Shown here piece after piece: positions 1 through 64,000 of a stretch of 64,000 nt of DNA. The notes beneath the pieces are model-generated. The model was given only the letters and a program-made list of their open reading frames with translations, was not told where the DNA came from and did not search any database. Positions within the stretch are counted from its first letter, which is position 1; every line of letters starts with the position of its first letter. Both the position numbers and the translations under genes were made by a program. Source of the stretch: Sphingobium arseniciresistens (GTDB lineage: Bacteria; Pseudomonadota; Alphaproteobacteria; Sphingomonadales; Sphingomonadaceae); assembly GCA_029167225.1 (NCBI GenBank), contig JARFNK010000004.1, positions 124,001 to 188,000 of the forward strand, given 5' to 3'.

Positions 1-191
1 GCCTTGGCCAGTCGGCGCGCGGCCAGATTGGGCACATATCCCAGTTCCGCGATCGCCGCCTGCACGGTCGCCACGGTGGCCGCGCTCGCCCGGCCGGCAT
101 CATTGATGACATTGGATACCGTCATGGCGGACACGCCGGCCCGTTCCGCGACCGCGCGGATCGTGACGCTATTCTGTCTTCTTCTCGCCAT
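1..191 (-). CDS. LacI-family transcriptional regulator, N-terminal part (cut by window edge)
   Basis: Only the first 63 codons lie in the window. The protein begins MARRRQNSVTIRAVAERAGV and continues into a typical LacI helix-turn-helix and hinge-proximal helix (AMTVSNVIND, then ELGYVPN, then AARRLAK). The ligand-binding core lies outside the window, so the inducer cannot be inferred. It is the last gene of the minus-strand sugar cluster, 87 bp beyond the GMC oxidoreductase stop, which makes it the likely local regulator. A 12-bp inverted repeat lies 25-69 bp upstream of its start, and a LacI-type palindrome lies before the cytochrome gene at 6984-6995. The family call is secure. The regulatory target is inferred from position. 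Confidence 0.85.
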   Translation of the reverse strand, partial: MARRRQNSVTIRAVAERAGVSAMTVSNVINDAGRASAATVATVQAAIAELGYVPNLAARRLAK

Positions 192-215
192 CAAGCCCGT
201 GCCCCCCTCCCGTCT

Positions 216-260
216 GATAGCGTGTTTCCCATGGGTTCGTAGCAGCGAAAACACGCTATC
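216..260. promoter_or_regulatory. 12-bp inverted repeat upstream of the lacI-type gene
   Basis: GATAGCGTGTTT at 216-227 is repeated perfectly inverted at 249-260, with 21 bp between the arms. It sits between the GMC oxidoreductase stop (279) and the regulator start (191). It could be a pair of operator half-sites for autoregulation or a transcript hairpin. There is no T-run next to either arm, so a classic intrinsic terminator is less likely. The arms are seen directly; the role is inferred. Confidence 0.5.
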
Positions 261-278
261 GCGCAGGCGTTGCGACTA

Positions 279-1961
279 TCAGATCCTCCCGGCTTTCAAT
301 CCTTTGACGGCATAATCCACGGCTCGGGCCGTCAGCGCCATGAACGTCAGCGATGGATTGACGCAGGAGACCGAGGCCATCTGTGCGCCATCGGTGACGA
401 ACAAATTGGCTGCATCATGCGCCTGCCCCCATTTGTTCAGCACGGATGCGCGGGGATCGGCGCCCATGCGCGCGCCGCCCATTTCATGGATTGCGTCGCC
501 CGGCACATGCTCCCTCACCTTGCTTTCCACATTCGTCAGGCCGGCGGCGCGCAGCATCTTTTCGCCTTCCTCACGGGCGTCGGCCATCATCCGCAGTTCA
601 TTGTCGCGGAAAGTGACGTTGAACCGCATGAGCGGAACACCGAAACGGTCGGTCTTGTCCGGGTTGAGCGCCACATAATTGTCCTCATAGGGCAGGCATT
701 CGCCAAAGGCGCCCATCTGGAACTTCCAACCCTCATAGCGACGCATCCCCGCCTTCATCGATGCGCCAAAGCCGACCGGCTTGGCGGGTTCGCGATAGGC
801 TGCACCCTGATAGCCATAGCCTCGCTTGAACCCGACATCATCGTCCTTGCCAATATTGCGGAAACGCGGGACATAGATGCCGCCGGGTCGGCGGCCATAT
901 TCGATATATTCTTCCATGCCGGGGATGTCGCCCTTCACATTGACCCGGAAAATATGGTCCATCACATAGCGCCCCAACGTGCCGCTGCTATCGAAATGGC
1001 TGCGGCCACCGCCCGGTAGACGCGAGTTCATCAGGATCTGCGTCGAGGCGAGCGCCGACGCGCACAGGAAGACGAGATCGGCGCTCACGGTTTCGGCTTG
1101 CCCGGTCTTGGCGTCGACGAAACGCACGCCCGTCACCCGTTTTGACGCAGCATCATAGTCGAGACTGGTGACGACCGCATCGGATCGCAGGGTCAGCCGT
1201 CCGGTCGCCCGCGCGGCCGGCAGCGTGACCGCCTGGGTCGAGAAATAGGCGCCGAAGGAGCAACCGTTGCTGCACTGGTTGCGCAGCTGGCATTTGGTGC
1301 GGTTCTGTTCCGGCTTGTCCTCGGTCATGTTGGACAGGCGGGCGTTGATCATCTTGCGGCCGGGGAATTGGGCTTCCAGCCGACCTTTCATCCATTTTTC
1401 CGCGATATTCATCGGCATCGGCGGCTGGAATTCGCTGTCCGGCAGATAGGGCAGCTTTTCGCGCGATCCCGACACGCCGATATATTTCTCGACATAGCTG
1501 TACCATGGAACCAGGTCGTCATAGCGGATCGGCCAATCGCCGCCGATCCCCTCCCGCTTGTTCGCCTCGAAGTCGGCTGGGCTCCAACGAAAGCTCCAGC
1601 GGCCCCAGATCAGCGACTTGCCCCCGACCGCGGCCGGACGGATCCAGTAGAATTTGCTGCCTTCGCCATAATCATAAGGGTTCAGCCGGTCATTATTGTA
1701 GAAGGCCTGGTTGCTGGGAGAGACATAGCCGTTCTGGGCAATGAAATAGTCGCTCTGCTTGAGCGGCGCAGGCATGATGTTGCGGGCGGGCACTTCATAG
1801 GCGGGCTTGCCGTCATAGGTATAGCCCTCGCCATGCTCGACCATGTGGCCGCGGTCCAGCATCAGTACGCGCAGGCCTTTTTCCGTCAGTTCCTTTGCGG
1901 CCCACCCGCCGCTGATGCCGGAACCGATGACGATCGCGTCGAACCTGTCGGTCGAAGCCAT
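279..1961 (-). CDS. GMC-family FAD oxidoreductase, probable glycoside/sugar dehydrogenase large subunit
   Basis: A 560-residue flavoprotein. It has an N-terminal Rossmann FAD site (VIGSGISGGWAAKEL, residues 11-25) and the C-terminal GMC domain with the catalytic pair His492 (HEMGGARMG) and Asn535 (CVNPSLT). Cys224, Cys230 and Cys234 form a C-x5-C-x3-C loop, resembling the loop that holds a [3Fe-4S] cluster in FAD-dependent glucose dehydrogenases. It has no signal peptide. Family members are exported together with a Tat-signal small subunit, here encoded at 2827-3396. Expected role: oxidation of a sugar hydroxyl (C3 in glucoside 3-dehydrogenases) in the periplasm, with electrons passing to cytochrome c. 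It starts 23 bp after the preceding TIM-barrel gene in the same operon. The exact substrate is not known. Confidence 0.88.
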   Translation of the reverse strand: MASTDRFDAIVIGSGISGGWAAKELTEKGLRVLMLDRGHMVEHGEGYTYDGKPAYEVPARNIMPAPLKQSDYFIAQNGYVSPSNQAFYNNDRLNPYDYGEGSKFYWIRPAAVGGKSLIWGRWSFRWSPADFEANKREGIGGDWPIRYDDLVPWYSYVEKYIGVSGSREKLPYLPDSEFQPPMPMNIAEKWMKGRLEAQFPGRKMINARLSNMTEDKPEQNRTKCQLRNQCSNGCSFGAYFSTQAVTLPAARATGRLTLRSDAVVTSLDYDAASKRVTGVRFVDAKTGQAETVSADLVFLCASALASTQILMNSRLPGGGRSHFDSSGTLGRYVMDHIFRVNVKGDIPGMEEYIEYGRRPGGIYVPRFRNIGKDDDVGFKRGYGYQGAAYREPAKPVGFGASMKAGMRRYEGWKFQMGAFGECLPYEDNYVALNPDKTDRFGVPLMRFNVTFRDNELRMMADAREEGEKMLRAAGLTNVESKVREHVPGDAIHEMGGARMGADPRASVLNKWGQAHDAANLFVTDGAQMASVSCVNPSLTFMALTARAVDYAVKGLKAGRI

Positions 1962-1984
1962 GATGATCCTCCCTTGGGAAATCG

Positions 1985-2830
1985 TCAGAAGCGCAGAGCG
2001 CGCAGCGTTTCGAAGCTCTTGCTGATATCGGGTATGTAGGGCGCTGGCGCCTGGTCATTCTCGACATAGAAATGCCGCACGCCGGCAAGCTGGTTCAGCT
2101 TGAAGATGCCCGCGAAGTCGATCGTGCCGCTGCCCACCGACGTCATGCTGCGATCGGCGCGCATATCCTTCACATGATAGGAGTAGATGCGACCGGCGAG
2201 GCTGCGGATCAGGGCCTGGGGATCTTCCCCCGCATGGACGGCCCAGTAGAGGTCGAGTTCGATCTTCACCAGCGCAGGATCACATCCCTTGACGAGTTGG
2301 TCGAACAGGCTGACGCCATCGGTTTTTACGGTGAATTCAAAGTCGTGATTATGATAGGCGAAGCCAAGACCGGCCGCCTTCAACCGTTCGCCAAAGCGGT
2401 TGATGTTGACCAGCGCCGCCTTCCAGGCCTCGGCATTGCGATGCTTGTCGACCATATAGGGCAGGACGACCGTATCCGCGCCCAGTGTCTTGGCCATCGT
2501 GACGCTGGCGTCGAAATTCTCCAGCAACGCCTCATAACCGATATGGAGGGACGGGCAGGACAGGCCCAACCGGTCCATCGTACTGCGGAGCAGCCCATGA
2601 TCCATCTGGTCATAGTTGCCACCGCCATATTCCACTTCGCGGTAGCCAACCCTGGCCACTTTCTCGAGGGTCGCGACTGGGTCTGCGGAGAAGAGATCCC
2701 GCAGGGTGTAAAGCTGCAGTCCGATGGTGCGGATTTTTCCGGTCGGCGCGGCGAATACCGCTGTGGGCTGGCTTGCGAGGGCGGCAAGGCCGCCGACGCC
2801 AAGAAGCATGGAACGACGGTTGATCATCAT
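1985..2830 (-). CDS. Tat-exported sugar isomerase/epimerase-like TIM-barrel protein (AP-endonuclease 2 fold)
   Basis: 281 residues. The N-terminus NRRSMLLGVGGLAALASQ is a twin-arginine signal with a hydrophobic stretch ending near AVFAA. The rest is a xylose-isomerase-like TIM barrel with likely divalent-metal and substrate residues in HNHDFEF, ELDLYWAVHAG, YHVKDM and VENDQ. Proteins of this family act as isomerases, epimerases or, in 3-keto-glycoside pathways, as lyases that eliminate the aglycone. Its start overlaps the stop of the small-subunit gene by 4 bp (ATGA), so it is translationally coupled. Export to the periplasm alongside a sugar dehydrogenase favours a 3-keto-sugar lyase or isomerase over a sugar-phosphate enzyme. 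The fold is sure and the reaction is inferred. Confidence 0.85.
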   Translation of the reverse strand: MMINRRSMLLGVGGLAALASQPTAVFAAPTGKIRTIGLQLYTLRDLFSADPVATLEKVARVGYREVEYGGGNYDQMDHGLLRSTMDRLGLSCPSLHIGYEALLENFDASVTMAKTLGADTVVLPYMVDKHRNAEAWKAALVNINRFGERLKAAGLGFAYHNHDFEFTVKTDGVSLFDQLVKGCDPALVKIELDLYWAVHAGEDPQALIRSLAGRIYSYHVKDMRADRSMTSVGSGTIDFAGIFKLNQLAGVRHFYVENDQAPAPYIPDISKSFETLRALRF

Positions 2831-3396
2831 GAGGAGTAGACCTTGTTGACCTGGGAGTAGGGGAAAGCGCCGTTATATTCGCCGGGGACCGGCAGATATT
2901 CGCGTTCCTGCGTGATGCCGATTTCCGACGTGTAGTATCCGACGATGACCATCTGCCGGAACATTTCGAAAAATCGTGGCCCATCGGGGATCTGGTTGTT
3001 CATCGCCAGGGTGAGCAGGGCATCCTGCTGCGCCGGCGTCGCCTTGACGGCGGGGATATCATGATCCTGCCAGCTGCGTGCATCGATCTCGGCCAGGCCG
3101 GTGACAATCGGCACGCGATCCTCCGGGACTGACCAGTCCGCCAACAGCTTTTCGATATAGGCGGGAACGCCGGCTTCGATCGCGCCGGGGGTGTCGGTGG
3201 CAGGAATGATCCGTTCGCAGAGCGCGGTCATCAAGGCCCGCTGATCCGGCGTGAACAGCTGGATGCTGGGCGCACCCTGATCAATTGCGGGGAGAGCGTC
3301 AGCGGGCACAAGACCTGCCGCCCGGGCGATCGGGGCGAAGAGCTGGGCACCGAACATGACGACCATGCCGGCCAGCGCATTTCTGCGATCCATCAT
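2827..3396 (-). CDS. Gluconate 2-dehydrogenase subunit 3-like protein (Tat-exported small subunit)
   Basis: 189 residues with an N-terminal signal (MDRRNALAGMVVMFGAQLF, then ARA-AG) resembling a twin-arginine leader. The family signature CERIIPATDTPGAIEAGV follows near residues 60-77. Subunit-3 proteins bind the GMC large subunit and carry it through the Tat system. Here the partner is the GMC protein at 279-1961, with one TIM-barrel gene between them. It overlaps neighbours by 4 bp on both sides, which indicates tight coupling with the DUF1080 gene before it and the TIM-barrel gene after it. Confidence 0.85.
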   Translation of the reverse strand: MMDRRNALAGMVVMFGAQLFAPIARAAGLVPADALPAIDQGAPSIQLFTPDQRALMTALCERIIPATDTPGAIEAGVPAYIEKLLADWSVPEDRVPIVTGLAEIDARSWQDHDIPAVKATPAQQDALLTLAMNNQIPDGPRFFEMFRQMVIVGYYTSEIGITQEREYLPVPGEYNGAFPYSQVNKVYSS

Positions 3397-4220
3397 TGTC
3401 CTGCCCCTTTCAAATCCTGGGCAATGGCCTCTCCGGGCAGCGGCCGGACCCAGATGTTGCGGAACGATACGGGACTGTCATGGTCCTGCAGCTGGATCGG
3501 AGCCTTGTCGCCATGCGCCCGATATTGCGCGACCTTGCGCCAGGCGGTGGTTCCCAGCATCGCCTGATGGTTCTGCACCAGCACGCCGTTCAGCATTACG
3601 GTGACATAGGCCGGGCGGGCGAGGCTGCCATCCGCGGCGAAGCGCGGCCTTTCAAAGACGATGTCGTAGCTTTGCCATTCGCCCGGCGGACGGGTGGGGT
3701 TCACCAGTGGCGGCTTCCACGCATAGACCGCGCCCGCCGTGCCATCCGCATAGGTGGCGTTCTGGTAGCTGTCGAGGATCTGCACCTCATAGCGCTGCAT
3801 GAACCAGATGCCGCTATTGCCCCGATCCTGGGAGCTTTTCTGCGCCGGGGCGGGGGAGCGAAATTCCAGGTGCAACTGTACGTCGCCAAATTCCTGCTTG
3901 GAGACAAGATTGTTTTCGCCGCCGCTCTTGGTACGCGGCGGGATGGTCATCACGCCCTTGTCGAGCGTCCATGGTGCGCGTTCGCCGCGCCAGGCATCCA
4001 GAGAACGACCATCGAACAGGACGATCGCGTCGGAGGGCGCGCCGCCGGGCTTTGTTGCTGGTGTAACCACTGTCGGCGCGGGCCGATCCGGGTCGTGGAC
4101 ATGCCAGCTGCCGCCGGGCAGGATCGGCGTGTCCCTGAAACCCGGCTTGTCCTGTGCATGGGCGAATGTGCCAAGCATGATGCCCGCTGCGCTCGCCACC
4201 CCGATGCGGATGCCCTTCAT
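3393..4220 (-). CDS. DUF1080 (3-keto-disaccharide hydrolase family) secreted protein
   Basis: 275 residues. A Sec-type signal peptide (MKGIRIGVASAAGIMLGTFA, cleavage after AHA) precedes a DUF1080 beta-sandwich: FDGRSLDAWRG near residue 70, then LHLEFRSP, GNSGIWFMQRYEVQILDS, and a C-terminal PVSFRNIWVRPL. Characterised members cleave 3-keto-glycosides after C3 oxidation. Its place directly before the small subunit and GMC dehydrogenase, with an ATGA overlap, fits that order of reactions in the periplasm. The family is secure; substrate unknown. Confidence 0.87.
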   Translation of the reverse strand: MKGIRIGVASAAGIMLGTFAHAQDKPGFRDTPILPGGSWHVHDPDRPAPTVVTPATKPGGAPSDAIVLFDGRSLDAWRGERAPWTLDKGVMTIPPRTKSGGENNLVSKQEFGDVQLHLEFRSPAPAQKSSQDRGNSGIWFMQRYEVQILDSYQNATYADGTAGAVYAWKPPLVNPTRPPGEWQSYDIVFERPRFAADGSLARPAYVTVMLNGVLVQNHQAMLGTTAWRKVAQYRAHGDKAPIQLQDHDSPVSFRNIWVRPLPGEAIAQDLKGAGQ

Positions 4221-4282
4221 CGCTTCTTCCTCTTCATGCGTTGAGGGCTCAGGCCCCTTCGCTTATACACCCCGTCCGCTCA

Positions 4283-5197
4283 CTACGCTTTATCGATGCC
4301 ACGATAAGCGGCGATCAGGCGGTCCTCGCCCTCGCGCCCGGCCAGCGCATTGCCATGCTCCATGCCGATCACGCCGGCATAATTGCGCGCGCGCAGCCAG
4401 CGAACGATATTGGCATAGTTGACTTCGCCCGTTCCCGGCTCCTTGCGGCCGGGATTGTCCCCGAACTGTATATAGCCGACCTCCGCCCAGCAGGCGTCGA
4501 GCGTCGGGATCAGGTTCCCCGACTGGATCTGCTCATGATAGAGGTCCGCCAAGATCTTCACGCCGGGGCTGTTCGCGCCCCGCGCCACCGCATAACCCTG
4601 CGCGATGGACTGCATGAACACGCCGGGATGGTTTGTACGGGTGTTGAGCGGCTCCATCACCAATGTCAGCCCGTGCGGCGCGACGATGTCGCCGGCACGG
4701 CGCATGCAGTCGATGATCCGGCCGGTCTGGATATCCTGCGGAACGCGGCGGTCCATGAAGCCGGTGACGACGGTCATGTGTCGAGCGTTGAGGCGCTTGG
4801 CGACCTCAATCGAGGTGCGGATGTCGGCCAGAAAGGCTTCCCGCTCGGCATCGTCATTGCTGCCTAGAAGGGGGCGGAAGTCCGCCCATTTCGGCATGCT
4901 GGCGACGAACACGCCCATGGTCATGCCGCGCTGGGAAAGCGCGCGGGCCATGGCGTCCTGCTGTTCGACCGGCCGGGTACGTGCTTCATTATCTTCCCAG
5001 GCGCGAAAGCCCTGGTCGGCCGCAAAGGCGATCTGGTTGAGCAGGTCGCCCCGACTGGCAAAGCTGCCCTCATGGGGCGCATAGCCGAGCGAGAAACGGG
5101 CCGCATTGGAGCTGCCCTTCCCGGTTGCGACGGAGAGGGCGGGGGTCGCCGTTGCGGCAAGCCCGGCAGCGATCATTGTTCTGCGTGAAAGATTCAT
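4283..5197 (-). CDS. Tat-exported hydroxypyruvate-isomerase-like TIM-barrel protein
   Basis: 304 residues from the start at 5197, which has a GGAGG ribosome-binding site 8 bp upstream. An in-frame start at 5350 lacks such a site and would hide the signal peptide. The N-terminus LSRRTMIAAGLAATATPAL is a twin-arginine leader. Hyi-type motifs follow: VVTGFMDRR, VMEPLNTRTNHPG, ILADLYHEQIQSGNL, QFGDNPGRKEPGTGE and IGMEHGN, which carry the expected metal-binding Glu, Asp, His and Glu. True hydroxypyruvate isomerase is cytoplasmic, so an exported version beside a sugar dehydrogenase is probably a keto-sugar lyase or isomerase. It lies 62 bp upstream of the DUF1080 gene. Confidence 0.83.
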   Translation of the reverse strand: MNLSRRTMIAAGLAATATPALSVATGKGSSNAARFSLGYAPHEGSFASRGDLLNQIAFAADQGFRAWEDNEARTRPVEQQDAMARALSQRGMTMGVFVASMPKWADFRPLLGSNDDAEREAFLADIRTSIEVAKRLNARHMTVVTGFMDRRVPQDIQTGRIIDCMRRAGDIVAPHGLTLVMEPLNTRTNHPGVFMQSIAQGYAVARGANSPGVKILADLYHEQIQSGNLIPTLDACWAEVGYIQFGDNPGRKEPGTGEVNYANIVRWLRARNYAGVIGMEHGNALAGREGEDRLIAAYRGIDKA

Positions 5198-5515
5198 AGG
5201 AAGACCTCCACTACATGTCCCACATCGCGGCTTGCAGGGCGGCTCGCCAAAGGTGGATTCCAGCATCCCGCCGAGTAGAGCGCTGCTTTGTGAATGGATG
5301 AACGGTCCGGCCGCGAACAAAGCGAGTGGACCGATCCACGCGGCCTTCATACGGCCCGCGATAGTCGCATGCCGTCATGCGCTTACAGACGCAGTGAGGG
5401 GCGCAAGAACGCGCTGCCTGTAAATCCGCGCCGGATGATGCCTGCCATGTCCGGTCCCTCTCGTCGCGTCCCGTCCTTTTTTCTGGATCGGGATCCTCTT
5501 TAAACGTCGTTGCGG
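5198..5515. other. 318-bp intergenic stretch within the sugar cluster
   Basis: It separates two minus-strand TIM-barrel genes. Apart from the GGAGG site next to 5197, no convincing gene, hairpin or known motif is seen in any frame. It probably holds a leader or second promoter for the downstream five-gene unit, but none can be pinpointed. Confidence 0.4.
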
Positions 5516-6580
5516 TCAGCTCAGCCCCAGCCAGCGCCGATTGTTGGCAGGATCGCCACCACCGGCAAAGTCGTCAAATGCTCGTTCAGGCCGGCGGATC
5601 ATGTGCGCCTCGATGAAGGGGGCGCCTTCGCGCGCGCCGTCTTCCGGATGCTTCAGGCAGCATTCCCATTCCAATACGGCCCAACCGTCATAGCCATATT
5701 GGGTCAATCGGGAAAATATGCCGGTGAAGTCGACCTGGCCGTCGCCGAGCGAACGGAAGCGGCCGGGGCGATCGACCCAATCGGCATAGCCGCCATAGAC
5801 GCCCGCGCGCCCGGTCGGGTTGAACTCCGCATCCTTGACATGAAACATCTTGATGCGGTCATGATAGATGTCGATGAACTGCAGATAGTCCATAGCCTGC
5901 AGCACGAAATGGCTGGGATCGTAGAGGATATTCGCGCGCGGATGGCCATCGACCGCATCCAGGAAGCGCTCGAAGGTAAGGCCGTCGTGCAGATCCTCGC
6001 CCGGATGCAGTTCGAAGCAGAGATCTACGCCCTGCTCTTCGAACGCGTCCAATATGGGGCGCCAGCGCCGGCCGAGTTCGGCAAAGGCCTCTTCCACCAA
6101 TCCGGCGGGGCGTTGCGGCCAGGGATAGAAGAATGGCCAGGCGAGCGCGCCAGAGAAGGTCGCATGGGCGGAAAGGCCGAGCCGCCGGCTCGCCTTCGCT
6201 GCCAGCTTCAACTGATCGACGGCCCAAGCCTGTCGCTCGGCGGGCCTGCCACGCAGCTCGGGCGGAGCGAAATTATCGAACGCCGCGTCATAGGCGGGGT
6301 GGACTGCAACCAGCTGCCCTTGCAAATGTGTTGAAAGCTCGGAAATCTCGACACCGGCCTCGCGGCAGCGTCCGGCGAGTTCATCGCAATAATCCTGGCT
6401 TTCCGCCGCGAGCGCCAGATCCATGCAGCGCGGGTCGTTGCTGGGCACCTGAATGCCCTTATAGCCTGCCTGGGCCATCCAGCGCGCAGCGTTGTCCAGC
6501 GTGTCGAACGGGGCGGAGTCGCCCATGAACTGCGCCAGGAAGATCGCCGGGCCGCGCATGGCGCCCTGCGCCGAGTTCAT
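5516..6580 (-). CDS. Sugar phosphate isomerase/epimerase-like TIM-barrel protein (cytoplasmic)
   Basis: 354 residues, with no signal peptide, unlike the other two TIM-barrel proteins of the cluster. Motifs of the xylose-isomerase-like fold include CFELHPGEDLHDG, ILYDPSHFVLQ, KMFHVKDAEF and AVLEWECCLKHPEDG. These give the metal-ligand Glu, Asp, His and Glu positions. It overlaps the cytochrome gene by 4 bp (start inside its stop). Likely a cytoplasmic isomerase, epimerase or lyase acting on the imported product of the periplasmic steps. The fold is clear and the reaction cannot be read from sequence. Confidence 0.83.
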   Translation of the reverse strand: MNSAQGAMRGPAIFLAQFMGDSAPFDTLDNAARWMAQAGYKGIQVPSNDPRCMDLALAAESQDYCDELAGRCREAGVEISELSTHLQGQLVAVHPAYDAAFDNFAPPELRGRPAERQAWAVDQLKLAAKASRRLGLSAHATFSGALAWPFFYPWPQRPAGLVEEAFAELGRRWRPILDAFEEQGVDLCFELHPGEDLHDGLTFERFLDAVDGHPRANILYDPSHFVLQAMDYLQFIDIYHDRIKMFHVKDAEFNPTGRAGVYGGYADWVDRPGRFRSLGDGQVDFTGIFSRLTQYGYDGWAVLEWECCLKHPEDGAREGAPFIEAHMIRRPERAFDDFAGGGDPANNRRWLGLS

Positions 6581-6939
6581 TTCAGGCTCTTGAGATAGGC
6601 GATGATCGCCGCGCGCTTGACAGGATCGGGCGTGCTGATGGGCATGCGGCTACCGGGAACCTTCTTGGTCGGCGATGCGAGATACTCGTCGAGAGCCTTG
6701 TCATCCAGGCGCAGCTTGGAAGCCTTGAGCGCCGGTGAATAGGCGAAGCCGGCAAGCGTGCCCGCCGTGCGTCCGGCGACGCCATACAGATTGGGGCCAA
6801 GGCCGCTCTTGCCATCCTTCTGAATGCTGTGACAGGCGCGGCAGGTGCCGAAGGCCGGCGGTGCGGTCTGCGCCTGACTTGGCGTAGCGGATATCATCAT
6901 CGTACCGATTGCAACCGCCACCAGGCTGAGGTTCGCCAT
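6577..6939 (-). CDS. Small c-type cytochrome (cytochrome c2-like)
   Basis: 120 residues from the start at 6939, preceded by GAGG 8 bp upstream. An in-frame start at 6984 would add 15 charged residues before the signal and is disfavoured. A Sec signal peptide (MANLSLVAVAIGTMMISATP, cleavage after SQA) is followed by the haem site C33-R-A-C36-H37, GPNLYGVAGR, and the distal Met in PGSRMPIS. It is a periplasmic electron carrier and the likely acceptor for the GMC dehydrogenase of the same cluster. A LacI-type palindrome lies 45-56 bp upstream of the start. Confidence 0.88.
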   Translation of the reverse strand: MANLSLVAVAIGTMMISATPSQAQTAPPAFGTCRACHSIQKDGKSGLGPNLYGVAGRTAGTLAGFAYSPALKASKLRLDDKALDEYLASPTKKVPGSRMPISTPDPVKRAAIIAYLKSLK

Positions 6940-6983
6940 TTTTTGCACCTCGACTCTCCGTTCCATTTGTCGTTCTAATATCA

Positions 6984-6995
6984 TTTACCGGTAAA
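6984..6995. promoter_or_regulatory. Probable LacI-family operator
   Basis: TTTACCGGTAAA is a perfect 12-bp palindrome with the central CG typical of LacI-family operators. It lies between the aldo/keto reductase stop (7055) and the cytochrome start (6939). The adjacent LacI-type gene at the window's left edge is the natural candidate to bind it. The palindrome is seen directly; the binding partner is inferred. Confidence 0.6.
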
Positions 6996-7054
6996 CTCCG
7001 GCAGATCAAGACGAAGATCGCGCCGAGCGGAAAACCAGCCGATCTCGCAAGAGG

Positions 7055-7951
7055 TCACGGCAGTCTTTCTCCCAGCGATGCCTCAAGCACCGCATACCAT
7101 TCGCTTCGGGTCCACTCGACCTTGAACGCATCCACGCTGCGCGCGATTCGCTCAGGGGACTGTGAGCCGACAATTGGAATGGGACGGGCGGGGTGCGCCA
7201 TGATCCAGGACAATGACGCGGCCGATGCGTCCACGCTGAACCGCGCGCCCTGCTCGGCAATCAGTGTCGCGGCGGGATGTTCCCCGGCAACCAGGCGACC
7301 ACCGCCCAGCGGCGACCATGCGAGCACCGCCATGTCGCGTGCCATCGCCTGATCGAGCGTGCCGTCGAACAGCGGCGCGGTGCGCAGCGCCGAAAATTCC
7401 GGCTGGGTGCTGACCAGCGGCAGCGAGAGGAAGCTTTGCAGCGCGGCCAGTTCATCGGTGCTGTAGTTGGAAACGCCGAGGGCGCGGACCTTGCCGCTGT
7501 CGACCATGGCGGTGAGCGATGCGGCGACTTCCTGCGGGTGGGTCAGGAAATCACGGCGATGGATCTGGTAGAGGTCGATCTGGTCGATGCCCATCCGGCT
7601 AAGCGAGGAATCAATGGCGCTGGCAAGGTAGGTCGTGCTGGAATCATAGGGAATGCCGGGCATGATGCCGCCCTTGGTGGCGATCACCATGCGATCGCGC
7701 AGCGCCGGGGCGTCGGCCAGCACGCGTCCGAACAGCGCTTCTGCCGATCCGAACCCCGCCGGTGTGTCGCAGCCATAGATATCCGCCGTGTCGAACAGGG
7801 TGATGCCTGCATCCAGTGCCGCCTCCACCTTATGCCGGGCATCGCCGACATCGTTGCCCGCAAGGCGCCACATGCCCCACGCGATCGGGAAAACAGAAAT
7901 TCCGCTCTTGCCGAGCGGACATGGTTGGGGGGATGGGCGCAGCGTCGTCAT
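7055..7951 (-). CDS. Aldo/keto reductase
   Basis: 298 residues, cytoplasmic. The catalytic tetrad of the family is complete: Asp54 and Tyr59 (FDTADIYG), Lys93 (ATKGG) and His131 (YQIHRRD). The C-terminal NADP-binding part includes PIVGSQSPERIARSVDA. The enzyme would reduce a keto or aldehyde sugar with NAD(P)H, a plausible last step to return a keto-sugar to a normal hexose. It is the first gene of the minus-strand cluster, 115 bp before the cytochrome gene. The family call is firm; the substrate is inferred from context. Confidence 0.87.
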   Translation of the reverse strand: MTTLRPSPQPCPLGKSGISVFPIAWGMWRLAGNDVGDARHKVEAALDAGITLFDTADIYGCDTPAGFGSAEALFGRVLADAPALRDRMVIATKGGIMPGIPYDSSTTYLASAIDSSLSRMGIDQIDLYQIHRRDFLTHPQEVAASLTAMVDSGKVRALGVSNYSTDELAALQSFLSLPLVSTQPEFSALRTAPLFDGTLDQAMARDMAVLAWSPLGGGRLVAGEHPAATLIAEQGARFSVDASAASLSWIMAHPARPIPIVGSQSPERIARSVDAFKVEWTRSEWYAVLEASLGERLP

Positions 7952-7992
7952 ATGGGCTCAATGGCACATGGATGTTTTGGATGGTAGATAAG

Positions 7993-8179
7993 ATGCGCTA
8001 TGGCATCGCAGGAACCGGGATCATGCGTGTTTGAGCCGCTGCTCGCCACCGGTGCCCGCGATCCAAGGACGCGGTTTAGTGACGGGCTGGACGGCTTGCG
8101 TGCCTTAGCGATCGGCGTAACGGTCGAAACCAGCGCACGCGAGAAGCGCGTGGTCGAGATGTCGGAAGTCGGGCTCTGA
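7993..8179 (+). pseudogene. Remnant of a Gfo/Idh/MocA-type oxidoreductase (internal deletion)
   Basis: The start MRYGIAGTGIM at 7993 matches the first residues of a Gfo/Idh Rossmann fold and then stops at 8032-8034. In the next frame, 8027-8179 reads FEPLLATGARDPRTRFSDGL, DGLRALAIGVTVETSA and REKRVVEMSEVGL then stop, which looks like the C-terminal end of the same family. About 300 central codons are missing and the two ends are out of frame. This fits a deletion that removed most of the gene. It is divergent from the aldo/keto reductase. Gfo/Idh enzymes are common partners of TIM-barrel and DUF1080 proteins in keto-sugar pathways. Identification rests on short segments. Confidence 0.6.
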
Positions 8180-8234
8180 GGGACAAGGGAGGCGTTGTCG
8201 TGAAGGACAGGCCGCCCTGTGCTGCTAGGCCTCG

Positions 8235-11021
8235 CTACAAGATGGGTGGTGCGCCATAGGGATCGGGCGCGCCGTCCAGTCGCACGTCGATCCGGTCGAG
8301 CAGGAAACCGGGATCGAGCGCATGGATTTTCAGGCTGTGCTTTCCCTTTGCCAGTTGCTGGATCGTGCTGCGCCGCTGCGCCATGTTGCTCAGCACATTG
8401 CGTTTCCATTCCTCACTGCGGCCATGGGTCTCGTAATCGAGGATCTGGATGGGGGCATCGTCGATCTGCACCCCGAGGCGCAGGCCGTTGGCCGATGTCA
8501 GCGGATGCGCCGGCAGGGCGATGATGCGCACCTCCGCGTCCGTCGTTCCCGTAGTTTCGAAATCGTAGCGGAGCGGCACAATCCCCTGGGTGCCCTTGCG
8601 CGAAGGCAGCGAAAGTTTCGAACGCAGCGCGGCCTGTCGCGATCCCAATCCCTCCACCCTTTCCCAGTCGCTGCTGGGGGAGGTCGGCATGACGGCCGTC
8701 AGAGAGATTGTCCGGTCGATCTCGACAGGAACGTCGCCCGTGGCTGCGCGGATGAATGCCCCGCCAATAGCCTTCGTCTTGCCTGCGCAGGAAAGGGCGC
8801 CGAAATTGACCGGTGACGTGCTGCCGTCATAGGTGAGGGCAATGCGCTGCTGATAGCCATTGGCCTGCTCCAGCCTGCCGCGCGTGGTGGTGAGTGCGAG
8901 TCCATGCTGGCCCGACAATTGCCATTCGGCTGGCTCGCCCCAGCTATGGATCGTCAGGAAATGGTGCCCCTTGCGTCCCTCGATGAAGTTCAGTTCGGAT
9001 GCATCCGCCACGCAACCCGGCTGCCGCGGCGCATCGGCCTTGGGGAAGGTCGGTCTGGCGAAGACGGGCAGCTCGCGCGGGGCCATGCTCATCATGCCCC
9101 TCCATTTGCCGCCATTCTGCGCGTTGTAGCGCGCCGTGTCGGCAATGATGCGCTCGTGCGCGGCCTCTGCCTGCTCCGTGAGCAGGTTCGCATTCGGCCA
9201 GCCCTGCCGCGCATAGAGCGCCGCGAGATCGAGCTTGAGATTGCGTTCGTTGAGACTGGCGGCCGCCCGAACCGGATAGAGGACCAGCTGGAAAAACGCG
9301 TCCGTGCGATCTGCGGGCACCTCCGCCGCCAGCGCCTCGGCGCTGGCTGAAAGGTCGGCATAGCGATCGATCCGCTGCTGTGCCTCGCGGCCGCCGGTGC
9401 GGATATAGTCGCTTATGGCGATCGGGCTGGTCGGCTCCACCGTGCTGAACCCCATGAATTCCGGCCGTCGCTCGAAGGCGAGGTCGTAATATTCGGTCAT
9501 GATGTCGGCGATCCTGGGCGCGAGGGCAGGGTCGAACTGCTGGCCCAGCCATTTTCTCAGATGGTTGCGTGCGGGCGGGCCGAACTGTTCATGGTCGAAG
9601 GCGAGATCGAGAAAATATTGGGTGAGATATTCGGCCGGCTTGATGTCGCCGACATTCAGCATCCAGATCTTGCGGGCCTTCATCTGCCATGCGCGATCCA
9701 TCTGTTCCCTGATCAGCGCTGGATGCGTCGTTGCCAGCCAGAGATAGTCGTGCGGCCGGCCCCAATAGGAGATATGATAGTATACGCCCGATCCGCCGCT
9801 GCGCGCCTGCTCCTGCGGCGTGGAGAGCTGGTTGATGTAGCCATAATTATCCTCTGGCCAGACCAGCGTGATATCATCGGGTACCTTCAGGCCAAGCCCA
9901 TAGAGATCGCGGACTTCCTTGTAGAGCGTCAGGGCCTGGGGAACCTGATCCGCCGGCTTGTTCTGCGCCTTTGCCAGAAGGTCGCGCTGGATGGCGATGG
10001 CTTCGCCCAGGGCATCGCGGGCGATCTCTGGCGTCCTCGCCCCTTCCATCTCTGAGTCATGCTTGCCGCGCAGGCCGACCGTATAGACATTCTCGAACGG
10101 CTTCACCTGCGTAACGCGGTCGCGCCAATATCGGATCATCGCCTCGCGATTGGTGAAGAAGTTGAAGTCGCCGTGGCGCTTCTCGTCCCATTCGCGCACA
10201 TTGTTCCGCATCATCGGCTCGGCATGGGACGTGCCGACGACGATCGCATAGTCTCGCGCGGTCTCGGCATTGCCGGCGATCTGGTAGAAGGGCTTGGTGA
10301 CGTCATGCATGGCGGGCCAGATCAGATTGGCCTTCAGGCGCCACATCAATTCGAAGATGCGGGCATAGGTTTTTGGCCCGATGTCGCCGGTTTCCGGCTC
10401 GAACGTCTTCGCAGCCCAGGGCTGCAAGCCCCAGTCCTCATCGTTGAGGAAGATCCCGCGATACTGCACGGAAGGCGTGGCGGACAGGCGATAGGCCCCG
10501 TCCACGACCAGCCGGCCGGTCCTGCGCGGACTGATATCAGCCCACCATTCCCAGGCGGAAACGCCCATCTCGCGCGTGAGGTCGACGGTGCCCCAGATCG
10601 CGCCGCGCATGTCCGATCCCGCGATCACTAGATAGTGTCGCGATGGCTGGCTGCGCGAGGGAAGCGATACGCGCATATAGCGCTCCCACTGGCCCTTGAG
10701 CGGCGCCAAGTCGAGGCCGGTGTCCTTGGCGACCGCTTCGATCAGCGGCGATCCCCGCTGTCCGATGACGATGCAGAGCGTCCCGCAATCCCGAAGGTCG
10801 GAGGACTGGCTCGGCGCGTTCCCCGTCAGCTTTAGAAGATCGCCGGCGAGCATGTTGCCCGCAATCGACAAAGGCCGGTTGCCGTCATGGAGGATGCGGG
10901 CAACCCGATGCCCGTCGAAAAGCAGCAGTCCTTCAGCATTGGCCGGGGCCGGAGCGAAGCCCAGAACAAGGACAGGCAGCAGGGCGCGCAGGAGCAGGAG
11001 CCCCGATTTCGATCGCTTCAT
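8235..11021 (-). CDS. Glycoside hydrolase family 115, probable xylan alpha-1,2-glucuronidase
   Basis: 928 residues with a Sec signal peptide (MKRSKSGLLLLRALLPVLVL, cleavage after ANA). The family core runs from LLLFDGHRVARI through GAIWGTVDLTREMGVSAWEW, VQYRGIFLNDEDWGLQPWA, NLIWPAMHDVTKPFY and WPEDNYGYINQL to WMLNVGDIKPAEYLTQYFLD. A C-terminal beta-domain follows (RVEGLG, EVRIIALPAHP). GH115 enzymes release (4-O-methyl-)glucuronic acid from xylan side chains, acting in the periplasm or outside. The length is usual for the family. It lies on the same strand upstream of the sugar-oxidation cluster, separated by the Gfo/Idh relic. An inverted repeat precedes it at 11097-11121. Confidence 0.9.
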   Translation of the reverse strand: MKRSKSGLLLLRALLPVLVLGFAPAPANAEGLLLFDGHRVARILHDGNRPLSIAGNMLAGDLLKLTGNAPSQSSDLRDCGTLCIVIGQRGSPLIEAVAKDTGLDLAPLKGQWERYMRVSLPSRSQPSRHYLVIAGSDMRGAIWGTVDLTREMGVSAWEWWADISPRRTGRLVVDGAYRLSATPSVQYRGIFLNDEDWGLQPWAAKTFEPETGDIGPKTYARIFELMWRLKANLIWPAMHDVTKPFYQIAGNAETARDYAIVVGTSHAEPMMRNNVREWDEKRHGDFNFFTNREAMIRYWRDRVTQVKPFENVYTVGLRGKHDSEMEGARTPEIARDALGEAIAIQRDLLAKAQNKPADQVPQALTLYKEVRDLYGLGLKVPDDITLVWPEDNYGYINQLSTPQEQARSGGSGVYYHISYWGRPHDYLWLATTHPALIREQMDRAWQMKARKIWMLNVGDIKPAEYLTQYFLDLAFDHEQFGPPARNHLRKWLGQQFDPALAPRIADIMTEYYDLAFERRPEFMGFSTVEPTSPIAISDYIRTGGREAQQRIDRYADLSASAEALAAEVPADRTDAFFQLVLYPVRAAASLNERNLKLDLAALYARQGWPNANLLTEQAEAAHERIIADTARYNAQNGGKWRGMMSMAPRELPVFARPTFPKADAPRQPGCVADASELNFIEGRKGHHFLTIHSWGEPAEWQLSGQHGLALTTTRGRLEQANGYQQRIALTYDGSTSPVNFGALSCAGKTKAIGGAFIRAATGDVPVEIDRTISLTAVMPTSPSSDWERVEGLGSRQAALRSKLSLPSRKGTQGIVPLRYDFETTGTTDAEVRIIALPAHPLTSANGLRLGVQIDDAPIQILDYETHGRSEEWKRNVLSNMAQRRSTIQQLAKGKHSLKIHALDPGFLLDRIDVRLDGAPDPYGAPPIL

Positions 11022-11096
11022 CCGCTCCGTGCTCCCTTCTTACGATACGCTTCATTGCGTCTTTCACGAAATCGTAGAGAAGGAGTTTAAGTCTTT

Positions 11097-11121
11097 CAAT
11101 GTGGATCATTGTTCCACATTG
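11097..11121. promoter_or_regulatory. Inverted repeat upstream of the GH115 gene (candidate operator)
   Basis: CAATGTGGA and TCCACATTG are perfect 9-bp inverted arms separated by 7 bp, 76-100 bp upstream of the GH115 start. The size and symmetry fit an operator for a dimeric regulator (for example GntR-type). No such regulator gene is in the window. Confidence 0.5.
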
Positions 11122-11283
11122 AGGGTTTTCTTGAGCGCGGGCGTGCCGCGGGGGCGCGCGTGGCACCGATGATGAAATCATGCCGCTATTATCAGAAATA
11201 ATCAATTTCGTTCAACGCATTGGGTGACTATCGAGGGGCGTTGCCTTTTCCCCCTTTTTTAAGGTGACACTTCCGAGACTTGG

Positions 11284-11315
11284 CCCCGTTGTGTCCTTGG
11301 CGCGACGGGGTTTTT
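11284..11315 (+). terminator. Orphan intrinsic-terminator-like hairpin
   Basis: CCCCGT and ACGGGG form a 6-bp stem followed by TTTTT (11311-11315). No annotated + strand gene precedes it, so if real it ends an unannotated short transcript or antisense RNA. The stem is short, so confidence is low. Confidence 0.3.
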
Positions 11316-11379
11316 GGGCGGGGCCGCTACGCTTGGAGATGGGCTGGTGCTGCTGCGTGCTTCAGGTTAACCGCGAACC

Positions 11380-12609
11380 ATGACAATTCCAGCATCGCCA
11401 CATCCCACCCTGCATCGGCATGAATTCGTTTCATTGATTGCGGCTATCATGGCCGTGAACGCGCTGGGCGTTGACTTGATGCTGCCGGCATTGCCGGTGA
11501 TGGGGCGGGATCTGGGCATAGCGACCGCCAATGCCCGGCAATGGATCGTCACGGCCTATATTTTCGGCTTCGCGGTTGGCCAGCTCGTCTATGGACCGCT
11601 TGCCGATCGGTTCGGTCGCAAGCCCGTATTGCTTGCGACGCTTGCCGGCTTCGTCCTGGCAAGCGTTTTCGCGGCAAGCGCACAGACTTTTGCTGCGTTG
11701 ATAGGCGCGCGCATTCTGCAGGGCGCGATGTCGGCCTCCACGCGGGTTCTCTCCGTTGCGATCGTGCGCGACAGCTATTCGGGGCGGAGGATGGCGAAGA
11801 CCATGTCGCTGGCGCAGATGGTGTTCTTTCTGGTTCCCATCCTGGCGCCGACCCTGGGGCAGGGACTGCTGATGTTCGGTCCCTGGCGCTTCATCTTCTA
11901 CGCGCTGGCGGTTTTCGCAGCGACCATATGCGTCTGGTCGGCGCTGCGTCTGCCGGAAACCCTGCCGCGCGAAGCGCGAAGGGAAATATCGTTCATGACC
12001 TTGGCTGCCGCCTATCGGCTGACTCTCACCAACCGCTTTTCGATCGGTTATACGGTAGCCGGTGCACTGACATTTGGCGGGATCATCGCGTTCGTTTCGT
12101 CATCCGAGCAGGTCTTTGTCGACACCTTCCATCAGGGCGCGCGCTTCGCCCTGCTTTTTGGCCTTTGTGCGCTGGCCATGGGATTTGCATCCTTTGCCAA
12201 TAGTCGCCTGGTGGAGCGACTTGGTACGCGCCTCATCTCACATAGCAGCATTTTCGGCCTCGTGGGCCTTTCGGTCATTCATCTGCTGATTGCGCGCAGC
12301 GGATCGGAGACGCTGTGGACCTATGTGATTATCCAGTCGCTGAGCCTGGCATGCATCGGGCTATGCGGTGCAAATTTCGGTGCGATGGCGATGGCGCCGG
12401 TAGGGCATGTCGCGGGAACCGCCTCCTCGGTTCAGGGCTTCATCAGCAGTCTTGGCGCCGTGGCCGTCGGGTCAGCAATCGGCCAATCCTATGACGGTAC
12501 GACCTATCCGCTCGCCGTCGGCTATCTGTCCATTGGCCTGGGAGCCTTGGCCATCATCTCTCTAGTGGAGGGTGGGCGGCTGTTTCGAGGACGGCTGTTG
12601 CAGGATTGA
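11380..12609 (+). CDS. MFS transporter, Bcr/CflA-like drug/metabolite exporter
   Basis: 409 residues with 12 predicted hydrophobic segments. The cytoplasmic loop after helix 2 carries the MFS motif [14 protein letters not shown] (near residues 68-81). Motif C-like residues follow in helix 5 ([15 protein letters not shown]). The N-terminus ([20 protein letters not shown]) matches Bcr/CflA-type exporters. It is a proton-driven inner-membrane exporter. The substrate cannot be read from sequence. It is followed after about 50-90 bp by the glutaminase gene on the same strand, possibly co-transcribed. Confidence 0.87.
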
Positions 12610-12697
12610 TGGCGGATCCGGCGGGCCAAGTCTTAGAAGAGGGGGGGCATGGTGGATCATGGGCGATGGCGCGCTTCATCGCGGTGCCTGGCATGAT

Positions 12698-13648
12698 ATG
12701 TCGACGCTTATGGACCTTGCCCGAATCGTCGAAACCATCGTTGCGGAAATGGAAGAGCGTACCGAGCGCGGTGCGGTGGCGACCTATATCCCTGAACTGG
12801 CCAAGGTCGATCCAGCCCGTTTCGGCATCGCCATCGTTACCGCCGAGGGGCAGGTCGTCGCAGGCGGCGACGCGGAGATAGGGTTTTCCATCCAGTCGAT
12901 CTCAAAGGTCTTCGCCCTCACTCTGGCTCTTGGCAAGATCGGCGACCAGCTCTGGAAACGTGTCGGACGCGAGCCGTCGGGCAATGCCTTCAACTCCATC
13001 GTCCAGCTGGAGCATGAAGCCGGCATTCCCCGCAATCCCTTCATCAACGCCGGCGCCATCGTCGTCACCGACGTCAACCTGGCCGGGCATCAACCCCGAG
13101 AGATGATTGGCGAACTGTTGCGGTTCCTGCGCTTCCTGAGCGGCGACGAGAGCATCTCCATCGACGAGACCGTGGCCCGATCGGAAGCGTTGACGGGCTT
13201 TCGCAACCAGGCGCTCGCCAACTATATGCGCTCCTTCGGCAATCTGCGGGGAGAGGTCGAGCAGGTGCTGGGCACCTATGTCCATCAGTGCGCGGTCGAG
13301 ATGAGCTGCCTCCAGCTTGCCCTTGCCGGACGGTTCCTGATGCTCGGCGGCCGGCATCCCGATGGCGGACGGGTCGTGTCCGAACGTCGCGCCCGACGGA
13401 TCAACGCGCTGATGCTGACCTGCGGCCATTATGATGCGTCGGGCGACTTCGCCTATCGCGTCGGCATTCCGGGGAAATCGGGCGTGGGCGGTGGCATTCT
13501 GGCCGTGGTGCCGGGGCGTGCCTCCATTGCAGTCTGGTCGCCCGGACTCAACGAGACGGGCAATTCCATGCTGGGGACGATCGCGCTGGAACGGCTGGCC
13601 GAGGCGACCGGCTGGTCGGTGTTCAGCGCACATCTTCCCGAAGAATGA
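12698..13648 (+). CDS. glsA: Glutaminase
   Basis: 316 residues from the start at 12698. Serine-dependent glutaminase: the active-site Ser67-x-x-Lys70 lies in FSIQSISK, followed by [32 protein letters not shown] and the C-terminal [19 protein letters not shown]. It hydrolyses glutamine to glutamate and ammonia in the cytoplasm. The protein from 12698 aligns with the length of E. coli GlsB-type enzymes. An in-frame ATG at 12659, behind a G-rich possible ribosome-binding site, would add 13 residues and is the alternative start. Confidence 0.9.
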
Positions 13649-13677
13649 CGTGGCGCTGAGTCCGGCCTTCGATCGAT

Positions 13678-13723
13678 GGCGCCAACGAAGGAGTGGGTGT
13701 ATCCAGCCACCTTCGTTGGCGCC
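13678..13723. terminator. Hairpin between convergent glutaminase and SDR genes
   Basis: GGCGCCAACGAAGG (13678-13691) pairs perfectly with CCTTCGTTGGCGCC (13710-13723) across an 18-nt loop. It sits between two convergent stops (13648 and 13732). Neither side has a long T-run, so it may work as a weak bidirectional terminator or an mRNA 3-prime stabiliser. Confidence 0.55.
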
Positions 13724-13731
13724 GCGAATGG

Positions 13732-14532
13732 TTATGCCGCAGCGTTCTCTCGATAGCGGGGAGCGACTGCGCTTTTCGACAGGTTCGGTGCCATGGCCAG
13801 ACGAGCCTGCTGCATGCTGGTCCATTGCCCTTCGTCATGGAGCGGCGGGATCGTCACGGTTTCGCCCAGATCGAAGCCGAGAAGCGCCGCGTCGACCAAG
13901 TCATCGACTTCCATCACGAAGCCCTCGGGAAATGCGTCGACATCCTTGCCGGCGCGCGCCCAGATCTCCGTTCGTGTGGCGCCGGGCAGCACCACTTGAA
14001 CGTAGACGCCCTTGTCCTTCAGTTGCGCGGCCATGGACTGGCTGAGATTGAGGACATAGGCCTTGGTGCCGCTGTAGATGCCATCGAACATCTCGGGTGC
14101 CAGTGCCAGCACTGAGGCGATGTTGACGATTGCGCCCTTTTCGGCCGCCACGAAGGCCTTGCCCGCGGCCGACGCCAACCGGGTCGGCGCGGTCACGTTG
14201 AGCGCGATGATCTGCGCCAGCGCGACGGGGCCGTTCTCCAATATGCCGCCGTTCAGCGACATGCCGGCATTGTTGATGAGGTGCGTGATGTCGCCGGCCG
14301 CAAGGCGGTTTTCGATATTCGTCAGCTCTTCGTCATTGGTCAGGTCCGCGACGATGATCTCGATCGCCACGCCGGTCTCTGCGCGCAGACGCTCGGCCAG
14401 TTGCTCCATGCGCGCGCCATTGCGGGCGACGAGGACCAGGTCGAGACCCCGCCTTGCGAGCCGATCCGCATAGGTCGCGCCGATCCCTGTGGACGCGCCA
14501 GTGATGAGTGCGGTGCCGGCGGTTTTACTCAT
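13732..14532 (-). CDS. Short-chain dehydrogenase/reductase
   Basis: 266 residues, cytoplasmic. Classical SDR motifs are complete: nucleotide site TGASTGIG at residues 11-18, NNAG at 87-90, catalytic Ser140 and Tyr153-x-x-x-Lys157. It reduces or oxidises an unknown alcohol/carbonyl with NAD(P)(H). It is divergent from the HxlR regulator at 14603, and the two share the palindrome at 14568-14603, so it is very probably this regulator's target. Confidence 0.9.
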   Translation of the reverse strand: MSKTAGTALITGASTGIGATYADRLARRGLDLVLVARNGARMEQLAERLRAETGVAIEIIVADLTNDEELTNIENRLAAGDITHLINNAGMSLNGGILENGPVALAQIIALNVTAPTRLASAAGKAFVAAEKGAIVNIASVLALAPEMFDGIYSGTKAYVLNLSQSMAAQLKDKGVYVQVVLPGATRTEIWARAGKDVDAFPEGFVMEVDDLVDAALLGFDLGETVTIPPLHDEGQWTSMQQARLAMAPNLSKSAVAPRYRENAAA

Positions 14533-14567
14533 TGGATGTTCCTTTCCATTCGGTCGGAAGAAGTAAC

Positions 14568-14603
14568 TTGCATAACGATAGTTACGTGACTATCGTTATG
14601 CAA
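14568..14603. promoter_or_regulatory. 36-bp palindromic operator between SDR and HxlR genes
   Basis: Two perfect 15-bp arms, TTGCATAACGATAGT (14568-14582) and its inverse (14589-14603), flank a 6-bp centre that is itself nearly symmetrical. It ends on the A of the HxlR start codon and lies 36 bp from the SDR start. It is the expected binding site for the HxlR dimer, giving control of both genes and autoregulation. Confidence 0.75.
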
Positions 14604-15049
14604 TGGACACGGAGAAATTTTCCAACGGCACGTGCCCCGTCGCCCGCGCTCTGCTGCGTGTGGGAGATAGCTGGAGCATGATGATCCTGCGCGATGCAGC
14701 CTATGGCGCGACCCGGTTCGATCAGTTCCGCATCAGCCTGGGCATCGCGCCCAACATCCTTACGCGCCGGTTGGCGTCGCTTACGGAAAATGGCTTGCTG
14801 GAAAAACGGCGCTATTCCCTGCGGCCGCCCCGCGACGAATATGTGCTGACGGAGAAGGGGCGGGACTTCCTGCCGATCCTGGCGGTTATCGGTGCTTGGG
14901 GACGGAAATATCATGGCGAGGGCGGCACCAGCCAGATGTTCGACAGCGAGACCGGCCTTCCGATTGAACCGGTCGTGGTCGATGGCGTGACCGGCAGGCC
15001 GCTGTCGAGCATCTCCACGCGGCTCATCTTGCCGGAGCGCACCTTATAG
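14603..15049 (+). CDS. HxlR-family transcriptional regulator
   Basis: 148 residues. It has the HxlR-type winged helix: CPVARALLRVGDSWSMMILR, then FDQFRISLGIAPNILTRRLA and the wing LTEKGRDFLPIL. A cysteine lies early in the domain, as in redox- or electrophile-sensing members. A C-terminal extension (about residues 105-148) follows. The start codon falls at the end of its presumed operator, and no Shine-Dalgarno sequence is visible, so the mRNA may be leaderless. It probably controls the divergent SDR gene. Confidence 0.88.
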   Translation: MDTEKFSNGTCPVARALLRVGDSWSMMILRDAAYGATRFDQFRISLGIAPNILTRRLASLTENGLLEKRRYSLRPPRDEYVLTEKGRDFLPILAVIGAWGRKYHGEGGTSQMFDSETGLPIEPVVVDGVTGRPLSSISTRLILPERTL

Positions 15050-15073
15050 ACAAGGCCGGCATGTCATCCATGG

Positions 15074-15301
15074 TCAGCCTTTGGGCCTGCTTGCGCGGCG
15101 GTAGGCCGGTACGGAAAGGCCGCTGTGCCCCCACTCTTCCAACGCGACTTCCTGGAAGATGACGAAGGTGTCGGCGGGGCCTTTCCCCAGGACGTCGCGG
15201 AGCAGCTCGGATACGCCGCTGTAAAGCGCCTCCTTCTGTTCGGGCGTAGTGCGGGCAGAGTCCAGGTCCAGAACAGCGTCGTGGCTGCCAGCAACGTGTC
15301 G
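15074..15301 (-). pseudogene. 4-oxalocrotonate tautomerase-like gene lacking its start
   Basis: The frame reads AVLDLDSARTTPEQKEALYS, GVSELLRDVLGKGPADTFVI, FQEVALEEWGHSGLSVPAYR and RASRPKG then stop. This matches the body of small tautomerase-family proteins (TPEQK..L..GV..LL..VLGK, F..V...WG..G). The frame is closed upstream by TAG at 15302-15304, and no ATG, GTG or TTG occurs before the conserved part. The N-terminal catalytic proline (Pro after Met in the family) is therefore missing. The 5-prime end abuts the receptor's terminator at 15310-15339. It was most likely truncated by a small deletion. Confidence 0.65.
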
Positions 15302-15309
15302 CTACTGGT

Positions 15310-15339
15310 AAAAAAAAGGGAGCAGGCATGCCTGCTCCC
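15310..15339 (-). terminator. Intrinsic terminator of the TonB receptor gene
   Basis: A perfect palindrome, GGGAGCAGGC with GCCTGCTCCC plus central AT (15318-15339), is followed on the minus strand by eight T residues (15310-15317). It lies about 57 bp beyond the receptor stop at 15396. This is a textbook rho-independent terminator. Confidence 0.85.
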
Positions 15340-15395
15340 CCCTGATTGGCGCAACGCCGTGCGCTATTTGTGCAATTCTGAGCGGACGCGTTACG

Positions 15396-18122
15396 TCAGA
15401 ATTTCTGGCCGAAGCGGATGCCGAAGAATTGCGGCTTGATCGTGAAGGTCCGCGACGAACCCGAACAGAAGTCGATCGAGCAGAAGGTGTTCTTCGTGAG
15501 CTGTCCGCGCTTGTCGAAGGCGTTCTGGAGGAACAGGGTCACGCTCCAATTGTCCTTCTTGATGCCGCCGGAAAAGTCGAAGCTCATGAAGCCCTTGGTG
15601 TTGCCGAGCAGTTCGTTGTTATCCACGTTAAGATCCTGCGTAGCGCCGGTCTGGTACAGTGCCGCGCCTTGAAGATAGGCGCTGTAATCGCCCAAATTCG
15701 TATCGTAGCGGATCGACGTGGTGCCCTTGAACTTGGGCTGTCGTGGCAGGCGGGTGCCATTGGCGGCAGCGACCTGCGGAGTTGGGGGGCTCGACTCCGG
15801 TACATCCTCACCCAACGTGCAACTGGACAACTGGGAGATGCTTGCGGTCGTTCGGTCCAACGCGAAGTTGCAGAAATTGCCTTTCAGCTTGCCGTCATTA
15901 TAAGCGCCGGACGTCGAGATCGTTACCTTGCCCAGCTTCAGGTCAGCATCATATTCAATGCCCTTGACCTCCGCCTTGCCCGCGTTGCCGGTCATGCCCG
16001 CACCCTGCGCACCGGACACGACGACGCCATACTGGATGTTATTCCACTTTTCATAATAGACGGCGGCATTGAAGCGGAAGATGTTGCTCCAGCTCGTCTT
16101 GACACCGAGTTCGAAATTGGTGAGCGTTTCGGACTTGAACGGCGCCACGTCGACAGGGCCAAAGTTGCGGATGCGCAGCGGCCGATTGAAGCCGCCGGGG
16201 CGGAAGCCGGTCGAATAGTTGAAATAAACCATCTTGTCGGGCTGGAACTGCCAGTCGAGCGCGACCTTGTGCGTTTCGCCATCCTCCTTGTAGCGCCCTG
16301 TCTGGTCTGCCGCCCGGAAGTTGGTGTTAAGGCATTGCAGGCGTTCGGCCGGCAGGGGGGTGGGACAGCCCATTTCTCCGGTCGGGACATAGACGGAGGT
16401 GATGGTGTTCGCGGCGGAACCGGCCACACCTGCAAACCCCTTTACCGCGTAATCCGTCCAGAAATAGCGGATGCCGCCGGTCAGCTTCAATGTGGGCGTG
16501 ATATTGTAATGGCCCTCTGCGAAGATCGCCTTGTCATGGTAAAGCTGGTTCTGCTCCGTGATATAGAAGCCGTCACCCTTCACCGCCTGTGTTCCCAGAA
16601 GCATCGTGCCGAGCGGATTGCCGTTCGGATTGATGACATCTGTGTTATCGAAAATGGGCACGCCATCGTCGTCATAGGTGATCCCGTACATCGCCGGCAC
16701 GCCGATCAACCCGCCGGCTACGTCGCCACCGCCCGTCTGCGTGTAGCCAGTGATCGTGTCCAGCCCGCGAATGGCATAATAGGTGTTCGTCTCATTCTTC
16801 TGCCGCTGGTAAAAGCCGCCGATGGTGATGTCGAAGGGCCAGTCCTTGGGCGTGCTGATGCGCAGTTCCTGGGTGAACTTGTCCCTGTGCGTATCGGCGT
16901 GATAATATTGCGTCGGGTCGATCAGCGAGCATTGCTGCGACGCGCCCGATCCGGTGCAATCGTCGAAGAATTGCAGATAGCTTTCATAGCCGGGGCCAAA
17001 GCCGTCATAAGTGACGGTGTAATAGGTATAATCGTTGAGCGTGCGGGTGCGCCGCTTGAAATAGCCCGTCGCCGAAACCACGTCCCAGTCGCCGATATGG
17101 CCGTGGATGCTGAGCGCCGCCTGATACCAGCGGTCGTCATTGCGGGTCTTGTCGTAATCATGGACTTCAAGGTCGCCGACGCGCGGGTCATAGCCGAAAT
17201 AGCCATTGGCGACCTGCTTCTGCGCGGTGATCGAGGGATTGAGTGACCAGCCGTCGACCGGCTCCCACAGCAGTTGCAGGCGGCCGCCAAATTCCTTGAT
17301 CGTGTTGTAATCGTCCTTCGCAATGTCGCTGTTGTCCAGCGCGAAGGACGTGTTCGGGTTGTTGTCGCCCAGAGTGTAGATCGCCGGACTGCCATTGTTC
17401 AGCAGGCCATTGTTGGGCGTATTGTCGATATAGCCGCCGTCGCGCCGGTAATAGCCCATGGCGCGGACCGCGAGCGTGTCCGTCAGCGGCACGTTGACAT
17501 AGGATTCCAGCTGGCCGCCGAAATCGCCCTTGCCATATTTATTGCCCTCGACGTCATAGCCGAACTCGAACTTGCCCAGCGTGGGCTTGTTGGTGATGAG
17601 GCGGATGGTGCCGGCGAGCGACCCCGCGCCATAGAGCGTGCCCTGCGGACCGGAAAGCGCTTCCACGCGCTCCATGTCATAGGCGTGGATGTCGGGGACT
17701 TCGGTACCGGTGATCGGAATGTCATCGAGATAATAGCCGACCGAGGCATAGGCGCCGCCTGCGGGCACGATGCCGCGAAAGAAGGCGGTGTTGCGGCCCG
17801 GTCCGATACCCTCGAACGAGACCGATGGCAGCAGGGCGGCGAAGTCGCTCAACCCCTTGACCTGCCGTTGCTGCAGCTTCTCGGAGCCCAGCGCCTGCAT
17901 CGAAATCGGCACCTTCTGGATGCTCTGCGCACTGCGCGTCGCGGTGACGACGATCTCGCTCAGGCCTTCCTCCTCAGCGGGGGCCGGTACGGCGGGATCG
18001 GCCGCGGCCTGCGGCGCCGCGTCGGCGGCCATGGCCATGGCCGGTGCGGCCAGCCCTGCAAGGATGGTGGTGACACCCAGCATCTTCATCAACTGCGACC
18101 GGCGATGAGACGGGATTTTCAT
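15396..18122 (-). CDS. TonB-dependent outer-membrane receptor
   Basis: 908 residues. A signal peptide with a long basic N-region (MKIPSHRRSQLMKMLGVTTI, cleavage around AMA-AD) is followed by an Ala/Pro-rich linker. The TonB box/plug starts at SEIVVTATRSAQSIQKVPIS, the plug contains GYYLDDIP and ERVEALSGPQGTLYGAG, and a 22-strand barrel ends in the aromatic C-terminus FFGIRFGQKF. It is of the sphingomonad catabolic (non-siderophore) type, importing large or poorly soluble substrates. The ligand is not known. A GGGGGAG ribosome-binding site precedes the start. The strong terminator follows at 15310-15339, and the TPR-sulfotransferase gene is divergent. Confidence 0.9.
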   Translation of the reverse strand: MKIPSHRRSQLMKMLGVTTILAGLAAPAMAMAADAAPQAAADPAVPAPAEEEGLSEIVVTATRSAQSIQKVPISMQALGSEKLQQRQVKGLSDFAALLPSVSFEGIGPGRNTAFFRGIVPAGGAYASVGYYLDDIPITGTEVPDIHAYDMERVEALSGPQGTLYGAGSLAGTIRLITNKPTLGKFEFGYDVEGNKYGKGDFGGQLESYVNVPLTDTLAVRAMGYYRRDGGYIDNTPNNGLLNNGSPAIYTLGDNNPNTSFALDNSDIAKDDYNTIKEFGGRLQLLWEPVDGWSLNPSITAQKQVANGYFGYDPRVGDLEVHDYDKTRNDDRWYQAALSIHGHIGDWDVVSATGYFKRRTRTLNDYTYYTVTYDGFGPGYESYLQFFDDCTGSGASQQCSLIDPTQYYHADTHRDKFTQELRISTPKDWPFDITIGGFYQRQKNETNTYYAIRGLDTITGYTQTGGGDVAGGLIGVPAMYGITYDDDGVPIFDNTDVINPNGNPLGTMLLGTQAVKGDGFYITEQNQLYHDKAIFAEGHYNITPTLKLTGGIRYFWTDYAVKGFAGVAGSAANTITSVYVPTGEMGCPTPLPAERLQCLNTNFRAADQTGRYKEDGETHKVALDWQFQPDKMVYFNYSTGFRPGGFNRPLRIRNFGPVDVAPFKSETLTNFELGVKTSWSNIFRFNAAVYYEKWNNIQYGVVVSGAQGAGMTGNAGKAEVKGIEYDADLKLGKVTISTSGAYNDGKLKGNFCNFALDRTTASISQLSSCTLGEDVPESSPPTPQVAAANGTRLPRQPKFKGTTSIRYDTNLGDYSAYLQGAALYQTGATQDLNVDNNELLGNTKGFMSFDFSGGIKKDNWSVTLFLQNAFDKRGQLTKNTFCSIDFCSGSSRTFTIKPQFFGIRFGQKF

Positions 18123-18497
18123 TCTATTGGACTCCCCCTGAAAAAACGAAGCCTCCCTTGTCCCACTCCCTGTTCACGGTTTTTTCCGTGTTTTTATGGT
18201 GCGATGCATCATGCCCTTTCGGACACGTTTTCACTCTGGCCTTCGCAAGAGCACATGCTCCCTCGGCGGGAAGCGCGCACGCTGCCGAGCCTGCCGCACA
18301 ACCTGCGGCATCATCGATTTATCGTAACAACCCCTTGGACTTTCGCCATTTCAGGACGCTTGTCCAAGATCAATAATGCTGTAACGAAAGCAGGAGTCAA
18401 CACCTGTTTGCATGCTGCGTTCGCATCGCCCGCCGCGATCGTTGCGCAGCCGCGAAATCGGGTTCATTGTGCGCTACGAAAAGGCAAGGGGACGCCC
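18123..18497. other. 375-bp divergent intergenic region (TonB receptor / TPR-sulfotransferase)
   Basis: It holds the two promoters and leaders. Apart from an AAGGGGA ribosome-binding site before 18498 and GGGGGAG before 18122, no convincing repeat, operator or small gene is seen. Confidence 0.4.
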
Positions 18498-20537
18498 ATG
18501 GATGCTGCCGGCATGACGACTTCCACGCTCTCGCCAGCGCAGGCGCTCGGCCGCGCCGCGGCGCTGCTGGAGAGCGACCCGGAGGCGGCGCTGGCGTTGG
18601 CGGAATCGGTGCTGAAGCAGGCACGGGGGCTGCCACCGGCTGAACTGCTGGCCTGCCAGGCGCTCAGGCGACTGGGCAGGGCGAAGGCCGCGCTGCCCCG
18701 CCTGATCGCGCTCGCCCGCAGCCAGCCGCGCGTGCCGGCCGTGCTGTGGGAACTGGCGCAGACTGCGGCCGAGGCGGGCGATGACCGGCAAGCCACAACG
18801 GCGCTGGAAGGCCTGACGCGGTTGCAGCCGGGAGTCGCCGATGGCTGGTTCCTGCTGGCGCGGACACTTCGCCGCGTGGGCCGCGAGGCCGATGCGTGGC
18901 GCGCGGACCTGTCCGGTATTCATGCGTCCTCCCGGGACCGCGACCTGCTGGAGGCAGCGGTCGCGATGAACGAGGGGCATTTGGACGAGGCGCAGGCGAA
19001 GCTGGAAGCGCGGCTGCAGCGCCATGCCCATGATCCCGCCGCGGGCCGTCTGCTGGGCGAAGTTCATTGGCGGCGCGGGGACATGGGGCAGGCGCTGGCA
19101 CAGGTGGAGCGCGTGGTCGAGGCCGCCCCCGGCTTCGATCTGGCGCGCGACTTCCTGATCCGCCTGCTGCTCCAGAACAACCGCCTGACCGAAGCGCTGG
19201 ACCATGCCGACATCTTGGTGCGCTCGCCGCTCGACAATCCGGGCTATCAGTTGATCCGCGCATCGGTGCTGGTGCGGCTGGGCGATCAGGAACGGGCCCG
19301 CGAGATCTACGAGCAATTGCTGGCAGACAAGCCCGAGCAGCCGCAGGTCTGGCAAAATCTGGGCCATGCGCTCAAGACCTTGGGACGACAGGCCGACGCC
19401 ATCCACGCCTATCGCCAGGCGGTGACATATCAGCCGACCATGGGTGAAGCCTGGTGGAGCCTTGCCAACCTGAAGACGGTGAAGCTCGACGGCGGGGACA
19501 TCGCCACGATGGAACAAGCGCTCGTCTCGCTGGAGCCCGATGCGATGAAGCGTCAAGAGGATATCTTCCACATCCATTTCTCGCTGGGCAAGGCGCTGGA
19601 GGATGCAAAGGACTATCCCGCCTCGTTCCGTCATTATGACCTGGGCAATCGGCTGCGGCGGACGATGGTGCGGCATGACGCCGATGAGTTTGCCGCAGAG
19701 GTCGTTGCCGGCACCGAAATCCTCAGTGCAACTTACATTGCCGAGCGGAGAGAGGGCGGTTGCGCGGCGCCCGACCCGATCTTCATCGTCGGCCTGCCGC
19801 GCGCGGGATCGACGCTGGTGGAGCAGATCCTCTCCAGCCACAGCCAAGTCGAAGGCACGATGGAACTGCCGGAAATGATGATGATCGCCGGACGCCTGCA
19901 ATCGCGGGTGGACGAAGGCGAGTTTCCCGATTTCCGTGCGATGGTCACGTCGCTCACCCCGGCCGACCGTACGCGTCTGGGCGAGGAATATATCGAGAGC
20001 ACACGAACGCACCGACAAAGCAGCAAGCCGCATTTCATCGACAAGATGCCCAACAACTGGCAGCATGTTGGCCTGATCCAGCTGATCCTGCCCAACGCAA
20101 GGATCATCGACGCGCGGCGTCATCCGATGGGGTGCTGCTTTTCAGGATGGAAACAGCATTTCGCTCGCGGTCAGGCCTTCAGTTACGACCTGACGGACAT
20201 CGGGCATTATTACCTCACCTATGCGCGGTATATGGCAGCCGTGGATGCGGCATTGCCTGGCCGTGTCCACCGTGTCATCTACGAGCATATGGTCGCGGAC
20301 ACGCCCGGCGAGGTCGCGCGGCTGCTCGCGCATCTCGGCCTGCCGTTCGAGGAAGAGTGCCTTGCCTTCTGGCGCAACACGCGCGCAGTGCGCACGGCCA
20401 GTTCCGAGCAGGTGCGCCAGCCGATCTTCACCGACGGCATCGATCACTGGCGCCATTTCGCGCCCTGGCTCGGCGCATTGGAGGACGCGCTGGGCCCAGT
20501 CCTGGCGGCCTATCCCGATGTGCCGCCAGAGTTCTAA
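18498..20537 (+). CDS. Tetratricopeptide-repeat protein with C-terminal sulfotransferase domain
   Basis: 679 residues. Residues about 10-390 are TPR-like helical repeats (for example VWQNLGHALKTLGRQADAIH). The C-terminal part is a PAPS-dependent sulfotransferase fold: 5-prime-phosphosulfate loop FIVGLPRAGSTLVEQILSSH, then KPHFIDKMPNNWQHVG and the 3-prime-phosphate region ARIIDARRHPMGCCFSGWK. Such fusions are frequent in sphingomonads beside TonB receptors, but the acceptor molecule is unknown. The start at 18498 has an AAGGGGA site 6 bp upstream. It is divergent from the receptor. Confidence 0.87.
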   Translation: MDAAGMTTSTLSPAQALGRAAALLESDPEAALALAESVLKQARGLPPAELLACQALRRLGRAKAALPRLIALARSQPRVPAVLWELAQTAAEAGDDRQATTALEGLTRLQPGVADGWFLLARTLRRVGREADAWRADLSGIHASSRDRDLLEAAVAMNEGHLDEAQAKLEARLQRHAHDPAAGRLLGEVHWRRGDMGQALAQVERVVEAAPGFDLARDFLIRLLLQNNRLTEALDHADILVRSPLDNPGYQLIRASVLVRLGDQERAREIYEQLLADKPEQPQVWQNLGHALKTLGRQADAIHAYRQAVTYQPTMGEAWWSLANLKTVKLDGGDIATMEQALVSLEPDAMKRQEDIFHIHFSLGKALEDAKDYPASFRHYDLGNRLRRTMVRHDADEFAAEVVAGTEILSATYIAERREGGCAAPDPIFIVGLPRAGSTLVEQILSSHSQVEGTMELPEMMMIAGRLQSRVDEGEFPDFRAMVTSLTPADRTRLGEEYIESTRTHRQSSKPHFIDKMPNNWQHVGLIQLILPNARIIDARRHPMGCCFSGWKQHFARGQAFSYDLTDIGHYYLTYARYMAAVDAALPGRVHRVIYEHMVADTPGEVARLLAHLGLPFEEECLAFWRNTRAVRTASSEQVRQPIFTDGIDHWRHFAPWLGALEDALGPVLAAYPDVPPEF

Positions 20538-20575
20538 CCCCAGCGTATTCAGCTGAGCGTTCCTTCGGGTGCCCG

Positions 20576-21568
20576 TCAGTCGGGGGCTGAGCCCGTCTCC
20601 GGGTTGAATTTGGGATTGCCGAAGTCGAGTGGCGAGGGGTTGACCTTGACCGGCGGCAGTGCGCTTTCGGCCCAAGCGCGGCAGAACATGTCGCGTAGCA
20701 TCGCTGCGCCCGCTGCCGTGCGTTCATAGACCAGCGCGCGCACATCCTTGTCCGCATAGTTTGCGAAGCCGTCGCGCTTTTCCAGTTCGTACACCGTCTC
20801 CATTTTGTCGCCTGCCGTGTCGAGAAAGGCGAGGACGGCATCGAACATGTCGCCCGTGCGGTGCCCTGGCGCGCCGATGCGCGGCGCGATGTCCCCGACG
20901 GTCAGCGCCATGCCGTCCACGAACTGGCTCTCGAAGCGACCGTGAATGGTGCGATCGGTCGTATAGCCCTTGGGATTATCGCCCCGCCAGCCGTCGGAAT
21001 TGACCGAGTCATGGAGGGGCTGGGCACCGTCGCCAATATAGTGGCCAAGCCGGATCGCCTGGAATGCGCAGTGCTGTTCGGGGATGGATGGGTCGCCACC
21101 TTCGGCCTGCGCCTTGCGGATGTAGCGCATGCACACGACCAGCCGATCATAGGCCTCGATCGCGGCATAGGGCAGGGTGCCCGTCCAGCGGACATTGGTG
21201 CGCTGCGCGGTCAGCGGGTCGCTCTCCTTGATCTTCTCATAATATTTGTAGAGCGCGAGGACGAATTCGTAGCGGGACCGAGGGATCGGTTTCACGAAGG
21301 TAAACTGTTCACGGAACCAGCCATGATTGGGGTCTTCCTCCATCTTGGAGAAATTCTCCGAATCCCCGCGCCAACTGTCCGGCAGCGAAGCGGACGCCGC
21401 GATATAGTCGGCATATTTGCGCAGGAATGTCGGGCCGTCGTCGGGAATGGCCTCTATCGCCGCGCGGTCGATTACCGCATGGGCAGTGCCGCCCCAGGCG
21501 TGGGCCGGGGCGGGATGCAGGGCCAGCGCGCCGAACATGGCGAGGGCAACGGCAGGAAGGTGACGCAT
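20576..21568 (-). CDS. S1/P1-type zinc nuclease, secreted
   Basis: 330 residues from the start at 21568, which opens a Sec signal (MRHLPAVALAMFGALALHPA, cleavage after AHA). The mature protein begins W25-GGTAHAVI, as in S1/P1 nucleases, where the N-terminal Trp ligates zinc. Further zinc ligands lie in HYIGDGAQPLHD and HGRFESQFV. An in-frame upstream start at 21724 would bury the signal peptide and is rejected. Expected role: periplasmic or secreted cleavage of single-stranded nucleic acid or 3-prime-nucleotides. A zinc-dependent phospholipase-like activity is the alternative. It is the third gene after a TonB receptor and a YdcF-like gene on the same strand. Confidence 0.82.
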   Translation of the reverse strand: MRHLPAVALAMFGALALHPAPAHAWGGTAHAVIDRAAIEAIPDDGPTFLRKYADYIAASASLPDSWRGDSENFSKMEEDPNHGWFREQFTFVKPIPRSRYEFVLALYKYYEKIKESDPLTAQRTNVRWTGTLPYAAIEAYDRLVVCMRYIRKAQAEGGDPSIPEQHCAFQAIRLGHYIGDGAQPLHDSVNSDGWRGDNPKGYTTDRTIHGRFESQFVDGMALTVGDIAPRIGAPGHRTGDMFDAVLAFLDTAGDKMETVYELEKRDGFANYADKDVRALVYERTAAGAAMLRDMFCRAWAESALPPVKVNPSPLDFGNPKFNPETGSAPD

Positions 21569-21605
21569 GGTCGTGGCTCCGGTCTGGCGGGGGCTGGTGT
21601 CAGAG

Positions 21606-22787
21606 TCAGGGGTCGAGCGGATCGCGAGGGTCCACCCGCAACGCCTTGGAAGAAGGGCGGAAGACGAGTTCGGTGAGAGACAGGCGGGCCACGATCGTTC
21701 CCGGCTGATAACCAAGCTCGTCATTATTGCGCTTTGCGAAGTTGGCGCTCTCGATGGCGGCGCTCTGTCCAGGATTGCAGACGATAAGGCTATCCCGATC
21801 GCGCGGTGCGTTCATCGCCAGCAGCAGGCGCGCGGCATTGCGCAGGTTGGTGGTGGTATGCCGGGCATAGGGCTCGATCAGGATCGCGTCTTCCGGAACG
21901 CCATATCGCTCGATCAGCGCCTTGCGCATCTCCATCGCCTCGACGAAGCGGGTCGCGCGGGGGTGCGCCCGGCCGCCGCTGACGATGATGAAGGGCGCCT
22001 CGCCCTGGGCGAAGCGGTTCGCCGCCAGACGCAGATGATATTTGCCGAAGGGGCTGAGCGCCATGTCCGCCATTTCAGGGCCGACGCCGGTGACGATCAG
22101 CGCGGTATAGCGGTAGCGGCGCCAGTCGATCGTCCGTGCCCGCTGGATGGCAGGCGCGTTGGTACCGCCGGTCAGCGGATCAAAGTCGATCGCGTCGGTG
22201 CGGTCGCTGGCGTCCAGCAGGGCCAGCGCATAGTCGATGCTGGGGTCGAGCGCTTGCGCCGACCCCTCGCGCGGCGTGCGCGACAGCCAGTCGGCGGCCT
22301 GCAACCGGCTGCTTCGCTCTTGCGGATCGATCGTCCCGGCACCGTCGATCTGGGGGTAGGGCGGTACGTCCCCCAGGCCATAGGTCCGCACGATCCTGTT
22401 GATGCCTTCGATTTCCCGCTTCGCCTGTGCCGCCATGCCGTCGTCCGGCGTGGAGAGGCCCGGCAGCGCTGGCGCCGCACTGGCCATGGCCTCGACCTCC
22501 GCCGGGGGCCAGATCAGGGCTTGCGCGATGCAGCTCTGGTCCCTCTCGCACGCGGCCCGCCGGGCTTTCCGGGCTTCGAGCAGCGTGGCGATCGATGCCT
22601 TGGCCATGATCCCTCGGACACTGGCCGGATCGTGGCCGAGCGCATCCAGCAGCGGAAACAGGCGCTGCGAGAGGCGGTCTGTCACGGCGTCGCGAACTAC
22701 CCCGGCATGTGCCGGGGCAGCCGCGAGCGCAACCGCAGCCGCTGTGACGAACAATGCCGTCACCCGTGCCACATGGCGCGTCATCAC
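21606..22787 (-). CDS. YdcF/ElyC-like DUF218 protein with signal peptide
   Basis: 393 residues. The N-terminal Sec signal (MTRHVARVTALFVTAAAVAL, cleavage after AHA) marks a periplasmic protein. The DUF218 domain is C-terminal: ALIVTGVGPE near residue 205, then PFIIVSGGRAHP, DAILIEPYARHTTTNLRNAA and SLIVCNPGQSAAIESA. DUF218 proteins are linked to envelope or nucleotide-sugar metabolism, but most have no proven reaction. The start overlaps the receptor stop by 4 bp (ATGA), so the two are translationally coupled. The N-terminal 200 residues match no family I recognise. Confidence 0.82.
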   Translation of the reverse strand: MMTRHVARVTALFVTAAAVALAAAPAHAGVVRDAVTDRLSQRLFPLLDALGHDPASVRGIMAKASIATLLEARKARRAACERDQSCIAQALIWPPAEVEAMASAAPALPGLSTPDDGMAAQAKREIEGINRIVRTYGLGDVPPYPQIDGAGTIDPQERSSRLQAADWLSRTPREGSAQALDPSIDYALALLDASDRTDAIDFDPLTGGTNAPAIQRARTIDWRRYRYTALIVTGVGPEMADMALSPFGKYHLRLAANRFAQGEAPFIIVSGGRAHPRATRFVEAMEMRKALIERYGVPEDAILIEPYARHTTTNLRNAARLLLAMNAPRDRDSLIVCNPGQSAAIESANFAKRNNDELGYQPGTIVARLSLTELVFRPSSKALRVDPRDPLDP

Positions 22788-25270
22788 CAGGACTTGCTGA
22801 TCACGAGGCGGAAGTTGCGGCCGAAGATGGGCCGACCGTAGATGGCCTCGGCGCTGCCCTGGCCGCTCAGCGAGTCCGTGCGGGTATTGCCTTCGGTCAG
22901 GCCATGGGCGTTGAAGAGATTGTCGCCCACGATCTGCATCTGCCAGCTGCCATGGCGCGCCGTCACGCCGCCGCCGACCGTGCCATAGGCGGGCAGGGCG
23001 GTGTTGTTGTAGAGATCGACGAAGCGCTTGCCCATATAGGTGTAGCGGCCATAGACCGAGATGTCCGTTTCACCCGCCTTGAAATCGAAGCTGGGGCGGA
23101 CGTTGCCATAGATTTTGGGCTGGCGGACGATCTGGTTGCCTTCGGCCTGTTCGGGGTCGGCGCCGGTCGCGCTCTGGAAGTTCTTGTATTTGGGATCGCT
23201 GACCGTCAGCGCACCGTTGAGCGTGAACCACGGAGTTACAGCGACGGACGCATCGAATTCCACGCCCTTGACCTGGGCTTCGCCGATGAAGGGGATGTTC
23301 ACGTCGTTGCGGCCGGTCGTCGGGTCAAAGGCCAGAAACGAGGCATTGAGCGGATCGAAATTCGTATAGAAGCCAGTGACATACAGGTAGGAACGACCCG
23401 AGGCGAGCTTGAGGCCGGCTTCATACTGGTCCGCGACCGTGGTGATGATCGTGGGGTTGATGCTCATCACCGTCTGGACGTTGGGGGGCGTCTCCAGGTG
23501 CGATGCGCGGCCATAGACGCCGATGTTCCCGCTGAAGTCGTAATTGGCGCCCACGGTCCAGTTGGTGACGTTGGGCTTCAGCGTCGCGTTGACGATGGCG
23601 CCGGTGAAGGCGCGGGTCGTGTCGTCCGCCAGCGTCGTAGCATCGCCCAGATTGGCCTGCTCGGTCAGTGCCGCCCAGCCCTTATAGTCATAGCGTTCGT
23701 GACGGATGCCGGCGTCGATGCGCAGGCCCGGCACGATTTCCCAGGTGTCGTTGGCATAGAGCGCGAACATCTTGGCATCAGCATCGCCCTGGCTCAGCGT
23801 CGCGGCATAGTTCAGCACGCCATTGTCGGTGACGCGGCCGAGTTCTGCGCCCGTGGCCGAGTAGGCGACGAGATCGAGCGTGCGCGGCTTGCCCGCCACC
23901 TCGATCAGGTAATTTTGATAGGTGGTGCGGCTGCTTTCGCCATAGGCGCTGGCATAAAGGCCGAGCTTGATGTCATGGCTGCCGATGCCCGTGTCGAAGC
24001 GCTTGGCGACGGAGAAATTGCCTTGCGCCGAATAATATTTGGAATGGATGTCGCGATATTGGCCCTGCATCACCAGGCCCGAAGCGGAGTAGGGATTATA
24101 GACCGTGTTGGTCCCGGCAAGGACATAGCCCAGTGATGCGACGCTGCCGAACGCAGTGGTCGCGCGGGCGCGGTAGCTGTTCGCAAAGACATTGCCGTCA
24201 GCGGGATTGGTGGTCGAGTAGAAAGCGGTGAAATCCAGCTGGCCCTGCGTGTAACCGCCCTTGGCCGACACCAGCCAGCCGTCGAAATCCGCCTCATATT
24301 GCGCGCCGATGTTGAACATCTGCATATGGCGACCATCGGACAGGTCGCTGGTGCTGCTCTGGATCACGCCGGCGCCGTCCCGATATTTCAGGTTGACGTT
24401 GCGCAGCGCCGGCGAGTTCATCGTGCCTTCGAAAAAGTCGATATACTGGTTCAGTGAAACGCTGGGGTCGCGCGGGTCTGCGGTCGGGATCGGCAGGTAG
24501 AAGACGTTGTGATCGTTGACATAGTTGAGGCTCAGCTTGATCGAGCCATTTTCGAGGTCATGCTTGATGTTCGCACGGATCTGGCCACCCTTGTCGTTGG
24601 GAAAGCCGTTGTCGCGATAGCCGTCATGCAGGCGCAGGAAGCCGCCGACGGCATAATAGGTGTCCTTGCCCAGCGGCCCGGCCTGATAGGCATCGAGCCG
24701 ATAGAGGCCGGTGTCGCCCAGCGTCAGTTGGGCCTTGCCGCGCGGCGTATCGCTGCCGGTGACGGTGATGGCGTTGATGATCGCGCCTGAATAGCTGGCG
24801 TAGACTGGCGCCGGGCCGCCGCGCACGACCTCGACATGGTCGGTCATCAGATCCTGCTTCAGGATCGCGTCACCGCGGAAGAACACGCCGTCATTTTCGT
24901 GGAACAGCGGCAGGCCGTCCTGCTGGAAGCTGACGAATCCGCCGTCATTGGGCAGGCCGCGAATGCGGTAGATATTCTGCACCTCGCCGCCGGTGATTTC
25001 CGTCTGGAAGCCGGGGAGCTGACCGATCAGGTCGGCGAAGTTCACCGGCGCGATCTTTTCCACGTCCTCGCTGGAGAGCGTGTTGATCGCATAGGATACG
25101 TCGAAGCGGCGCTGTGCGCGGGTCGATCCGGTGACGATGATGTCGCCCTGGGTGTCGCCGGCTTCCGGTGCCTGTGCGGCGGGTGTCGTATCCTGCGCGA
25201 AGGCTGGCGTGATGACGGCGGAACAGAGCGCCGTCAGCGCAGTGCCGGTGGCGAGAACAGTCTTGATCAT
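22784..25270 (-). CDS. TonB-dependent outer-membrane receptor
   Basis: 828 residues with signal peptide (MIKTVLATGTALTALCSAVI, cleavage after AFA). The TonB box is near GDIIVTGSTRAQRRFD. The plug contains FADLIGQLPGFQTE, IRGLPNDGGFVSFQQDGLPL and VEVVRGGPAPVYASYSGAI. The barrel ends in FRLVISKSW, an unusual Trp terminus in place of Phe. The ligand is unknown. Co-transcription with a YdcF-like protein and an S1/P1 nuclease suggests uptake tied to nucleic-acid or phosphate-ester breakdown, which is inference only. Confidence 0.88.
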   Translation of the reverse strand: MIKTVLATGTALTALCSAVITPAFAQDTTPAAQAPEAGDTQGDIIVTGSTRAQRRFDVSYAINTLSSEDVEKIAPVNFADLIGQLPGFQTEITGGEVQNIYRIRGLPNDGGFVSFQQDGLPLFHENDGVFFRGDAILKQDLMTDHVEVVRGGPAPVYASYSGAIINAITVTGSDTPRGKAQLTLGDTGLYRLDAYQAGPLGKDTYYAVGGFLRLHDGYRDNGFPNDKGGQIRANIKHDLENGSIKLSLNYVNDHNVFYLPIPTADPRDPSVSLNQYIDFFEGTMNSPALRNVNLKYRDGAGVIQSSTSDLSDGRHMQMFNIGAQYEADFDGWLVSAKGGYTQGQLDFTAFYSTTNPADGNVFANSYRARATTAFGSVASLGYVLAGTNTVYNPYSASGLVMQGQYRDIHSKYYSAQGNFSVAKRFDTGIGSHDIKLGLYASAYGESSRTTYQNYLIEVAGKPRTLDLVAYSATGAELGRVTDNGVLNYAATLSQGDADAKMFALYANDTWEIVPGLRIDAGIRHERYDYKGWAALTEQANLGDATTLADDTTRAFTGAIVNATLKPNVTNWTVGANYDFSGNIGVYGRASHLETPPNVQTVMSINPTIITTVADQYEAGLKLASGRSYLYVTGFYTNFDPLNASFLAFDPTTGRNDVNIPFIGEAQVKGVEFDASVAVTPWFTLNGALTVSDPKYKNFQSATGADPEQAEGNQIVRQPKIYGNVRPSFDFKAGETDISVYGRYTYMGKRFVDLYNNTALPAYGTVGGGVTARHGSWQMQIVGDNLFNAHGLTEGNTRTDSLSGQGSAEAIYGRPIFGRNFRLVISKSW

Positions 25271-25474
25271 GGGGCGTCCCTTTTATGGTGGTCGAGCGCC
25301 CCCTGGTCGATGAGTGTGACAAATTTAATTAGTGTAGCGAAAATAAATGGGCATTTCCGCAGGCATCACGGCCCGGCTTTGGCCAGAACATGGAGGCCGG
25401 CGGGACATATTTTCAAGGCCTTGGCGGGATTGCGAGGCATCATCCCGATGCCGTGCAAGTCCCGCCCGCAGCCC

Positions 25475-27544
25475 TTAAAAGTCTATGCTGGCTGAGAAGC
25501 GGACCTGCCGTGCCAAGCCGACGTAGAATACGCTGCCGCCGGTCGACCAGTAGCGCTTGTTGGTGATATTATCCCCGTTCACGCGCAGGGTAAGCGTCCG
25601 TTCGTTCGCCATTTGCACCTTGTAGTTCGCGCCCAGGCTATAGGTGGTATAGGCCGGCATCTTGTAGCTGTTCAGCGCATCGGCGAAGCGTGCGCCGGTA
25701 TAATAAAGACCCCCGTTGATGCCGAGCTGCGGCAGTATCGGAGGACGATATTCCGCGAAGAGCGATGTGCTCCAGCGAGGCGTATTGTCGATCCGCAGCC
25801 CGTTTTGCGCAGCGACGCCGGTCTCCTTCTGGGTGGCCTTGAGATATTGGCCGGAAAGGGCGACGGAAAGTTCCGGCGTGACATTGCCCTGGAGCGATGC
25901 CTCCACGCCTTCGTGAACGGCGCGGCCATCGACGATATAGGTGTTGCTGGCATCGGTATAGCCAAGGCCGCGATCGATATGGAAATAGGCGAGCGAGGCG
26001 AGGGCGCCCAGCACTTCGATCCGGCCGCCGGCCTCGATCTGCTTGCTCAGCACGGGCTGGAGGATGTCGCCCTGGTTCGTGGTGCCGTCCGGCGCCACGC
26101 CCGCACTCTCCAGACCCTCGATATAGGTGAAATAGAGGCTCGTTCTGGATGTCGGGCGAAAGACGATGCCGCCAGTCGGTGTCCAGGCCTTCATCCTGAA
26201 ATCGCCGGTCGAATCCTTGGTGTCATACAGCACCCGCCGCACGCCGCCGATCAGCAGCAGCCTTTCGCCGATATGCGCGATGTCGAGGAGATAATAGCCG
26301 GTGTCGATATTGACGCTGCCCGGCGCCAGCCGGGAAGAGGTGAAGACGAGGCTGTCATACTCTATGTCGACCGGATTGTAGATGTTCTGCGCGACCGCCG
26401 TGTAGCTCTGCTGGTTCTGGTCTTCCTGCACCTGGCGATTACGCGCGACGCCGAACAGCAACTCGTGCTCGATGCCGAAGGTCGGCAGTTTGCCGGCGAT
26501 CTCCGCGCGGACATATTCGTTCCGATATTCCTGATCGGGGGTGTAGTTGCCGCTGATCCGGCCCGCGCCGGTCGTCGGCCCCGTGGTGGTTGAGATGAAG
26601 CTGAAATCGGCGCGGCTGCGCTGGCGGCGTGACTGGGCAAGTCCGGCTTCGGCCCGGATCGACCAGCTTCCGCCCAGCGCATAGTCGGCGCGGCCCAGCA
26701 CATTGGTCGACCATGTGCGATAGGGCGCATTGATGGGCGCATAGCGATGATGCGGATCGGGGATGGCATCCAGCAGCCGGACGGCGGCGAAGGCGATGCC
26801 ACCCGGCTCATCCGTCGCGCGGCGGTAATGCTCGATATCCAGTTTGAAGGACAGCTTGTCCGTGGCTTGCCAGTCGAACGCGCCGCTCGCCAGATAGCGG
26901 GAGCCGTTGACGCCATCGATCGGCGTTTCGATATGCGCGGCATAGCCGTTCAACCTGATGCCGAACTGATCCGATCCCCCAAATGTGCGGCCGATGTCGA
27001 TGCCCGCGCCATAGCCGCCCTCTGCGTCGCTATTGATATAGGCATTGGTGACGGGGCGATCTCCGGCCCGCTTGGCGACGACGTTGACGATGCCCGACGG
27101 GGTCGCAAGGCCGTAATACAGTGCCGAGACGCCCTTCAGCAGCTCGACGCGCTGCTTGTTCTCGATCGGCACCGGGCTGAGGTTGATGATCTGGAGCGCG
27201 CCGTTCAGGCGATAATTGGTGCGCGCGTTCATCAGCACGCCGCGGGAGACGAAATTGTTGCTCGTGGTCGGGCTGGTCGCCTGTTGCGTAACGCCCGGCG
27301 CATTCCGCAGGGCTTCCTCCAGTCCAGTGGCGCCCTGCGCGTCGAGCAGCGCCTTGGGGATGACGGCAATGCTGGCGGGCGTATCGAGGATGGACTGGTT
27401 GCGGAAGGCACCAACCTGAACGACTTCGGCCTTGAAGGACGGGCGCTGCCCGGTGACGATAATTTCCTCGTCGAGCTTGCGCTCGATCTGTGGGTCGCCC
27501 GCCGGCACCTGCGCAGCGGCAGCCGCGACCATCAGAATGTGCAT
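25475..27544 (-). CDS. TonB-dependent siderophore receptor
   Basis: 689 residues from the start at 27544 (GGGGAAAAG lies upstream). The siderophore-receptor plug is clear: DTPASIAVIPKALLDAQGAT, EEALRNAPGVTQQ, FVSRGVLMNART and VELLKGVSALYYGLATPSGI. The C-terminal strand is VRFSASIDF. The proposed signal peptide (MHILMVAAAAAQVPAG) is very short and lacks a basic N-region, so the true start may differ. An in-frame ATG lies further upstream at the expense of an untypical N-terminus. It imports a ferric siderophore. It is divergent from the reductase at 27692, with a Fur-box-like site between them. Confidence 0.87.
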   Translation of the reverse strand: MHILMVAAAAAQVPAGDPQIERKLDEEIIVTGQRPSFKAEVVQVGAFRNQSILDTPASIAVIPKALLDAQGATGLEEALRNAPGVTQQATSPTTSNNFVSRGVLMNARTNYRLNGALQIINLSPVPIENKQRVELLKGVSALYYGLATPSGIVNVVAKRAGDRPVTNAYINSDAEGGYGAGIDIGRTFGGSDQFGIRLNGYAAHIETPIDGVNGSRYLASGAFDWQATDKLSFKLDIEHYRRATDEPGGIAFAAVRLLDAIPDPHHRYAPINAPYRTWSTNVLGRADYALGGSWSIRAEAGLAQSRRQRSRADFSFISTTTGPTTGAGRISGNYTPDQEYRNEYVRAEIAGKLPTFGIEHELLFGVARNRQVQEDQNQQSYTAVAQNIYNPVDIEYDSLVFTSSRLAPGSVNIDTGYYLLDIAHIGERLLLIGGVRRVLYDTKDSTGDFRMKAWTPTGGIVFRPTSRTSLYFTYIEGLESAGVAPDGTTNQGDILQPVLSKQIEAGGRIEVLGALASLAYFHIDRGLGYTDASNTYIVDGRAVHEGVEASLQGNVTPELSVALSGQYLKATQKETGVAAQNGLRIDNTPRWSTSLFAEYRPPILPQLGINGGLYYTGARFADALNSYKMPAYTTYSLGANYKVQMANERTLTLRVNGDNITNKRYWSTGGSVFYVGLARQVRFSASIDF

Positions 27545-27592
27545 TGTCTTTTCCCCATATACGCGACCTGTCGGCTTGCGCAGGCCGATAGC

Positions 27593-27611
27593 GATAATGA
27601 TAATGGATCGC
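27593..27611. promoter_or_regulatory. Fur-box-like site between siderophore receptor and reductase genes
   Basis: GATAATGATAATGGATCGC matches all of the first twelve positions of the classical 19-bp Fur box and about 14 of 19 overall. It lies 49-67 bp upstream of the receptor start and 81-99 bp upstream of the reductase start, well placed to repress both genes when iron is plentiful. Confidence 0.55.
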
Positions 27612-27691
27612 AATTGCATTCTTTCGAGGCTCTGCCTAGAAGGAGCGCGTTGGCGCTTTGAGGCGCGAGGGCTGATGGCGTCGAGGGTCGG

Positions 27692-30217
27692 GTGACGAAG
27701 CGGATCGTTTTTCAAATGCATTGGTTTCTCGGCATCACCGCCGGTCTGGTGCTGGCGCTCATGGGCCTGACCGGCGCGTCGATGAGCTTCGAGGACGAGA
27801 TCAGCGAAGCATTGTCGCCCGCGCTTTATGCGCCAGGCATACCCGCCACGTCAGACCTCACGCCCGACGCCGTCATCGCCCGGGTGCAGGCCGATAATCC
27901 CGGCTATTATGTCAGTCGGCTGGACTGGCAGATGGACCGGATGCATTCCCACACCGTGCGGTTGAACAAGGTCGAGGGCGGCGGCAGGAAACAGGGGCAG
28001 GTCGATCGCGCGACCGGCGACTGGCTTGGCGAGCCCGCTGCCGAGGGCTTTTTCCATGCCATGGATGCGCTGCATCGCTGGCTTGCGCTGCCCGGCGGTG
28101 GGGGCGGGGTCGGCCGGCAGGTCACGGGCTTCAGCGCGATCGCGTTGATCTTCTTTGCGCTGTCAGGGCTTTATCTGCGCTGGCCGCGCAAGGCGCTCGA
28201 CTGGCGATCCTGGCTGGTGCTGGATCTGCGCAAGACCGGGCGCAATCTCTGGCGGGCGCTGCATGTCGTCATCGGCACCTGGATCTTGCTGTTCTACCTG
28301 CTGAGCGCTTTCACGGGTCTGTGGTGGAGCTATAATTGGTATCGGCAGGGTGTGAGCTATGCGCTGACCGGGAAGGCGGGCGGCGAAGAAGGCGGTCGAC
28401 GTGAAAAGAAGACCGGCATCGCCCCGCGTCCGGCGATCGACCCGGTCTGGGCAGAGTTCAGGCGCAACGCGGGCAGCCGCTATGATTGGGTGCGGATCAC
28501 CCAGCCCGCGCCGAACCAGCCGGTCAAGGCCATCAACTTCGATGCGCGGACGGACGATGCCAGGCACCTGCGCCAGACGGATCGCTATTCCTATGATCCG
28601 GCATCCGCGAGGCTGAAGAAGGTCGATCTCTATGCCGCCCGCCCTCTTGGGCAGGTTATCACGCAGAGCATGTTCGAATTGCATCGGGGGGCCTTCTTCG
28701 GGCTGCCGGGCCGGATCATCATGTTGCTGACCAGCCTGACCATGCCGCTGTTCACTGTGACCGGCTATCTGCTCTATCTTTCCCGCCGCAAGCGCAAGCG
28801 CGCCACCGGGGCGTTGGATGCGGATGCCTCGTCCGCCCCCATGGACGGCGCGGGCGGCCTTCTCATCGCCTATGCCAGCCAGACGGGCACAGCCGAGTTT
28901 TGGGCGCGCAATGCCACGCAGGCGATGGTGCAGGGCGGGCGGCCGGCGAAGCTGGTGCCGCTGTCTCGCCTGACGCCCGACATGCTGGCGGCGGCGCAGC
29001 AGGCCCTGTTCGTCGTCTCCACCTATGGCGATGGCGAGCCGCCGGACATGGCGCGCGCCTTCGTGCGCAAGGTGATGGCGGCGCCCCTGCCGCTTGGGCA
29101 TCTAAACTATGGCGTGCTGGCGCTTGGCGACCGTGAATATCCCGACTTCTGCGCCTTTGGCATCCAGATGGACGGATGGCTCCTGGAGTCCCATGCGCAG
29201 CCGCTGTTCGGCATGATTGCCATGCACCATGACGATGCCGAAGCGGAGCAGGCGTGGCGCGGCGCGCTTGGCCGGCTTGGCGCCAGCAATGCCCAGCGCG
29301 GGCAACGATCACTGCCGTTCCGCCCCTGGACATTGGTGGCCAGAGAAGCGCTCAATCCGGGCAGCGTCCATGCGAAGGCCTTCCACCTGCGGCTCGAACC
29401 GGCGAGCAGAGAAGCGGTTGCCTGGGAAGCCGGCGACATCGTGGAGGTGCAGCCTTGCAATGCACCCGCAGAGGTGGATGCGCTGCTGGCCGATTGGGTG
29501 CAGGACGGTGATGTGCTCGATGACACGGCCGCGCTAGGCGAAAAACTGGCGACGGCCATGCTGCCCGAGGGCGGCGGGCGGTTGTCCCTGAAAGAGTTGG
29601 ACGCGCTGCGCCCGCTGCCGACCCGCGAATATTCGGCGGCATCGATACTGGAAGACGGAACGCTCGATCTGGTCGTTCGGCAGGTTCAGCATCCCGACGG
29701 CCGCTTGGGCCTGGGCTCGGGCTGGCTGACGGCGCATATGGACGTGGGAACGAAGGTGATGCTGCGGGTCCGGCCCAATCCGGGCTTTCGCGCGATGGAG
29801 CCTAACCGCCGCCTGATCCTGATCGGCAATGGCACCGGCATCGCCGGCCTGCGCGCGCATTTGCGGGCGAAGGCGCGTGCGGGTGAAAAGGGACATTGGC
29901 TGATTTTCGGTGAGCGCGAACGCGCGCATGATGCGTTCTTCGACGAGGAGTTGAACAGCTGGCGGGCCGACGGCACCTTGGCACGGCTGGATCGCGCCTT
30001 TTCGCGCGATGCCGATTGCGGTCGCTATGTGCAGGAATTGTTGGCCGACGCGAGCGACACGGTCGCGGAATGGGTTGCCGAGGGCGCGGCCATTCTGGTG
30101 TGCGGCAGCCTGGAAGGCATGGCGCAGGATGTACATTCGGTCCTGACCCGCATTCTGGGAGAGGAGCGGCTCGAAGCGTTGATCGAGAGCGACGGATATA
30201 AGCGCGACGTCTATTGA
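27692..30217 (+). CDS. PepSY-flavodoxin-NADPH reductase fusion (probable ferric siderophore reductase)
   Basis: 841 residues, GTG start at 27692 with GAGGG 8 bp upstream. Residues about 1-375 form a PepSY-type transmembrane module (FQMHWFLGITAGLVLALMGL; helices near 145-165, 190-215 and 340-365). A flavodoxin domain follows (LIAYASQTGTAEFWARNA, STYGDGEPPDMARAF, LALGDREYPDFCAFG), then an FAD/NADPH domain of the sulfite/P450-reductase type (LILIGNGTGIAGLRAH, ILVCGSLEGMAQDVH) ending in KRDVY. It passes electrons from NADPH through FAD and FMN across the inner membrane. Next to a siderophore receptor it probably reduces ferric siderophore. Confidence 0.88.
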   Translation: MTKRIVFQMHWFLGITAGLVLALMGLTGASMSFEDEISEALSPALYAPGIPATSDLTPDAVIARVQADNPGYYVSRLDWQMDRMHSHTVRLNKVEGGGRKQGQVDRATGDWLGEPAAEGFFHAMDALHRWLALPGGGGGVGRQVTGFSAIALIFFALSGLYLRWPRKALDWRSWLVLDLRKTGRNLWRALHVVIGTWILLFYLLSAFTGLWWSYNWYRQGVSYALTGKAGGEEGGRREKKTGIAPRPAIDPVWAEFRRNAGSRYDWVRITQPAPNQPVKAINFDARTDDARHLRQTDRYSYDPASARLKKVDLYAARPLGQVITQSMFELHRGAFFGLPGRIIMLLTSLTMPLFTVTGYLLYLSRRKRKRATGALDADASSAPMDGAGGLLIAYASQTGTAEFWARNATQAMVQGGRPAKLVPLSRLTPDMLAAAQQALFVVSTYGDGEPPDMARAFVRKVMAAPLPLGHLNYGVLALGDREYPDFCAFGIQMDGWLLESHAQPLFGMIAMHHDDAEAEQAWRGALGRLGASNAQRGQRSLPFRPWTLVAREALNPGSVHAKAFHLRLEPASREAVAWEAGDIVEVQPCNAPAEVDALLADWVQDGDVLDDTAALGEKLATAMLPEGGGRLSLKELDALRPLPTREYSAASILEDGTLDLVVRQVQHPDGRLGLGSGWLTAHMDVGTKVMLRVRPNPGFRAMEPNRRLILIGNGTGIAGLRAHLRAKARAGEKGHWLIFGERERAHDAFFDEELNSWRADGTLARLDRAFSRDADCGRYVQELLADASDTVAEWVAEGAAILVCGSLEGMAQDVHSVLTRILGEERLEALIESDGYKRDVY

Positions 30218-30271
30218 GGGGGATTGAGACGTGGCAGATTTGCCCTTCAGTCGGCCAGATCGCCGCAGCGC

Positions 30272-31867
30272 TTAGTCCCCGGCGATGCCCGGATCGCTTG
30301 TGACGGCCAGGGGCAGGTGGACGATGAACTTGGCGCCGCTCTGCTTGTCGTCGCGGTCGCCGATCGACACGCGGCCCTGATGCCCCTCCACGATGCTGCG
30401 CGCGATCGCGAGACCGAGGCCGCTATGCTTGCCGAACTGCTCGCCTTCGGGGCGAACGCTGTGGAAGCGGCGGAACACTGTCTCGCGCTCATGCTTGGGA
30501 ACGCCCGGACCTTCGTCTTCGACGCTGATCAGCACCTCTCCATCGGCAACGGTGGCGTCGATCCTGACCAGTCCCTCGTTCGGCGAAAAGGAAATGGCGT
30601 TGTTGAGCAGGTTTTCGATCACGCGCAGCAACCGCTGTTCCTCGCCCATCACCACCGCCACATCCCGGCGGGGGCGCGCAAAGGCAAGGCGAACGCCGCG
30701 CTCCACGCCGCGCGCTTCGCGTGCCGTGACGAGCCCGTCGATCAGAAGGCCAAGGTCGAGCGGCACGAAGCGCGTGCGGGAGAGCTGCGCATCGATCCGC
30801 GATGCCTCGGCAATGTCGGTGACGAGTCGGTCCAGCCGGCGGACGTCATCCTTGGCGATCGCGAGCAGCTGCGCCTGAAGGTCCGGCTGCGTCACCGTGC
30901 CAAGGCCATCGAGGGCGGAGCGGAGCGAGGCGATAGGGTTCTTCAGCTCATGGCTGACATCGGCGGCAAAGGCATCGGTCGCGTCGATCCTCTGGCGCAG
31001 GGCATGGCTCATGTCTGACAGGGCACGAGCGAGCAGGCCGATTTCATCACGGCGCTCAGGCAGCCGGGGTACCGTCACTTCGCGCGCCCGGCCCAGGCGG
31101 ACCCGCACGGCGGCACGCGACAGGCGCCTCAGCGGCTGAACGATGGTGCGAGCGAGAAACAGCGAAAGCAGAACGGAAGCCATGATCGCCACGGCAAGGA
31201 CGAAGCCCAGGCGCAGCCGCTCGGCACGGACGATGCGGGTAATGTCGCGCGCATTTTCAGTGGAGAGCAGCGAGGTGCCGTCGCGCATCACCGCTGCGGA
31301 CGAGATGACCGGCGTGCGATCTGGCGCAAAGCGATAGATCGCCTGATCGCGTCCAGTCTTGTCTGCCGCGACGAGTTCCGGCCAAGCCGATATGTTGTCG
31401 CGCACGGGCTCCGCGAAATCGGGCGGACGATCGGCGAAGACGATACGGTCAACCACCCTGTCGAGGAAGCGGGCGACATGGCGCTGGAACGGCTCGTCCT
31501 CTGGGTCGCGCAGGTCATAGCGTGGACCGCCCAGTGTAAAGCTGTCCGCGACTGGCCGTCCATCGGGGCCATAGCGCCGGATCCGGCTGTCGGTCTGCCG
31601 CGCGAAACGGACGAGCAGGTTTTGCTGCTCGCGGGGGCCGGCATCCTCCAGGGCAACGGCGAGCAGCCGCAGTTCGCCCTTCGCCTGCTCCAGCCGTGTG
31701 TCGACGATCCGCGTGCGATAGCTGTCGAGATAGAAGAATCCGCCGGCGAGAAGCGCGAGCGCGAAGATGTTCACCGCGAGGATACGCGGCGTCAGCGAGA
31801 GCCTGCCCGACCAGCGGAGCGGCAATTCGCGGCGATCACTCTTCAGAGAATCGGTATCCGGCGCCAT
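30272..31867 (-). CDS. chvG: Sensor histidine kinase ChvG
   Basis: 531 residues. Transmembrane helix 1 is at about residues 29-47 and helix 2 at about 219-239, with a 170-residue periplasmic sensor between them. A HAMP domain follows ([20 protein letters not shown]), then the dimerisation domain with His306 ([17 protein letters not shown]) and an ATPase domain with [19 protein letters not shown] and [13 protein letters not shown]. It is the envelope/acid-stress kinase of alphaproteobacteria and phosphorylates ChvI. The chvI stop lies 32 bp inside this gene. Downstream there is an unrelated convergent gene instead of the hprK/PTS genes often found after chvG. Confidence 0.88.
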
Positions 31868-32540
31868 AGAGTGTGTCGATCGCGTTGAAATCTGAATCGG
31901 CGTCGCGGAATTTGCGGCGCAGGCGCTTGATATGGCTGTCTATCGTCCGGTCGTCGACATAGACATCATCCTGATAGGCGGCATCCATCAACTGGTTGCG
32001 GTTTTTCACCACCCCCGGACGCTGCGCCAGCGTCTCCAGGATCAGGAACTCCGTGACGGTCAGGGTCACGTCCTTTCCCTTCCACGTCACCTTGTGCCGC
32101 GCCGGGTCCATTTCCAGCCGGCCGCGGATGATCGGGTCGGCCGCAGGTTCGCTGGGCGTGCTGTTCGTACGGGAGAATTCCGCGCGGCGTAAAATGGCCC
32201 GGATCCGCGCGATGAGTAGCCGCTGAGAAAAGGGTTTGGCGATATAATCGTCGGCGCCCATGGCCAGGCCCAGCGCCTCGTCCAGTTCATCGTCCTTTGA
32301 CGTGAGGAAGATGACGGGCATCTGGCTCTTTTCGCGCACACGTCGCAGCAATTCGATGCCGTCCATCTTCGGCATCTTGATGTCGAAGACTGCGAGATCG
32401 GCAGGATTTTCCAGTAGCGCCTTCAGGGCCGCTTCCGGATCCGAGTAGATGCGCGTGACGAATCCCTCCGCCTGCAATGCGATCGATACGGAGGTCAGGA
32501 TATTCCTGTCATCGTCCACAAGGGCGATGGTTGCGGTCAT
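31836..32540 (-). CDS. chvI: Response regulator ChvI
   Basis: 234 residues from the start at 32540 ([20 protein letters not shown]). The receiver domain has the acidic pocket Asp10-Asp11 and phospho-acceptor Asp53 ([12 protein letters not shown]). Conserved Lys lies in [15 protein letters not shown]. The OmpR-type winged helix follows ([37 protein letters not shown]). A longer in-frame start at 32627 adds 29 residues unlike the family. It forms the ChvG/ChvI envelope-stress pair. The divergent position of pckA agrees with the usual alphaproteobacterial arrangement. Confidence 0.9.
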
Positions 32541-32881
32541 GGGATTTCGTTTCGGCTCCTCAAGGATGCGCCGTGGCGCTTCTGTTCCCTGTATCACCCG
32601 CCTAGACCATGGCGGAGATGGCTGCAAGCCGCGCCCGATGCAATTCGAGGCAGATATGATTCGTTCTCGATGCCCTTGCCGTCGAGTGTTCGGGACGAAT
32701 ATCTAACTGGTTGTGCCGTCATGAAAAGTCACCGTCTGGCGGATTTGCCTCATTTGACGACACCCCCCCAACAGGATATGCGTTTACTCATCAGTAGCGA
32801 AAGCGGCGACCCAAAATGCGCACAAAGATGCGACACGGGCCGCGCTGGACACTGTTGGTATTTCAACTCAGGGAGATGCGC
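32541..32881. other. 341-bp divergent intergenic region (chvI / pckA)
   Basis: It holds the promoters of chvI and pckA. No clear operator, hairpin or small gene is recognised. Confidence 0.4.
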
Positions 32882-34477
32882 GTGCAGGCGAAATCCTCTT
32901 CAACCCTTGCCGATCAGGGTATTACGACGTCGGCTGTCCAGTTCTGGAATCTGGGCACAGCGCCCTTGGTGGAAGCATCCCTTGCCAATGGCGAGGGTAT
33001 CCTGGCCAAGGATGGGCCGCTTGTCGTTGCGACGGGCAAGCACACCGGCCGTTCGGCGAAGGACAAGTTCATCGTCAAGGATGCCGAGACGGAAAATACC
33101 GTCTGGTGGGGTTCGACCAACGTCCCGATGACGCCCGAGCATTTCGCTGCTCTGAAGGAGGATTTCTTCAAGGCGCTGGGTGAAAAAGACAAGCTGTACG
33201 TCGCCGATCTCTACGGTGGGTCGCAGCCTGAATATCGCGTCAAGGTGCGCGTCATCAATGAACTGGCTTGGCACAATCTGTTCATCCGCACGTTGCTGGT
33301 CCGCCCGGATGCGGCGGCGCTCGCCGATTTCGCGCCGGAATATACCATCATCGACCTGCCGAGCTTCCAGGCTGACCCCGCCCGGCATGGCAGCCGGACC
33401 GAGACGGTGATCGCCGTCAACTTCACCGAAAAGCTGATCCTGATCGGCGGCACAAAATATGCCGGCGAGATGAAAAAGTCGGTCTTCGGCATCCTCAACT
33501 ATCTGCTGCCGACCAAGGGCGTGATGCCGATGCATTGCTCGGCGAATATCGGACCCAATGGCGACACTGCCGTCTTCTTCGGCCTGTCCGGCACGGGCAA
33601 GACGACGCTGAGCGCCGACGCCAGCCGCACGCTGATCGGCGACGACGAGCATGGCTGGTCGGACACGGCCGTCTTCAATTTCGAGGGTGGCTGCTACGCC
33701 AAGATGATCAACCTGTCGCCCGAAGCCGAGCCGGAAATCTACGCAACGTCCAAGCGTTTCGGCACGGTACTGGAGAATGTGGTGATCGATCCCGTGACGC
33801 GGGAACTCGATTTCAACGACAACAGCCTGGCCGAGAACAGCCGCGGTTCCTACCCCATCGACTTCATCCCCAATGCGTCGAAGGACAATCTGGGGCCGGT
33901 GCCCAAGAACATCATCTTCCTCACCGCCGACGCCTATGGTGTGCTGCCGCCCATCTCGCGGTTGACGCCCGAGCAGGCGATGTATCACTTCCTCTCGGGC
34001 TACACCGCGCGTGTCGCCGGAACGGAAATTGGCGTCACGGAACCGACGGCGACGTTCTCGACCTGCTTCGGCGCGCCGTTCATGCCTCGCCACCCCTCAG
34101 TCTACGGCAACCTGCTCAAGGAGCGGATCGCCAAGGGCGGCGTGACCTGCTGGCTGGTTAACACCGGCTGGACGGGCGGCAAGTTCGGCATCGGCAGCCG
34201 CATGCCCATCAAGGTCACGCGCGCCCTGCTCAACGCGGCGCTGGATGGCAGCCTGAACAGCGCGGACTTCCGTGCCGACCCCAATTTCGGGTTCGAGGTG
34301 CCGGTCGCAGTGCCGGGCGTGGATTCCAAGATCCTCGATCCGCGCCAGACCTGGGCGAATGTGGAGGAATATGACGAGACGGCGATCAAGCTGGTGAAGC
34401 AGTTCGTCGAGAACTTCGCCCAGTTCGAGGCGCATGTCGATGCATCCGTCCGCGAGGCGGCGCTGACCGCCGCCTGA
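32882..34477 (+). CDS. pckA: Phosphoenolpyruvate carboxykinase (ATP)
   Basis: 531 residues. It converts oxaloacetate and ATP to phosphoenolpyruvate, the first step of gluconeogenesis. Key motifs: [21 protein letters not shown], the P-loop [26 protein letters not shown] and [17 protein letters not shown] site (32871-32875) has correct spacing for the GTG at 32882. The ATG at 32876, two codons earlier, directly abuts that site. Length is normal. A terminator follows at 34500-34531. Confidence 0.93.
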
Positions 34478-34499
34478 CCGCAGGCATCAGATGAAAGGA

Positions 34500-34531
34500 G
34501 GGGCCGGGCAGGGGGACTGTCTGGCCCCTTT
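34500..34531 (+). terminator. Intrinsic terminator after pckA
   Basis: GGGGCC..CAG pairs with CTG..GGCCCC (about 12 bp, two G-U pairs), followed by TTTT and a T-rich stretch. It starts about 23 bp after the pckA stop. Confidence 0.7.
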
Positions 34532-34592
34532 TCATTTCATCTGTGGTGTGATCGATGGTAACTGGAAGAGCAATCGGGCGGGAGTAAGGTCC

Positions 34593-34910
34593 ATGAGCAT
34601 GTTTGACGGAATTCTGGGAAATCTTGGCGGGCTTCAGGCCGTGGCCGACAAGCTGGGCCTCCAGCCCGAGCAGATGCAGGGATTGATGGCCGAAATCGCT
34701 GCAAAGATTTCCAGCGGTAACACCGATATTTCCGCACTGGCCTCGACCGCGGCAGAACATGGCGTGTCCGCCGACAAGCTGCAGGAACTGATGGGCCAGT
34801 TCGGCGGGCTGGACGGGATCATGGGGTCGCTGGGCGGCTTCATGGACAAGGATGGCGACGGCAATCCGCTCAACGAACTGGGCAGCATCGCCAAGGGGCT
34901 GTTCGGCTGA
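34593..34910 (+). CDS. Small conserved protein of unknown function
   Basis: 105 residues from ATG at 34593 (GGAG and AAGG upstream). The sequence is helical and Gly/Leu/Met-rich (GILGNLGGLQAVADKLGLQP, then GVSADKLQELMGQFGG) and ends with an acidic Gly-rich loop, FMDKDGDGNPLNELG. That loop resembles a single calcium-binding-like DxDxDG sequence. No signal peptide or transmembrane segment. It resembles sphingomonad DUF-type helical proteins; no function is known to me. It stands alone between two terminators. Confidence 0.7.
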   Translation: MSMFDGILGNLGGLQAVADKLGLQPEQMQGLMAEIAAKISSGNTDISALASTAAEHGVSADKLQELMGQFGGLDGIMGSLGGFMDKDGDGNPLNELGSIAKGLFG

Positions 34911-34967
34911 GCATCGCGATCCTGCCGCGCTCGCCGATAAAGCGGGCGCGGTCGATGCCGTATCTGG

Positions 34968-34988
34968 AAGCTGGAAGTGCCAGCTTTT
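34968..34988 (+). terminator. Probable intrinsic terminator
   Basis: AAGCTGG and CCAGCTT form a 7-bp stem with a 5-nt loop, followed by TT. It lies 58 bp after the small protein's stop at 34910. Confidence 0.5.
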
Positions 34989-35054
34989 CCCGACGATAGT
35001 TTTTTTCGCCTTGCCTTCCTGCGGCGCAAAGGCCATTCGCGATTGCATCATTTA

Positions 35055-35071
35055 TTGCGAACGATACGCAA
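35055..35071. promoter_or_regulatory. Inverted repeat upstream of ferredoxin-NADP reductase
   Basis: TTGCG-N7-CGCAA has the size and symmetry of a LysR-type binding box. It lies about 50 bp upstream of the reductase start. fpr genes in other proteobacteria are under redox-responsive regulators, but no such regulator gene is in the window. Confidence 0.4.
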
Positions 35072-35122
35072 CAGGCGCCGCACGGCGCTGGTCTTGCACG
35101 CGGATTGGCAAGGGAAAAGGTC

Positions 35123-35938
35123 TTGAACGACGTGACGATCGAAAAGCCGGCGCTGGAGCCGACGGGTGCGCTGAGTGTGGAAACCGTGCTGTCGGTGCGC
35201 CACTGGAATGAACATCTTTTCAGCTTCCGCATCACCCGCCCCGCGAGCTTCCGCTTCCGCTCAGGCGAATTTGTGATGATCGGCCTGAAGGGCGAGAACG
35301 GCAAGCCGCTGCTGCGCGCCTATTCCGTCGCCAGCCCGGCCTGGGACGAGGAACTGGAGTTCCTTTCGATCAAGGTGCAGGATGGCCCGCTGACGTCGAA
35401 GCTGCAGCTCATCCAGCCCGGCGACCAGATTTATCTCGGCCGCAAGCCCACCGGCACGCTCGTCACCGACGCGCTGCTGCCGGGCAAGCGCCTGTTCATG
35501 CTCTCGACGGGCACCGGCCTCGCGCCGTTCCTCAGCCTTGCGCGTGATCCCGACGTCTATGAATTTTACGAGCAGGTGGTCGTCGTCCATTCGGTGCGCC
35601 GGGTGAGCGATCTTGCGTTCAACGATGAGCTGGAGAGCAAGCTGGCGGGCGACCCGCTGGTCGAGGATCAGGCGCGCGAGCAGTTCCACTATGTGCCGAC
35701 CGTGACGCGCGAGCCGTTCCATCGTTCGCAGCGTATCGACAAGCTGGTAGCGGATGGTTCGCTGTTCGAGGGGATTCCCGGCCCAGCGCATTTCGATCCT
35801 GAAACCGACCGGATCATGATGTGCGGCAGCATGGAGATGATCAAGCAGTTCGGCGCATGGTTCGAGGAAAACGGCTTCACCGAGGGCTCCAACGCGGCCC
35901 CCGGCCAGTTCGTGATCGAGCGCGCCTTCGTCGGCTGA
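35123..35938 (+). CDS. fpr: Ferredoxin-NADP(+) reductase
   Basis: 271 residues from TTG at 35123, preceded by AGGGAAAAGG. A TTG at 35105 would add six residues. The FAD-binding motif RAYSVASPAWDEELEF and the NADP-binding STGTGLAPFLSLARD match the bacterial subclass of flavodoxin/ferredoxin reductases, as does the C-terminal CGSMEMIKQFGAWFEENGF. It shuttles electrons between NADPH and ferredoxin or flavodoxin in the cytoplasm. It stands alone and is convergent with the NfeD gene. Confidence 0.9.
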   Translation: MNDVTIEKPALEPTGALSVETVLSVRHWNEHLFSFRITRPASFRFRSGEFVMIGLKGENGKPLLRAYSVASPAWDEELEFLSIKVQDGPLTSKLQLIQPGDQIYLGRKPTGTLVTDALLPGKRLFMLSTGTGLAPFLSLARDPDVYEFYEQVVVVHSVRRVSDLAFNDELESKLAGDPLVEDQAREQFHYVPTVTREPFHRSQRIDKLVADGSLFEGIPGPAHFDPETDRIMMCGSMEMIKQFGAWFEENGFTEGSNAAPGQFVIERAFVG

Positions 35939-36023
35939 ACCATCATGGCGGGGGCATGGCGATGGCCGGCCCTCGTGCTGAACGTCTATTGCCGGAATAT
36001 CTCCCGAGAAAGCTCGGTGCCGA

Positions 36024-36482
36024 TCAGCCCGGCAGGCGTTCGACGTACAGTAGTCCACCCTGTACGCTGGCGATCCTGACGCGCGTGCCGGCTTCGCAAT
36101 CCGCTCCCCGCGCCGTCCACACGCTGTCGCCAACCTTCACCCGGCCTTCGCCGCCGATGATCGGTTCTACGACCAGCACGCTCTCGCCGATCAAACGCGC
36201 GGCGCGGTCGTTGAGCAGCGGATCGGCGGACTGCACCGGATTGGCGGCATACCAGCGCCGTCCGGCCCATGTCGCGACAAGGCACAGCGTCGCGAACAAG
36301 ATGAACTGGCCAAAGGCGCCGAGCGGCGTCAGCATCGCGGCGAGGCCGGTGATGGCGGCCGCGATAGCGATCCAGATCAGGAAAACGCCGGGGATCACGA
36401 TTTCGCCGATCCCCAGCAGCACGGCGAAGACCAGCCACCACCAATGATTTTCCAGATGGAGCGAGGCGATCCAGTCCATCAC
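36024..36482 (-). CDS. NfeD-family membrane protein
   Basis: 152 residues with two to three hydrophobic helices (WWWLVFAVLLGIGEIVIPGV; AIAAAITGLAAMLTPLG; FILFATLCLVATWAGRRW). A C-terminal OB-fold of the NfeD type follows (GRVKVGDSVWTARG). NfeD proteins partner stomatin-like SPFH proteins. Its start overlaps the stomatin stop by 4 bp. Confidence 0.87.
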   Translation of the reverse strand: MMDWIASLHLENHWWWLVFAVLLGIGEIVIPGVFLIWIAIAAAITGLAAMLTPLGAFGQFILFATLCLVATWAGRRWYAANPVQSADPLLNDRAARLIGESVLVVEPIIGGEGRVKVGDSVWTARGADCEAGTRVRIASVQGGLLYVERLPG

Positions 36483-37459
36483 GCCGGTCTTTGGCCAAAG
36501 GGCCCCGCGCGTGGCGGCGCGGGCGGGGGGGCAGGCGGCGCGCCATTGTCACCCAAGGCTTCTTTCGCCAGCGCACCGATGCCGCCCAAGGTGCCGATCA
36601 ATTGCGTCGCCTCGACCGGGAACAGGATCGTCTTGGCATTGGGCGAGCTGGCGAACTGGCTGACCGCCTCCACATATTTCTGCGCGATGAAATAGTTGAG
36701 CGCCTGCGGATTGCCGGCGGCGATCGCGTCCGACACCATCTGCGTTGCCTTGGCTTCTGCTTCCGCCTCGCGCTCGCGCGCTTCTGCATCGCGGAAGGCG
36801 GCTTCGCGGCGACCTTCGGCCTGCAGGATCTGCGCGGCCTTTTCGCCCTCGGCCCGCAGGATTTCCGACGCCCGCAGGCCTTCGGATTCCAGGATGTTCG
36901 CGCGCTTCTCGCGCTCCGCCTTCATCTGGCGGCCCATGGCGTTGACGATATCGGCGGGCGGGCGAATGTCCTTCAACTCGACGCGGGTGATCTTGATTCC
37001 CCAGGCGTTGGTCGCGTGATCGACGACGGACAGCAGCCGCGCATTGATTTCATCGCGCTTGGACAGGGTCTCGTCGAGGTCCATGGAACCCATCACCGTG
37101 CGCAAGTTGGTGGTGGCGAGTTGCATGATCGCGACATAGAGTTCCGACACTTCATAGGCGGCCTTGGCCGCGTCCAGCACCTGGAAGAAGACGACGCCGT
37201 CCACGGAGACCATGGCATTGTCCTTGGTGATGATTTCCTGCCCCGGAATATCGACGACCTGCTCCATCATGTTGATCTTGCGGCCGACCGCATAGAAGAA
37301 TGCGGGGTAGAAATTCAGGCCGGGCTTCGCGACCTCGGTGAACCGCCCGAAGCGCTCTATGGTATATTGATAGCCCTGGCGGACCACCTTGATGCTCGCA
37401 GCCAGGTAGATGAACACCAGCAGCGCGATGAGAAATGCGGCGGTTGCTCCCATGGACAT
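36479..37459 (-). CDS. SPFH/band 7 (stomatin-like) protein
   Basis: 326 residues from ATG at 37459, with GGAGG just upstream. The longer in-frame start lacks a ribosome-binding site. One N-terminal membrane anchor (TAAFLIALLVFIYLAASI) precedes the band 7 domain (VPGQ-like DIPGQEIITKDNAMVSVDGV, RTVMGSMDLDETLSKRDEIN). A long Ala/Glu/Arg-rich coiled coil (about residues 190-260) and a Pro-rich tail (PPAPPPAPPRAG) follow. It oligomerises at the inner membrane with its NfeD partner and may organise membrane domains or a protease. Confidence 0.9.
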   Translation of the reverse strand: MSMGATAAFLIALLVFIYLAASIKVVRQGYQYTIERFGRFTEVAKPGLNFYPAFFYAVGRKINMMEQVVDIPGQEIITKDNAMVSVDGVVFFQVLDAAKAAYEVSELYVAIMQLATTNLRTVMGSMDLDETLSKRDEINARLLSVVDHATNAWGIKITRVELKDIRPPADIVNAMGRQMKAEREKRANILESEGLRASEILRAEGEKAAQILQAEGRREAAFRDAEAREREAEAEAKATQMVSDAIAAGNPQALNYFIAQKYVEAVSQFASSPNAKTILFPVEATQLIGTLGGIGALAKEALGDNGAPPAPPPAPPRAGPFGQRPA

Positions 37460-37543
37460 GTTTCCTCCCCCCGATCGAGACTTGACTATGCCGTCAAATG
37501 GGGGAGGGGGAAAGCCTGTTAGGATTTGCACGAAGGATGCCTC

Positions 37544-40158
<2,615 letters not shown>

Positions 40159-40197
40159 CGTCTTGTTCCTCTCCCTTTTGAGCGAGGGGCCTAGGCG

Positions 40198-41412
40198 ATG
40201 ACGCCCGCTGCGCGCGTGCAGGCCGCGATCGACCTGCTGGATGCGATCATCATCGCCGCGCGCGATGGCGGCGCGGCTGCCGATGTCCAGATCGTCCGCT
40301 ATTTCAAGACGCGCCGCTATGCCGGATCAAAGGACCGGCGCGCGGTGCGCGACCTTGTCTATGATGCAATCCGGCGAACTGCCGAACGGCCGGATAACGG
40401 CCGCGCCGCCATGGTTGGACTCGCCCGGGAGCGGGATGATCTCGCCGCATTGTTCGATGGATCGGCGCATGGCCCGGCGCCTCTTGATCCGGCTGAGGCG
40501 GGGTCCGACGCCGCTGCGGTGCCCCGTTGGATCGCGCCTCTGCTCGCCGCCCCAGTGGAACAGGATGCCCTGCTCGGCCGAGCGCCGCTCGATTTGCGGG
40601 TCAATCGGTTACGGGCGGACATGGTGCGCGCACGACAGTCGCTGCCCGACGCTGAGCCGTTAGCGGGCCTGCCGGATGCCTTGCGTTTGCCGGAAGGCGC
40701 GCCGATCGAGCAATCCGCGGCATGGATCGAAGGACTCGTCGAGGTCCAGGACGCCGGCAGCCAGATCATTTCCAACGCCTGCGAGGTGGCTCCGGGAATG
40801 AAGGTGATCGACATGTGCGCGGGTGCGGGCGGCAAGACGCTGGCACTGGCGGCGGCCATGGGCGGGCAGGGCCGGCTGATCGCTGCCGATACTGCGCGCG
40901 ATCGCATCGCAAGGCTCGCGCCGCGTGCTGAGCGCTCCGGCGCGGCTGGTATTGAGACCTTGCTGCTGGATCAGGGCCGGGAGGCCAATGCGCTCGCCCC
41001 GCTGAGCGGCGTGGCCGATGTCGTGCTGGTCGATGCGCCTTGCTCGGGCACCGGCACATGGCGGCGCAATCCCGAAGGGCGCTGGCGGCTGACCCCGGCC
41101 CGGCTGGACCGCCTCGTCGCGGAGCAAGCCCGTATCCTGGATTTCGCCGCCCCGCTGGTGGCGCCGGGCGGGCGGCTCGTTTATGCCGTATGTGCGCTGA
41201 CCGACCGCGAGGGGCGGGATCAGGTCGCAGCGTTTCTGGCACGGCATCAGGGGTGGAGCGCCATGTCGACGGCATCCGAAGTTGATCAGCAAGGCGTGCA
41301 GGCTGAGGGCTTTGGGCGGCACTGGGGCCATGGTATATTGCTCACGCCGGCCCATGACGGGACGGACGGGTTTTTCTTCGCCGTCCTTTCAGCCCCGGTT
41401 CAGGCAAACTGA
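40198..41412 (+). CDS. RsmB/NOP-family RNA (cytosine-5) methyltransferase
   Basis: 404 residues. An N-terminal NusB-like helical part is followed by an S-adenosylmethionine-binding domain: VIDMCAGAGGKTLALAAAM, LIAADTARDRIARLA, and the two catalytic cysteines in VDAPCSGTGTWRRNPEGRW and VYAVCALTDREG. It makes m5C in rRNA or tRNA. Substrate assignment within the family is not certain. It starts 40 bp after guaB, and the small TPR gene follows. Confidence 0.88.
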   Translation: MTPAARVQAAIDLLDAIIIAARDGGAAADVQIVRYFKTRRYAGSKDRRAVRDLVYDAIRRTAERPDNGRAAMVGLARERDDLAALFDGSAHGPAPLDPAEAGSDAAAVPRWIAPLLAAPVEQDALLGRAPLDLRVNRLRADMVRARQSLPDAEPLAGLPDALRLPEGAPIEQSAAWIEGLVEVQDAGSQIISNACEVAPGMKVIDMCAGAGGKTLALAAAMGGQGRLIAADTARDRIARLAPRAERSGAAGIETLLLDQGREANALAPLSGVADVVLVDAPCSGTGTWRRNPEGRWRLTPARLDRLVAEQARILDFAAPLVAPGGRLVYAVCALTDREGRDQVAAFLARHQGWSAMSTASEVDQQGVQAEGFGRHWGHGILLTPAHDGTDGFFFAVLSAPVQAN

Positions 41413-41471
41413 GCATGGACAAAGTCAGTATAAACAGCGAAAATCAACGGCATTCGCTTCTGGAGATCATC

Positions 41472-41990
41472 ATGCGCTTTACCCCTGCGTCCATTGCCCT
41501 GGCTGTCGCGCTGGCCATTTCGTCAAGCGTCGGGGTGACGCAGAAGCCGGATTCCCAGATCGACCCGCGCTCGATGGAGTGGCTCGCCCATGGCGAGGAG
41601 GCGCAGCGCGCCGGTAATCTGGCCGCCGCTACCGATGCCTATGAAACCGCGCTGGCCGTCGACCCCCGCAACCGCTCGGCCTATATCGCCGCCGCGCAGG
41701 TGGCGCGCGCCGAGGGGCTTCAGGGCAAGGCCATCGGCCTCTATCGCGAAGCTTTGTTGCTCGACCCGCAGGATCTGGTCGCGATCACCGGCCAGGGGCA
41801 GGCCATGGTCGAAAAGGGCGCCATCGCCAAGGCCAAGGAAAATCTCGCCCGCGCCAAGGATGTCTGCAAGGGCGAGTGCCCGCAGGTCGCGAAGCTGGAT
41901 GCAGCCATCGCCAAGGGCGTGCCGCCGACCGTGCTCTCCGCCAAGGAAGTGACGCCGACCCCGAACGTGGCACCGACCGAGAAGCCCTGA
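41472..41990 (+). CDS. Periplasmic tetratricopeptide-repeat protein
   Basis: 172 residues from ATG at 41472 with GGAG 8 bp upstream. A signal peptide (MRFTPASIALAVALAISSSV) is followed by about two TPR motifs (SMEWLAHGEEAQRAGNLAAA, SAYIAAAQVARAEGLQGKAI) and a Pro/Thr-rich tail. It probably acts as a protein-binding scaffold. Partner unknown. It lies 59 bp after the methyltransferase gene on the same strand. Confidence 0.75.
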   Translation: MRFTPASIALAVALAISSSVGVTQKPDSQIDPRSMEWLAHGEEAQRAGNLAAATDAYETALAVDPRNRSAYIAAAQVARAEGLQGKAIGLYREALLLDPQDLVAITGQGQAMVEKGAIAKAKENLARAKDVCKGECPQVAKLDAAIAKGVPPTVLSAKEVTPTPNVAPTEKP

Positions 41991-42005
41991 GGCAGCGTTT
42001 GTCGG

Positions 42006-42030
42006 GCCGGGTGGTTCGTCACCGGCTTTT
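42006..42030 (+). terminator. Possible terminator after the TPR gene
   Basis: GCCGGGTG pairs with CACCGGC (one bulged G), followed by TTTT, 15 bp after the TPR stop. Confidence 0.4.
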
Positions 42031-42092
42031 ATGTCCGGACCCGGAAATCAGGCACTGTCGAAAGATTACCAGCATCGGGGCTTAGATCAGAA

Positions 42093-42168
42093 CCGTTCGC
42101 TCTGAGTTTTGTCTAAGAACCGTTCTTCCTAAACAAGCGCAAGGCTTCGATAAGCTCAGCCCGAACGG
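42093..42168. repeat. Pair of inverted REP-like units
   Basis: A unit beginning CCGTTCGCTCTGAGTTTTGT (42093-42117) is followed by an inverted, similar unit, CTTCGATAAGCTCAGCCCGA plus ACGG (42145-42168). The reverse complement of the second begins CCGTTCGGGCTGAGCTTATC. The two share the pattern CCGTTCG-N2-CTGAG-N9-AAG. Short elements of this type, with the core GGGCTGAGCTTGTCGAAG, recur in sphingomonad genomes. The insertion sequence begins 37 bp further on. Confidence 0.6.
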
Positions 42169-42204
42169 AGAAAAGAGATCTCGACAAGAAGCGAGATACT
42201 CTAG

Positions 42205-43045
42205 GTTCTGTCTGCATTCACCGTATCCAGATCATGGCGCATGCGAGATGGACGAAGCCCATGAAGGCAGAGATGGTTTTCTCACAGCGCAGGGCGATCC
42301 TTCGGAAGCGCTTGAGTTTGTTGAAGAAGCATTCGACCTGATGGCGCTCTTTGTAGAGCCGCCAGTCGATGGCAGGGGCGATAGCGCGGCTGGGATTGGC
42401 CTTGATCTGCGCGGTTGCGCCAAGGTCATCGACAATGAAGGCACGTAGCGGATCGGCATCGTAGGCAGCATCGGCGATGACGTGGCCGACGCCTTCCAGT
42501 CCGGACAGAAGCGTCTGGGCCTGCGGGCAATCGCCATGTTGCCCTGGTGTCGGACAGATCCGAAGCGGCAGTCCGATTGCATCGACGGCGGCGTGCAGCT
42601 TGGTCGTCAGGCCGCCGCGCGAACGACCGATGGCGGCACTTTGAGCCCCCCTTTTGCGCCGCTCGCATCGGCGTGGACCTTCGAGATCGTGCTGTCGATC
42701 ATCACATATTCGAAATCCGGCGTGTCGGCCATGGCATGGAAAAGCCCCTCCCATGCCCCGTTGCGTGACCACCGGCGGAAGCGCGCATGAACCGCTGTCC
42801 ACTTGCCGAATATATCCGGCAGATCGCGCCAATGCGCCGCGTTGCCCGCCATCCACAGGATCGCATCGACAAACAGCCGATTATCAACGCCGCTCCGTCC
42901 AGGCGTCCCGACACGACCCGGAAGATACCCTTCGATCCGGCTCCATTGCTCGTCCCTCAGCACCCGTCTGCTCAAAGATCGTCTCCTTCAACGACCTTGA
43001 ATCAGAACTCTCATAAAATGGGAATCCCATGAATGCAGACAGCGC
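42205..43045 (-). mobile_element. IS5-family (IS427-like) insertion sequence, intact
   Basis: 841 bp. The ends GTTCTGTCTGCATTCA (42205-42220) and the inverted TGAATGCAGACAGCGC (43030-43045) match at 14 of 16 positions. CTAG is present on both sides (42201-42204 and 43046-43049) as the target duplication, which is typical of this group. The element carries one transposase read with a frameshift. It lies between the TPR gene and rsmA without breaking a gene. Confidence 0.88.
42218..42975 (-). CDS. IS5-family transposase made by -1 frameshift (orfA/orfB)
   Basis: orfA (start 42975, stop 42607) begins MSRRVLRDEQWSRIEGYLPG and carries the first catalytic Asp in YVMIDSTISKVHAD. orfB (ending 42218) continues AQSAAIGRSRGGLTTKLHAA and supplies the second Asp (VIADAAYDADPLRAF) and the Glu (ERHQVECFFNKLKRFR). 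The frames meet at an A4G6 run (minus strand; + strand 42646-42655), where orfB is -1 relative to orfA, just after GAKGG. All three DDE residues are present, so the full-length product should be functional. Confidence 0.85.
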
Positions 43046-43069
43046 CTAGAGCATTCCTTTGAAGGTGCG

Positions 43070-43936
43070 TTATCCCGCGCTCAATATCCGCGCGAGGTTC
43101 ACATAGTCTGTGACGGTGAGGGTTTCCGCACGGCGATCTGACGCGATATTCAGCGTCGCCAGCGCATCCAGAGCGCCGGGCACGCCCTTCAGGCTCTGGC
43201 GCAGCATCTTGCGGCGCTGGCCAAAGGCCGCGGCGGTCAGTTGCTCCAGCTTCTTCAGATCCACGCCTTCGGGCGCATCGATGGGCTCGATGTGGACGAC
43301 CGCCGACATCACCTTGGGCGGCGGCGTGAAGGCGCTGCGATGGACCTTCATCGCGATTTTCGCGCGCGCACGCCATTGGGCGAGCACGGCCAGACGGCCA
43401 TAATGGTCGCTGTCCGGCGTGGCGACGATCCGTTCGGCCACTTCATGCTGGAACATGAGCGTGAGGGATGACCACCATGGGCGCCCGGCTTCTCCGTCCC
43501 AGGGTTGCGACAGCCAGCCGACGAGCAGCGCGGTGCCGACATTATAGGGCAGGTTGGCGACGATATGCGCGCCCTCGCCAGCCAGGGCGCGGGCATCAAC
43601 TGCCATGGCGTCGCCCGGCACGACGGTCAGCTTGCCGGGAAAGGCTTCGGAGAGTTCGGCCAGCGCGGGCAGGCAGCGATCGTCCCGCTCCACCGCCACC
43701 ACCTGCGCTCCGGCGCGCAGCAGGGCACGGGTAAGGCCCCCCGGTCCCGGCCCGACTTCAAAGACCGAGTTACCAGTCAGCTTGCCGGGAATTGCGGCGA
43801 TCCGGTCGAGCAGTTGTTCGTCGAAAAGGAAATTCTGTCCGAGCGCCTTGCTCGCCTGCAGGCCATGGGTAGCGATCACCTCCCGCAGGGGAGGCAGCTT
43901 CGGGCGGGTGGGCGATGTCTCCGCCGGGCCAGTCAT
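43070..43936 (-). CDS. rsmA: 16S rRNA dimethyladenosine transferase
   Basis: 288 residues. It dimethylates two adjacent adenosines near the 16S rRNA 3-prime end. Motifs: [19 protein letters not shown], the SAM site [16 protein letters not shown], and [15 protein letters not shown]. The start follows the pdxA stop by 5 bp, placing it last in the lptD-surA-pdxA-rsmA block. Confidence 0.93.
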
Positions 43937-43941
43937 GCGGC

Positions 43942-44967
43942 TCAGCTTTCGAACGCGATGCGGTGGCGCGCCGCCGTCGCAGCCATGCGGATGGCGGCGA
44001 TCGTCGCGCCCGGATTGGCGATGTTATGGCCGGCGATCCCGAAGGCGGTGCCATGATCGGGTGAAGTGCGGATGATCGGCAGACCCAGGGTCATGTTGAC
44101 CCCGTCGTCGAAATGCAGCGTCTTGATGGGGATCAGCGCCTGATCATGATACATGCACAAGGCCGCGTCATAGGTTTCGCGGGCGCGCGGGTGAAACATG
44201 CCGTCGGCAGCATGCGGCCCGCTGATCGACAGCCCTTCGGCGGCCAGCGCCTCTATGGCGGGGATGATGATGTCCAGTTCCTCACGCCCCAGTGCCCCTT
44301 GCTCGCCGGCGTGGGGATTGAGGCCGGCCACGGAGAGGCGGGGGGCAGCGATCCCGAAATTACGCTGCAGGCCGCGGGCCGTGACCAGCGCGCGCGCGCG
44401 GATGAGTTCGCTCGTCAGCGTGCTGGGAACCGCTGCCAGCGGGATGTGGATGGTGATGGGCACCACGCGCAGGCCGGGTCCGGCCAGCATCATGACAGCA
44501 TTTTCCGGGGATACGCCGCATCGCTCTGCGACGAACTCGGTCTGGCCCGGATGGGTGAAGCCGATGCCGTAAAGCTGCGTCTTGCCGACGGGGGCGGTGA
44601 CGAGGCCGGCGGCAGATCCGGCGCGGGCTAGGCCAACGCCTACCTCCAATGCCTGCAATGCGGTGTGCGCACCTTCGACGGTGGGCTGGCCGGGAATGAT
44701 GTTTCCTGCACTCGCCACGTTCAGGCAAGGCAATGCCTTGGGAAAGGCGGCCACGGCCTCTTCCGGGCTGGAAATCTCGGCGATCGGGCCACGCCATGCC
44801 GCACGAAGCGACTGGGCGTCACCGATCGCGAAGAAGCAGGGCAGCCCCCGGACGTCCCGCATGTCCCATGCCTTGCCGACGACCTCCGGGCCGATGCCGG
44901 CAGGATCGCCGAGCGAAATGGCGAAGGGTGGCAAATCGGGTAGCTGACCGCTTATCACGGTCGGCAT
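43942..44967 (-). CDS. pdxA: 4-hydroxythreonine-4-phosphate dehydrogenase
   Basis: 341 residues. It oxidises 4-phosphohydroxy-L-threonine in pyridoxal-phosphate synthesis. Family motifs: [25 protein letters not shown]-like [50 protein letters not shown] and [20 protein letters not shown], which include the metal-binding histidines. Its start abuts the surA stop. Confidence 0.93.
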
Positions 44968-46334
44968 CAGTTATAGTCGATGACGGCGTCGCGGCGCAGG
45001 TCGCGCAGGTAGATGCGCGCACGCTTGTTCACCCGCTCGTCTTCCATCTGCGCCATGATCTGGTCGAAGGACGGGGCGGTCGCAGACTGGGGCTCGTCGC
45101 GTCCGCACAGCACAAGCACCCGCACGCCATCCTGTACCGAACCGAAGGGCGGCGTGGATTCGCCGATCTGGAGGCCCAGCAGCATGTCCTGTAACTGCGG
45201 GGGAAGGTCACGGATCTTCACGCCGTCATTGTCCACGACGTCTGCACCGACGGCCTTGCCGACCTGATCGGCTGCGCCGCAGCCCTTGATCCCCTTGGCA
45301 GCGGCGGCGAATGCGGCGGCCTTCGTATTGGCCTGCTCCTTGGTCGTGCCGGCCGGAAATTGCAGGGACAGTTGCTTAAGGCTCATGATGCCGTCACGCG
45401 GATCGGCGGTCAGCACCTTGCGCTTGTCCATGATGTAGATGAGGCTGAACCCGCCGGCGACCGGGATAGGCCCGGCAATCTGGCCGATGCTCATGTCGGT
45501 TGCAGCGCGCGCGAGTTCCTCGGGCAGTTGCGCCGGGCGGACCCAGCCCAGATCGCCACCCACGGCTGCTGTCGATGCTTCGGAGAACTGACGCGCATAG
45601 GCGGCGAAAGAGCCACCCTGCTTGATCTGCTCGATGATGTTCCGGGCATTGGCGGCGATCTGCTCGCTGTTTTCCGGCGTCGCGGAAAGATAGATTTCGC
45701 CGATACGGAACTCGTCGCTGCCCTTGGCCGCCTTCATGCGGTCCAGCGTAGAGTTGACTTCATCCTCGCCGACATTGACGAACGGCTGGACATTGGCGCG
45801 CAGCAGGCGGTTCCATGCCAGTTCGCCCTCGATCTGGCGCTTGATGCTGGCGGCGGAACTGCCCTGTTCGCGCAGATATTTGTCGAAATCCGTCGGGTTG
45901 CGGCGGAAATTGGCGGCGACGCGCTCATAGCTCTGCTCGACTTCGCCCTTGTCGACCTTGATGTTGTTGGCGGCCGCTTCCTGGATCTGCAACGTCTCGT
46001 CGATCAGATTGCGGAGGACCTGCAGGCGCAACCTTTCCTTCTCCTCGTCCGACACCTTGCCGCCGTTCGCGGTGATGATGAGGGCGAGCCGCTGGTCTAT
46101 GTCAGTACCGGTGATGATCGTGCCGTTTACGATCGCCGTCGCCTTGCGCACATTGGGATCGCTCTTGCCGAAGATCGAGATGTCCTTGGGCAGGTTGAGG
46201 TTCGCGGAGGGCAGATCGAGCCCCTCCTCGCCCACCGACTGGGCCGGCGCGGTTGCAGACAGGCACAGCGACGTCGCGCCCAGAAGGGGCAGCGCATGTT
46301 TCGCCCAGCGGGCGGCAGACACGGAAAACTTCAT
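44967..46334 (-). CDS. surA: Periplasmic peptidyl-prolyl isomerase / chaperone SurA
   Basis: 455 residues from the start at 46334. The signal peptide has two basic residues and a hydrophobic core (WAKHALPLLGATSLCLSATA, cleavage after PAQ). The SurA N-domain follows (ATAIVNGTIITGTDIDQRLA, LRNLIDETLQIQEAAANNIK). Parvulin domains lie at about residues 200-300 (FRIGEIYLSATPENSEQIAA, GGDLGWVRPAQLPEELARA) and 310-420. It folds outer-membrane proteins, including LptD encoded next to it. An ATG at 46355 is an alternative start. Confidence 0.9.
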   Translation of the reverse strand: MKFSVSAARWAKHALPLLGATSLCLSATAPAQSVGEEGLDLPSANLNLPKDISIFGKSDPNVRKATAIVNGTIITGTDIDQRLALIITANGGKVSDEEKERLRLQVLRNLIDETLQIQEAAANNIKVDKGEVEQSYERVAANFRRNPTDFDKYLREQGSSAASIKRQIEGELAWNRLLRANVQPFVNVGEDEVNSTLDRMKAAKGSDEFRIGEIYLSATPENSEQIAANARNIIEQIKQGGSFAAYARQFSEASTAAVGGDLGWVRPAQLPEELARAATDMSIGQIAGPIPVAGGFSLIYIMDKRKVLTADPRDGIMSLKQLSLQFPAGTTKEQANTKAAAFAAAAKGIKGCGAADQVGKAVGADVVDNDGVKIRDLPPQLQDMLLGLQIGESTPPFGSVQDGVRVLVLCGRDEPQSATAPSFDQIMAQMEDERVNKRARIYLRDLRRDAVIDYN

Positions 46335-46463
46335 CGACGAGGTTACTCTCCACATGGTCGACCGGCGGGCGGTTTGAACTACCCAAATAGGCCGTCTGGC
46401 ATTAACCGGTGCTGAGCGTGATGCTCTGCATGCCAGCCTCCCGACGGCGTCAGGTCGTTCCTC

Positions 46464-48695
46464 TTATATGCCAAGATTACGAAAAGCGAGTCGGAGCAGG
46501 AAGCTGTTGCCCGCACGCGCGTCGCCCACGACGCGATAGTCCCGCTTCCATGTCAGCCCCAGTTCGAGGCAGTCGTCCTGATAGGCGATACCCAGGCGGT
46601 GACGCACCGGCTGGTAGCCATCCGCGACGGAGAGCGGGTCTTCCCTGTTGCTGGTGAGGTCGATCACGGTCGAACCGAACACCGACCAGAAGCGTGCGAA
46701 CTGGACGCGGCCGCCCAGGCGGATTTCCTCGCGGTCGCTCAGGTCCTCGAAACTGGTATCGGCATTGCGGTTGAGCCGCAGGTAGCCGACCATTGCATAG
46801 GTCTTCTTGGTGCCGACGGTCGCGTCGATCTCGTTGCGGCGGACGGCCAGATTGTCCTTGTCCAGCCGGTAGCGATGGATGAAGCTGATGAAATCGCGAT
46901 AGCGGACCGTCGTGCGGCCGACGATGTCGGATGTCTTGTCGGACAGCCCAGTGCCGTTGGGCAGCAACGTGCCGCGCGAATTGAGGCGATAGCTTTGCCC
47001 CACCACCGCATCGATCGAAAGGTTCGGGACATCCAGCTGATATTGCATGCCATAGGTGACACGGCTGGAATCCTCGAAACGATCGTAGCCGGCGAAGCGG
47101 TTGAGCGCGAAGAGGTTGCTGTCTTCCAGATCGACGGCGCGCGCGTCCTCGTTGGGCACGGACATGTTGGCGATCCGGGGGGATGCCACGATCTGCACGC
47201 GCGGGGTGATGCGCTGCGTGCCGCCGAAAGCCTCTCCGATGAACGGCCAGCGCATGTCGGCGGCGGCGGCGGCGATACCGCGTGCGCGCCAACCCGAATC
47301 GCCGCGATAGATGACGGTCGAGGTCAGCTCGTTCTGGTCGCTGTGATAGACGTCGCCGCGCAGATAGCCGGTGAACGTCACCTCCTGGCCAAGGGCGGTC
47401 AGGGTCCGCAGGTTCCATTCCGCGCCCGCGAAGGCGCGTTGCGTATCCTGGCCGGAGGTGCGCGTGATCGCGAGGCTGTTCGCCTGGATCTGCAGCTTTC
47501 CGCCCAGGATGGGGTCGGACAAGCGCAGGCGCCAGTCGATGACCGGCAGCGCGACGGGCACCTGGCCCTGGCTGTCGTTGGTCCGCAAGGTTTGCGCCGC
47601 CCAGCCAGCCAGCGAGAAATAGCTGTTCTGGCCGATTCGTTCCGCCTGGATGGTGGAACGCAGCCGGTCGTCGCGGCTGATGTCGTAGCGGCGCAGGAAG
47701 GTCCGATCGGTCGTTACGCGCAGCGATCCGCTGACGCTCCATTCGGGATCGAGCTGGATCCGGCCGCTCCCATCGAGATAGCCACGGAAATCGCGGCTGC
47801 TCAGCGTGACCGTCGGGTCGCTGGTCGACTGGCGGCGGCCATAGGTGGCGTAGCCCGTGACCTGATAGGCGCCGTTGTCCAATAGCGCGCGATATTGGCC
47901 CTGCACCATGGGCAGGACTTCGGAATAGACATGCGGCGTTATCGTAAGATCGCGATTGGGCGCGATCTTGAAATAATAAGGCAGGCTGACATCCGCGCCA
48001 TTGTTCCGGTCATAACGGAAATCTGGCACCAGCAGGCCATTGCCACCACCGCCGCCAACGGGATGCGAAAGGCCGGGCAGCGGGATGAGCGGCAGGCCGA
48101 ACAGCTCCATGCGCGCATCGGTATAGGTCACGCGCTCACGGAAGGGGTTATAGACGACCTTGACCGCCTTGATCTGCCAGGTTGGTTCCTTCGGACATCC
48201 CTTGCTCGTCTCCACCGCGCAGGCGGTATAGGCGGCGTGGTTGAGCGTGTAGATGCCGTCCTTGCGCGATCCCTTGACCGCGGCGAGGCGTCCGCCCGTC
48301 TGCAGAACGACCAGCATGTTCTCGACAATGCCGTCCTTCAGCGTGTCGGTCACGTCGAAGCGGTCGCCATAGGCAATATTGCCTTCGGGATCGGTGACGG
48401 AGACATTGCCGCTGGCTTCCACCTTGCCGCTGTCGCGATGCCACACGACACTGTCGGCGCGAAGCCGGTTGCCTTCCCGTACCAGATGCACATTGCCGCT
48501 GGCCGTCACGATTTCCGTATTGGAATTATATTCCAACTGATCGGCCGCAAAGCCGATCTCCTCGTCATTTGCCGGGACAGGCGCATCGACGGCAGGCGGC
48601 TGCGCAGGCGGTGTCTGAAGGTTCTGCGCAAGCGCGGGAATGCTGGAGCCGGCCATGAACAGCACGGCGCTCCATCCCATCAGCGGTCTGGACAT
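46464..48695 (-). CDS. lptD: LPS-assembly protein LptD
   Basis: 743 residues from 48695. Another in-frame ATG at 48716 is possible, and neither start has a clear ribosome-binding site. The signal peptide (MSRPLMGWSAVLFMAGSSIP, cleavage after ALA) precedes the OstA-like periplasmic domain (IGFAADQLEYNSNTEIVTAS, GNVHLVREGNRLRADSVVW). The large outer-membrane barrel ends in LLRLAFRNLGI. It inserts lipopolysaccharide (or the sphingomonad glycosphingolipid-containing outer leaflet's residual LPS system) into the outer membrane. It is divergent from pepA, and surA follows after 129 bp. Confidence 0.9.
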   Translation of the reverse strand: MSRPLMGWSAVLFMAGSSIPALAQNLQTPPAQPPAVDAPVPANDEEIGFAADQLEYNSNTEIVTASGNVHLVREGNRLRADSVVWHRDSGKVEASGNVSVTDPEGNIAYGDRFDVTDTLKDGIVENMLVVLQTGGRLAAVKGSRKDGIYTLNHAAYTACAVETSKGCPKEPTWQIKAVKVVYNPFRERVTYTDARMELFGLPLIPLPGLSHPVGGGGGNGLLVPDFRYDRNNGADVSLPYYFKIAPNRDLTITPHVYSEVLPMVQGQYRALLDNGAYQVTGYATYGRRQSTSDPTVTLSSRDFRGYLDGSGRIQLDPEWSVSGSLRVTTDRTFLRRYDISRDDRLRSTIQAERIGQNSYFSLAGWAAQTLRTNDSQGQVPVALPVIDWRLRLSDPILGGKLQIQANSLAITRTSGQDTQRAFAGAEWNLRTLTALGQEVTFTGYLRGDVYHSDQNELTSTVIYRGDSGWRARGIAAAAADMRWPFIGEAFGGTQRITPRVQIVASPRIANMSVPNEDARAVDLEDSNLFALNRFAGYDRFEDSSRVTYGMQYQLDVPNLSIDAVVGQSYRLNSRGTLLPNGTGLSDKTSDIVGRTTVRYRDFISFIHRYRLDKDNLAVRRNEIDATVGTKKTYAMVGYLRLNRNADTSFEDLSDREEIRLGGRVQFARFWSVFGSTVIDLTSNREDPLSVADGYQPVRHRLGIAYQDDCLELGLTWKRDYRVVGDARAGNSFLLRLAFRNLGI

Positions 48696-48919
48696 GTAGG
48701 GGAAGGAACAGATCATTGGGCGGCGCGTGGCTTCCAGGCAAGACGAAAGCTGCCTATTGCACCCCTTCGCCCGCGCCGCAATCGCATTGCGCGTGCCGGG
48801 TGACTGGAAATCGGTCGAAGCGCTTTGCCAGAAGCGCTTTCGCGCACTATCTGACATAGGCATGCCGGCCGCCGGGGCATTCGCTCCGTTCGCGCCACGA
48901 TAACATTTGAGGAGTATTC

Positions 48920-50374
48920 ATGGAAATCGTCATCAGTCCTTCCCGCGCCGCAGCAGCTGACACGCTGGTCTTTGCGATCGGCAAGGACGCGTTGGGTGAT
49001 CTTCCGCTCGAAGCTACGCGGACCATTGTCGCGGGCGCAAAGGCCGGGCGTTTCGGGGGTGAGGCCGGCGCGACGTTCGAGAGCTTCGTCGAGGAGCAGG
49101 GCGCCGCCCTGCGCGTCGTTCTACTTGGGACCGGCTCGGGCACGGATGCGGACATGGAGAGGGCCGGCGGCGCATTGTTCGCCCGGTTGGCGACGTCCGG
49201 CGCAGCGCATGCTTGCGTGGAGTTTCCCGGCGGTGCGACCGGCGACGGCGTCGCGCGCCTTGGCCTTGGCGCATTGCTGCGCGCTTGGCGGATAGATACC
49301 TATCGCACGCGCATGCCCGAAAAGGCGAAGCCGACCCTGCATACCGTGACGGTCGTGACCGCAGAGGAGAGCGCTCCGGCGGCGTGGGCACGCCATCTGG
49401 CGGTGGCTGGAGGCGTGGCCTTCACGCGCGAGTTGGTGTCTGAGCCGGCCAACATCATCTACCCAGAGAGCTTCGTGGAGCGTTGCCAGGCCCTGACCGC
49501 ACTCGGTGTCGAGATCACCGTGCTGGACGAGACCGAAATGGCGGCGCTCGGCATGGGCGCTCTGCTCGGCGTGGCGCAGGGATCGGTCCGCAAGCCCCGC
49601 CTGCTCGCGATGAAGTGGGACGGCACTGGCGGCACGCAGGAAACCCCGCTGGTGCTGATCGGCAAGGGCGTGACGTTCGACACCGGCGGCATCTCCATCA
49701 AGCCTGCCGGCGGCATGGAAGACATGAAGTGGGACATGGGCGGCGCAGGCGCCGTCGCGGGCGCGATCAAGGCGCTGGCGACGCGCAAGGCCAAGGCGCA
49801 TGTCGTCGGCATCTGCGGCCTGGTGGAAAACATGCCGGACGGCAATGCGCAGCGGCCGGGCGATATCGTCACCTCCATGTCCGGCCAGACCATCGAGGTC
49901 ATCAATACCGATGCCGAGGGCCGTCTGGTGCTTTGCGACGCCGTCACCTGGGCGCAGAAGACCTACAAGCCACAGGTCATGATCGACCTCGCCACGCTGA
50001 CCGGCGCGATGATGGTGGCGCTGGGCGACCAGCATGCCGGCCTGTTCTCGAACGATGACGGCCTGGCCGACGATCTGCTTGCGGCCGGCAAGACGGTGGG
50101 CGACCTGCTGTGGCGCTTCCCCCTCTCGGAAGCCTATAACAAGCTGATCGACAGCCCGATCGCGGACATGAAGAATGTCGGCCCCCGCTTTGCCGGATCG
50201 ATCACCGCCGCGCAGTTCATCAAGCGTTATGTGGATGAGGGCGTGAAGTGGGCGCATCTCGACATCGCCGGCATGGTGTGGGCGGACAAGCCCGGCGCGA
50301 CCTGGGACAAGGGCGCGACCGGCTATGGCGTGCGCCTGCTGGATCAGCTGGTCGCCGACAGGTTCGAGGCGTGA
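48920..50374 (+). CDS. pepA: Leucyl aminopeptidase (M17)
   Basis: 484 residues, GAGGAG site upstream. The two-metal M17 catalytic domain is C-terminal: VLIGKGVTFDTGGISIKPAG, MEDMKWDMGGAGAVAG and INTDAEGRLVLCDAVTWA carry the Lys, Asp and Glu ligands. It removes N-terminal amino acids in the cytoplasm. Position between lptD and holC is usual for alphaproteobacteria. Confidence 0.93.
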   Translation: MEIVISPSRAAAADTLVFAIGKDALGDLPLEATRTIVAGAKAGRFGGEAGATFESFVEEQGAALRVVLLGTGSGTDADMERAGGALFARLATSGAAHACVEFPGGATGDGVARLGLGALLRAWRIDTYRTRMPEKAKPTLHTVTVVTAEESAPAAWARHLAVAGGVAFTRELVSEPANIIYPESFVERCQALTALGVEITVLDETEMAALGMGALLGVAQGSVRKPRLLAMKWDGTGGTQETPLVLIGKGVTFDTGGISIKPAGGMEDMKWDMGGAGAVAGAIKALATRKAKAHVVGICGLVENMPDGNAQRPGDIVTSMSGQTIEVINTDAEGRLVLCDAVTWAQKTYKPQVMIDLATLTGAMMVALGDQHAGLFSNDDGLADDLLAAGKTVGDLLWRFPLSEAYNKLIDSPIADMKNVGPRFAGSITAAQFIKRYVDEGVKWAHLDIAGMVWADKPGATWDKGATGYGVRLLDQLVADRFEA

Positions 50375-50418
50375 GCCTGATCCCGCAGCGCCTGTTTCGC
50401 TAGAATAGGCTGCCGGTA

Positions 50419-50853
50419 ATGCGCGTCGATTTCTATCAGCTCAGCCGCCAGCCGGTGGAGCAGGTGCTGCCGGTGATCGCCGGCCGCCTGCTCGAAGGCG
50501 GCGCACGGCTGCTGGTGGTGGGAGACGACGCGCTGCTCGGGCGGATATCCCAGTCGCTCTGGACGGCTGCGCCTACCAGCTTCCTTGCCCATGGGCTGGC
50601 GGGGGAGGGGGACGATCTGGCGCAGCCGATTCTGCTGTCGCGGTCTTGCGAGGCTGGAAATGGCGCCACCAACGTCGCCCTGACGGACGGTATCTGGCGC
50701 GAAGAGGCTCTGCCGTTTTCCCGAACCTTTTATTTTTTCGATGCCGAGACGATCGATGGTGCGCGGGCCGCATGGCGTGCGCTCGCCAAGCGCGATGATG
50801 TAGAAACCCATTTCTGGCGGCAAGAAGGTCGCAAATGGGTGGAGGGGCCGTAA
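50419..50853 (+). CDS. holC: DNA polymerase III chi subunit
   Basis: 144 residues, starting MRVDFYQLSRQPVEQVLPVI. The HolC pattern is seen in LVVGDDALLGRISQSLWTAA, SFLAHGLAGEGDD, QPILLS and FYFFDAETIDGARAAWRAL. It links the clamp loader to single-strand-binding protein. It lies 44 bp after pepA. Confidence 0.88.
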   Translation: MRVDFYQLSRQPVEQVLPVIAGRLLEGGARLLVVGDDALLGRISQSLWTAAPTSFLAHGLAGEGDDLAQPILLSRSCEAGNGATNVALTDGIWREEALPFSRTFYFFDAETIDGARAAWRALAKRDDVETHFWRQEGRKWVEGP

Positions 50854-51058
50854 AACCGCTCCCGTTTTGCCCATGAGGGCGGGGGAGGGCGCCGATTCGG
50901 ATTGAAAATCCGGCCGTTCCGATCCCATTTTGCGATCATATCCATCCGGCATGGCGCAACGGGCAGGTGTCGGAGCGCCTATGGTCTTGCCGTTGTCATC
51001 CGACACGGCTAAAGGCGCCCCAACCTCCCTACAATTGAACGATGGAAAGTCATATCTC

Positions 51059-51481
51059 ATGGCCGTTACCCGCACCTTCTCGATCATCAAGCCCGATGCG
51101 ACGCGTCGCAACCTGACGGGCGCGGTCACCAAGATGCTTGAGGAAGCCGGCCTGCGCGTCGTCGCTTCGAAGCGCATCCAGATGAGCCGCGAGCAGGCCG
51201 AAGGCTTCTATGCCGTTCACAAGGAACGCCCCTTCTTCGCCGACCTCGTCAGCTTCATGATTTCCGGCCCCGTTGTGGTGCAGGTGCTTGAGGGCGAAGA
51301 CGCCGTGAAGCGCAACCGCGACATCATGGGCGCGACCAACCCCGCCAATGCCGATGCCGGCACGATCCGCAAGGAACTGGCCGAGTCGATCGAAGCCAAC
51401 TCGGTCCATGGTTCGGACAGCGAAGAGAATGCCGCGATCGAGATCGCCTATTTCTTCAAGGCCGAAGAAATCGTCGGCTGA
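51059..51481 (+). CDS. ndk: Nucleoside diphosphate kinase
   Basis: 140 residues from ATG at 51059. It transfers phosphate between NTPs and NDPs through His117 in ANSVHGSDS. Other motifs: [27 protein letters not shown] and [17 protein letters not shown] in variant form [17 protein letters not shown]. Length is standard. A strong terminator follows at 51507-51538. Confidence 0.95.
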
Positions 51482-51506
51482 TCTTCAGATCATCGCCGAA
51501 TGAACG

Positions 51507-51538
51507 GGGCGCGGATGATTTCCGCGCCCTTTTCTTTT
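51507..51538 (+). terminator. Intrinsic terminator of ndk
   Basis: GGGCGCGG and CCGCGCCC form an 8-bp stem with a 7-nt loop, followed by TTTTCTTTT. Confidence 0.85.
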
Positions 51539-51556
51539 GGTCTGCCGGGGTAGCCG

Positions 51557-52252
51557 TTATTCGCGGACGGGCGGCAGTCCGCGGAGCCAGCGCATGTTGA
51601 CCCTGGCCTGAGCCTTGGCTGCGGGCGTGTGCTGGACGAGCGAAAGGCCGCTCAGCGTGACGCGATGGCCGATGAACGTCCGGCCCTTCACCGCATAGCC
51701 GATGTCGTAGAGCGCGGTGTCGCGATAAGTGTCCCCGCCGATCACAAACAGCGTCTCGATCGCGACGGGCAGCCGCTCGTCGCCCCGGCTGTCGTCGGGC
51801 ATGCCGGCGCGGTCGCGGGCATCCTTCAAGGCCTCCTCGAACCAGTCAGCCTCGATTCGCGCGTCGCCTGCGGTGTTGACCGGCGCGAGCTTCAGGTCGG
51901 CGGGAAAGCGGATGGTCTGGCTCTGGATCGTCTGGCCTGCACTTGTCGGGGCGATGGCAAGGCTTCGTCCGCGCGCGGCGGGCGTGGCGGTCAGCACCAG
52001 GATGGCGGCCTTGTCTGATGCGTGGAGCTTTTCGGCCGCCTCTCGCGCGGCCGTCTCGCGGCGATCGGTCCAGCTGTTCCAGAGCGTAAGCCCGGAGATC
52101 ACGACGGCGACGACCGCCAGGACTTCGCCCAGCGTGATCCAGCGGCGTCGAATCGCAGCAGCTTCGGCCGCCCGGGCTTCAGCGCGCCGCTCTGCAGGCT
52201 TGTCTTGTGATGTGTCCGGCCCCGCAGCAGACGTGGAATGATCGTCGATCAT
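51557..52252 (-). CDS. Membrane-anchored protein of unknown function
   Basis: 231 residues. An Ala/Arg/Glu-rich cytoplasmic N-terminus (about 38 residues) precedes one transmembrane helix (LGEVLAVVAVVISGLTLWNS). A 170-residue, mostly beta soluble domain follows, with LPVAIETLFVIGGDTYRDTA and DIGYAVKGRTFIGHRVTLSG. No known domain is recognised. It lies 96 bp after the PurN-YjbR gene on the same strand. Confidence 0.75.
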   Translation of the reverse strand: MIDDHSTSAAGPDTSQDKPAERRAEARAAEAAAIRRRWITLGEVLAVVAVVISGLTLWNSWTDRRETAAREAAEKLHASDKAAILVLTATPAARGRSLAIAPTSAGQTIQSQTIRFPADLKLAPVNTAGDARIEADWFEEALKDARDRAGMPDDSRGDERLPVAIETLFVIGGDTYRDTALYDIGYAVKGRTFIGHRVTLSGLSLVQHTPAAKAQARVNMRWLRGLPPVRE

Positions 52253-52348
52253 GGCGATGCTCCCCTGTTCCGGCTGGTTGCACTGCCATGACTATGCTGT
52301 CAGTGGCCTGAACTGTCGACAGGTCGCGTCATCGCAATCGGCCAGCGT

Positions 52349-53308
52349 TCAGAATTGGTCCGCAGCGTCCATCAATCCGCTGAGCTTGCGCGGCGCGACG
52401 CTCCGCCAGCTGCGCTCGAGCCACTCGGCGATATGGTTCCAGTCCGTATGGCGGCTGAGGTAGATGCCGATCCATCCCGATGCGCCGAAATAGGCCGGGC
52501 GATAATAGAGGTCGGGATCGCTTTCGATCAGCATCGCATGCTCCTCCGCGCCGGAGGTCTTCACGATCACCGCGACGATGCCGTCGCCATGATGATCCTG
52601 AGTGAAATAGGCGAATTTCTTGCCCTTCTCGATACCGAAGCAGGGCATGCCATGGGATGTGACCTCGTCGGTCGATGGCAGCTGGGCAACCAGCGCGCGC
52701 AGCTTGTGCAGGATCGTATTGGCCTTGCCGTCGCGGCTGACGAAATCGGCGAGCGTCCGCGAATAGAGTTGATGTTCCGCGATGAGGGTCCGGGCGGCGA
52801 GCGCATCGGCGGTGTCGCCGGGCAGGATCGCGACCTGAGTCTGCCCCAGCACCGGGCCGTCATCCAGTTCGGCGGTCACGACATGGACGGAACAGCCGGC
52901 CCAGGCGTCGCCCGCCTCGATGGCGCGCTCATGGGTGTGGAGGCCCTTATATTTGGGGAGCAGGGACGGGTGGATGTTGAGCATCCTGTCCGCCCAGCCT
53001 GCGACGAACTCCGGCGAAAGCAGCCGCATATAGCCGGCCAGCGCGACATATTCGACGCCGGCGGCCCGAAGCTGTGCGTCGATGATCGCGTCGAACTCGG
53101 CGCGCTTCATCCCCTTGTGGCTCTGCCCGAAGGTCGCGATACCCTCTGCCGCGGCGAAGGCCAAGCCGGGGGCTTCGGGGTCGTTGGCGGCGACCAGCAC
53201 GACCTCATAGGGGCAATCCGCCGCCTTGGCCGCATAGACCAGTGCCGCCATGTTCGATCCACGGCCGGAAATGAGAATGCCGACTTTGGCCTTGGTCATG
53301 ATCGTCAC
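52349..53308 (-). CDS. purN: Phosphoribosylglycinamide formyltransferase fused to an MmcQ/YjbR-like domain
   Basis: 319 residues against about 190-215 for PurN alone. Residues 1-205 are GAR transformylase: VGILISGRGSNMAALV, catalytic Asn and His in MLNIHPSLLPKYKG, and Asp in GCSVHVVTAELDDGPVLGQ. Residues about 208-319 match YjbR/MmcQ-type domains (LPSTDEVTSHGMPCFGIEKG, KKFAYFTQ, RPAYFGASGWIGIYL). The first part adds a formyl group to GAR in purine synthesis. The added domain has no known role in it. It lies 67 bp after purM, which is usual. Confidence 0.88.
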   Translation of the reverse strand: MTIMTKAKVGILISGRGSNMAALVYAAKAADCPYEVVLVAANDPEAPGLAFAAAEGIATFGQSHKGMKRAEFDAIIDAQLRAAGVEYVALAGYMRLLSPEFVAGWADRMLNIHPSLLPKYKGLHTHERAIEAGDAWAGCSVHVVTAELDDGPVLGQTQVAILPGDTADALAARTLIAEHQLYSRTLADFVSRDGKANTILHKLRALVAQLPSTDEVTSHGMPCFGIEKGKKFAYFTQDHHGDGIVAVIVKTSGAEEHAMLIESDPDLYYRPAYFGASGWIGIYLSRHTDWNHIAEWLERSWRSVAPRKLSGLMDAADQF

Positions 53309-53375
53309 ACCCGTTTGTCTTGACCTGCCGAAGATCCGCCTTTCGAAAAGGCAAGGAAGCGCCTCGACGCGCCTT

Positions 53376-54494
53376 TTATCCCAGATGCGTCGCGGACCAA
53401 TCGGCCTTGGCGCTCCATGTCTCGACCGATCCCTTGACGGTGCAACCCTTCTCGCCCGCCTCGACAGCGCCGATCACGGAGACATCCTCGCCGGCCGCGA
53501 TCAGGCCGGCGCGAACGGCATCGGCCTGTTCCGGCTCGACCGCGAGCACCATGCCGATGCCGCAGTTGAAGGTCCGCGCCATTTCCTCCGGCTCGATATT
53601 ACCCTGCGCCTGCAGGAACGCCATCAGGCGCGGCTGTTCCCAGCTGTCGGCATCGACGACGGCGTGGCAGCCCTCTGGCAGCACGCGGGGGATGTTTTCC
53701 AGCAGGCCGCCGCCGGTAATGTGAGCCAGCGCGTTGATCTTGCCCGCGCGCACCAGCGGCAGCAGGCTTTTCACATAGATTCGCGTCGGCGCCATCAGCG
53801 CGTCGATCAGCAGCACTTCATTGTCGAACAGCGCCGGGCGGTCGAGCTTCCAGCCCTTGTCGGCAGCCAGACGGCGGACGAGCGAGAAGCCGTTGGAATG
53901 CACCCCCGAAGACGCAATGCCCAGCAGCACGTCGCCTGCCTTCACCTGCGATCCGGTCAGCGCCTTCGCGCGGTCCACCGCGCCGACGCAGAAGCCGGCA
54001 AGGTCATAGTCGCCGGCGGCGTACATGCCCGGCATTTCGGCGGTCTCGCCGCCGATCAGCGCGCAGCCTGCGATCCGGCAACCCTCGGCGATGCCGGCGA
54101 TGACGCGCTCGGCGGTGCCGCTCTCCAGCTTGCCGGTGGCGTAATAGTCGAGGAAGAACAGCGGCTCGGCGCCCTGTACGATCAAGTCGTTGACGCACAT
54201 CGCCACAAGGTCGATGCCGACGCCATCATGACGGTCATGGTCGATCGCAAGCTTCAGCTTGGTGCCGACGCCGTCATTGGCAGCGACCAGCAACGGATCG
54301 TCATAGCCCGCGGCCTTCAGGTCGAAGAAGCCGCCAAAGCCACCAAGCTCCGCATCGGCGCCGGGGCGTCTGGTCGCCTTGGCGAGCGGAGCGATGGCGC
54401 GGACCAGCGCGTTGCCGGCGGCGATATCCACGCCTGCCTTGGCATAGCTATAGGAGCCGTCCGTTGCGGAGGGCGTTTCTGTGGGCTTGCTCAT
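53376..54494 (-). CDS. purM: Phosphoribosylaminoimidazole synthetase (AIR synthase)
   Basis: 372 residues from ATG at 54494. It closes FGAM to AIR with ATP. Motifs: [80 protein letters not shown] and [18 protein letters not shown]. purN follows on the same strand. Confidence 0.94.
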
Positions 54495-54586
54495 GCGCGT
54501 CGCCCTAGCCGTTTGCCGGATTTTATCAAGTCGGGCTGCACGCAATCGCGCTTGGCTTCGCCGCATTTTGTCGTCAAAAGGGCGCC

Positions 54587-55831
54587 GTGACCCCGACCTT
54601 TGCTTTCCCTCGCTTCACGATCCGGCCGCTGCACGTTGCCTTTCTGGCCATCATTGCGCTGGCGGCAGCCGCGCTGGTCGCGCAGATCGAGGGTGAACGC
54701 GGCGTGCCGCCCATCGCCAGCGGCGGCGATTTCGAGGTTGGCGGCGTCAAGGTGGACGTGTTCGCGCCCAATGCCGATGCGGCCCGCATGGCCGGCTGGC
54801 GACAGGCCCAGCGCCTGGCATGGCGGTCTCTCTGGACCCGTACCAATCCCGGCACCGGCGCACCCGCACTCTCCGATTCGCAACTGGAAGCGATCGTGTC
54901 CGGTATCGAGGTGCAATATGAACAGATCGGCCCCAATCGCTACATCGCGACACTGGGCGTCTTGTTCGATCGTGCCCGCGCCGGCCAGATCCTGGGATTC
55001 AAGGGGCAGACGATGCGCTCCCCGCCGCTGCTCGTGATTCCGATCCTGTGGGATGGCGGCGCCGCGACCTCCTATGAAACGGTGAACAGGTGGCAGGAAG
55101 CGTGGGCGCGGTTCCGCACGGGCGACAGCGCCATCGACTATGTCCGCACCAGCGGCACCAGCGCCGATCCGCTGCTGCTCAACGCGGCGCAGACGGGCCG
55201 TCGCAGCCGTCTTTGGTGGCGCGTACTGCTCGACCAATATGGAGCTGCCGATGTCGTGGTCCCGATCGCCCGGCTGCATCGCCTGTATCCAGGCGGACCG
55301 ATCGAGGGACATTTCACCGCCCGCTATGGCCCGGACAACAGCCTGATCGGCACCTTCGCGCTGCGCGCCGCCAATGAGGCTGCGTTGCCGGCGATGATGG
55401 ATCAGGCGGTGCAGCGTGTCGATCAGCTCTATGTGCAGGCGCTGGTCGCCGGCCAGTTGCGGCCCGATCCCTCGCTGGTGATCGAGGAACCGGTCGATCC
55501 CGCGCTGTTGCCAACCGAAGACGTGACCGATGCGATCGAAGCGGTGGATGTGCCCGTCGCTTCGGGCGTCAGCAGTTTCTCGGTGCAATATGATACGCCC
55601 AATGTGAATTCCGTTTCGCAGGGCGAGACCTTGGTGCGCGGCATTCCCGGGGTGCGGGCCGCGTCCACCAGCAGCCTCGCGCTTGGCGGGACATCCGTCA
55701 TGCAGGTGAGCTTCGAGGGCGGCGTCGATGCGCTGCGTGCAGCACTGCAGGCCCGCGGCTATACCGTCACCGTCGCAGGCAACACCCTGCGTATTCGCCG
55801 GCCGGCCGCGGCGCCGGCGCCCGCGCAGTGA
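54587..55831 (+). CDS. DUF2066-domain protein, membrane-anchored or exported
   Basis: 414 residues, GTG start. One N-terminal hydrophobic helix ([20 protein letters not shown]) acts as anchor or signal. The DUF2066 region follows ([58 protein letters not shown]). A C-terminal LRxTY-like repeat domain ([19 protein letters not shown]) ends with a Pro/Ala tail. Function unknown in any organism I recall. It overlaps the next gene by 4 bp (GTGA) and is thus coupled with the DnaA-like gene. Confidence 0.85.
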
Positions 55832-56454
55832 GCCAGATCGGCCTGCCGTTCGATTGGAGCGGGCAGGGGATGGAGGGCGCCTTCCTGGTCAGCGAGGCGA
55901 ACCGCATCGCCGTCCGCCATCTGGAAGGATGGCGTGACTGGAAAGTGCAGACCAGCATTCTATCGGGGCCGCCGAAATCCGGCCGCAGCACGCTTGCGCG
56001 CCAGTTCCAGGCGCTTTCGGACGCCAGGGTCATCGAACAGGCCGAGGACGTCGGCGATGAAGCGCTGTTCCATGCCTGGAACCGGGCGCAGCTGGACCGT
56101 CGACCGCTGCTGCTGATCGCCGACCGGGCGCCCGCGGAATGGACGGTAGCCTTGCCGGACCTCCGGTCCCGGCTCGCCGCCGCGCCGCATGTTCGCATCG
56201 AGACGCCGGACGAGGTGCTCGTCCATGGCCTGATCGAACAGGGCCTGGCGGCTGCCGGAACGGCCTGGGCGCCCGACGTGGCTGACTTTCTGACGCGCCG
56301 GATCGAGCGAAGCTATGCGGTCGTGGCGGCGGTCATCGACGAACTGAACCGGGCCTCGGTTTCGTCCGGCAGGAAGATTTCTGTCGGCCTGTCGAAAGAA
56401 GTCCTGCAATCGGCCGGCCTTTTGCCTATAATCGATGGCGACCCCATAGCATGA
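55828..56454 (+). CDS. hdaA: HdaA-like DnaA-homologous regulator
   Basis: 208 residues, GTG start overlapping the DUF2066 stop. It has a DnaA-type AAA+ fold without the DNA-binding domain: N-terminal clamp-binding-like QIGLPFDW, Walker A-like [15 protein letters not shown], and the lid helix [20 protein letters not shown]. The Walker A lysine is replaced by Arg (GPPKSGRS). HdaA proteins stimulate hydrolysis of DnaA-bound ATP after replication starts, with the sliding clamp. Position before ppk1-ppx is conserved in sphingomonads. Confidence 0.83.
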
Positions 56455-56470
56455 ACGCCAAGGAGGCTTA

Positions 56471-58609
56471 GTGGCCGAAGCCGACCCCGCCGCCGCCCTT
56501 TCAGTGCCGGCAGACCGATATTTCAACCGCGAACTCTCCTGGCTGGCGTTCAACCAGCGAGTGATGGAAGAGGCCACCAACGCTGCCCATCCCCTGCTGG
56601 AGCGGCTGCGCTTCCTGTCCATCTCCGGCGCGAATCTGGACGAATTCTTCTCCGTCCGCGTCGCGGGGCTGAAGGGGCAGCAGCTTGAGGATGTGGACCT
56701 GCGCTCCGCCGACGGCCTTACACCCGCGCAGCAACTGGTTGCGATTTCCGCCGAGGCCGACCGGCTGATGACGGAGCAGCAGCGAGTGTGGCATGATCTG
56801 CACCCGGAACTGGCGGCCGCCGGCATATTGGTGATCGGTGAAAAGACGATCGATCTGGAAGCGGACATCTGGCTGGAGAATCATTTTCTCGAACAGATTT
56901 TTCCTATCCTGACGCCGCAGGCGCTGGACCCGGCGCATCCCTTTCCCTTCATCCCCAATCAGGGCCTCTCGATCGTCTTCGATCTCGTCCGCCTGTCCGA
57001 CAAGCAATCGGTGCGGGAACTGGTGATGATTCCCGGTACGCTCTCCCGCTTCGTGCGGGTTCCGGGCGAATGCGCCCGTTACATTGCGCTGGAAGCAATC
57101 ATCCGCCGCTTCTCGCACAAGCTGTTCCCCGGCTATCAGGTAAAGGAAAGCGGCGTTTTCCGGATCATCCGGGACAGCGACATCGAGATCGAGGAAGAAG
57201 CGGAGGATCTCGTCCGCTACTATCGCAGCGCCATCAAACGCCGGCGTCGCGGCCGTGTGATTCGTCTCGAAATCGAGGAGCGCGTGCCCGAGGCGGTCGA
57301 GGAAATGCTCCAAGAGATGCTCCAGGGGCATGATGCGATCGTGGCCGAGACCAGCGGTTTCGTCGGCATGGGCGATCTTGCGGGAATCGTCGACGAAGAC
57401 AGGCCGGATCTGAAGTTCGAACCCTATGCCGCTCGTTTTCCTGAAAGAATTCGTGAATATGGCGGCGATTGCTTCGCCGCGATCCGGGCGAAGGACATCG
57501 TGGTCCATCACCCCTATGAAAGTTTCGATGTCGTCATTGCCTTTCTGAAGCAGGCCGCTGCCGACCCCGATGTCGTCGCGATCAAGCAAACGCTCTATCG
57601 CGCGGGCAAGCAGTCTGCGGTTATCCGCGCGCTGATCGATGCGGCGGAAGCGGGCAAGTCCGTGACTGCCGTGGTCGAACTCAAGGCGCGGTTCGACGAG
57701 GAGCAGAATCTGCTGTGGGCCAGTGCGCTGGAGCGTGCCGGCGTGCAGGTCGTCTATGGCTTCATCGACTGGAAGACCCATGCGAAGGTCTCCATGGTCG
57801 TGCGGCGGGAGAGCGGCCAGTTCCGCACCTACTGCCATTTCGGCACCGGCAATTATCATCCCGTTACCGCGCGCATCTATACCGATCTCAGCTTCTTCAC
57901 CGCCGATCCGCGGCTGGGGCGTGATGCCGCTGCGCTGTTCAACTACATCACCGGCTATGTCGAGCCGCAGCAGCTGGAGGTCATCACCATTTCGCCCCGC
58001 GACCTGCGCGAGACGCTATGTGCGCAGATCGACGCCGAGATCGACCATGCCCGTGCCGGCCGGCCGGCCACCATCTGGGCCAAGATGAACTCGCTGGTCG
58101 ATCCGGCGATCATCGAAAAGCTCTATGCGGCCAGCAATGCCGGGGTTCAGATCGACCTGATCGTACGCGGCATCTGTTGCCTGCGGCCGGGAGTACCGGG
58201 CATGTCGGAGCATATTCGCGTGAAATCGGTCGTCGGCCGCTTCCTGGAGCACAGCCGTATCGCCGCCTTCGGCAACGGCCAGCCGCTGCCGAACAATGGC
58301 GCGAAGGTCTTCATCAGTTCGGCCGACTGGATGCCGCGTAACTTCGACCGCCGGGTCGAATATCTGCTGCGGATCGAAAATCCGACTGTGCATGACCAGA
58401 TATTGGACCAGGTGATGGTCGCCAACCTCATCGACAATGAACAAAGCTGGGAGCTGCAGAGCGATGGCCACTATCGGCGACTCGATCCGGGCGACCGGCC
58501 GTTCAACCTGCATCGCTATTTCATGACCAATCCGTCGCTTTCCGGGCGGGGTGCCGCAATGGGCAATACCGAAGCGGTCCCCAAGCTCAGCCTGCGCCGC
58601 AGGCTGTGA
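56471..58609 (+). CDS. ppk1: Polyphosphate kinase 1
   Basis: 712 residues, GTG start with AAGGAGG upstream. It polymerises the terminal phosphate of ATP into polyphosphate, with autophosphorylation on a histidine in the [20 protein letters not shown] / [20 protein letters not shown] region. N-terminal [20 protein letters not shown] and [19 protein letters not shown] are diagnostic. It is followed by ppx after 19 bp. Confidence 0.95.
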
Positions 58610-58628
58610 TACGGCGCTGACCATCCCC

Positions 58629-60179
58629 ATGCCCAACATGCCAGACCTTGCCCGCGCCGCCGCTCAGCGCCATCTGAGCGTCGTGCCGGAACCCCATGCC
58701 AGCGTCGCGACCGCGCGCACGGCGATTATCGACATCGGTTCGAACAGCGTCCGCCTCGTCGTCTATGACGGGCCGCGCCGCTTGCCCTTCATCCTGTTCA
58801 ACGAAAAGGTGATGGCGGGGCTGGGCGCGTCGCTCAGCAAGACCGGGATGATCGAGCCGGACGCGATGGAGCGGGGCTTGGCCGCACTCGCCCGCTTCCG
58901 TCATCTCGCTGCCGAGATGAAGGTGGATCATCTGCGCTGCGTGGCGACCGCCGCGGTGCGCGATGCCTCCAACGGCCGCGATTTCATCGACCGCGCTACG
59001 GCGATGGGGCTGGAGATCGAGCTGCTGTCTGGCGCACAGGAAGGCGCTGCTTCGGGCTATGGCGTGCTTTCGGCAATTCCGGGCGCGGACGGCATTGTCG
59101 GTGATCTTGGCGGCGGCAGCCTGGAACTGGTTCGGATCAGGGATGGCGCCGTCCATCAGGTGACGTCGCTGCCCATCGGCGTGCTTCGGTTGCCGGAGAT
59201 CCGGGAGAAGGGGCAGGGCGCGCTGGAACGGCACGTCAAGAAACTGCTGAAGAAGGAAGGCTGGGATCTTGGTTCCGGCAATATCCAGCCGAACCTGCCT
59301 TTCTACATGGTCGGCGGATCATGGCGCGCGATGGCGCGGCTCGATATGCAGCTGACGCAGTTTCCGCTGCCGGTGATCCACCATTATGAAATGGAGCCCG
59401 ATCGCGCTGCAGGGCTTGTCCGCGTGATTTCCCATATGGCGCGCGATACGCTGAAAGGCGTTCCGGCCCTTACGGCATCGCGTATCCCGACATTGCCGGG
59501 CGCCGCCGCGCTCCTCTCCGTTCTTGTCCGCCAACTCAAATGCTCCAGGCTGATCGCGTCTGCTTATGGCCTGCGCGAGGGGCTGCTCTATGAAGCGCTG
59601 CCTCAGGATGTCCGTGCGCAGGATCCCCTGCTGGTGGCGGCGGAGGCGGAAGGGGAAGCGCAGGGGCGTTTCGCCGGGCATGGCCACCTCATTGAAAACT
59701 GGATCGCGCGGCTGTTTCTGGAGGATGGCACCCGCTGGCGCCGCATCCGTCGCACGGCATGCCTGCTGGCGGACGTTGGTTGGCGCGCGAACCCGGATTT
59801 CCGCTCCGAGCGCGGCGTAGAGGTTGCTCTGCACGGCAGTTGGGTCGGCATTGATGTCGAAGGACGGGCGATGCTGGCACAGGCGCTGCATAGCAATTTC
59901 GGCGGCGGTGCGTCGTCTCCCGCCGATGTCGCGCGTCTCGCGTCGCCCGGCGTATTGCGTCGCGCGGCGCTCTGGGGCCTCGCCATTCGGCTGGGGCAGC
60001 GCCTGTCCGGCGGTGTCGAAGGGCCCTTGCGCGCGGGGCGCCTGGAAGCGGATGAGAAGGGCTTGCTGCTGGTCCTCCCCGCGAACCATGCCGATCTCTA
60101 TGGCGAAGCGGTGGAGCGCCGGCTTAAGCAGCTCGCCCAGGCCATGGGGCTGCGATACCGCATGGAAGTGGAATTCTGA
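58629..60179 (+). CDS. ppx: Exopolyphosphatase / pppGpp phosphohydrolase
   Basis: 516 residues from ATG at 58629. The actin-like ATPase fold shows TAIIDIGSNSVRLVVYDGPR and VGDLGGGSLELVRI. The C-terminal helical HD-like region extends the enzyme to full Ppx length. It removes phosphate from polyphosphate ends, opposing ppk1. The start at 58551 would overlap ppk1 by 59 bp without support. Confidence 0.92.
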   Translation: MPNMPDLARAAAQRHLSVVPEPHASVATARTAIIDIGSNSVRLVVYDGPRRLPFILFNEKVMAGLGASLSKTGMIEPDAMERGLAALARFRHLAAEMKVDHLRCVATAAVRDASNGRDFIDRATAMGLEIELLSGAQEGAASGYGVLSAIPGADGIVGDLGGGSLELVRIRDGAVHQVTSLPIGVLRLPEIREKGQGALERHVKKLLKKEGWDLGSGNIQPNLPFYMVGGSWRAMARLDMQLTQFPLPVIHHYEMEPDRAAGLVRVISHMARDTLKGVPALTASRIPTLPGAAALLSVLVRQLKCSRLIASAYGLREGLLYEALPQDVRAQDPLLVAAEAEGEAQGRFAGHGHLIENWIARLFLEDGTRWRRIRRTACLLADVGWRANPDFRSERGVEVALHGSWVGIDVEGRAMLAQALHSNFGGGASSPADVARLASPGVLRRAALWGLAIRLGQRLSGGVEGPLRAGRLEADEKGLLLVLPANHADLYGEAVERRLKQLAQAMGLRYRMEVEF

Positions 60180-60357
60180 GATTCGCATGGGGCAGGCCCA
60201 TTGGGTTCGAAGGTATTGCAGGGCCAATGTGATAGTGGCCGCCCGCAGAAGCTGCGCCGCGAAGGGGGCAAAAATTTCGTCCGCAACTACATGGCTGTAA
60301 AGCAGGGTATATTTCCTGTTGCCCTGTCGCGCGGAAGAAATAGTTATGCCGCCCGAA

Positions 60358-60381
60358 GGAACCTTTCGCAGATCAAACGTT
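60358..60381 (+). promoter_or_regulatory. Possible EcfG (general stress) promoter
   Basis: GGAAC at 60358-60362 and CGTT at 60378-60381 match the alphaproteobacterial EcfG elements. The spacer is 15 bp, one shorter than the usual 16-17. It lies 32 bp before the small zinc-ribbon gene, in the right direction. Confidence 0.35.
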
Positions 60382-60412
60382 CTTTTCCTCAGACGAATGT
60401 GAGGAGGGCACA

Positions 60413-60676
60413 ATGCAGATCGTATCTCCGACCGTAGCCGCGTCGTTAGCGTGGATGAACCGAGGATTTAGCTTGCTCTACCGGCCGAACGAACCCAACC
60501 GCTGCCCGGCCTGCGGGGGACAACATTGGCTTGTAGGCCGCGTGATGGCGGAATGCGCCTTTTGCGACACCGCCTTGCCGCTCGAACATGTAAGCACCTA
60601 TAGCGCATCGCCGAGGATCGAGCGCAGTGGTCTTGGTTCGGAAGGCTTGCCGGAAGAGTTGCGCGGCATCGCGTAG
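60413..60676 (+). CDS. Small zinc-ribbon protein of unknown function
   Basis: 87 residues, GAGGAGGG site just upstream. Two Cys pairs, Cys31-x2-Cys34 and Cys48-x2-Cys51 (NRCPACGGQHW and AECAFCDTALPLE), form a zinc ribbon. No other domain is recognised. The C-terminus is polar. It stands alone after ppx, with a possible EcfG promoter at 60358-60381, which would make it a stress gene. Confidence 0.75.
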   Translation: MQIVSPTVAASLAWMNRGFSLLYRPNEPNRCPACGGQHWLVGRVMAECAFCDTALPLEHVSTYSASPRIERSGLGSEGLPEELRGIA

Positions 60677-60811
60677 AAGCATTTTGTAAGTAGTGCGGCG
60701 TGCCGGTGGTGCGTCGCCTTATCGACGAACCATTCCGTTTCCGGTTGCCGGAGCCAAGGCGCGCGGGAGTGGGCAGAAGCGCGCATCGCCGATCCTACGG
60801 CTTCGATACGG

Positions 60812-61132
60812 TTATCCGCATCGCGCCGACGTGACGATCATGTCCTTGTCATATCCGACCGTCAGCCGGTCCGGGCGGAAATCCATGGTCATGGCGGTGC
60901 CAGGGCCACCCCAGCGCAAGGACTTCGCACCTGACGCGGCAAGCATTTCTGCGCCCAACTCCGCCGTTGCCTTCTGTCCAACGAAGTGAGCGACCGGATC
61001 ATTGCGGCAGGGGCCGTCGCCATCCTGAGAGGGCGGCGCAGGTGGCGTCCCCGAGTCGGCCTGCTGCGTCGTTGGCGCGCAGGAGGCGAGCGAGACCGTT
61101 GCCGCTAGCATCATCGCGAAGACCTTAATCAA
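60812..61132 (-). CDS. I78-family peptidase-inhibitor-like lipoprotein
   Basis: 106 residues. The lipobox LASC with Cys18 follows [17 protein letters not shown], so it is probably lipid-anchored. The C-terminal part matches the elastase-inhibitor-like I78 fold: VGQKATAELGAEMLAASGA, DFRPDRLTVGYDKDMIVTSA. It may guard the envelope against proteases. Its start overlaps the rnd stop by 4 bp. Confidence 0.83.
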   Translation of the reverse strand: MIKVFAMMLAATVSLASCAPTTQQADSGTPPAPPSQDGDGPCRNDPVAHFVGQKATAELGAEMLAASGAKSLRWGGPGTAMTMDFRPDRLTVGYDKDMIVTSARCG

Positions 61133-62304
61133 GCCGCATGCTCCGTCCTGGTCATCCGCAGCCTGCCGTTGCGCACCGCAAAGGCCATGCGGCCCTCCAC
61201 GAGATCGACGGCATCGCGGCCGAACTGTTCATAGCGCCATCCTTCGAGGATCGACAGCCCGTCGCGCACGCCGGCCGCCAGCGCATCCAGATCATCCGAG
61301 CGGGCGAGCAGCCGCGCAGCGACGTTGATCTCGCGTGACCGGATCTTGAGCAGCAACTTCAAGAGATCGGCGACAAGCGCGCCATCCTTGCCCAGACCCG
61401 GTTTCTTCGCGTCCTTCTCCGGCATTTCATCACGGCCGAGCGGCGCGGAACTCTCAAGCGCCGCCATCATGCGTGCGCCGATGTCGTTCGATTTCCATGC
61501 GGTCGAAAGTCCGCGTACCTTGGCGAGGTCCTCCTGCTTGCGGGGCGGATGGCTGGCGATGTCGGCCAGCGTCTCGTCCTTCACGATGCGGCCGCGCGGC
61601 AGGTTCTTGTCCTGTGCCTCGCGTTCGCGCCATGCCGCGAGCGACTTGAGGCGCCCCAGCACATCCGGCTTGCGGCTGGCGATGCGCACGCGCTTCCAGG
61701 CTTCGTCGGGTGTCGACATATAGTTGGAGGCATCGGTGATGCGTTCCATTTCCTGATCCAGCCAGCCGCCACGGCCGGTCTTCTTCAGCTCCTCCAGCAT
61801 CATCGGGAAGATCTTGATCAGATAGGTGACGTCGCCGATCGCGTAGTCGATCTGGCGCTTGTCCAGCGGGCGGCGGGCCCAGTCGGTGAAGCGGGCGCCC
61901 TTGTCCAGGTTCACGCCCAGCCACGCATCGACCAGATTGCCATAGCCGATCTGCTCGCCAAGGCCGAGCGCCATAGCCGCGATCTGGGTATCGAACATCG
62001 GGAAAGGGGTCTTGCCCGTCATGTTGAAGATGATTTCCAGATCCTGCCCGCCGGCATGGAACACCTTCAGCACGTCGTCATTATCGACCAGCAGGTCCAG
62101 CATGGGCGTCATGTCGAGGCCCGGCGCCTTGGGGTCGATCGCCGCCGCCTCATTGGCATCGGCGATCTGGACGAGACACAGATCGGGCCAATAGCTGTTT
62201 TCGCGCATGAACTCCGTATCGACGGCGATATAGGGCGATTTGGCGATGCGGGCGCAAAATTCTGAAAGTGTCTTGCTGTCGGTAATCAGCGGATGGATTT
62301 GCAT
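61129..62304 (-). CDS. rnd: Ribonuclease D
   Basis: 391 residues from ATG at 62304. The DEDDy exonuclease site is complete: Asp and Glu in [17 protein letters not shown], Asp in [15 protein letters not shown], Tyr and Asp in [15 protein letters not shown]. An HRDC domain follows ([20 protein letters not shown]). It trims tRNA and other RNA 3-prime ends. A start at 62388 is non-conserved and rejected. It is divergent from aspS. Confidence 0.92.
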
Positions 62305-62429
62305 ATGGTCTTCGATCTTATTATGGGCTGGCCCGCTCCGTGGCGGGCAGGTCTTCAAACGACAATGAAGGCCATAGACCGCTGACACGCATTTGTCATT
62401 TCCGCAAACGCTCTGGAAGAACGAAAACC

Positions 62430-64000
62430 ATGCACGCCTACCGCACTCATGTTTGCGCCGAACTCCGCACCGCCCATGTCGGCGAAACCGTCCGTGTTTC
62501 GGGCTGGGTGCATCGCAAACGCGACCATGGCGATCTCGTCTTCATCGACCTGCGCGATCATTATGGGATGATCCAGATCGTGACCGAGGTGGACGGCCCG
62601 GTCTTCCAGGTCATCGAATCGCTGCGTGCGGAAAGCGTCGTGACCATCACGGGCCGGGTGGTTGCCCGCGCCAAGGAAGCGATCAACCCGAACCTCGCGA
62701 CCGGCGAGGTCGAAATTCGCGCCGATGACGCCGTTGTGTTGTCCGCCGCCGCGGAACTGCCGATGCCGGTGGCAGGCGATCAGGAATATCCCGAGGATAT
62801 CCGCCTGCGCTATCGCTTCCTCGATCTGCGCCGTGAAAAGCTGCACGCGAACATCGTGACGCGCACGAAGATCATCTCCGACATGCGCCGTCGCATGGAA
62901 GGGGCGGGCTTCACCGAATATTCCACGCCGATCCTGACGGCCTCCTCGCCGGAGGGCGCGCGCGACTTCCTGGTGCCCAGCCGCATCCATGCCGGCAAGT
63001 TCTATGCGCTGCCGCAGGCGCCGCAGCAGTATAAGCAGCTGCTGATGGTCGCCGGCTTCGACCGCTATTTCCAGATCGCACCCTGCTTCCGGGACGAAGA
63101 CCCGCGTGCCGACCGCCTTCCGGGCGAGTTCTACCAGCTTGACCTCGAAATGAGCTTCGTGACGCAGGAAGACGTCTGGAACACGATGGAGCCGGTCATC
63201 GCTTCCGTCTTCGAGACGTTCGCGGAGGGCAAGCCGGTGACGCCAGCGGGCAGCTTTCCGCGCATTCCCCATGCAGAGGCGCTGCTGAAATATGGATCGG
63301 ACAAGCCCGACCTGCGCAACCCGATCCTGATCAGCGACGTGACCGAGCATTTCGTCGGCTCGGGCTTCGGCATCTTCGCCAGCCTGGTCGAGAGCGGCAG
63401 CGTGATCCGCGCGATCCCGGCACCGGGTGCTGGCGCTGGCAGCCGGAAGTTCTTCGACGAGATGAACAACTGGGCGCGGGGCGAGGGCTATTCCGGCCTT
63501 GGCTATATCAACATCAAGGATGGCGTGCCCGGTGGCCCGATCGCCAAGAACCATGGCGAGGAAGCCACCGCGAAGCTGATCGCGGCGCTGGGCCTCGGCC
63601 CCAATGACGGCGTGTTCTTCGCCGCCGGCAAGGAAAGCCAAGCGGCCAAGCTCGCCGGCCTTGCCCGCATCCGCGTGGGCGAGCAGCTCGACCTGATCGA
63701 CAAGGATCGGTTCGAACTGTGCTGGATCGTCGATTTCCCTTTCTACGAATATGACGAGGACGAGAAGAAGCTCGACTTCGCGCACAACCCCTTCTCGATG
63801 CCGCAGGGCGGGCTTGAGGCGCTGAACGGGCAGGATCCGCTCACGATCAACGCCTATCAGTATGACATGGTCTGCAACGGCTATGAGATCGCGTCCGGTT
63901 CGATCCGCAACCAGTCGCCCGAACTGATGGTCAAGGCGTTCGAGTTGATCGGCCTGTCCAAGGACGATGTCGAGGAGCGTTTCGGCGGCCTCTATCGCGC
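62430..64000 (+). CDS. aspS: Aspartyl-tRNA synthetase, N-terminal part (cut by window edge)
   Basis: 523 codons are in the window and no stop is reached. The OB-fold anticodon domain comes first ([20 protein letters not shown]), then class II motif 2 ([20 protein letters not shown]) and the bacterial insertion domain ([17 protein letters not shown]). Motif 3 is expected beyond the edge. It charges tRNA-Asp. Confidence 0.94.

Follow-up and report, generated by a model that had tools for sequence, protein, structure and literature searches.

Near its left end, the 64,000-nucleotide stretch of DNA analysed here (the window) carries eight minus-strand genes whose positions and order are as first described, all of them intact open frames and each matching a Pfam family above its cut-off (Table 1). 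The TIM1 gene sits between those for the GMC dehydrogenase and its subunit 3. The LacI-family gene of the preliminary description is also real, with an intact open frame (C55:123154-124254; seen in L005) that matches Pfam LacI and Peripla_BP_3; because this frame runs left to C55:123154, only its N-terminal part lies inside the window. It starts at window base 254, while the start used by relatives maps to base 191, and the N-terminal 63-70 residues share 81-94% identity with six type-B relatives and 68% with L100.

Table 1. Features at the left end of the window, in window positions.
Feature	Position	Strand	Basis or remark
LacI-family regulator, N-terminal part	1..254	-	Pfam LacI and Peripla_BP_3; downstream of GMC
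GMC oxidoreductase, putative glycoside 3-dehydrogenase catalytic subunit	279..1961	-	Pfam GMC_oxred_C/N
TIM1, Tat-exported TIM barrel, putative 3-keto-beta-glycoside 1,2-lyase (beta-eliminase)	1985..2830	-	
Gluconate_2-dh3 subunit (subunit 3), Tat-like leader, probable GMC escort	2827..3396	-	PF13618, 119.9 bits
DUF1080 (3keto-disac_hyd) protein, Sec-type leader, putative 3-keto-glycoside lyase/hydrolase	3393..4220	-	PF06439
TIM2, Tat-exported hydroxypyruvate isomerase/epimerase-type TIM barrel	4283..5197	-	Open frame to 5350
MFS transporter remnant, codons 8-61 of the L067 gene, one in-frame stop	5270..5428	-	tblastn
TIM3, leaderless TIM barrel, putative 2-hydroxy-3-keto-glucal hydratase	5516..6580	-	8ro4 match
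Class I cytochrome c with leader, putative GMC electron acceptor	6577..6984	-	Pfam Cytochrom_C
Aldo/keto reductase (AKR), apparently leaderless, not a conserved neighbour of the cassette	7055..7951	-	PF00248
GH115 alpha-glucuronidase-family protein	8235..11021	-	PF15979, 421 bits

By sequence, the solved structures nearest to the GMC protein are the large subunit of fructose dehydrogenase (7w2j) and an FAD glucose dehydrogenase (6a2u). Its Cys224, Cys230 and Cys234 are kept in 80/80 sequences (the window and 79 relatives) and align with cysteines of fructose dehydrogenase; we take these three to be the iron-sulphur cluster ligands of cytochrome-linked GMC dehydrogenases, whose cysteine pattern the GMC/subunit-3 pair shows as judged from this alignment. 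The catalytic subunit has no Tat leader and the nearby Gluconate_2-dh3 protein carries a Tat-like one, the latter being the probable escort subunit of GMC. In the cytochrome c, CXXCH and Met114 are found in every scored sequence (78 or 79).

Leaders were scored in orthologs from 80 sphingomonad loci with a home-made Tat rule (RR plus a hydrophobic stretch) rather than SignalP. The rule was passed by 79/79 TIM1, 78/78 TIM2 and 80/80 subunit 3 sequences, by none of the 77 TIM3 and 79 GMC sequences, and also by 9/80 DUF1080 proteins and 7/78 cytochromes. A separate test for a hydrophobic N-terminus was positive for 80/80 DUF1080 proteins and 77/78 cytochromes; since all 79 GMC sequences (with their FAD-binding start) and 6/77 TIM3 sequences also pass, this test is not specific, and the DUF1080 leader was judged from its sequence too (MKGIRIGVASAAGIMLGTFAHAQ). 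The Tat leaders earlier assigned to two TIM barrels, TIM1 and TIM2, and the Sec-type leader assigned to the DUF1080 protein are thereby upheld. Together with the GMC cysteines and the cytochrome residues, the leaders also sustain, as a prediction, the earlier proposal that a GMC/subunit-3 dehydrogenase carries out the oxidation in the periplasm and has a cytochrome of its own.

The proposed comparison of gene neighbourhoods across sphingomonads was carried out on the same 80 loci, of which 72 have full flanks; they were fetched through DUF1080, on which all counts are conditional. GMC, subunit 3 and TIM1 accompany DUF1080 in 72/72 full-flank loci, a grouping that exceeds chance, and the cytochrome c gene is found in 71/72, as are the TIM3 gene, a Gfo/Idh/MocA reductase (Gfo) and an MFS transporter, the last two being absent from the window locus. 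TIM2 is missing from two of the 72, and S. paeninsulae has a TIM2 relative that belongs to no such cassette. DUF1080 is not always an ortholog across loci: five fetched loci (L053, L054, L055, L060 and L061) hold a GMC-TIM1-SU3-TIM2-CYT-TIM3 block with no DUF1080 between subunit 3 and TIM2, and the DUF1080 nearby has only 46-49% identity; L059 is alike and also lacks TIM2.

TIM1 is related in both sequence and fold to AL1, BT1 and AtOGE. Its closest fold matches are 8tcd/8tcr/8tct and 3obe, and its best sequence match is AtOGE (8bvk), whose H132, H134, D163, H189 and E233 align with TIM1 H160, H162, D193, H219 and E257. These five are active-site residues in AtOGE (metal ligands and catalytic His), and each is kept in at least 79 of 80 TIM1 sequences. 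TIM1 resembles solved 3-keto-beta-glucopyranoside 1,2-lyases and AtOGE, and is a putative lyase. Hydratases and eliminases of this fold can overlap, LgdB2 having both activities (PMC7676230), so TIM1 might have both too. The DUF1080 protein scores 151.2 bits against PF06439 (curated cut-off 26.8) and matches 4qhz at 199 bits. Periplasmic bond breaking, by TIM1, DUF1080 or both, stands as a prediction from the leaders and the lyase likeness of TIM1.

The preliminary description had the TIM barrels cleave 3-keto-glycosides, which holds for TIM1 at most. TIM3 matches 8ro4, a "2-hydroxy-3-keto-glucal hydratase" that is presumably AtHYD, at 619.7 bits over residues 8-353 of 354, and this near-full-length match makes the leaderless TIM3 a putative hydratase of cytoplasmic type. 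TIM2 is likewise a real gene, with its start corrected from 5350 to probably 5197 (MNLSRR..., with GGAGG just upstream). The lyase-type His-x-His site is missing from it, and its Glu-Asp-Gln-Glu set is of isomerase type; on these grounds we rejected a lyase role for it. Among the matches listed, the solved proteins closest to it are epimerases and hydroxypyruvate-isomerase-like proteins; it falls below the equivalog cut-off for hydroxypyruvate isomerase (NCBIfam TIGR03234, 124.3 against 353.45 bits). By these features, TIM2 is classed as an exported isomerase/epimerase-type barrel. A match to 6wn6, which we take to be YcjR, a 3-keto-D-glucoside 4-epimerase, spans residues 160-280 only (36 bits, E 4.7e-8), and 6wn6 was not among the 50 TIM2 matches listed in a second comparison.

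We tentatively suggest that TIM2 epimerises or isomerises 3-keto-sugars in the periplasm, for instance as a C4 epimerase turning 3-keto-galactosides into 3-keto-glucosides. It would then let one gluco-specific lyase, hydratase and reductase serve both lactose-type and glucose-type glycosides, and a C4 epimerase would explain the fate of 3-keto-galactose in a Caulobacter-type pathway, which the authors of the Caulobacter work left open (PMC9007349). TIM2 might instead be a periplasmic hydratase, elimination and hydration being finished outside so that only the 3-keto-sugar enters. Its Tat-like leader in every ortholog scored fits this, as does its continued pairing with DUF1080 in L047, L050 and Catenovulum, which lack other parts of the cassette, but TIM3 is a clear hydratase present in nearly all loci and the nearest listed relatives of TIM2 are of isomerase and epimerase kinds, which makes a hydratase role quite improbable.

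No intact transporter gene is present in the window locus. A tblastn search of the whole window recovered the MFS remnant at 46% over 54 amino acids (E 3e-5). With L067 as the sole query, it scores 40.4 bits, and none of 1000 dinucleotide-shuffled versions of the spacer exceeded 25.4. Type-B relatives have an intact MFS gene at this position, and the 51 extra TIM2 codons between 5197 and 5350 overlap the remnant. The best other match in the genome to that transporter reaches 31% over part of its length. Similarly, no Gfo/Idh/MocA match was found in the window, and the nearest in the genome is a paralog of 54% on contig C26, in a second related locus that has both Gfo and MFS genes. By homology, the dehydrogenase, eliminase and hydratase genes of an oxidise-eliminate-hydrate-reduce operon are thus together in the window locus and the reductase is absent.

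With MFS and Gfo lost, whether the window cassette works is in doubt. It could be a decaying pathway, its exported part lacking full use or merely harvesting respiratory electrons while releasing aglycones. The stop-bearing remnant and the 31% best other match to the transporter, together with a Gfo paralog found only elsewhere, are consistent with decay; yet the eight genes and the LacI frame are intact, the residues checked in TIM1, TIM2, GMC and the cytochrome are kept, and the steps that are missing could come from the second locus; we regard decay as unlikely. The window locus amounts to a natural deletion, having lost its transporter and lacking the usual type of reductase, which makes dependence on the second locus testable.

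The preliminary description had instead proposed a self-contained cassette in which the exported TIM barrels all cleave 3-keto-glycosides and the adjoining AKR reduces the imported keto-sugar. The AKR and cytochrome genes share a strand, AKR being 70 bases upstream, in the place where type-B relatives carry a divergent Gfo gene; AKRs reduce carbonyls, other aldo/keto reductases of 27-34% identity occur in the 10-kb flanks of 14/80 loci, and the plasmid cassette of S. parapaucimobilis has two annotated in its vicinity. However, an AKR ortholog (at least 50% identity) adjoins the cassette in 0/72 relative loci, against 71/72 for Gfo, so the AKR is a poor candidate for the usual reductase and this part of the proposal is not borne out. 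Of 248 other genomes of the family, sampled irrespective of cassette presence, 84 have AKR homologs (E of 1e-60 or lower, identity no higher than 66%). Those in G025, G039 and G149 are not neighbours of the cassette or of its TIM2-DUF1080 pair, being over 100 kb distant or on a different contig. With TIM2 of isomerase type and no intact transporter at the locus, a self-contained cassette is, in our view, a distinctly improbable reading.

We take LacB and LacC of Caulobacter crescentus to be the cytochrome and subunit 3, respectively. Compared by description, the Caulobacter lac locus (lacABC with the DUF1080 gene CCNA_01705) matches the window cassette (PMC9007349), which differs in lacking the transporter and reductase and in having AKR and GH115 genes alongside. 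The Agrobacterium tumefaciens operon encoding GlycDH, the O-glycoside beta-eliminase AtOGE (8bvk), the putative hydratase AtHYD and a Gfo reductase matches in part, through TIM1 and TIM3; in the portion of the source consulted, a Tat-signal protein is named for a Rhizobium GlycDH enzyme, and DUF1080, a third TIM barrel and a cytochrome do not figure in the operon description (PMC10628242). Unlike TIM1, AtOGE does not look exported, since no more than about 6 residues fit ahead of its barrel. In the Bacteroidota, one run on Hymenobacter volaticus plasmid NZ_CP095062.1 holds GMC (47%), subunit 3 (27%), TIM3 (67%), TIM1 (40%), DUF1080 (48%), TIM2 (26%) and a cytochrome c with no blastp match to that of the window at 1e-4; it differs in having a nucleoside-permease MFS gene, Gfo and a fourth TIM barrel. 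Other Bacteroidota systems, those of the TIM1-like lyases AL1/BT1 and BT2156-BT2160, rely on NAD-type Gfo/Idh/MocA dehydrogenases, not on GMC and cytochrome. In Bacteroides thetaiotaomicron, BT2158 is described as a periplasmic glycoside 3-dehydrogenase (PMC11300592) and BT2157 a DUF1080 3-ketotrehalose hydrolase (PMC9007349). The lgdA-lgdB1-lgdB2-lgdC levoglucosan pathway of Bacillus smithii also runs through oxidation, elimination, hydration and reduction, with two annotated sugar phosphate isomerases and a Gfo/Idh/MocA reductase, but its dehydrogenase is NAD-linked, and the sections consulted describe no export, DUF1080 or cytochrome (PMC7676230). The earlier suggestion of an undescribed variant consequently fails for the core, which is nearly invariant in the 72 sphingomonad loci and recurs in the Hymenobacter set and the Caulobacter description. 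The window locus belongs to a known kind, in reduced and rearranged form, and lies beside a GH115 gene; the conserved, isomerase/epimerase-type TIM2 is part of an otherwise mostly ordinary find.

Taken as a whole, these genes are best explained as encoding a 3-keto-glycoside pathway of the oxidise-eliminate-hydrate-reduce kind, a reading we consider likely. The GMC dehydrogenase, carried to the periplasm by its Tat-signal subunit, would oxidise the glycoside at C3, its electrons passing probably through its own iron-sulphur cluster to the encoded cytochrome c and on to the respiratory chain. Beta-elimination in the periplasm would then cut the 3-keto-glycoside into an aglycone or other sugar and a 2-hydroxy-3-keto-glycal, TIM1 probably acting on beta-glycosides and DUF1080 on other, perhaps alpha-, glycosides; TIM2 would probably alter the configuration or keto-group position of an intermediate, for example at C4. 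In relatives, the MFS transporter would import the sugar product, TIM3 would hydrate the glycal to a 3-keto-hexose and the Gfo/Idh/MocA reductase would return a hexose. The window locus would rely on genes elsewhere, most simply the C26 locus, the alternatives being replacement by the neighbouring AKR or partial decay. Such a pathway, an alternative to glycoside hydrolases, would strip many aglycones with one enzyme set and feed electrons to respiration as they come off.

The GH115 gene adjoining the cassette on the same strand, the only GH115 match in the genome, is a possible hint to the substrate. GH115 might free a uronic acid from glucuronoxylan fragments, the cassette handling that acid or the trimmed oligosaccharide. 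GH115 is rare (18/249 family genomes, 17 over the cut-off), and one of the 72 relatives (L062) has a GH115 gene of at least 50% identity roughly 2.5 kb upstream of its cytochrome gene; a GH43 gene separates the two, and an arabinofuranosidase-like gene follows farther out. A glucuronoxylan substrate nevertheless seems unlikely, as GH115 is not near the cassette in the other 71 relatives and the window and L062 cases may share one history; in G005 and G290, GH115 lies about 1 Mb and 50 kb, respectively, from the cassette.

All eight minus-strand genes of the preliminary description were recovered, each in the family to which it had been assigned (Pfam). The stretch corresponds to C55:124001-188000, on contig C55 of a 6.6 Mb draft genome, and the run is longer than the eight genes themselves.

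Cassette genes and adjoining features in the window
Feature	Coordinates	Strand	Remark	Basis
GMC dehydrogenase (GMC)	279-1961	minus		Pfam
TIM1, putative lyase	1985-2830	minus		Pfam
Subunit 3, Gluconate_2-dh3 (SU3)	2827-3396	minus		Pfam
DUF1080 protein	3393-4220	minus		Pfam
TIM2, isomerase/epimerase type	4283-5197	minus		Pfam
TIM3, putative hydratase	5516-6580	minus		Pfam
Cytochrome c (CYT)	6577-6984	minus		Pfam
Aldo/keto reductase (AKR)	7055-7951	minus		Pfam
GH115 gene	8235-11021		run extends upstream of the eight genes	Pfam
LacI-family gene	frame from base 254, past left end		downstream side of run	open frame, Pfam

Further to the right (11380-25270), a family scan of seven frames, one of them without a family, revealed genes for an MFS transporter, a glutaminase, a short-chain dehydrogenase, two TonB-dependent receptors and a DUF218 protein. 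To the left of the window (fetched locus L005, 1-16700), mostly plus-strand genes resembling, by eye, those for monooxygenases, ring-hydroxylating dioxygenases, decarboxylases, aldehyde dehydrogenases, CoA ligases and CoA transferases form an apparent cluster for the breakdown of aromatic compounds or terpenoids.

The neighbourhood is conserved in sphingomonads. Eighty sphingomonad-type loci were fetched with the DUF1080 protein (the best 80 of 405), on which all gene-content counts are conditional; 72 were counted, and eight were omitted because their flanks were too short. Cluster counts that drew on a further set of loci were set aside, since some of its contigs, judging by their length, are already represented among the 80. 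Genes were scored as present at 40-60% identity or more (set by gene) over half the query. GMC, subunit 3 and TIM1 were found in 72/72 full-flank loci, TIM2 in 70, TIM3, cytochrome c, a Gfo/Idh/MocA reductase (Gfo) and an MFS transporter in 71 each, LacI in 61 and GH115 in one. The commonest order (48/72) is MFS(Nuc_H_symport)-TIM3-Gfo-CYT-TIM2-DUF1080-SU3-TIM1-GMC, with a divergent LacI gene in 38 of the 48, and two further loci have the MFS-first order without TIM2. In type B (21/72), a divergent Gfo gene is followed by CYT-TIM3-MFS-TIM2-DUF1080-SU3-TIM1-GMC, with LacI after GMC in all but one (20 of 21); the one locus left over, L065, comes from a MAG and lacks the upstream half. The type-B order also occurs in the S. 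paucimobilis group, which is placed elsewhere in a quick GMC tree, so type B is not one clade in that tree. We also observed a small protein (c15) after LacI in 12/72 loci, for example at 15083-15535 of the Sphingobium lactosutens locus L062 and in other type-B loci; it has no match in the window, whose left end falls inside LacI.

The suggestion that the cassette is an undescribed variant does not hold for its core, which is already known: the same gene set is found in the 72 sphingomonad loci and in Hymenobacter. A literature search covering open-licence papers, which does not prove absence from print, returned no description of the sphingomonad set. The Hymenobacter volaticus cassette, on a plasmid (L230; NZ_CP095062.1), carries this gene set in another phylum and adds a fourth TIM barrel, whose leader, judged by eye, is of the Tat type. 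Catenovulum adriaticum (L233; NZ_CP109966.1) has a smaller set, comprising a TIM2-like gene (41%), a PVC-type heme protein, DUF1080, GMC and subunit 3, with TonB-receptor, sulfatase and GH43 genes on its flanks; no further TIM barrel or Gfo is present among the annotated neighbours shown. Published systems include a four-step operon of A. tumefaciens with AtOGE, a putative hydratase and Gfo (PMC10628242), and a levoglucosan version of the pathway (PMC7676230). For the Caulobacter-type pathway, the authors leave the fate of 3-keto-galactose open (PMC9007349). BT2158 is termed a periplasmic glycoside 3-dehydrogenase in PMC11300592, and deletion of BT2157 or BT2158 left growth on raffinose-family sugars unimpaired according to PMC11501099, which indicates that such clusters can be redundant. 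Given the published operons and the Hymenobacter and Catenovulum sets, the cassette belongs to an already known kind of system.

Within this conserved background, the gene order of the window cassette is that of type B. In the quick tree, its GMC clusters with eleven type-B loci and L065, 12 rows in all (SH-aLRT 99). All that is left of the MFS gene, which type-B relatives carry between TIM3 and TIM2, is a remnant of 54 codons that includes an in-frame stop (46% identity; E 3e-5 when the entire window was searched). The remnant was recovered again by a whole-genome search and scored 40.4 bits, compared with a maximum of 25.4 among 1000 shuffles. Where MFS-to-window alignments extend into the TIM2 leader, identity is low (26-34%), and the similarity is probably hydrophobicity only. 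The next-best genome match to the MFS of the type-B relative L067 reached 31% over partial length, and the sole close Gfo in the genome, 54% identical to the L067 copy, lies on another contig, C26. Considering the type-B order, the MFS remnant and the restriction of a close Gfo to C26, the window locus is most readily interpreted as a derived and reduced version. It represents a natural case of a cassette with its transporter lost and the usual kind of reductase absent, and merits specialist attention. C26 carries a second 3-keto-glycoside-type locus (C26:130000-162639; L007, L210), with TIM3 (69%), the 54% Gfo, a TIM1-like barrel (29%), GMC (46%), an MFS protein, subunit 3 and two DUF1080 genes; by eye, its TIM1-like barrel has an RR leader, and LacI-like and TonB-receptor-like genes are present.

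The proposal that oxidation and bond breaking take place in the periplasm is well supported, as a prediction, by the partition of leaders across orthologs. Using a home-made rule (RR plus a hydrophobic stretch; 77-80 loci per gene out of 80), we found Tat-like leaders in TIM1 (79/79), TIM2 (78/78) and subunit 3 (80/80) and in none of the TIM3 (0/77) or GMC (0/79) orthologs. A hydrophobic N-terminus is present in DUF1080 (80/80), and also in GMC (79/79) and TIM3 (6/77), so this looser test is unspecific. The Hymenobacter cassette shows the same partition by eye. Since subunit 3 has a Tat-like leader and GMC has none, GMC would travel out with subunit 3. TIM3 hydration and the final reduction are predicted to be cytoplasmic, and with oxidation and cleavage outside, the compound passing the inner membrane would probably be the glycal.

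The preliminary description was right in outline and wrong on two points, the usual reductase and the sharing of one job by the barrels. AKR is outside the conserved set: as a general rule, its role as the pathway's usual reductase was rejected, as an ortholog occurs in 0/72 loci, whereas Gfo occurs in 71/72. AKR homologs (E 1e-60 or better, identity at most 66%) were found in 84/248 other family genomes, a sample chosen independently of the cassette. In genomes G025, G039 and G149, the homolog is on another contig or separated from the cassette by >100 kb (for G149, the reference point is a TIM2-DUF1080 pair). By contrast, other aldo/keto reductases (27-34% identity) lie inside the 10-kb flanks of 14/80 loci. 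AKR may have taken over the reduction in the window strain.

As for the barrels, TIM3 was rejected as a cleaving enzyme because it matches a hydratase and lacks a leader. TIM2 appears unlikely to cleave. Conservation was scored over 79 TIM1, 68 TIM2 and 77 TIM3 relatives, and the structure alignments included 22 relatives for TIM1 and 18 for TIM2. The predicted TIM2 model is of no more than moderate quality (mean pLDDT 73.4; residues 186-194 <50). TIM2 matches occur in 151/385 genomes of the class (E 0.001), with >40% identity only in the window's genome, G005 and G025 among the matches listed. Other cassette genes were absent from the stretches taken around the next four genomes' matches (L172-L175, 35-38%) and the paralog on contig C59 of the window's genome. 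Of the plasmid hits, six (H1, H2, H4, H5, H28 and H29) were inspected, and the H1 and H5 records carry no annotation. A TIM2 relative on an S. paeninsulae plasmid (H29) sits amid aromatic-degradation genes without a cassette, a setting that argues against placing every TIM2 relative in the pathway. In two loci the set is smaller: G025 (L047) has TIM2-DUF1080-SU3-TIM1-GMC but neither TIM3 nor cytochrome, and G149 (L050) has only a TIM2-DUF1080 pair. This suggests that TIM2 and DUF1080 work together. TIM2 is a conserved, predicted exported protein of unassigned role that merits specialist attention.

GH115, present in 18/249 family genomes (17 above the cut-off), adjoins the cassette in the window. 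In S. lactosutens (L062), it lies ~2.5 kb upstream of the cytochrome gene, with GH43 and an arabinofuranosidase-like gene. This gives a hint, and no more, of a xylan-related substrate, since there are two GH115 cases only, perhaps with one shared history.

A class-wide GMC search also returned G434, with GMC (62%) and subunit 3 (45%) and the other cassette genes absent within 19.5 kb, and G468, with GMC (47%), subunit 3 (28%) and, some 7-8 kb off, Gfo (54%) and TIM3 (72%). A complete Sphingomonas-type cassette was observed in an assembly titled Bacillus sp. 2B10 (L083; RPSH01000008.1); its GMC falls among Sphingomonas rows of the tree, and the assembly is probably mislabelled or contaminated.
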